DNA of 64,000 nt from Hydrogenophaga sp. (GTDB taxonomy: Bacteria; Pseudomonadota; Gammaproteobacteria; Burkholderiales; Burkholderiaceae_C), in the NCBI GenBank assembly GCA_018993155.1, contig JAGKSX010000065.1:62001-126000 (forward strand). Reading direction: 5' to 3'. The position numbers were made by a program, and so were the translations under genes. Positions within the stretch are counted from its first letter, which is position 1. Each line of letters begins with the position of its first letter. A model generated the notes under the pieces. That model was not told the origin of the DNA and searched no databases. It saw only the letters and a list, made by a program, of their open reading frames with translations. Positions 1 to 64,000 of this stretch are shown here, in pieces.

Positions 1-184
1 TGTGGCTGGCGCGGTAACGGCGGGCATCGCGCTCGAAATGAAAGCGGCCGGCCTTGGCCCTTTCGGTCGCGCTGAGCAGCGCCATCTGGTCGGGATCGCC
101 GGGGTCCGACGGGGGCAGGCTCAGGTCGACGAGCCAGAGGGTGATGCCGATGGCTTCGGGTGAGGTCAGGTGCGTGGCGGTCAT
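1..184 (-). CDS. 4'-phosphopantetheinyl transferase, Sfp type (N-terminal part, gene continues past the left edge)
   Basis: The gene starts at the ATG complementary to 182-184 and leaves the window after 61 codons. The visible protein begins MTATHLTSPEA and has the N-terminal signature of Sfp/Gsp-type enzymes: a hydrophobic strand with a conserved Trp (TLWLVDLSL, about residues 16-24), then LLSATERAKAGRFHF and ERDARRYRASH (about 36-61), matching the family pattern L-S-x-x-E-R-x-R-A-x-R-F-x-F-x-x-D-x-x-R-Y. The Mg/CoA-binding half lies outside the window. Enzymes of this family transfer phosphopantetheine from CoA to the serine of carrier proteins, which every ACP/PCP in this cluster requires. 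It is divergent from the thioesterase-PKS operon, with about 350 bp between them, and marks the likely left border of the cluster. No strong Shine-Dalgarno sequence is visible. The call rests on the N-terminus only. Confidence 0.85.
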   Translation of the reverse strand, partial: MTATHLTSPEAIGITLWLVDLSLPPSDPGDPDQMALLSATERAKAGRFHFERDARRYRASH

Positions 185-244
185 GCGGAAAAGGTGGCTT
201 GAATGGTCATATTTCCGGGCTGGGAGGAGAAGCGATTCGTCTAT

Positions 245-258
245 AGTGCACGAGCACT
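245..258. promoter_or_regulatory. Perfect short dyad, possible operator
   Basis: AGTGC and GCACT are exact inverted repeats separated by ACGA. Directly after it, around 262-272, comes a further CAGTGCAGTGC stretch that repeats the AGTGC half-site twice. The position is about 60 bp from the PPTase start and about 280 bp upstream of the thioesterase start. An operator role is inference. Confidence 0.3.
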
Positions 259-308
259 TTCCAGTGCAGTGCGACAACCTAGTACTACCTCACTGCTACC
301 CCGGCCTC

Positions 309-328
309 AAGTGTGCGGAAATGCACTT
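309..328. promoter_or_regulatory. 20-bp imperfect dyad, possible lux-box-like operator
   Basis: The arms AAGTG and CACTT are inverted repeats ten bases apart, a span similar to lux/tra boxes recognised by LuxR-type proteins. Only five bases per arm pair, and no luxR or luxI gene is in the window, so this is a weak candidate. The arm sequence resembles the dyad at 245-258. Confidence 0.25.
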
Positions 329-450
329 AATGGCAGGTACTTTCGCGTTGTCACGATGCTACGTTTGGTAACATCATTCTTTCATGAAGGCAGAGACGTT
401 CACGCCTCGCCGCGCGATGGTGGCGGGGGTGAATCGCAAGGGACGACACG

Positions 451-540
451 ATGAAACGCTGGACCGCTTCACATCCTGACCGCGGAACAACCGTGACCAT
501 CGGGATGCCATCTTCAGCCTGGCTGCGGGGCGCGCGATGA
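451..540 (+). CDS. Possible 29-codon leader ORF coupled to the thioesterase gene
   Basis: ATG at 451 is preceded by AAGGGA (about 439-444), a reasonable ribosome-binding site, and reads MKRWTASHPDRG onward for 29 codons. Its TGA (538-540) overlaps the thioesterase ATG (537-539) as ATGA, the same overlap seen between most genes of this operon. The thioesterase ATG itself has no obvious purine-rich ribosome-binding site, so translation may be coupled to this small frame. It has no recognisable domain, and the overlap could be chance. Confidence 0.3.
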   Translation: MKRWTASHPDRGTTVTIGMPSSAWLRGAR

Positions 541-1312
541 ACAGCCTGTGGTTGCAACGCTTCACACCCAGGCCGCAGGCGCGGGCCCGCCTGTTCTGCT
601 TTCCCCATGCCGGGGTGGGTGCGGCCGTGTACCGGCCCTGGTCGCTTGCGCTGCCCGCCGATCTGGAACTGTGCGCGATCCAGCTGCCCGGCCGCGCCAA
701 CCGCCTGAACGAGCCCGCGATGACGCACCTTCCCGAGCTCGTCAGCGCCGTGGTGGCCGCGCTGCAACCCCATCTCGATCTGCCGTTCGCCTTTTTTGGC
801 CACAGCATGGGCGCGGTGCTCTCGAGTGAAGTGGCGCGTGCGCTGCACGCGAGCGGCGCGCCGACGCCGCGCCACCTGTTCGTCTCGGGCCGGCGTCCGC
901 CGCACTGGCCCAACCCCGATCCCCTGCTGCACGTCCTGTCGGACGCCGATTTCGTGACGGAGATCAACCGCCGCTACGGTGGCATTCCGCCCGAGGTGGC
1001 CGAGCACGAGGAGCTGCTGGCGTTGCTGTTGCCCGCGCTGCGGGCCGACATCCACGCCCTGGAGACCCACCTGCCGCCGGCCTCCCGCGCGCCGCTGGCC
1101 TGCCCGGTCACGGTGTTCGGCGGCTCGGACGATCCGCTGACGCCGCGCGCCCACCTGGACGGCTGGCGCGGCGAAACCCAGGGCGCGTTCCGCGTGCGGG
1201 TGTTCCCGGGGGATCACTTCTACCTCCAGGCGCAGAAAGACCCGCTGCTGGCCGACCTGTCGGCCACGCTGGCGCCGCTGCTGGCCGAGGCCCGGCCGCG
1301 TGAGACCTCGGC

Positions 1313-1316
<4 letters not shown>
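537..1316 (+). CDS. Type II (discrete, editing) thioesterase
   Basis: 259 residues, the usual size for the GrsT/RifR-like type II thioesterases that hydrolyse aberrant or decarboxylated acyl groups from stalled carrier proteins. The alpha/beta-hydrolase features are clear: LFCFPHAGVGA near residue 19-29 (oxyanion region of this family), the nucleophile elbow GHSMG with Ser90, an acid in GGSDDP (about 196-200), and the catalytic His in GDHFYL (His227). It is the first sizeable gene of the operon. Its TGA overlaps the ATG of the next gene (ATGA). Unlike the four hydrolase-fold genes at the far end of the cluster, it keeps a normal serine triad. It is a proofreading enzyme rather than a chain-releasing domain by family; that role is inferred, not shown. 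Confidence 0.93.
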
Positions 1317-24352
<23,036 letters not shown>

Positions 24353-24359
24353 AGACGAC

Positions 24360-30973
<6,614 letters not shown>

Positions 30974-30977
<4 letters not shown>

Positions 30978-31876
30978 AATACCGATCCCTTGGCATGCGC
31001 CTGACGATCATCTTCGTGGCCCTGTGGGCGGCCGAGGAGGCGCTCACCGGCGTGCTCCTGCAGCGCTACGGCCTCGCGCAGGTCGTGTGCCTGCGCTTCG
31101 CGCTGCACCTGGCCTTGCTGTGGATGCTGTTCGGGCGCGGCAACGGCCCTTCGCTGTGGCGCACGCGCCGGCCGGTGTCGCAGCTGTTCCGCGCCGCGAT
31201 GATGGTGGGCATGCCGGCCTGCTGGTCGCTCGGTGTGCAGCGGGGCCTGGCCCCGGTCACCTTCCTGGCGGTGTTCTGGATCGCGCCGCTCATGATCCTG
31301 GGCCTGTCGCGCCTGGTGCTGCGCGAGCGCGTGCCGCTGCGTCTCTTCGGCTTCGCGGCGGCGGCCAGCGTGGGCGTGTTCCTGCTGCTGGGCCCGCACG
31401 TGCTGCCCCGGCCCGAGCTGCTGGTGTTCCCGGTGGCCATGGCCGCCTGCTTCAGCGTGTACGTGGTGATGACGCGCCTGCTGCACGCCGAGCCCACCCG
31501 TGTGAACCTGTTCTACACCGGCCTGGGCGCCTGCCTGCTGCTGTTGCCGCTGATGCCCTCGGGCTGGGTGACGCCGAGCGCGCCCGATCTGCTGCTGCTC
31601 GGGGGCGTGGCGGTACTGGGCCTGGGCGCGCTGCTGGCGCTGGAGCGGCTGACGGCGGTGGCGCCGATCTCGCGCACCGCGCCGCTGCTGTACCTGCAGA
31701 TCGGTTTCACACTGGCCTTCGCCTGGGTGGCAGCGCACCCGCTGCCGGGCCTCATCGCCGTGGGCGTTGTGCTGCTCGCCGCCGGCCTGTGGCTGGCGCT
31801 GCGCCGTCGCCGGCGTGGCTCGTCCTGGCACATGACCTCCCTGCTGGCCGACACCGGCCACGCCGGTCTGGATTGA
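30974..31876 (+). CDS. EamA/DMT-superfamily membrane transporter, copy 1
   Basis: 300 residues, start ATGA-overlapping the M5 stop. Roughly ten hydrophobic segments are separated by short polar loops, in two half-repeats, as expected for the drug/metabolite transporter (EamA, RhaT/YdcZ-like) superfamily. Segments include the N-terminal LTIIFVALWAAEEALTG, a middle TFLAVFWIAPLMILGL, and a C-terminal GVVLLAAGLWLAL followed by a basic tail (RRRRRG). It shares motifs with the next gene (FSVYVVMTRLL; VNLFYTGLGA), so the two are tandem paralogues. EamA proteins move small metabolites across the inner membrane; here export of the product or a precursor is only inferred from its place inside the biosynthetic operon. 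Confidence 0.9.
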
Positions 31877-32023
31877 CATGAGGCACCCCCCTGCGCCGCT
31901 GCGCGGCTTCCCCCCTCCGTGGCGCGCCTTCGGCGCTTCGAGGGGGGACGGCATTTCGGGCCGGCGGAGCCGGACCCTCGATGCCTCTGGATGGGGCTGC
32001 TGCTTTCGTCGTGGGGCACTGAA
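31877..32023. repeat. Three-hairpin C/G-rich intergenic repeat (Comamonadaceae-type)
   Basis: The 147-bp gap between the two transporter genes is non-coding and folds into consecutive short hairpins: GCCGC/GCGGC (31895-31907), GCGCC/GGCGC (31924-31936, flanked by outer arms CCCCCCT at 31910-31916 and AGGGGGG at 31941-31947), and CCGGC/GCCGG (31961-31973). It ends with a GGGGCTGCTGCTTTCGTCGTGG-like segment that leads into GGGGCACTG. From memory, elements with this layout are scattered between genes in many Comamonadaceae genomes. There is no U-run after the hairpins, so it is more likely an interspersed or mRNA-structure element than a terminator. Confidence 0.7.
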
Positions 32024-32917
32024 ATGACTGCCAACCGCCGCGCCATCCTGCTGATGCTGGCCTTCGTCCTGCTGTGGGCGGGGATCGAGGCCATGGCGGC
32101 GAACGTGCTGCGCCACTACTCCCCGTACCAGGTGGTCTGGACGCGCTATGCCGTGCACCTGGCGCTGATGCTGGCGCTGTGGGGATGGCGCGAGCCGGCC
32201 TCGCTCTGGCAGACGCGCCGCCCGGTGTTCCATGTGGCGCGCTCGCTGCTGATGCTGGGCATGCCCGCGTCCTGGGTGATCGGCATGCAGATGGGCGTGC
32301 CCGGGCATTCGGTCATGACCATCTTCTGGATCAGCCCGGTGCTGATCCTCGGGCTGGCCTGGGTGTTTCTGCAGGACCGCGTGCCGCTGCTGGTCTGGGT
32401 GGCCACCTTCGTGGCCTGCCTGGGCGGCCTGCTGGTCAACGGCCTGCACGGGCTGCCGGGGCCGTCGCTGCTGGTCTATCCCCTGGGCATGGCCCTGTGC
32501 TTCAGCGTCTACGTGGTGATGACGCGCTCGCTGCGCACCGAGACCACCCGCACCAACCTGTTCTACACCGCCGCCGGTGTGTTCGTGGCGCTCACGCCCG
32601 CCATGCCCGGCCTGTGGATCACGCCACCGCTGACCGACCTGCTCACCATGGTGGCGATCGGCCTGCTCGGTTACGTGGCCTTGCTCGCGCTGGACCGCTC
32701 TGCCGCCGCCGCGCCCGTGAGTATTTCGGCACCCTTCGCGTATTTACAAATTGCCTTCACCGTGCCGCTCTTCTGGGTGGCAGGGCTGGGGCATGATATG
32801 TCGGTCCCGCGCATGGCGCTGGGGCTCCTGTTGATCGTTGGTGCTGCGCTCTGCCTTTGGCTGCGCGAGCCGCGCCTGCATGCCCGCGACGCGGTGATGG
32901 CGCGGTCGACGCCGTGA
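32024..32917 (+). CDS. EamA/DMT-superfamily membrane transporter, copy 2
   Basis: 297 residues from the ATG at 32024 (MTANRRAILLMLAF). I chose this start because the in-frame GTG at 31919 would translate part of the intergenic hairpin repeat, giving an Arg-rich non-membrane leader. About ten transmembrane segments in two half-repeats; shared motifs with copy 1 include FSVYVVMTRSL, TNLFYTAAGV and a Trp-rich first helix (LLWAGIEAMAA). It lies 24 bp before the M6 PKS gene, which has its own GAGGAAG ribosome-binding site. A transport role for the cluster is inferred. Two slightly different copies could act as a heterodimer, as some small-family DMT proteins do, but the sequence does not show that. 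Confidence 0.9.
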   Translation: MTANRRAILLMLAFVLLWAGIEAMAANVLRHYSPYQVVWTRYAVHLALMLALWGWREPASLWQTRRPVFHVARSLLMLGMPASWVIGMQMGVPGHSVMTIFWISPVLILGLAWVFLQDRVPLLVWVATFVACLGGLLVNGLHGLPGPSLLVYPLGMALCFSVYVVMTRSLRTETTRTNLFYTAAGVFVALTPAMPGLWITPPLTDLLTMVAIGLLGYVALLALDRSAAAAPVSISAPFAYLQIAFTVPLFWVAGLGHDMSVPRMALGLLLIVGAALCLWLREPRLHARDAVMARSTP

Positions 32918-32941
32918 TGAAGTTTTCAGTGAGGAAGTGAT

Positions 32942-35900
32942 ATGCAGTCAGATCGGACCAACCCCCCTGAATCGACGCCCGCCCAGCCGGCGCCCGCCGC
33001 CGATCGGCGCAACATGCTGCAGAACGCGCTCGGCGCCATCGAGCGCCTGCAGTCCCGCCTGGATGCGGTCGAGAACGCGAAACACGAGCCGATCGCCATC
33101 GTGGGCATGGCCTGCCGCGTGCCCGGTGGCGCGGAAGACGCCGACAGCTTCTGGAACCTGCTGACCGAGGGCAAGGACGTGGTGGGCGAGGTGCCCGCCG
33201 ACCGCTGGGAGGTGGACGCGTACTACGACCCGGACCCGAGCAAGCAGGGCAAGGCGCGCACCAAGGCCGGCGGCTTCCTGAAAGACATCGACCAGTTCGA
33301 ACCCAGCTTCTTCGGCATGTCGCCGCGCGAGGCCGCGGGCGTGGACCCGCAGCAGCGGCTGCTGCTGGAGGTGGCCTGGGAGGCGATGGAGCATGCTGCG
33401 ATCCCGACCGACCAGCTCGACGGCAGCCTGACCGGCGTGTTCGTCGGCATCACGTCGATGGACTACTCCAACCGCATCGACGTGGCCGACCCGGCCCGCA
33501 GCGACATCTACCTGGCCACCGGCACCGCGCTCAACGCCGCCGCCGGCCGCGTGTCCTTCACCTTCGGCTTCCGCGGCCCCTGCATGGCGATCGACACCGC
33601 CTGCTCGTCCTCGCTGGTGGCGATCCACACCGCCTGCCAGAGCCTGCGCAACGGCGAAAGCAACCTGGTGCTGGCGGGCGGCGTCAACGCCATCCTCTCG
33701 CCCGACCCCTTCGTGCTGATCTCCAAGTGGGGCATGTTGTCGCCCGACGGCCGCTGCAAGACCTTCGATGCCTCGGCCAACGGCTTCGTGCGCGGTGAGG
33801 GCTGCGGCCTGATCGTGCTCGAGCGCCTGTCCGACGCCGTGGCCAACGGCCGCCGCATCCTGGGCGTGATCCCCGGCTCGGCGATCAACCAGGACGGCCG
33901 CTCCAGCGGCCTGACCGTGCCCAACGGCCTGGCCCAGCAGGAAGTGGTGCGCCAGGCGCTGGCCTCGGCCCGCCTCAAACCGACGGACGTGAGCTACGTC
34001 GAGGCCCACGGCACCGGCACCTCGCTGGGTGACCCGATCGAGGTCGAGGCGCTGGCCGCCGTGTACGGCGAAGGCCGGGCCATGCACCAGCCTTTCGAGG
34101 TCGGTTCGGTCAAATCCAACATCGGCCACCTGGAAGCCGCCTCCGGTGTGGCCAGCGTGATCAAGCTGGTGATGGCGCTGCGCCACCAGAAACTGCCCGC
34201 CAGCCTGCACGTGAAGCAGCTCACGCCGTCCATCCCCTGGGACACGCTGCCGGTGCGCGTGAGCACCGCGCTGCACGACTGGCAACCCGTGGGTGGCGCG
34301 CGCCGCATCGCGGGCGCCAGTGCTTTCGGTTTCAGCGGCATGAACGCCCACGTGCTGGTGGCCGAGCCACCCGTAGCCGCCGCGCCGGAGGCCGCACCGG
34401 CCCGGCCCCTGTACGCCATGCCGCTGTCGGCCAAGAACGACGCGGCGCTGCAGGCGCTGGCGCTGCGCTACGCCGACCACCTGGAACAACGCCCGGCCGA
34501 TGCCCTGGCCGACGTGTGCGCCACCGCCGCCATCGGCCGTTCGCACCACCTGCTGCGCACGGTGCTGGTCGCGGCCGACCGCGCCGGCATGCAGGCCCAG
34601 CTGCGCGAACTCGCCAGCACCGGCCAGTCGGCCGTGCAGGGTTCCGTCTCGGCCAGCGGCCGCAACCGCGTGGCCTTCCTCTTCACCGGGCAGGGCGCGC
34701 AGTACGTCGGGATGGGCCGCGAGCTCTACGACGCCGAGCCCGTGTTCAAGGCCACGATCGACCGCTGCGCGGCCGTGCTCGACCCCTTGCTGGGCCGGCC
34801 GTTGCGCGAGGTGATGTTCGAGGAGACCGGTGGCAGCCTGGACCAGACCGGTTTCACCCAACCCGCGCTGTTCGCCATCGAGGTCGCGCTGGCCGCCACC
34901 TGGCGCAGCTGGGGCATCGAGCCCACGGTGGTGATCGGCCACAGCGTGGGCGAATTCGCCGCCGCCGTGGTCGCGGGCGTGTTCAGCCTGGAAGGTGGCG
35001 CGCGCCTGATTGCGGCCCGGGGCCGGCTGATGCAGGCGCTGCCGGCCGGCGGCGCCATGGTGGCGGTGCAGGGCGATGCGGCGCTGGTGCAGCGCGAGAT
35101 CGCGCCGCACGCCGACAAGGTGTCGGTCGCGGCCTTCAACGCGCCGGGCAACCTGGTGATCGCCGGTGCCGGCGCCGAAGTGGCCGCCATCGCGGCGCGC
35201 CTGGCCGAGCAGGGCCTGCGCACGCAGGCGCTGTCGGTGTCGCACGCCTTCCACTCGCCGCTGATGGACCCCATGGTGGAAGAATTCCGCCAGCTCGCCG
35301 CGAGCGTGGCGCATTCGGCGCCCACGCTCACCTGGATCTCCAACCTCGACGGCGCCCCCATGGATTGGGCGAAGTGGGGCAGCCGCATGGCCGACTACTG
35401 GGCCAGCCACGTGCGCGCACCGGTGGCATTCGAAAGCGGCGCGCGCGCGCTGGCCGCCACGCAGTGCGACGTGCACCTCGAAGTCGGGCCCAATCCCACG
35501 CTCATCGGCCTGGGCATGCAGTGCGTGCCCGAAGGCACGGCGACCGACTGGCTGCCCTCGCTCAAGCGCAGCAAGGGCGGCTGGGAACAGATGCTCGACA
35601 GCGTGGCGCGCCTGTATGTGCGTGGCGCGAAACTGAACTGGACGGCGGTGCAGGGCCCGGGCGTGCGCCACAGCCTGGAGCTGCCGCTGTACCCCTTCCA
35701 GCGCCAGGCCTACCTCGTGCCCTTCGCGCCGCGCGCCCGCCGCGTGGCCGGCGACTCGGTGCACGACCTGCTCGGCGAGCGCCTGAACGTGGCCGGCGTG
35801 GCCGCGCAGTTCGAACGCACGGTGGACGCCACCAGCCCGGCCTGGGTGGCGGACCACGTGATCGCGTCCGAGGCCGTGATGCCGCTGACCGCCTACCTCG

Positions 35901-38900
35901 AGGCCGCGCTGGCCGGGGCGCGGCAGGCCGACCCGGCCGTCACCGGGCTCACGGCGGTGGAGATCGGCGAACCCATGCCCCTGCTCGACGGCGAGCAGCG
36001 GCTCATGCAGGTCTCGGTGGACAAGGCCCTGGGCGGTGCGCCCTCGCGCGTGCGGGTGTTCAGCCGCGACGCGAAGCGGCCCGATGCCGAATGGGCCCAG
36101 CACGCCAGCGCCGAGCCGCTGCGTGGCCCGGTCGAGGCGGTGCCGGTGTCGCCGGTGGCCGAGGCGGCGAAGCGATTGACCAACGAGGTCGAGGTCGCGC
36201 CGTTTTACGACAAGGTGCGCAAGCTGGGCGTCGATTTCGGCGCCGGCTTCCGGGGCATGAAGCGCGTCTGGTGCGGTGAAGGCGAAGCCATTGGCGAGAT
36301 CGTGCTGACCGACGCGGTGCAGGCCGATGCCGGCAAGTACCTGATGCACCCGGCGCTGCTCGACGCCTGCTTCCACACCTCGGCGGTCGCCATGGACACG
36401 CTGCCCAGCGCCAACGACGGCCGCTTCTACCTGCCCATCGGCGTGGACCGCTACCTCTGGAACGCCACGCCCACCGCCACGCTGCGCAGCCATGCGCGCG
36501 TGCGCCCGGCGCCGCCGCACAGCGACATGCTGGTGCTCGACGTGCACATCGAGACGCCCGACGGCCAGCCCGTGGCCCTGCTCGAAGGCCTGCGCTGCCG
36601 CCGCGCCAGCCGCGAACTGTTCCGCCAGCGCGTGGACGCGCAGGTGGCCGACTGGCTCTACGAACTGCAATGGAAGCCCGAGGCCCTGGTGGCCGAACCC
36701 GCCACCGCCGAAGGCATCTGGCTGGTGTTCGACGAAGGCCAGGGCCGCGGCCAGCGGCTGGCCGACGAGATCGCCCAGCGTGGCGGCCAGGCCCTGCGTG
36801 TGCTGCCTTCGGGCAGCGCGGCCGGAGCGGGCGCCACGGTGATCGACGAGACCCAGGCCGGCGAGTACGCCCGCCTGGTGGCCAAGGCCGCCGAGCGTGG
36901 CGCGTTGCGTGGCGTGGTGTCGCTGTGGCCGCTGCGCGTGCCGGCGCTGCGCGACGACGACCTGCCCAGCGCGGTGCAGCGCTTCGGCGTGGACGCCGCG
37001 CTGCTGACCCTGCAGGCCCTGGCGCAGGCCGGGCTGCCGTCGGCGCCGCGCCTGTGGATCGCCACCGCCGGCAGCCAGTCGGTGGACGGCACCGAGGAAC
37101 TGCGCATCACCCAGGCCCCGGTGGCCGGCCTGGCGCGGGTGGCCGCGACCGAGCACCCCGAGCTGCGCGTGACCCTGGTGGACCTCGATCCGCAAGCCAC
37201 GCCCAGCGATGCGCGCCTGCTGCTCGACGAAATGCTGTCCGGCAGCGAAGAGAACCAGGTCGCGCTGCGCAAGGGCGTGCGCTATGCCGCCCGCCTGGCG
37301 CGCCAGCCGCGTTCCAGCGCGCCGCACATCGACGACGCGCCGATCCGCCTGAACATCACCGAGCGCGGCACGCTTGAAAACCTGAACCTGGGTGCGATGG
37401 AACGCCGCGCGCCGGGCCGGGGCGAGGTCGAGATCCGGGTGCGCGCCAGCGGCCTGAACTTCCGCGACGTGCTCAGCGCGCTGGGCATGTACCCCGGCGA
37501 GATTCGCCACCTGGGCAGCGATGCCTCGGGTGAGGTCGTGGCTGTGGGCGAGGGCGTGACGCAGTTCAAGGTCGGCGACCGCGTGGTCGCGATGCTCGAA
37601 GGCGCCTTCTCCAGCCACGCGGTCGCGCGCTGGGAATTCGTCGCACCGTTGCCCGATGGCGTGAGCTTCGAGCAGGGTGCCGCCATCCCCACCGCCTACC
37701 TCACGGCCGACATCACGCTCAACCTGCTGGGCAAGATGAGCAAGGGCGACCGCGTGCTGATCCACTCGGGCGCGGGCGGCGTGGGCATGGCCGCCATCGC
37801 GCTGGCCCGCCGCGCGGGCGCCGAGATATTCGCCACCGCCGGCAGCCCCGAGAAGCGCGAGGAACTGCGCCGCCTCGGTGTGCACCATCCGCTGGACTCG
37901 CGCAGCGACTCCTTCGCCGACGAGATCGCCCGCATCACCGAAGGCAAAGGTGTGCGCCTGGTGCTCAACTCGCTCGCCGGCCACCTGCTGGACCGCAGCT
38001 TCGAATGCCTCTCCGACGGCGGCATCTTTCTGGAGATCGGCAAGCGCGGCCTGTGGACGCACGAGCGCGTGGCCGAGCTCAACCGGGGCATCGAGTACCA
38101 CATCGTCGACTGCAACGACAACGCGCGCGACACACCGGAAATCGTGGGCCAGATCTTCACGCGCGTGCTGCAGGAGATCGAGTCCGGCGTGCTGCCGTGG
38201 CTGCCTTGCACCACCTTCCCGTTCGAGAGCGCGCCCGACGCCTTCCGCTACATGGCGCAGGCCAAGCACATCGGCCGCGTGGTGTTCCGCCACCGCGTGG
38301 ACCCGCCCAAGGTGCCGCAGGCGGTGCGCGACGACGCCACCTACCTCGTCACCGGTGGTCTCAAGGGCCTGGGTCTGCTGGCAGGCCAATGGCTGGCAGG
38401 CGAGGGCGCGCGCCACCTGCTGCTGGCCGGTCGCAGCGAACCCGACGCCACCGCGCGCGACGCCATCGCGGCCATGGAAGCCGAGGGCGTGAGCGTGAAG
38501 ACGGTCTCGGCCGATGTGGCCACGGCCGAGGGCATCGCGCGCCTCATGGCGGCCCTGAAGGACATGCCCGCGCTGGGCGGTGTCATCCACGGTGCGGCGG
38601 TGCTCGACGACGGCGTGCTCATCAAGCAGACGCCGGAGCGCTTCGCCACCGTGATGGGGCCGAAGGCCGACGGTGCGTGGCGCCTGAGCGTGGCCTTGGA
38701 GCGCGCCGGCCATCGGCCCGACTTCGTGGTCTTCTACTCCTCGCTGTCGGCCGTGTTCGGCTCGGCGGGGCAGGGCAACTACGTGGCGGCCAACGCTTTT
38801 CTCGATGCGCTGGCGCGCCAGCGCCGCGACGCGGACCGCGCCGCCCTCAGCGTCAACTGGGGCGCGTGGAGCGAGGTGGGCATGGCGGTGCGCGCCGGCA

Positions 38901-39453
38901 CGGTCTCCAAGGCGGGTGCGCAAGGCCTGGCCTCGCTGTCGCCGGCGGAGGGCATGCAGGCGCTGAGCGTTCTGCTGCGCGACAACGCCACCCGCAGCTC
39001 GGTCGCGCCGATCGACTGGGCGCTGCTGGGCCAGCAGATGCCGGCCGGGCAGGCGCCCAGGCTCCTGTCGGACCTGCTCGCGGCCGCGCAGAACCGCGGC
39101 GGCGGCCAGGCCCAGGGCAGCGCCGCGCGCGTGGACTACGCCAGCCTGCCGGCCAAGGAGCGGCGCGAACAGCTGGTGACGCTGGTGCGCCGCGAGCTGG
39201 CCACCGTGCTGGGCCTGGCGGGTTCGCCGCAATCGATCCCGGTGGACCAGACCTTCACCGCGCTGGGCCTGGACTCGCTCACCTCGGTGGAACTGCGCAA
39301 CCGCCTGCAGCAGGCGCTGGGCCGCAGCGTGGCCGCCACGGCCGCCTTCGAATGGCCCTCGGTGGGCGAGATGGCGACCCACCTGAACAGCCTCTATGGC
39401 GATGACGACACCTCGGATGCCTCCGACGCCAACAGCCGGGAGGAACTCACGTT

Positions 39454-39457
<4 letters not shown>
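32942..39457 (+). CDS. Type I PKS module M6: KS-AT-DH-ER-KR-ACP (fully reducing)
   Basis: 2171 residues; strong ribosome-binding site GAGGAAG about six bases before the ATG. The N-terminus has a docking helix (LGAIERLQSRLDAVE). KS about 50-480 (Cys221; SNIGHLEAASG); the usual GTNAH motif reads GMNAH. AT about 575-865, with GHSVGEF and HAFHS (malonyl). DH about 935-1220: the active-site motif reads HVIASEAVMP (His972), so the conserved Gly of HxxxGxxxxP is Ser976; the second motif HPALLDACFH is intact. ER about 1470-1785, with GAGGVGMAA. KR about 1795-1995, with TGGLKGLG, an LDD motif, and Tyr in GQGNYVAAN. ACP about 2075-2150, with GLDSL. The C-terminal tail is acidic (GDDDTSDASD...REELTL), unlike M1-M5, and fits the partner motif of the TubC-type docking domain that begins the next protein. 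Confidence 0.95.
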
Positions 39458-42858
<3,401 letters not shown>

Positions 42859-42862
42859 GGGG

Positions 42863-45800
42863 ATGGGTCCCAGCGAGAAATTTCCCGAGCACGCCATGGC
42901 CATCGTCGGCATGGCGGGGCGCTTCCCGGGCGCGCGCGATCTGGACGCGTTCTGGCGGAACATCCGCGAGGGCGTCGAGTCGCTCGAACCGTTCAGCGAC
43001 GCCGACCTGCACGGCGCGGGCGTGGACCCGGCCCTGAGCGCGCAACCGCAGTATGTGCGCAAGGGCACCGTGCTGGAGGACGCCGACCACTTCGATGCCG
43101 GCTTCTTCGGCATGTCGCCGCGCGAGGCGCAGGTGATCGATCCGCAGCAGCGCATCTTCCTGGAGTGCGCGTGGGAGGCGCTGGAGCACGCGGGTTACGC
43201 GCCCGGTGCCGTCGCGCAGGCCGTCGGCGTCTACGCCGGCGCCAGCATGAACACCTACCTGCTGTCGCAGATCCTGCGCGACCCGGCGCTGGCCGCGTCG
43301 GTGGGCGGCTACCAGCTCATGCTGGGCAACGACAAGGACTTTCTCTGCACGCGCGTGTCCTACAAGCTGGACCTGCACGGGCCCAGCATGACGCTGCAGA
43401 CCGCGTGCTCGACCTCACTGGTGGCGGTGCAGGTGGCCTGCCGCGCGCTGGAGCGGCACGAGTGCGACATCGCGCTGGCCGGCGGCGTGTCGGTGAACTT
43501 CCCGCAGCGCGGCGGCTACCTGTTCCAGGAGGGCATGATCCTCTCGCCCGACGGCCACTGCCGGCCGTTCGACGTGGACGCCAAGGGCACGCGGCCCGGC
43601 GCCGGCGCCGGCATCGTGGTGCTCAAGCGCCTGGCCGATGCGCTGGCCGATGGCGACACCATCCACGCCGTGATCCGCGGCGCGGCCATCAACAACGACG
43701 GCGCTGGCAAGGCCGGCTACACCGCGCCCAGCGTGGACGGCCAGGTGGAGGCCATCGCCACGGCGCAGATGCTGGCGGGCGTGGAACCGCGCAGCATCGG
43801 CTACCTGGAGGCGCACGGCACCGCCACGCCGCTGGGCGACCCGATCGAGATCGCGGCGCTGCGCCAGGTGTTCGAGGCCGGCACGGCCGACCAGGGCTTC
43901 TGCCGCCTGGGCTCGCTCAAGGCCAACCTGGGCCACCTCGACGCCGCTGCCGGCGTGGCGGGTCTGATCAAGACCGTGCTCGCGTTGGAGCACCGCGAGC
44001 TGCCGCCGCTGGTGAACTTCCGCCAGGCCAACCCGCAGCTCGGCCTGGACAGCTCGCCGTTCACCGCCAGCGCCCAGGCCGCGCCCTGGCCAGCGGGGGA
44101 TGCACCGCGCCGCGCGGGCGTGAGTTCCTTCGGCATCGGTGGCACCAACGCCCACGTGGTGCTGGAAGAGGCCCCCGCCATCGAGCGCGTGGAAAACGCC
44201 AGCCAACCGCAGCTGCTGGTGCTGTCCGCGCGCAGCGAAGCCGCGCTCGAAGCCGCCACGCAGCGCCTGCGCGAGCACCTCGCCGGACCTGGCGCGGCGC
44301 AGGACCTGCGCGACGTGGCCTGGACGCTGCAGGAAGGCCGGCGTGCCTTCCCGCACCGCCGCACCCTGGTGGCCGCGACCGCCGCCGACGCGGTGGCCGC
44401 GCTCGGTGCGCCCAGGCGCGCGCCGGTGCACACGGCCCGCCACGAAGGCGGCGAGCGACCCGTGGCCTTCCTGTTCAGCGGGCAGGGCAGCCAGTTCGCC
44501 GGCATGGGCGCCGACCTGTACGCGCAACACGCCGTGTACCGCGACGCGATCGACCGCTGCGCCGAGTTGCTGCGCGAGCCCCTGGGCCGCGACCTGCGCG
44601 ACGTGCTGTTCGCCCCCGCGGGCGACCTCACCATCAACGAAACCCGCTATGCCCAGCCGGCGCTGTTCGTCACCGAGTACGCGCTGGCGACGCTGTGGCA
44701 GTCGTGGGGCGTGCGCCCGGCCGCGATGCTGGGCCACAGCATCGGCGAGTACGTGGCGGCCCACCTGGCCGGCGTGATGTCGCTGGCCGATGCGCTCACC
44801 CTGGTGGCCGCGCGCGGCCAGCTGATGCAGGGCATGGCGCCCGGCGGCATGGCGGCGGTGCAGCTCAGCGCTTCCGAGCTGCAGAAATGGCTGGCCACGC
44901 CGGCCGGCACGCTGGAGATCGCGGCGGTGAACGCGCCTGGCCTGTGCGCCATCTCCGGCCCGCACGAGGCGCTGGAGGCCTGCCTCAAACAACTGAAAGA
45001 GCAGGGCATCGACGCCCAGCCGCTGCACACCTCGCACGCGTTCCATTCCTCGATGATGGAAGGCGTGCTCGCCCCCTTCACCGCGCTGGTCGAGAAGATG
45101 GCCCTGGCCGCCCCCGGTGTTCCCTACGTGTCCAACGTCACTGGCCTGTGGATCACACCGGCCCAGGCCACCTCGCCCGCGTACTACGCCGAGCACCTGC
45201 GCCGCGCCGTGCTGTTCGAGGCCGGCGTGCGCACGCTGGCGGCCGATGCCTCGCTGCACCTGCTCGAGGTCGGCCCCGGCCGCTCGCTGGCCACGCTGGC
45301 CGGCATGGCACTGGGCGTGGAGGGCGTGCGCCGCACCAGCCTGTCCATGGGCAACGCGCGCGATGCGCGCGGCGGCTCGGTGGCGATGCTCGAAGCCGCG
45401 AGCCGCCTCTGGCTCGCGGGCGTGTCGCTCGACTGGGCCGGCCTGCACGGCCCGGCGCGGCCGCACCGCGTGCCGCTGCCCACCTACCCGTTCGAACGCA
45501 AGCGCCACGCGGTGGACCCGGCGGCGCCCAAGGCCGCGCCCGCCAAGGCGGCGGCCCCGGTGGCGGAAGCCGCCGTGCAGCGGCCCGTCGACGACTGGTT
45601 CTGGGAAGCTTCCTGGCAACGCGCGGGCGCCTTGCCCACCGGTCTGTCACCGTCCTCCGAGGCCCAGGGCCGCTGGCTGGTGTTCCGGGGCGACGACGCC
45701 GCGTCACAGGCCCTGGCGACCGCGCTGGCCGGGCAGGGCGCCGAGGTGGTCTCGGTGAGCGCCGGTGACGCGTTCCGGCAGGTCTCGGCCACGCACTACG

Positions 45801-47494
45801 AGGTGGCGCCCGGTTCACAAGCCGACCACGATCAACTGTTCGGCGCCCTGGGCGCGGCACCGCTGGCCTGCGTGCTGCACGCCTGGAACGTGGCGCCCGA
45901 TGCGCCGCTGGTGGCCGATGCCCTGGACGCCGCGCTGCCGCAAGGCCGCCGCCAGGCCTTCGACGCGCTGATCTGCCTGGCGCGCGCGCTGGGTGGCCTC
46001 AAGCGCGCCCAGCCGCTGCCGGTGCTCGTGCTCAGCAGCGACCGCGAGCCGGTGCTGGGCACCGAGTCCGTTCGGCCCGAGCGCGCGCTGCTGCTCGGCC
46101 CGGCCTTGCTCTTGCCGCTGGACGTGCCCGGCGTGCACTGCCGCGTGATCGATCTGGCGGGCAGCGAATGGGCGCCTGAGGCCGCGCCCCGGCTGGCCGC
46201 CTCGCTGCGCGCCGAGGCGGCCCGGCCCGAACCGGACGGCGTGGTGGCCTACCGTGGGCGCCATCGCTGGACGCCCACGCTCGCGCCGCAGCGCCTGGGC
46301 GCCGACACGGGCGCTCTGCCGCTGCGCGACGGCGGTACCTACCTCGTGACGGGCGGTGCTGGTGGCATTGGCCTCACGCTGGGCCAATGGCTGGCCCGCA
46401 CCGCGCGCGCGGCCCGGCTGGTGCTGCTGTCGCGTTCGGCCTGGCCCGACCGGGCGCAGTGGGATGCGTTGCTGGCGGCGAAAGACACGCCCGCGCCGCA
46501 GAAGGAGCGCATCGCCGGCATCCGCGCGATGGAGGCCGCCGGCGCCGAGGTGCTGCTGTGTTCGGCCGATGTGGCCGACGAAGCGCAGATGCAGGCCGTG
46601 GTCGCCATGGCGCGCGCGCGTTTCGGCGCGGTGCACGGCGTGGTGCACGCCGCAGGCGCGCTGGGCACCGGCACCGTGTTCGAGAAAACGGCGCAAAGCA
46701 TCGAGGCCGTGCTGCGGCCCAAGCTCGAAGGCACGCTGGTGCTGGACCGCGTGCTCGCCGGCAGCGGGCTCGACTTCTTCATGATGTGCTCGTCCATCAG
46801 CACGTCCTTCGGTTCGGCCGGCATGGCCGACTACTCGGCCGCCAACGCCTTCCAGGACGCGTTCGCCAAGTCCGGCCTCGCGCGCTCGAGCCAGCGCGTG
46901 CTCGCGGTGGGCTGGGATTCGTGGCGCGACGTCGGCTTCTCGGCCGCGCAGGGGGGCGACAGCTCGCATGCTGCGCTGCGTTATGCCATCCGCCCCCAGG
47001 AGGGCGCTGAAGCTTTCGGGCGCGTGCTCGCCAGCGGCCTGCCGCATGTGTACGTGACGCGCCAGGTCATGCCCGACATGCTGCGCGACGTGGAGGCCTT
47101 GAAGGCCTGGTTGCGCACCTCGGGCGAAGCCACGCAGAGCCAGGCCGCCTTGGCCGAGCCGGGCGCCGCCGCCGCGGTGGACCTGCAGGCGCTCGCCCCG
47201 AGCGAGATCGAAGCGCGCATCGGCGCCATCTGGGCCGACCTGCTGGGCGTGGACGACATCGGGCTCGACGACGACTTTTTCGCGCTGGGCGGCCATTCGC
47301 TGATGGCCACCCGCATCATCGCGCGCATCGAAGAGCAGTTCGGCGCGCGCCTGTCGCTGCGCGACCTGTTCGAAGGCCCCAGCATCCGCCAACTGGCGGC
47401 GAAAGTGGTGGCGCAGGGCGCATCGGGCGCCAGGAGCACAGGCCAGCCCGAGAGCGGCGCTGGGGATGAAGACCGGGAGGAGATCGAGTTTTGA
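42863..47494 (+). CDS. Type I PKS module M8: KS-AT-KR-carrier protein
   Basis: 1543 residues; AGGGG sits immediately before the ATG. KS about 10-440 is of a distinct branch from M1-M6: active Cys182 in T-ACSTS, EGMILSPDGHC, and NNDGAGKAGY, features of KS domains that accept a peptidyl or aminoacyl chain from an NRPS, which matches its place after M7. AT about 530-830, with GHSIGEY and HAFHS (malonyl). KR about 900-1350, with TGGAGGIG near 1161 and the active Tyr in GMADYSAAN. The carrier domain (about 1440-1515) has the PCP-like LGGHSLMA rather than the ACP-like GLDSL. Expected product: glycine extended by two carbons and reduced, i.e. a 4-amino-3-hydroxybutanoate unit. The C-terminus is acidic (GDEDREEIEF) and should dock to the TubC-type domain of M9. 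Confidence 0.95.
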   Translation: MGPSEKFPEHAMAIVGMAGRFPGARDLDAFWRNIREGVESLEPFSDADLHGAGVDPALSAQPQYVRKGTVLEDADHFDAGFFGMSPREAQVIDPQQRIFLECAWEALEHAGYAPGAVAQAVGVYAGASMNTYLLSQILRDPALAASVGGYQLMLGNDKDFLCTRVSYKLDLHGPSMTLQTACSTSLVAVQVACRALERHECDIALAGGVSVNFPQRGGYLFQEGMILSPDGHCRPFDVDAKGTRPGAGAGIVVLKRLADALADGDTIHAVIRGAAINNDGAGKAGYTAPSVDGQVEAIATAQMLAGVEPRSIGYLEAHGTATPLGDPIEIAALRQVFEAGTADQGFCRLGSLKANLGHLDAAAGVAGLIKTVLALEHRELPPLVNFRQANPQLGLDSSPFTASAQAAPWPAGDAPRRAGVSSFGIGGTNAHVVLEEAPAIERVENASQPQLLVLSARSEAALEAATQRLREHLAGPGAAQDLRDVAWTLQEGRRAFPHRRTLVAATAADAVAALGAPRRAPVHTARHEGGERPVAFLFSGQGSQFAGMGADLYAQHAVYRDAIDRCAELLREPLGRDLRDVLFAPAGDLTINETRYAQPALFVTEYALATLWQSWGVRPAAMLGHSIGEYVAAHLAGVMSLADALTLVAARGQLMQGMAPGGMAAVQLSASELQKWLATPAGTLEIAAVNAPGLCAISGPHEALEACLKQLKEQGIDAQPLHTSHAFHSSMMEGVLAPFTALVEKMALAAPGVPYVSNVTGLWITPAQATSPAYYAEHLRRAVLFEAGVRTLAADASLHLLEVGPGRSLATLAGMALGVEGVRRTSLSMGNARDARGGSVAMLEAASRLWLAGVSLDWAGLHGPARPHRVPLPTYPFERKRHAVDPAAPKAAPAKAAAPVAEAAVQRPVDDWFWEASWQRAGALPTGLSPSSEAQGRWLVFRGDDAASQALATALAGQGAEVVSVSAGDAFRQVSATHYEVAPGSQADHDQLFGALGAAPLACVLHAWNVAPDAPLVADALDAALPQGRRQAFDALICLARALGGLKRAQPLPVLVLSSDREPVLGTESVRPERALLLGPALLLPLDVPGVHCRVIDLAGSEWAPEAAPRLAASLRAEAARPEPDGVVAYRGRHRWTPTLAPQRLGADTGALPLRDGGTYLVTGGAGGIGLTLGQWLARTARAARLVLLSRSAWPDRAQWDALLAAKDTPAPQKERIAGIRAMEAAGAEVLLCSADVADEAQMQAVVAMARARFGAVHGVVHAAGALGTGTVFEKTAQSIEAVLRPKLEGTLVLDRVLAGSGLDFFMMCSSISTSFGSAGMADYSAANAFQDAFAKSGLARSSQRVLAVGWDSWRDVGFSAAQGGDSSHAALRYAIRPQEGAEAFGRVLASGLPHVYVTRQVMPDMLRDVEALKAWLRTSGEATQSQAALAEPGAAAAVDLQALAPSEIEARIGAIWADLLGVDDIGLDDDFFALGGHSLMATRIIARIEEQFGARLSLRDLFEGPSIRQLAAKVVAQGASGARSTGQPESGAGDEDREEIEF

Positions 47495-50400
47495 ACGCGC
47501 ACGAGTTGCTGGCACAGCTGCAAGGCCTGGGCGTCGAATTGACGGCGGACGAAGGCCGCCTGCGCGTGAGCGCGGCCCGAGGCCGCCTGGACGAGGACCT
47601 CAAACACGCCATCGGTGAACACAAGACCGAGTTGCTCGCGCTGCTGGCGCAGCGCCGCGCCCCCGGCGCCGGGCCGGTGGCCGGCGTGGCGCACGACGGG
47701 CCGTTGCCGCTGTCGCCGTTCCAGGAGCGGCTGTGGATCCTGCAGCAGCTCGAACCCGACAGCACCACCTACCTGATGGCCACCACCTGGCTCGCGCCCC
47801 TGGGCGTGAGCGGTGAAGCCCTGGTGGCCGCGATCGAGCGCGTGCACGCGCGCCAGCTCGGCCTGCGCATGGTGTTCGTCGAGGAACAGGGCAAGCCCAC
47901 GGGCCGCCGCGTGCAGGTGCCCAAGGTGCGCATGCACGATCTGCGGCACCTGAGCCCGACCGAACAGAAGTGGCAGATCGATGCCGACGTCGAGCGTGTG
48001 GTGCACACGCCGATCGACCTGGCGCACGAGACGCCTGCGCGCTTCGAGGTCTACGCCACCGCGGGCGACACCTGGGTGGTGATGGTCGCGGCGCACCACA
48101 TCGCCGTCGATGCCTGGTCGCTGCACGTGCTGCGCCGCGAGATCGCGGCCGAGCTGGCGGCGCCGCGTGACGACGAAGCCGCCGCGCCCGCGCTGCAGTA
48201 CGCCGACTACGCCGCCTGGCAGCGCCACGCGGTCGATACCTCCGCGGGGCTGGACTGGTGGGAGCGCACGCTGCAAGGCGCGCCCCAGCTCTCGGCCTTT
48301 CCCGCCGACCTGCCGTTGTCCGACGCGCCTCCCAAGGGCGCCTCGGTGGACTTCGAGCTGGACGCCGAGCTGCTCTCGGGCCTGCGCCAGCTGGTGCGGC
48401 GCGAGAACGCCACGGTCTACATGGCGCTGCTGGCGGCCACCGCCGCGCTGCTGCGCGCGCACACGGCGCAGGGCGACCTGCTGCTGGGCAGCCCCATGGG
48501 CGTGCGCGAGCGCGCCGAGTTCGAAAACCTGATCGGTCCCTTCGTGAACCTGCAGGTGGTGCGCCTGCAGGCCGGCGACGACCCGGCTTTCAGCGAGCTG
48601 CTGCGCCGCGCGCGCAACGCGTTGCTGGACGCGCACGAGCACCGCGAGGTGTCTTTCGAAAGCGTGCTGGAGCGGCTGCGCCCGGTGCGCTCATTCCAGC
48701 ACTCGCCGCTGTTCCAGGTGGCGGTGGTGCAGCACAACGTCAACGCCCAGAGCCAGGGCTCGACCAGCGAGAGCGGCCTGGCCATCACCGGTGGTGGTGC
48801 GCTGCACGAGCTGACCTGGTTCGCGCGCGAGGAGGGCGGCCGGCTGGTCTGCAGCCTGGAGTACCGCAGCGACCTCTATTCGAGCGGCATGATGGAGCGC
48901 CTCGCTTCGCAGCTGCAGGCCCTGCTGCGCGGCGCGGTGGCGAACCACGAAGCACCGATCAGCCAGCTGCCCCTGCTCACGCCGGCCGCGCGCGAACAGC
49001 TCGTGCACGGCTTCAACGAGACCACGCAGGCGCTGGACACCACGCTCTTCGCCCAGCGCCTGGAGCGGCAGGCCGCCCAGTCGCCCGCGCGCACCGCGGC
49101 GGGCTTCGACGGCCAGACCCTGGACTACGCCACGCTGAACCGCCGCGCCAACCAGCTCGCGCACCACCTGCAGGGCCTGGGCGTGCGGCCCGGGGTGCGC
49201 GTGGGCATCTGCATGGACCGCTCGCTGGACCTGCTGATCGCGCTGCTGGCGGTGCACAAGTCCGGTGGGGCCTACGTGCCGCTGGACCCCGACTTTCCCG
49301 CCGAGCGCCTGGCCTACATGCTGGAAGACAGCGGCGCGCAGGTGCTGGTCACGACGGGCGAGGCGGCCGACGCCGTCAGCGCGCCCGAAGGCGTGCGCTG
49401 CGTGGACCCGATCGCTGATGCGGCCGCGATCGCCGCGCACAGCGGCGACAACCCGGCGCCCTCGGCTGGCGCCGGCGACGCGGCCTATGTGATCTACACC
49501 TCCGGTTCCACCGGCCGCCCCAAGGGCGTGGTGGTGCCGCAGGGTGCGCTGGCCAACTTCCTGGCGTCGATGGCGCTGCAGCCCGGCCTGGGCGCCGACG
49601 ACGTGCTCGCGGCCGTGACCACGGTGTCGTTCGACATCGCCGGTCTGGAGCTGTACCTGCCCCTGACCGTGGGCGCGCGGGTCGAACTGGCCTCGCGCGA
49701 GACCGTCACCGACGGCACGGCGCTGGCGGACTGGCTCGCCGCGTGCGGGGCCACGGTGCTGCAGGCCACGCCGGCCACCTGGCGCCTGCTGCTCGAAACC
49801 GACTGGACCCCGGCGCGCCCCTTGCGCGCCTTCTGCGGCGGCGAACCACTGCCGCGTGACCTGGCCGACCGCCTTTTGGAGCGCGTGGCCCAGCTGTGGA
49901 ACCTCTATGGCCCGACCGAGACCACCATCTGGTCCACCGTGCAGCGCGTGGAGCCCTCACCGGCGCCCATCCGCATCGGCCGGCCGATCGCGAACACGCA
50001 GGTCTACGTGGTCGACGCGCGCGGCGAGCCCGTGCCCATCGGCGTGCCGGGCGAGCTGTGCATCGGTGGCGCCGGCGTGGCCACGGGTTACCACGAGCGC
50101 GCAGAGCTCACGGCCGAGCGCTTCGTGGCCGACCGCTTCGCCCGCGAGCCCGGCGCGCGCCTGTACCGCACCGGCGACCTCGCGCGCTGGGACGCGCAAG
50201 GCCATCTGCACCACCTGGGCCGGCTCGACCACCAGGTGAAGGTGCGTGGCTACCGCATCGAACTCGGCGAGATCGAGACCGCGCTGTCCGCGCACCCGGC
50301 CGTGCGCCAGGCGGTGGTGATGGGCCGCGAGGCCGGCCCGGCCGATGTGCGGCTGGTGGCCTACCTGGCGTTCCAGCCGGGCGAAGACCTGACCGCCAGC

Positions 50401-50802
50401 GACGTGCGCCGCTTCCTGCGCAAGCAGTTGCCGGACTACATGATCCCGTCGGTGGTGGCGGCGGTGGACGCGATCCCGCTCACGCCCAACGGCAAGGTCG
50501 ACCGCGCCGCGCTGCCCGACCCGTTCCGCCACGCGGTGCAGGCCGCGCGCGATTTCGTCGCACCCGAGCCGGGCCACGAACAGGCCATGGCCGAGATCTG
50601 GCGCGACATCCTGCACGTCGATCGCGTGGGCGCCGAGGACAACTTCTTCGAACTCGGCGGCCATTCCCTGCTGTCGCTGCGCGTGGCGCAGGCGGTGGAA
50701 AAGCGGTTGGGGTGGCGCATGGATGCGCGTACATTGTTCTTCCAGAACCTGCGTCAGGTGGTGGCCACCGCGGCCGCCGAAAAGGGAAGCCTTCAGGAAT
50801 GA
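47491..50802 (+). CDS. NRPS module M9: TubC-type docking-C-A(Gly-like)-PCP, no thioesterase
   Basis: 1103 residues, starting at TTG 47491 (TTGA overlap with the M8 stop, GGGAGGAG ribosome-binding site upstream). This start is supported because the docking domain begins at once (ELLAQLQGLGVEL, residues 1-52). C domain about 70-480: the catalytic motif reads HHIAVDA (His202-His203), with Ala replacing the final Gly of HHxxxDG. A domain about 520-1000, with YTSGSTGRPKG near 668; pocket residues read by hand D-I-L-Q-C-G-L-I-W-K, glycine-like. PCP about 1020-1085, with ELGGHSLLSL. The protein ends a few residues later (AAAEKGSLQE), with no TE, reductase or terminal C domain, although it is the last assembly-line protein on this strand. 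Chain release must therefore use other proteins; the next two genes are candidates. Confidence 0.94.
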   Translation: MNAHELLAQLQGLGVELTADEGRLRVSAARGRLDEDLKHAIGEHKTELLALLAQRRAPGAGPVAGVAHDGPLPLSPFQERLWILQQLEPDSTTYLMATTWLAPLGVSGEALVAAIERVHARQLGLRMVFVEEQGKPTGRRVQVPKVRMHDLRHLSPTEQKWQIDADVERVVHTPIDLAHETPARFEVYATAGDTWVVMVAAHHIAVDAWSLHVLRREIAAELAAPRDDEAAAPALQYADYAAWQRHAVDTSAGLDWWERTLQGAPQLSAFPADLPLSDAPPKGASVDFELDAELLSGLRQLVRRENATVYMALLAATAALLRAHTAQGDLLLGSPMGVRERAEFENLIGPFVNLQVVRLQAGDDPAFSELLRRARNALLDAHEHREVSFESVLERLRPVRSFQHSPLFQVAVVQHNVNAQSQGSTSESGLAITGGGALHELTWFAREEGGRLVCSLEYRSDLYSSGMMERLASQLQALLRGAVANHEAPISQLPLLTPAAREQLVHGFNETTQALDTTLFAQRLERQAAQSPARTAAGFDGQTLDYATLNRRANQLAHHLQGLGVRPGVRVGICMDRSLDLLIALLAVHKSGGAYVPLDPDFPAERLAYMLEDSGAQVLVTTGEAADAVSAPEGVRCVDPIADAAAIAAHSGDNPAPSAGAGDAAYVIYTSGSTGRPKGVVVPQGALANFLASMALQPGLGADDVLAAVTTVSFDIAGLELYLPLTVGARVELASRETVTDGTALADWLAACGATVLQATPATWRLLLETDWTPARPLRAFCGGEPLPRDLADRLLERVAQLWNLYGPTETTIWSTVQRVEPSPAPIRIGRPIANTQVYVVDARGEPVPIGVPGELCIGGAGVATGYHERAELTAERFVADRFAREPGARLYRTGDLARWDAQGHLHHLGRLDHQVKVRGYRIELGEIETALSAHPAVRQAVVMGREAGPADVRLVAYLAFQPGEDLTASDVRRFLRKQLPDYMIPSVVAAVDAIPLTPNGKVDRAALPDPFRHAVQAARDFVAPEPGHEQAMAEIWRDILHVDRVGAEDNFFELGGHSLLSLRVAQAVEKRLGWRMDARTLFFQNLRQVVATAAAEKGSLQE

Positions 50803-51569
50803 CGCCACTGTTTTTTGGTGAGAGCTCGCGCCGCCTGTTCGGCGTCTACACGCCGGCGCACGCGCGCGGCGGGAAGGCGCGCGGCGTCGTGATCTGCCCG
50901 CCCTGGGGCACGGAATACCTGCGCGCGCACCGCAGCGTCTGCCAGCTCGGCCGGCTGCTGGCCGAGTCCGGCGTGCACGTGCTGCGTTTCGACTATTACG
51001 GCACCGGCGATTCCGCCGGGGACACGAACGAGGGCGATCTGAAAGGCTGGCAGGCCGACGTGGAAACCGCCATCGACGAACTCAAGGACACCGCCGGCCT
51101 GCAGCGCGTGGGCCTGGTGGGCCTGCGCCTGGGTGGCCTGCTCGCGGCCCGCGTGGCGCCGGTGCGGCGCAAGGACGTGGATGCCGTGGTGCTGTGGGAC
51201 CCGGTGGTGCAGGGGGCCGACCACCTGGCCGGCCTGCAGCGCCTGGACGCGGCCGTGGCCCGCGAGCGCGCCTTGAAGGTGAACGCCGGGGAACTGCTGG
51301 GCTTTCCCATGTCCGTGGCCCTGGCCACCGAGCTGCAGGCCATCGACCTGCTGCAGCACGTGCCCGGCCTGCCGGCGCGCACGCTCATGGTGGTCTCGGA
51401 AAACGTGCTGGGGCAGGACGCGGTGCGCACCGCGCTCGAAACGGCGCGGCCCGGCACGCAGCCCTTCGAGCACATCCAGAGCCAACCCGCCTGGCTGGAG
51501 GACCAGCATTCCGGCGCGGGCGCCGTGCCCGTCAAGCTGCTGCAGCGCGTCGTGGAGTGGCTGGCGTGA
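50799..51569 (+). CDS. Alpha/beta-hydrolase-fold protein without a Ser/Cys nucleophile (pair member A1)
   Basis: 256 residues, start ATGA-overlapping the M9 stop. The fold is recognisable by VVICPPWGTEY (30-40), LRFDYYGTGDS (62-72) and a nucleophile-elbow segment LVGLRLGGLLAA, in which Arg110 occupies the place of the catalytic Ser (GxSxG becomes GLRLG). A canonical hydrolase triad is thus missing. The layout resembles, from memory, the 'exosortase A system-associated hydrolase 2' proteins, which also have a GLR-type elbow and travel with a 'hydrolase 1'; that comparison would need a profile search. It is followed at once by a Cys-type partner, and a homologue (53333-54139) precedes another Cys-type partner on the other strand. 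Role in chain release, acyl transfer or cyclisation is inferred from position only. Confidence 0.88.
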   Translation: MTPLFFGESSRRLFGVYTPAHARGGKARGVVICPPWGTEYLRAHRSVCQLGRLLAESGVHVLRFDYYGTGDSAGDTNEGDLKGWQADVETAIDELKDTAGLQRVGLVGLRLGGLLAARVAPVRRKDVDAVVLWDPVVQGADHLAGLQRLDAAVARERALKVNAGELLGFPMSVALATELQAIDLLQHVPGLPARTLMVVSENVLGQDAVRTALETARPGTQPFEHIQSQPAWLEDQHSGAGAVPVKLLQRVVEWLA

Positions 51570-52459
51570 TGGAACGCGTCGTCGAACAGGCCTTGCTGCT
51601 GGGCCCCCGCAAATCCATGGTCGGGGTGATCACGCCCGCGTCCACGCGCTCGGCCGTGCCCGATGCGCCTTTTGTCGTGATCCTCAACGCCGGCATCATC
51701 CACCGCGTCGGCCCCAACCGCATGCACGTGCTGCTGGCCCGCGCGCTGGCGGCCGCGGGTTTCGGTGTGCTGCGGGTCGACCTCTCCGGCCTGGGCGACA
51801 GCGAGGCGCGCGACGACGCGCTGCCGCCGCTGGACGCCACCCTGGCCGACATCCGCGAGATCCTGGACATGCTGCAGGCCACGCGCCAGGTGCAGCGCGT
51901 GGTGCTGGTGGGCCTGTGCTCGGGTGCCGACCATTCCATCATCTACGCCGGCACCGACGAGCGCGTGGTGGGCGTGGCGCTGATGGACCCGTCCATTCCG
52001 CGCACCCTGGGCTACTACGTGCACCACTACGGCCACCGCATCCTGGGCTTGCGCGCCTGGCTCAACCTGATGCTGGGCCGCCACCCGATCTGGCGCGCGC
52101 TGCGGCACCGCCTGAGTAGCAAGGTGCCCGGCGGGTCGCCGGCCGAAGAGGTGGAGGCCCGGGGGCCGTCGCTGGAAGACCCGAAAGTCAGGGCCTTTTT
52201 GCAGAACGCCTATGGCCGCGCGCTGGGCAGCGGCGTTCAGATGCTGGCCGTGCTCACCTCGGACCGGCAGCGCCAGCACAACTACCGCCGCCAGCTGCTG
52301 GACGCCTTCCCCCTGCTGACCTTCGGCGACCAGCTGTGGCTGGAGTACTTCAAGGAATGCGACCACACCTTCGCGTCGTCGGCCAACCGCGCCCGCCTGA
52401 TCGGCCTGGTGGAGACGTGGATGAAGGCGACCAACTTCCGCTCGCCGCCGAAAGGCTGA
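51569..52459 (+). CDS. Alpha/beta-hydrolase-fold protein with Cys nucleophile (pair member B1)
   Basis: 296 residues, start overlapping the previous stop as TGATG. Features: GPNRMHVLLARALAA (48-62), VDLSGLGDSEA (70-80), nucleophile elbow VGLCSGA with Cys117 where Ser is usual, and a late His in CDHTFAS (His266). A mid-protein insert (about 150-215) could form a lid. This resembles 'exosortase A system-associated hydrolase 1'-type proteins from memory. Cys nucleophiles are known in some NRPS thioesterases that form strained rings (obafluorin, sulfazecin), so transfer or cyclisation rather than plain hydrolysis is possible. It is the last plus-strand gene; only nine bases separate its stop from that of the convergent minus-strand gene. 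Confidence 0.88.
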   Translation: MERVVEQALLLGPRKSMVGVITPASTRSAVPDAPFVVILNAGIIHRVGPNRMHVLLARALAAAGFGVLRVDLSGLGDSEARDDALPPLDATLADIREILDMLQATRQVQRVVLVGLCSGADHSIIYAGTDERVVGVALMDPSIPRTLGYYVHHYGHRILGLRAWLNLMLGRHPIWRALRHRLSSKVPGGSPAEEVEARGPSLEDPKVRAFLQNAYGRALGSGVQMLAVLTSDRQRQHNYRRQLLDAFPLLTFGDQLWLEYFKECDHTFASSANRARLIGLVETWMKATNFRSPPKG

Positions 52460-52468
52460 GCGAACGGT

Positions 52469-53329
52469 TCAGCGGTTCGAAGGCAGCACGCGGCTTGTCA
52501 GCCAGTCGTCGGTCATGGCCAGGAAGGCCTGCTGCGCGGTGCGTGTCGTGATCAGGTGGTCCGACACTTCCAGGTAGTTGAAGCCCACCTTCTCGTGGAA
52601 CGGGAACTGGCCGAACATGCCCTTGAACTGGCCGGCGTGGTTGAACCACTCGGGCTCTCCGCCGCAGTAGACAAACAGCAGCTCCACGCCACCGTCGCTC
52701 AGCGTCTGGATGCGCTGGCCGAAGACCTCTTTCGGCGGCACGAGGGAGACTTCCACCGCGCGCCCGCTGCCGTTGCCGCCATCGCCGTCGGTGGCTCTGG
52801 CGCGGAACAGGCCGAGCAGCCGGTCGGCCGCCTTGCGCACCGTGCCCGCCAGGCCCGCGCGGCGCAGCTTGTAGAAGAAGGTGCGGGTGCGTGAGGCGGC
52901 CGTGGGGTAGGCGTAGAGGTCCCACAGCAGGATGGCGCGCAGGCGCGGGTCTTCCAGCGCCACCAAGTGCGCCACCTCGGCGCCCGAGCAGAAACCCACC
53001 ATCATGAAGCGGGCGCAGCCAAAGCGCGCCTGGGCCGCGTCCATCACCGAACGCGTGTCGGCCACCCATTGCTCGACCACCGGCAGGGTGCTGGCGGTGC
53101 GGCGGCTGTCGCCCAGGCCGCTCATGTCGAAACGCACGGAAGGAATGCCCTGGGCCGCGAGGCGGCGCGCGAGGTGCACGTTCATGCGGTGCGGCCCGCT
53201 GCGCGGGATCACGCCGGAGTTGGTCAACAGCGCCACGACGGGCGGCGCGCCGTTGAAGCCCGTGTCGGCGGGCGTGAAGGTGGCGACGAGGTGGTTTTCG
53301 ATCCCCAGCGTCAGGGTGTGTTCGGCCAT
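52469..53329 (-). CDS. Alpha/beta-hydrolase-fold protein with Cys nucleophile (pair member B2)
   Basis: 286 residues on the minus strand, ATG complementary to 53327-53329, three bases after the stop of the gene at 53333-54139. It is a homologue of the 51569-52459 product: GPHRMNVHLARRLAA (45-59), RFDMSGLGDS (66-75), elbow VGFCSGAEVA with Cys114 in place of Ser, and a C-terminal His in VSDHLITT (His258). A basic and Gly-rich stretch in the middle (about 150-190) differs from its paralogue. It is the terminal gene of the minus-strand operon. Its position downstream of a megasynthase lacking a TE domain mirrors that of its paralogue on the plus strand. An acyltransferase/cyclase/thioesterase role is inferred. 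Confidence 0.88.
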   Translation of the reverse strand: MAEHTLTLGIENHLVATFTPADTGFNGAPPVVALLTNSGVIPRSGPHRMNVHLARRLAAQGIPSVRFDMSGLGDSRRTASTLPVVEQWVADTRSVMDAAQARFGCARFMMVGFCSGAEVAHLVALEDPRLRAILLWDLYAYPTAASRTRTFFYKLRRAGLAGTVRKAADRLLGLFRARATDGDGGNGSGRAVEVSLVPPKEVFGQRIQTLSDGGVELLFVYCGGEPEWFNHAGQFKGMFGQFPFHEKVGFNYLEVSDHLITTRTAQQAFLAMTDDWLTSRVLPSNR

Positions 53330-53332
53330 CGG

Positions 53333-54139
53333 TCAGTCGAGGGTGGAGAGAACGGCGCGCAGCAGGTCCGGAGGGACGATCGCCGTGCCCATCGCCTGAC
53401 TGGACATCCAGTCGGTGATCTGCCCGATATTGTGCAGGCGGAACTCGGGGTGGTTCTCCAGGTCGGCGAAATGCCCGCGCTGTTCATCGGGCACCGCGCA
53501 GAGCACGCGCACACCGCGCCGCAGCGCGGGCGCCACCTGCACGTCGCGCAGGTTCTGCAGTTCGTCGGCCAGGGACTGGCCCAGGTGAAAGCCGAGCAGG
53601 TCGCCCGGCAGACCGGGGGCGACGCCCTTGTCGCTGGCGAGCAGCCGGTCCCAGGGCACGCGGAACATGCGCACCAGCTCTCGCTGGTGGCCTTCCATGA
53701 GCTGGCGCACGTAGGTGGGACCGTCGAGCACCGGCTCCCACAGCACGAGCTGCGTGGGCGGCTTGCGCGCGCGCAGGGCCGCGCGCAGCGCGAGGGTGGC
53801 GCCCAGGCCCATGCCGAACCAGATCACGGGCGCGCCATCGCCGTCCTGCAGTTGCTCATGGGCGGCCAGGGTGTCGTCCAGCCAGCCGCTGAGCGATTGG
53901 TCTTCCTCGTTGCCGGGGGAGTCGCCAGTGCCGTGGTAGTCGAAACGAAGGGATTCACAGCGCTCGCGCGCGAGCCGCTCGCCCACGACGCGGTAGATGG
54001 CCGCGGTGCGCACGGCCTCCTGGCCGAGCGGGCGGCACAGCAGGAAGCGCGCGCGCGGTTCGCCACCGCTGCTGGCGGTCTGGTACACGCCCACCATTTC
54101 CCGCCCGGGGCGGCCAAAACGTCTGATCGCAAGGTCCAT
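53333..54139 (-). CDS. Alpha/beta-hydrolase-fold protein without a Ser/Cys nucleophile (pair member A2)
   Basis: 268 residues on the minus strand, 25 bases after the stop of the megasynthase. Related in layout to the 50799-51569 product: FLLCRPLGQEA (32-42), LRFDYHGTGDSPG (64-76), then the elbow WFGMGLGATLA, where Gly111 sits at the nucleophile position (GxSxG becomes GMGLG). There is no replacement Ser or Cys at the elbow, so ordinary serine-hydrolase chemistry is unlikely. It immediately precedes a Cys-type partner, in the same A-then-B order as the plus-strand pair. It may be a scaffold or regulatory subunit for that partner, or use a different mechanism; neither is shown by the sequence. 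Confidence 0.85.
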   Translation of the reverse strand: MDLAIRRFGRPGREMVGVYQTASSGGEPRARFLLCRPLGQEAVRTAAIYRVVGERLARERCESLRFDYHGTGDSPGNEEDQSLSGWLDDTLAAHEQLQDGDGAPVIWFGMGLGATLALRAALRARKPPTQLVLWEPVLDGPTYVRQLMEGHQRELVRMFRVPWDRLLASDKGVAPGLPGDLLGFHLGQSLADELQNLRDVQVAPALRRGVRVLCAVPDEQRGHFADLENHPEFRLHNIGQITDWMSSQAMGTAIVPPDLLRAVLSTLD

Positions 54140-54164
54140 GGAGTCGAATCGGTGGTGTGCCGGG

Positions 54165-64000
<9,836 letters not shown>

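Follow-up and report, generated by a model that had tools for sequence, protein, structure and literature searches.

Paired pseudo-hydrolase and cysteine hydrolase proteins as candidate release enzymes at thioesterase-less synthase ends in Hydrogenophaga

Assembly lines that lack a thioesterase often have no assigned release step. Exosortase A system-associated hydrolases 1 (TIGR03100) and 2 (TIGR03101), whose adjacency is part of the family description, are listed in NCBIfam as hypothetical equivalogs, and SyrC and CmaE are alpha/beta-hydrolases with a cysteine nucleophile. The available text of PMC3584217 describes TIGR03100 as a predicted hydrolase within a polysaccharide cluster, and that of PMC8748450 and PMC7966384 presents SyrC, CmaE and CysB as stand-alone aminoacyl shuttles between carrier proteins. 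According to the available part of PMC11298585, SulM and ObiF carry Cys-type thioesterase domains that form an acyl-enzyme on an alpha/beta-hydrolase fold, and Asp after beta-6 is the usual position in NRPS thioesterases. The accessible sections of PMC9437257, which cover the amino acid:carrier protein ligase, make no mention of the fused hydrolase pair that we describe below in such operons.

We analyzed a window of 64,000 nucleotides from Hydrogenophaga sp. in which positions 50799-54139 hold two convergent pairs of alpha/beta-hydrolase genes, A1-B1 on the plus strand and A2-B2 on the minus strand (Table 1). The four open reading frames, their order, their elbow residues and their common motifs are all as a first-pass annotation had reported them. 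The A elbows read GLRLG (Arg110) and GMGLG (Gly111), the nucleophile being absent from both, and A1 and A2 have the motif LRFDYxGTGDS in common. The B elbows read GLCSG in B1 (Cys117 counted from the ATG start, Cys118 from an alternative GTG possible at 51566) and GFCSG in B2 (Cys114); the B members also carry a conserved His and share GPxRM and SGLGDS.

Table 1. Genes of the two synthase lines and the hydrolase pairs (positions within the window)
Feature	Position	Strand	Basis
Stand-alone thioesterase, PF00975, Ser90 in GHSMG, type II-like	537..1316	+	profile
Remaining plus line: six PKS modules, two EamA transporter genes, C-A-PCP, KS-AT-KR-PCP	1313..47494	+	domain profiles
Last plus-line synthase gene, C-A-PCP, no thioesterase, 4-base overlap with A1	47491..50802	+	domain profiles
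A1, pseudo alpha/beta-hydrolase, Arg110 at nucleophile elbow	50799..51569	+	ORF, profiles, alignment, model
B1, alpha/beta-hydrolase, proposed triad Cys117-Asp140-His266	51569..52459	+	ORF, profiles, alignment, model
B2, alpha/beta-hydrolase, Cys114 in GFCSG, conserved His	52469..53329	-	ORF, profiles, alignment
A2, pseudo alpha/beta-hydrolase, Gly111 at elbow	53333..54139	-	ORF, profiles, alignment
Minus-line synthase, visible part, no thioesterase	54165..63989	-	domain profiles

Domain profiles of both synthases bear out the earlier claim that each pair stands at a line end without a thioesterase. The minus-line synthase starts 2.85 kb outside the window, and its visible domains are AT-ACP-aminotransferase-C-A-PCP-C-degenerate A-PCP. 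The first KS of the plus line lies at the extreme N-terminus, and no loading domain was seen there; a decarboxylating KS as loading module was considered and dropped because the KS Cys is intact (DSACSSS).

All four hydrolases score above the PF12146 cut-off, which places them in the alpha/beta-hydrolase superfamily, and none matches the PF00975 thioesterase profile at E <= 0.1. The first-pass annotation had guessed the families correctly: A resembles the exosortase A hydrolase 2 model (A1 114.3 bits, A2 76.1 bits; TIGR03101 cut-off 202.75) and B the hydrolase 1 model (B1 90.4 bits, B2 56.6 bits; TIGR03100 cut-off 168.45), with all four scores under the curated cut-offs. An adjacent pair is common to both systems, A and B being neighbors in the window as they are across the surveyed loci. 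In exosortase-type pairs (L054, fused, and L056, L058 and L059), hydrolase 2 has GLRxG and hydrolase 1 has GLCDG or GLCDA. Unlike the exosortase hydrolases, the window pairs follow NRPS/PKS lines, and position 140 of B, after beta-6, is Asp rather than Asn.

The fold of A1 was assigned from its Pfam match, from searching PDB sequences with the alignment of A members and from a predicted structure (pLDDT 95.4) in which Arg110 sits between strand 104-109 and helix 111-122. A displaced but intact Ser in the A members had been named at the outset as evidence against their being nucleophile-free; none is visible in the A1 model, and this candidate was dropped. A near-invariant Cys33 (62/66 members) lies away from the elbow, and our guess, judged by position, is that Trp232 of A may stand where the catalytic His would be. 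A joint model of an A-B fusion was set aside, since 70/70 separate B rows fell onto the A half when a MAFFT alignment was tried. The B1 predicted structure has Cys117 at the nucleophile elbow, and the hydrolases to which it aligns include acyl-ACP and PKS thioesterases. The PDB matches of B1, mostly esterases and lipases of a general kind with some thioesterases, settle no function. Neither catalytic acid position is present in 5 of 103 B members, and B2 also carries an acid at the beta-7 column.

B has an elbow Cys, the residue that would carry an aminoacyl group if B worked like the SyrC/CmaE aminoacyltransferases; the available descriptions of SyrC, CmaE and CysB show neither a pseudo-hydrolase partner nor a terminal place in a thioesterase-less line. 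With the SulM/ObiF thioesterases B has in common the Cys nucleophile, the fold and a putative acyl-enzyme, whereas those enzymes, as far as the accessible text goes, are domains within a synthase with Asp after beta-7, and A and B are separate proteins with Asp after beta-6 in B1-type members. Among the 23 loci that have a fused A-B gene and flanks, 13 hold an amino acid:carrier protein ligase nearby, and an ACP was seen in 12 of those 13. These ligase operons deal with a single amino acid on a single carrier protein, in contrast to the assembly lines of the window pairs. Two pairs above the exosortase cut-offs (L054, L058) lie beside an exosortase-type acyl-CoA ligase, and a carrier-bound acyl group is the likely shared factor.

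A survey for the adjacent A-B order, of the kind that the first-pass annotation had proposed, gives 107 pairs with the same elbow pattern, the A residue being Arg in 103 and Gly in 4, and the B residue Cys in 106/106 readable members; no case of B before A appeared among the survey's leftovers. The pair occurs across many bacterial phyla, and a Hydrogenophaga MAG has both pairs in the same two-line layout. Because adjacency and elbows repeat in 107 pairs and the layout repeats in the MAG, we regard the observation as going beyond chance. Gly also stands at the elbow of A in several later-retrieved fused pairs, so the Arg is dispensable for the family. Across 299 Pseudomonadota genomes, B adjoins A in 20/20 A matches and A adjoins B in 20/21 B matches (E <= 1e-30; G056 has a weaker A); only 3 of these 21 pairs immediately follow a synthase, and the window supplies two of the three. 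In the retrieved loci, A lacks an adjacent B in L113 (B elsewhere in the genome), L119 (a 4.2 kb contig) and L129 (the locus ends). These loci are the best 80 of 564 by likeness to A1, and the NRPS setting is therefore enriched; 79 pairs from them and the two window pairs make up the set of 81 used below. A first genome-wide scan with B1 as sole query found no relatives, and an A alignment of 28 rows proved too diverse for scanning; an 8-row alignment worked together with the pattern RFD[YF]xGTGD, whose conservation in L065-L144 is thus a search artefact.

Synthase ends lie immediately upstream of A in 58 of the 81 pairs. In their last 700 aa, a PP-binding domain is present in 58/58, PF00975 in 0/58, and reductase families in none. 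In four loci (L101, L102, L111, L131) A is fused C-terminal to an ACP or PCP, with B as the next gene, so that A occupies the usual place of the thioesterase; in L143, B is fused onto the N-terminus of the next synthase. A functional thioesterase elsewhere in the cluster had been put forward as counter-evidence to a release role, and the gene at 537-1316 is one if taken literally. However, it looks like an editing (type II) enzyme, and this look weakens the objection, as does the absence of PF00975 (E <= 1e-10) from 8 of 24 line-bearing genomes, those of 24 of the 80 loci. A stand-alone thioesterase is kept in the genomes of the window and of 9/9 plus-type relatives searched, and it could share the release job there.

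On the basis of gene architecture and pairing, the conserved Cys and His in B, the lack of a nucleophile in A, the thioesterase-less ends and both types of fusion, all of which are read from sequence, we consider A-B to be probably a two-subunit, carrier-protein-dependent in-trans acyltransferase that replaces the cis thioesterase, with B catalytic and A in a docking or structural role. Each pair would serve its own line, unloading the finished chain from the terminal carrier protein. A would dock or hold the carrier protein and complete the active complex, the elbow Cys of B (in B1 with the proposed triad) would attack the thioester to give an acyl-enzyme, and this would hand the chain to a nucleophile. 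That A and B form a complex, that A docks the carrier protein and that B becomes acylated are inferences, as are the acceptor and the product; in our view, transfer onto an amine, a hydroxyl or a ring-closing group seems more likely than plain hydrolysis.

Alternatively, the pair could shuttle between lines, collecting the acyl chain at the terminal PCP of one and delivering it to a carrier or KS of a second; in the window, A2-B2 could in this way supply the plus line, where a loading module is missing. The N-terminal first KS of that line, with its intact Cys and no visible loading domain, is consistent with this, as are the L143 fusion and the single-protein precedents SyrC, CmaE and CysB (in the available text of PMC8748450 and PMC7966384). 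Yet each window line has its own pair, a Variovorax plasmid carries a minus-type line and pair followed by polysaccharide genes and no second line, and a script found a same-strand A, C or KS gene downstream in 2/58 pairs, to which L143 adds one; we judge such shuttling unlikely. An editing role, in which the pair would be dispensable and, in the manner of a type II thioesterase, free carrier proteins that have stalled, would fit stand-alone genes close to the line and a hydrolase fold, but is quite improbable given a cis release domain in 0/58 lines, the type II-like enzyme already in the window cluster and the four loci with A at the thioesterase place. Ligation of a carrier-bound chain onto a polysaccharide or lipid-linked precursor, in NRPS and exosortase loci alike, is very improbable: a Variovorax NRPS-NRPS-PPTase-A-B array followed by capsule export genes, an XrtA polysaccharide locus on the window's contig (44.0-58.6 kb, lying 3.4-18 kb before the window opens at 62.0 kb, though ~54-69 kb from the pairs at 112.8-116.1 kb) and TIGR03006 in 10/27 genomes (26 of the 80 loci and the window's own; within ~25 kb of the pair in G309, G316, G603, G604 and G321, a count biased by choosing L122 and L139 (G603, G604) for a known gene, and L120 (G316) likewise afterwards) speak for it, but TIGR03006 is absent in 17/27, at least two polysaccharide-type genes occur in the examined flanks of only 6 loci among L065-L144, and the Hydrogenophaga MAG has its XrtA gene and pairs on separate contigs.

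The in-trans acyltransferase reading may extend further. We give about even chances to A-B being a general bacterial module: a carrier-protein acyltransferase of two subunits, one of them a pseudo-hydrolase, that serves at least three settings (polysaccharide loci of the exosortase type, operons with an amino acid:carrier protein ligase, and NRPS/PKS lines). On this view it would form a separate release class alongside the thioesterase, reductase and condensation types, and on most of the NRPS branch the catalytic acid would have shifted from after beta-7 to after beta-6. The layout, which the first-pass annotation took to be undescribed, is widespread in genomes, and our literature search, in the text available to it, found no paper showing A-B at line ends. 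The recurring pair of a dead-looking and a Cys hydrolase points to a little-studied route for product release. If this holds, a recognizable end-of-line gene pair would assign the release step in clusters from many phyla, a function would be at hand for exosortase hydrolases 1 and 2, and a trans-acting offloading enzyme would become available for pathway engineering.

The two window pairs were first read as two families, each duplicated. This stands only in an old sense: identity is 30-31% between A1 and A2 and 24-26% between B1 and B2, and the pairs fall into different clades, so a local duplication was rejected. The suggestion of one pair per line suits A1-B1 well, as the clade of this pair carries the same line type as the plus line. 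For A2-B2 the fit is partial, since its nearest relatives besides L065 (L051, L043, L045) have polysaccharide genes as neighbors, and the DNA examined around them shows no synthase. The distance matrices of A and B correlate at r 0.82, a value that 0 of 2000 permutations reached; this favors the two-subunit reading, although shared species history contributes to it.

Four hydrolase genes had been proposed in the first-pass annotation, a pseudo alpha/beta-hydrolase without an elbow nucleophile (A) and an alpha/beta-hydrolase with an elbow Cys (B) at each of two PKS/NRPS assembly-line ends, and all four proved to be real and to lie at the positions given. The top NCBIfam match is TIGR03101 (exosortase A-associated hydrolase 2) for A1 and A2 and TIGR03100 (hydrolase 1) for B1 and B2, in every case below the curated cut-off, and Pfam returns general hydrolase models.

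The plus operon, which includes two EamA genes, runs from a stand-alone thioesterase (TE) across PKS modules M1-M6 to C-A-PCP, KS-AT-KR-PCP and C-A-PCP, and A1 and B1 lie directly downstream of this final module. The minus line, which starts 2.85 kb outside the window on the same contig, consists of an AMP-ligase domain, ACP, KS-AT-ACP, aminotransferase, C-A-PCP, C, a degenerate A domain and PCP, followed by A2 and B2; in the ORF with the degenerate A domain, Pfam detects one AMP-binding domain but two C and three PCP domains. By Pfam, neither line ends in a thioesterase or reductase. The stand-alone TE (GHSMG with Ser90) scores 170 bits against PF00975, versus 35.5 bits for the second-best of the 11 matches in the window's genome, and is probably an editing thioesterase. 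The first PKS of the plus line opens with an ordinary KS and no loading domain that would account for its starter. A C-A-C pattern similar to that of the minus line is seen in Variovorax lines, and L075, L112, L118 and the contig of a Hydrogenophaga MAG (L065) likewise carry EamA-like genes. On that contig, the TE, M1-M5 and M7-M9 have counterparts, as do one EamA gene, the minus line and the two pairs. Synthase, TE and EamA matches share ~43-77% identity, and the correspondence in the M6 region is less evident, at 40% for the best match.

Features discussed in the text (window positions unless a contig or locus is named)
Feature	Location	Strand	Detail
Stand-alone TE	537-1316	+	First gene of plus operon; PF00975
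First plus-line PKS	1313-5830	+	N-terminal KS, DSACSSS
Two EamA-type transporter genes	30974-32917	+	Within plus operon
A1	50799-51569	+	Elbow Arg110
B1	51569-52459	+	Elbow Cys117, counted from ATG at 51569
B2	52469-53329	-	Elbow Cys114
A2	53333-54139	-	Elbow Gly111
Degenerate adenylation domain	54450-55820 (approximate)	-	Final module of minus line
XrtA-associated genes above cut-offs	contig 44.0-58.6 kb (L005:1-14559)		Deacetylase, FemAB protein, glycosyltransferase, amidotransferase, O-glycosylation ligase
B fused to next synthase	L143:10747-18357		B as N-terminus; AMP-ligase domain, KS, AT, aminotransferase
A-B fusions in ~1,100 aa ORFs	L166:8956-12267; L167:7372-10698		Uncharacterized N-terminal extension of ~500 residues
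Ligase-associated fused A-B loci	L042, L047, L050, L061-L064, L166, L167, L170, L174-L176		

The pair is a recurrent neighbor of synthase ends. Among 81 pairs (L065-L144 and the window), 58 have a same-strand synthase gene ending between 120 bases inside A and 400 bases upstream of it. A scan of the C-terminal 700 residues of these 58 synthases (fewer in one case) at E ≤ 0.001 found PP-binding in 58/58, and PF00975 and reductase families in none. Record titles assign the 58 to Alpha-, Beta- and Gammaproteobacteria, Gemmatimonadetes, Calditrichia, Nitrospinaceae, Chloroflexi, Planctomycetota, Corallococcus and other Myxococcota, Aquimarina and Oligoflexus; they are not independent events, since close relatives are included (five Corallococcus; nine alphaproteobacteria, L067-L075). 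In the other 23 pairs, a PPTase gene lies between synthase and A in five Variovorax loci (L105, L124, L135-L137), and in four (L101, L102, L111, L131) A is fused to the synthase as its C-terminal part, directly behind an ACP or PCP, with B as the next gene. Downstream of the pair, a gene on the same strand encodes an A, C or KS domain in 2/58 cases (L077, L084), with at least 5 kb of downstream DNA available for 47. L143 is a third case beyond this scripted count; its B fusion is the reverse of the A-behind-PCP fusions.

At E ≤ 1e-10, PF00975 had no match in 8 of the 24 searched genomes carrying such lines, an absence that is not certain because many of the searched genomes are draft or MAG records; the remaining 16 have matches. 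All nine plus-type relatives searched have a match in a 276-330 aa frame and thus a stand-alone TE. A Corallococcus genome used as positive control (G313, locus L100) gave 18 matches, many within long frames.

The wider census used eight A sequences as queries against 84,980 species genomes, keeping the best 80 of at least 564 relatives; a pair was defined as an A with a B no more than 400 bases downstream in the same orientation. Together with the earlier loci and the window this gave 107 pairs (79 in L065-L144, 26 in L039-L064 and 2 in the window; duplicate loci possible), which have Arg (103) or Gly (4) at the A elbow, Cys at the B elbow in 106 (one not covered) and the B His in 105 (two not covered). 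Fused A-B proteins account for 14 (13 in L039-L064, 1 in L065-L144). The unpaired remainder consists of three A genes lacking a neighboring B (L113, L119, L129) along with two fragments of B (L061, L117). Outside these counts, the further loci L145-L176 again have GxC at the B elbow, which the search pattern itself required, and several fused proteins have Gly at the A elbow (L150, L151, L157, L159, L161, L165; L156, L163 and L176 were not read). In a second sample of 299 Pseudomonadota genomes including the window's, with up to eight candidates scored per genome, there were 21 B hits, spread over 19 genomes, and 20 A hits, spread over 18. Every A had a neighboring B, and 20/21 B had a neighboring A at E ≤ 1e-30, the last (G056) having a weaker A just upstream. 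Of these 21 pairs, 12 are fused, 4 have the exosortase-kind GxCD elbow, 3 immediately follow a synthase (both window pairs and one in G472) and 2 fit none of these groups, so pairs in an NRPS setting are the minority overall.

In a 66-row alignment, Cys117 and His266 of B are invariant. Residue 140, which closes strand beta-6 of the modelled B1 structure, is Asn in 17/17 fused or exosortase-type members. Across 103 members, Asp140 occurs without a beta-7-column acid in 60 and with one in 8 (including B2), Asn140 with one in 23 and without in 5, and Glu140 without in 7, a pattern that we read as a probable move of the catalytic acid. The corresponding A alignment has Arg110 in 63/66, Asp134 in 54/66 (Glu in 9) and Trp232 in 61/66, and its listing contains no conserved His after residue 134. 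Off the elbow, Cys33 of A1, at the end of strand 28-33, is near-invariant (62/66) and absent from the four exosortase-type rows. Loop 40-48 of B1, with its near-invariant residues, ranks with the lowest-confidence regions of the model (block mean pLDDT 60); our guess is that it may become ordered only with its partner.

Distance matrices of A and B correlate across 103 pairs (r 0.82; 0/2000 permutations as high, highest 0.11), which supports joint descent rather than contact, since shared species history raises r. The joined tree places A1-B1 with L065, L066, L076, L079 and the alphaproteobacteria L067-L075; L065-L075 have the plus-line order C-A, KS-AT, C-A, A, B. A2-B2 groups first with the L065 A2-B2, then with L051, L043 and L045, whose pairs adjoin genes for polysaccharides and have no synthase in the flanking DNA examined. 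The wider group is mixed, holding minus-type Variovorax lines, L040 and more polysaccharide-locus pairs.

The sequences show the architecture, its conservation, line ends free of TE domains, gene fusions and joint descent of A and B. In the two-subunit chain release that we propose, A and B would form a complex, A would dock the carrier protein, and B would form an acyl-enzyme and pass the chain to an acceptor. Such chemistry is plausible in light of Cys-type thioesterases forming strained rings (PMC11298585) and of proteins that shuttle aminoacyl groups (PMC8748450, PMC7966384). Our literature search, whose coverage lacked most subscription papers and all bioRxiv preprints, returned no paper on the A-B pair at NRPS/PKS ends, so an earlier description is possible.

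Pairs also occur in other settings. A B elbow of GLCDG or GLCDA occurs in four loci (L054, L056, L058, L059), and the two scanned (L054, L058) exceed the cut-offs for TIGR03100, TIGR03101 and TIGR03098; in the window's genome, TIGR03100 and TIGR03098 have no match over cut-off. Upstream of the window, the contig with the PKS/NRPS cluster also carries an XrtA/PEP-CTERM polysaccharide locus, a loose proximity at ~54-69 kb from the pairs. In a Variovorax plasmid, the successive genes NRPS, NRPS, PPTase, A and B are followed by genes for polysaccharide export. An amino acid:carrier protein ligase and an acyl-CoA dehydrogenase accompany the fusion in 13/23 fused A-B loci with flanks, and 12 of those 13 have an ACP as well.
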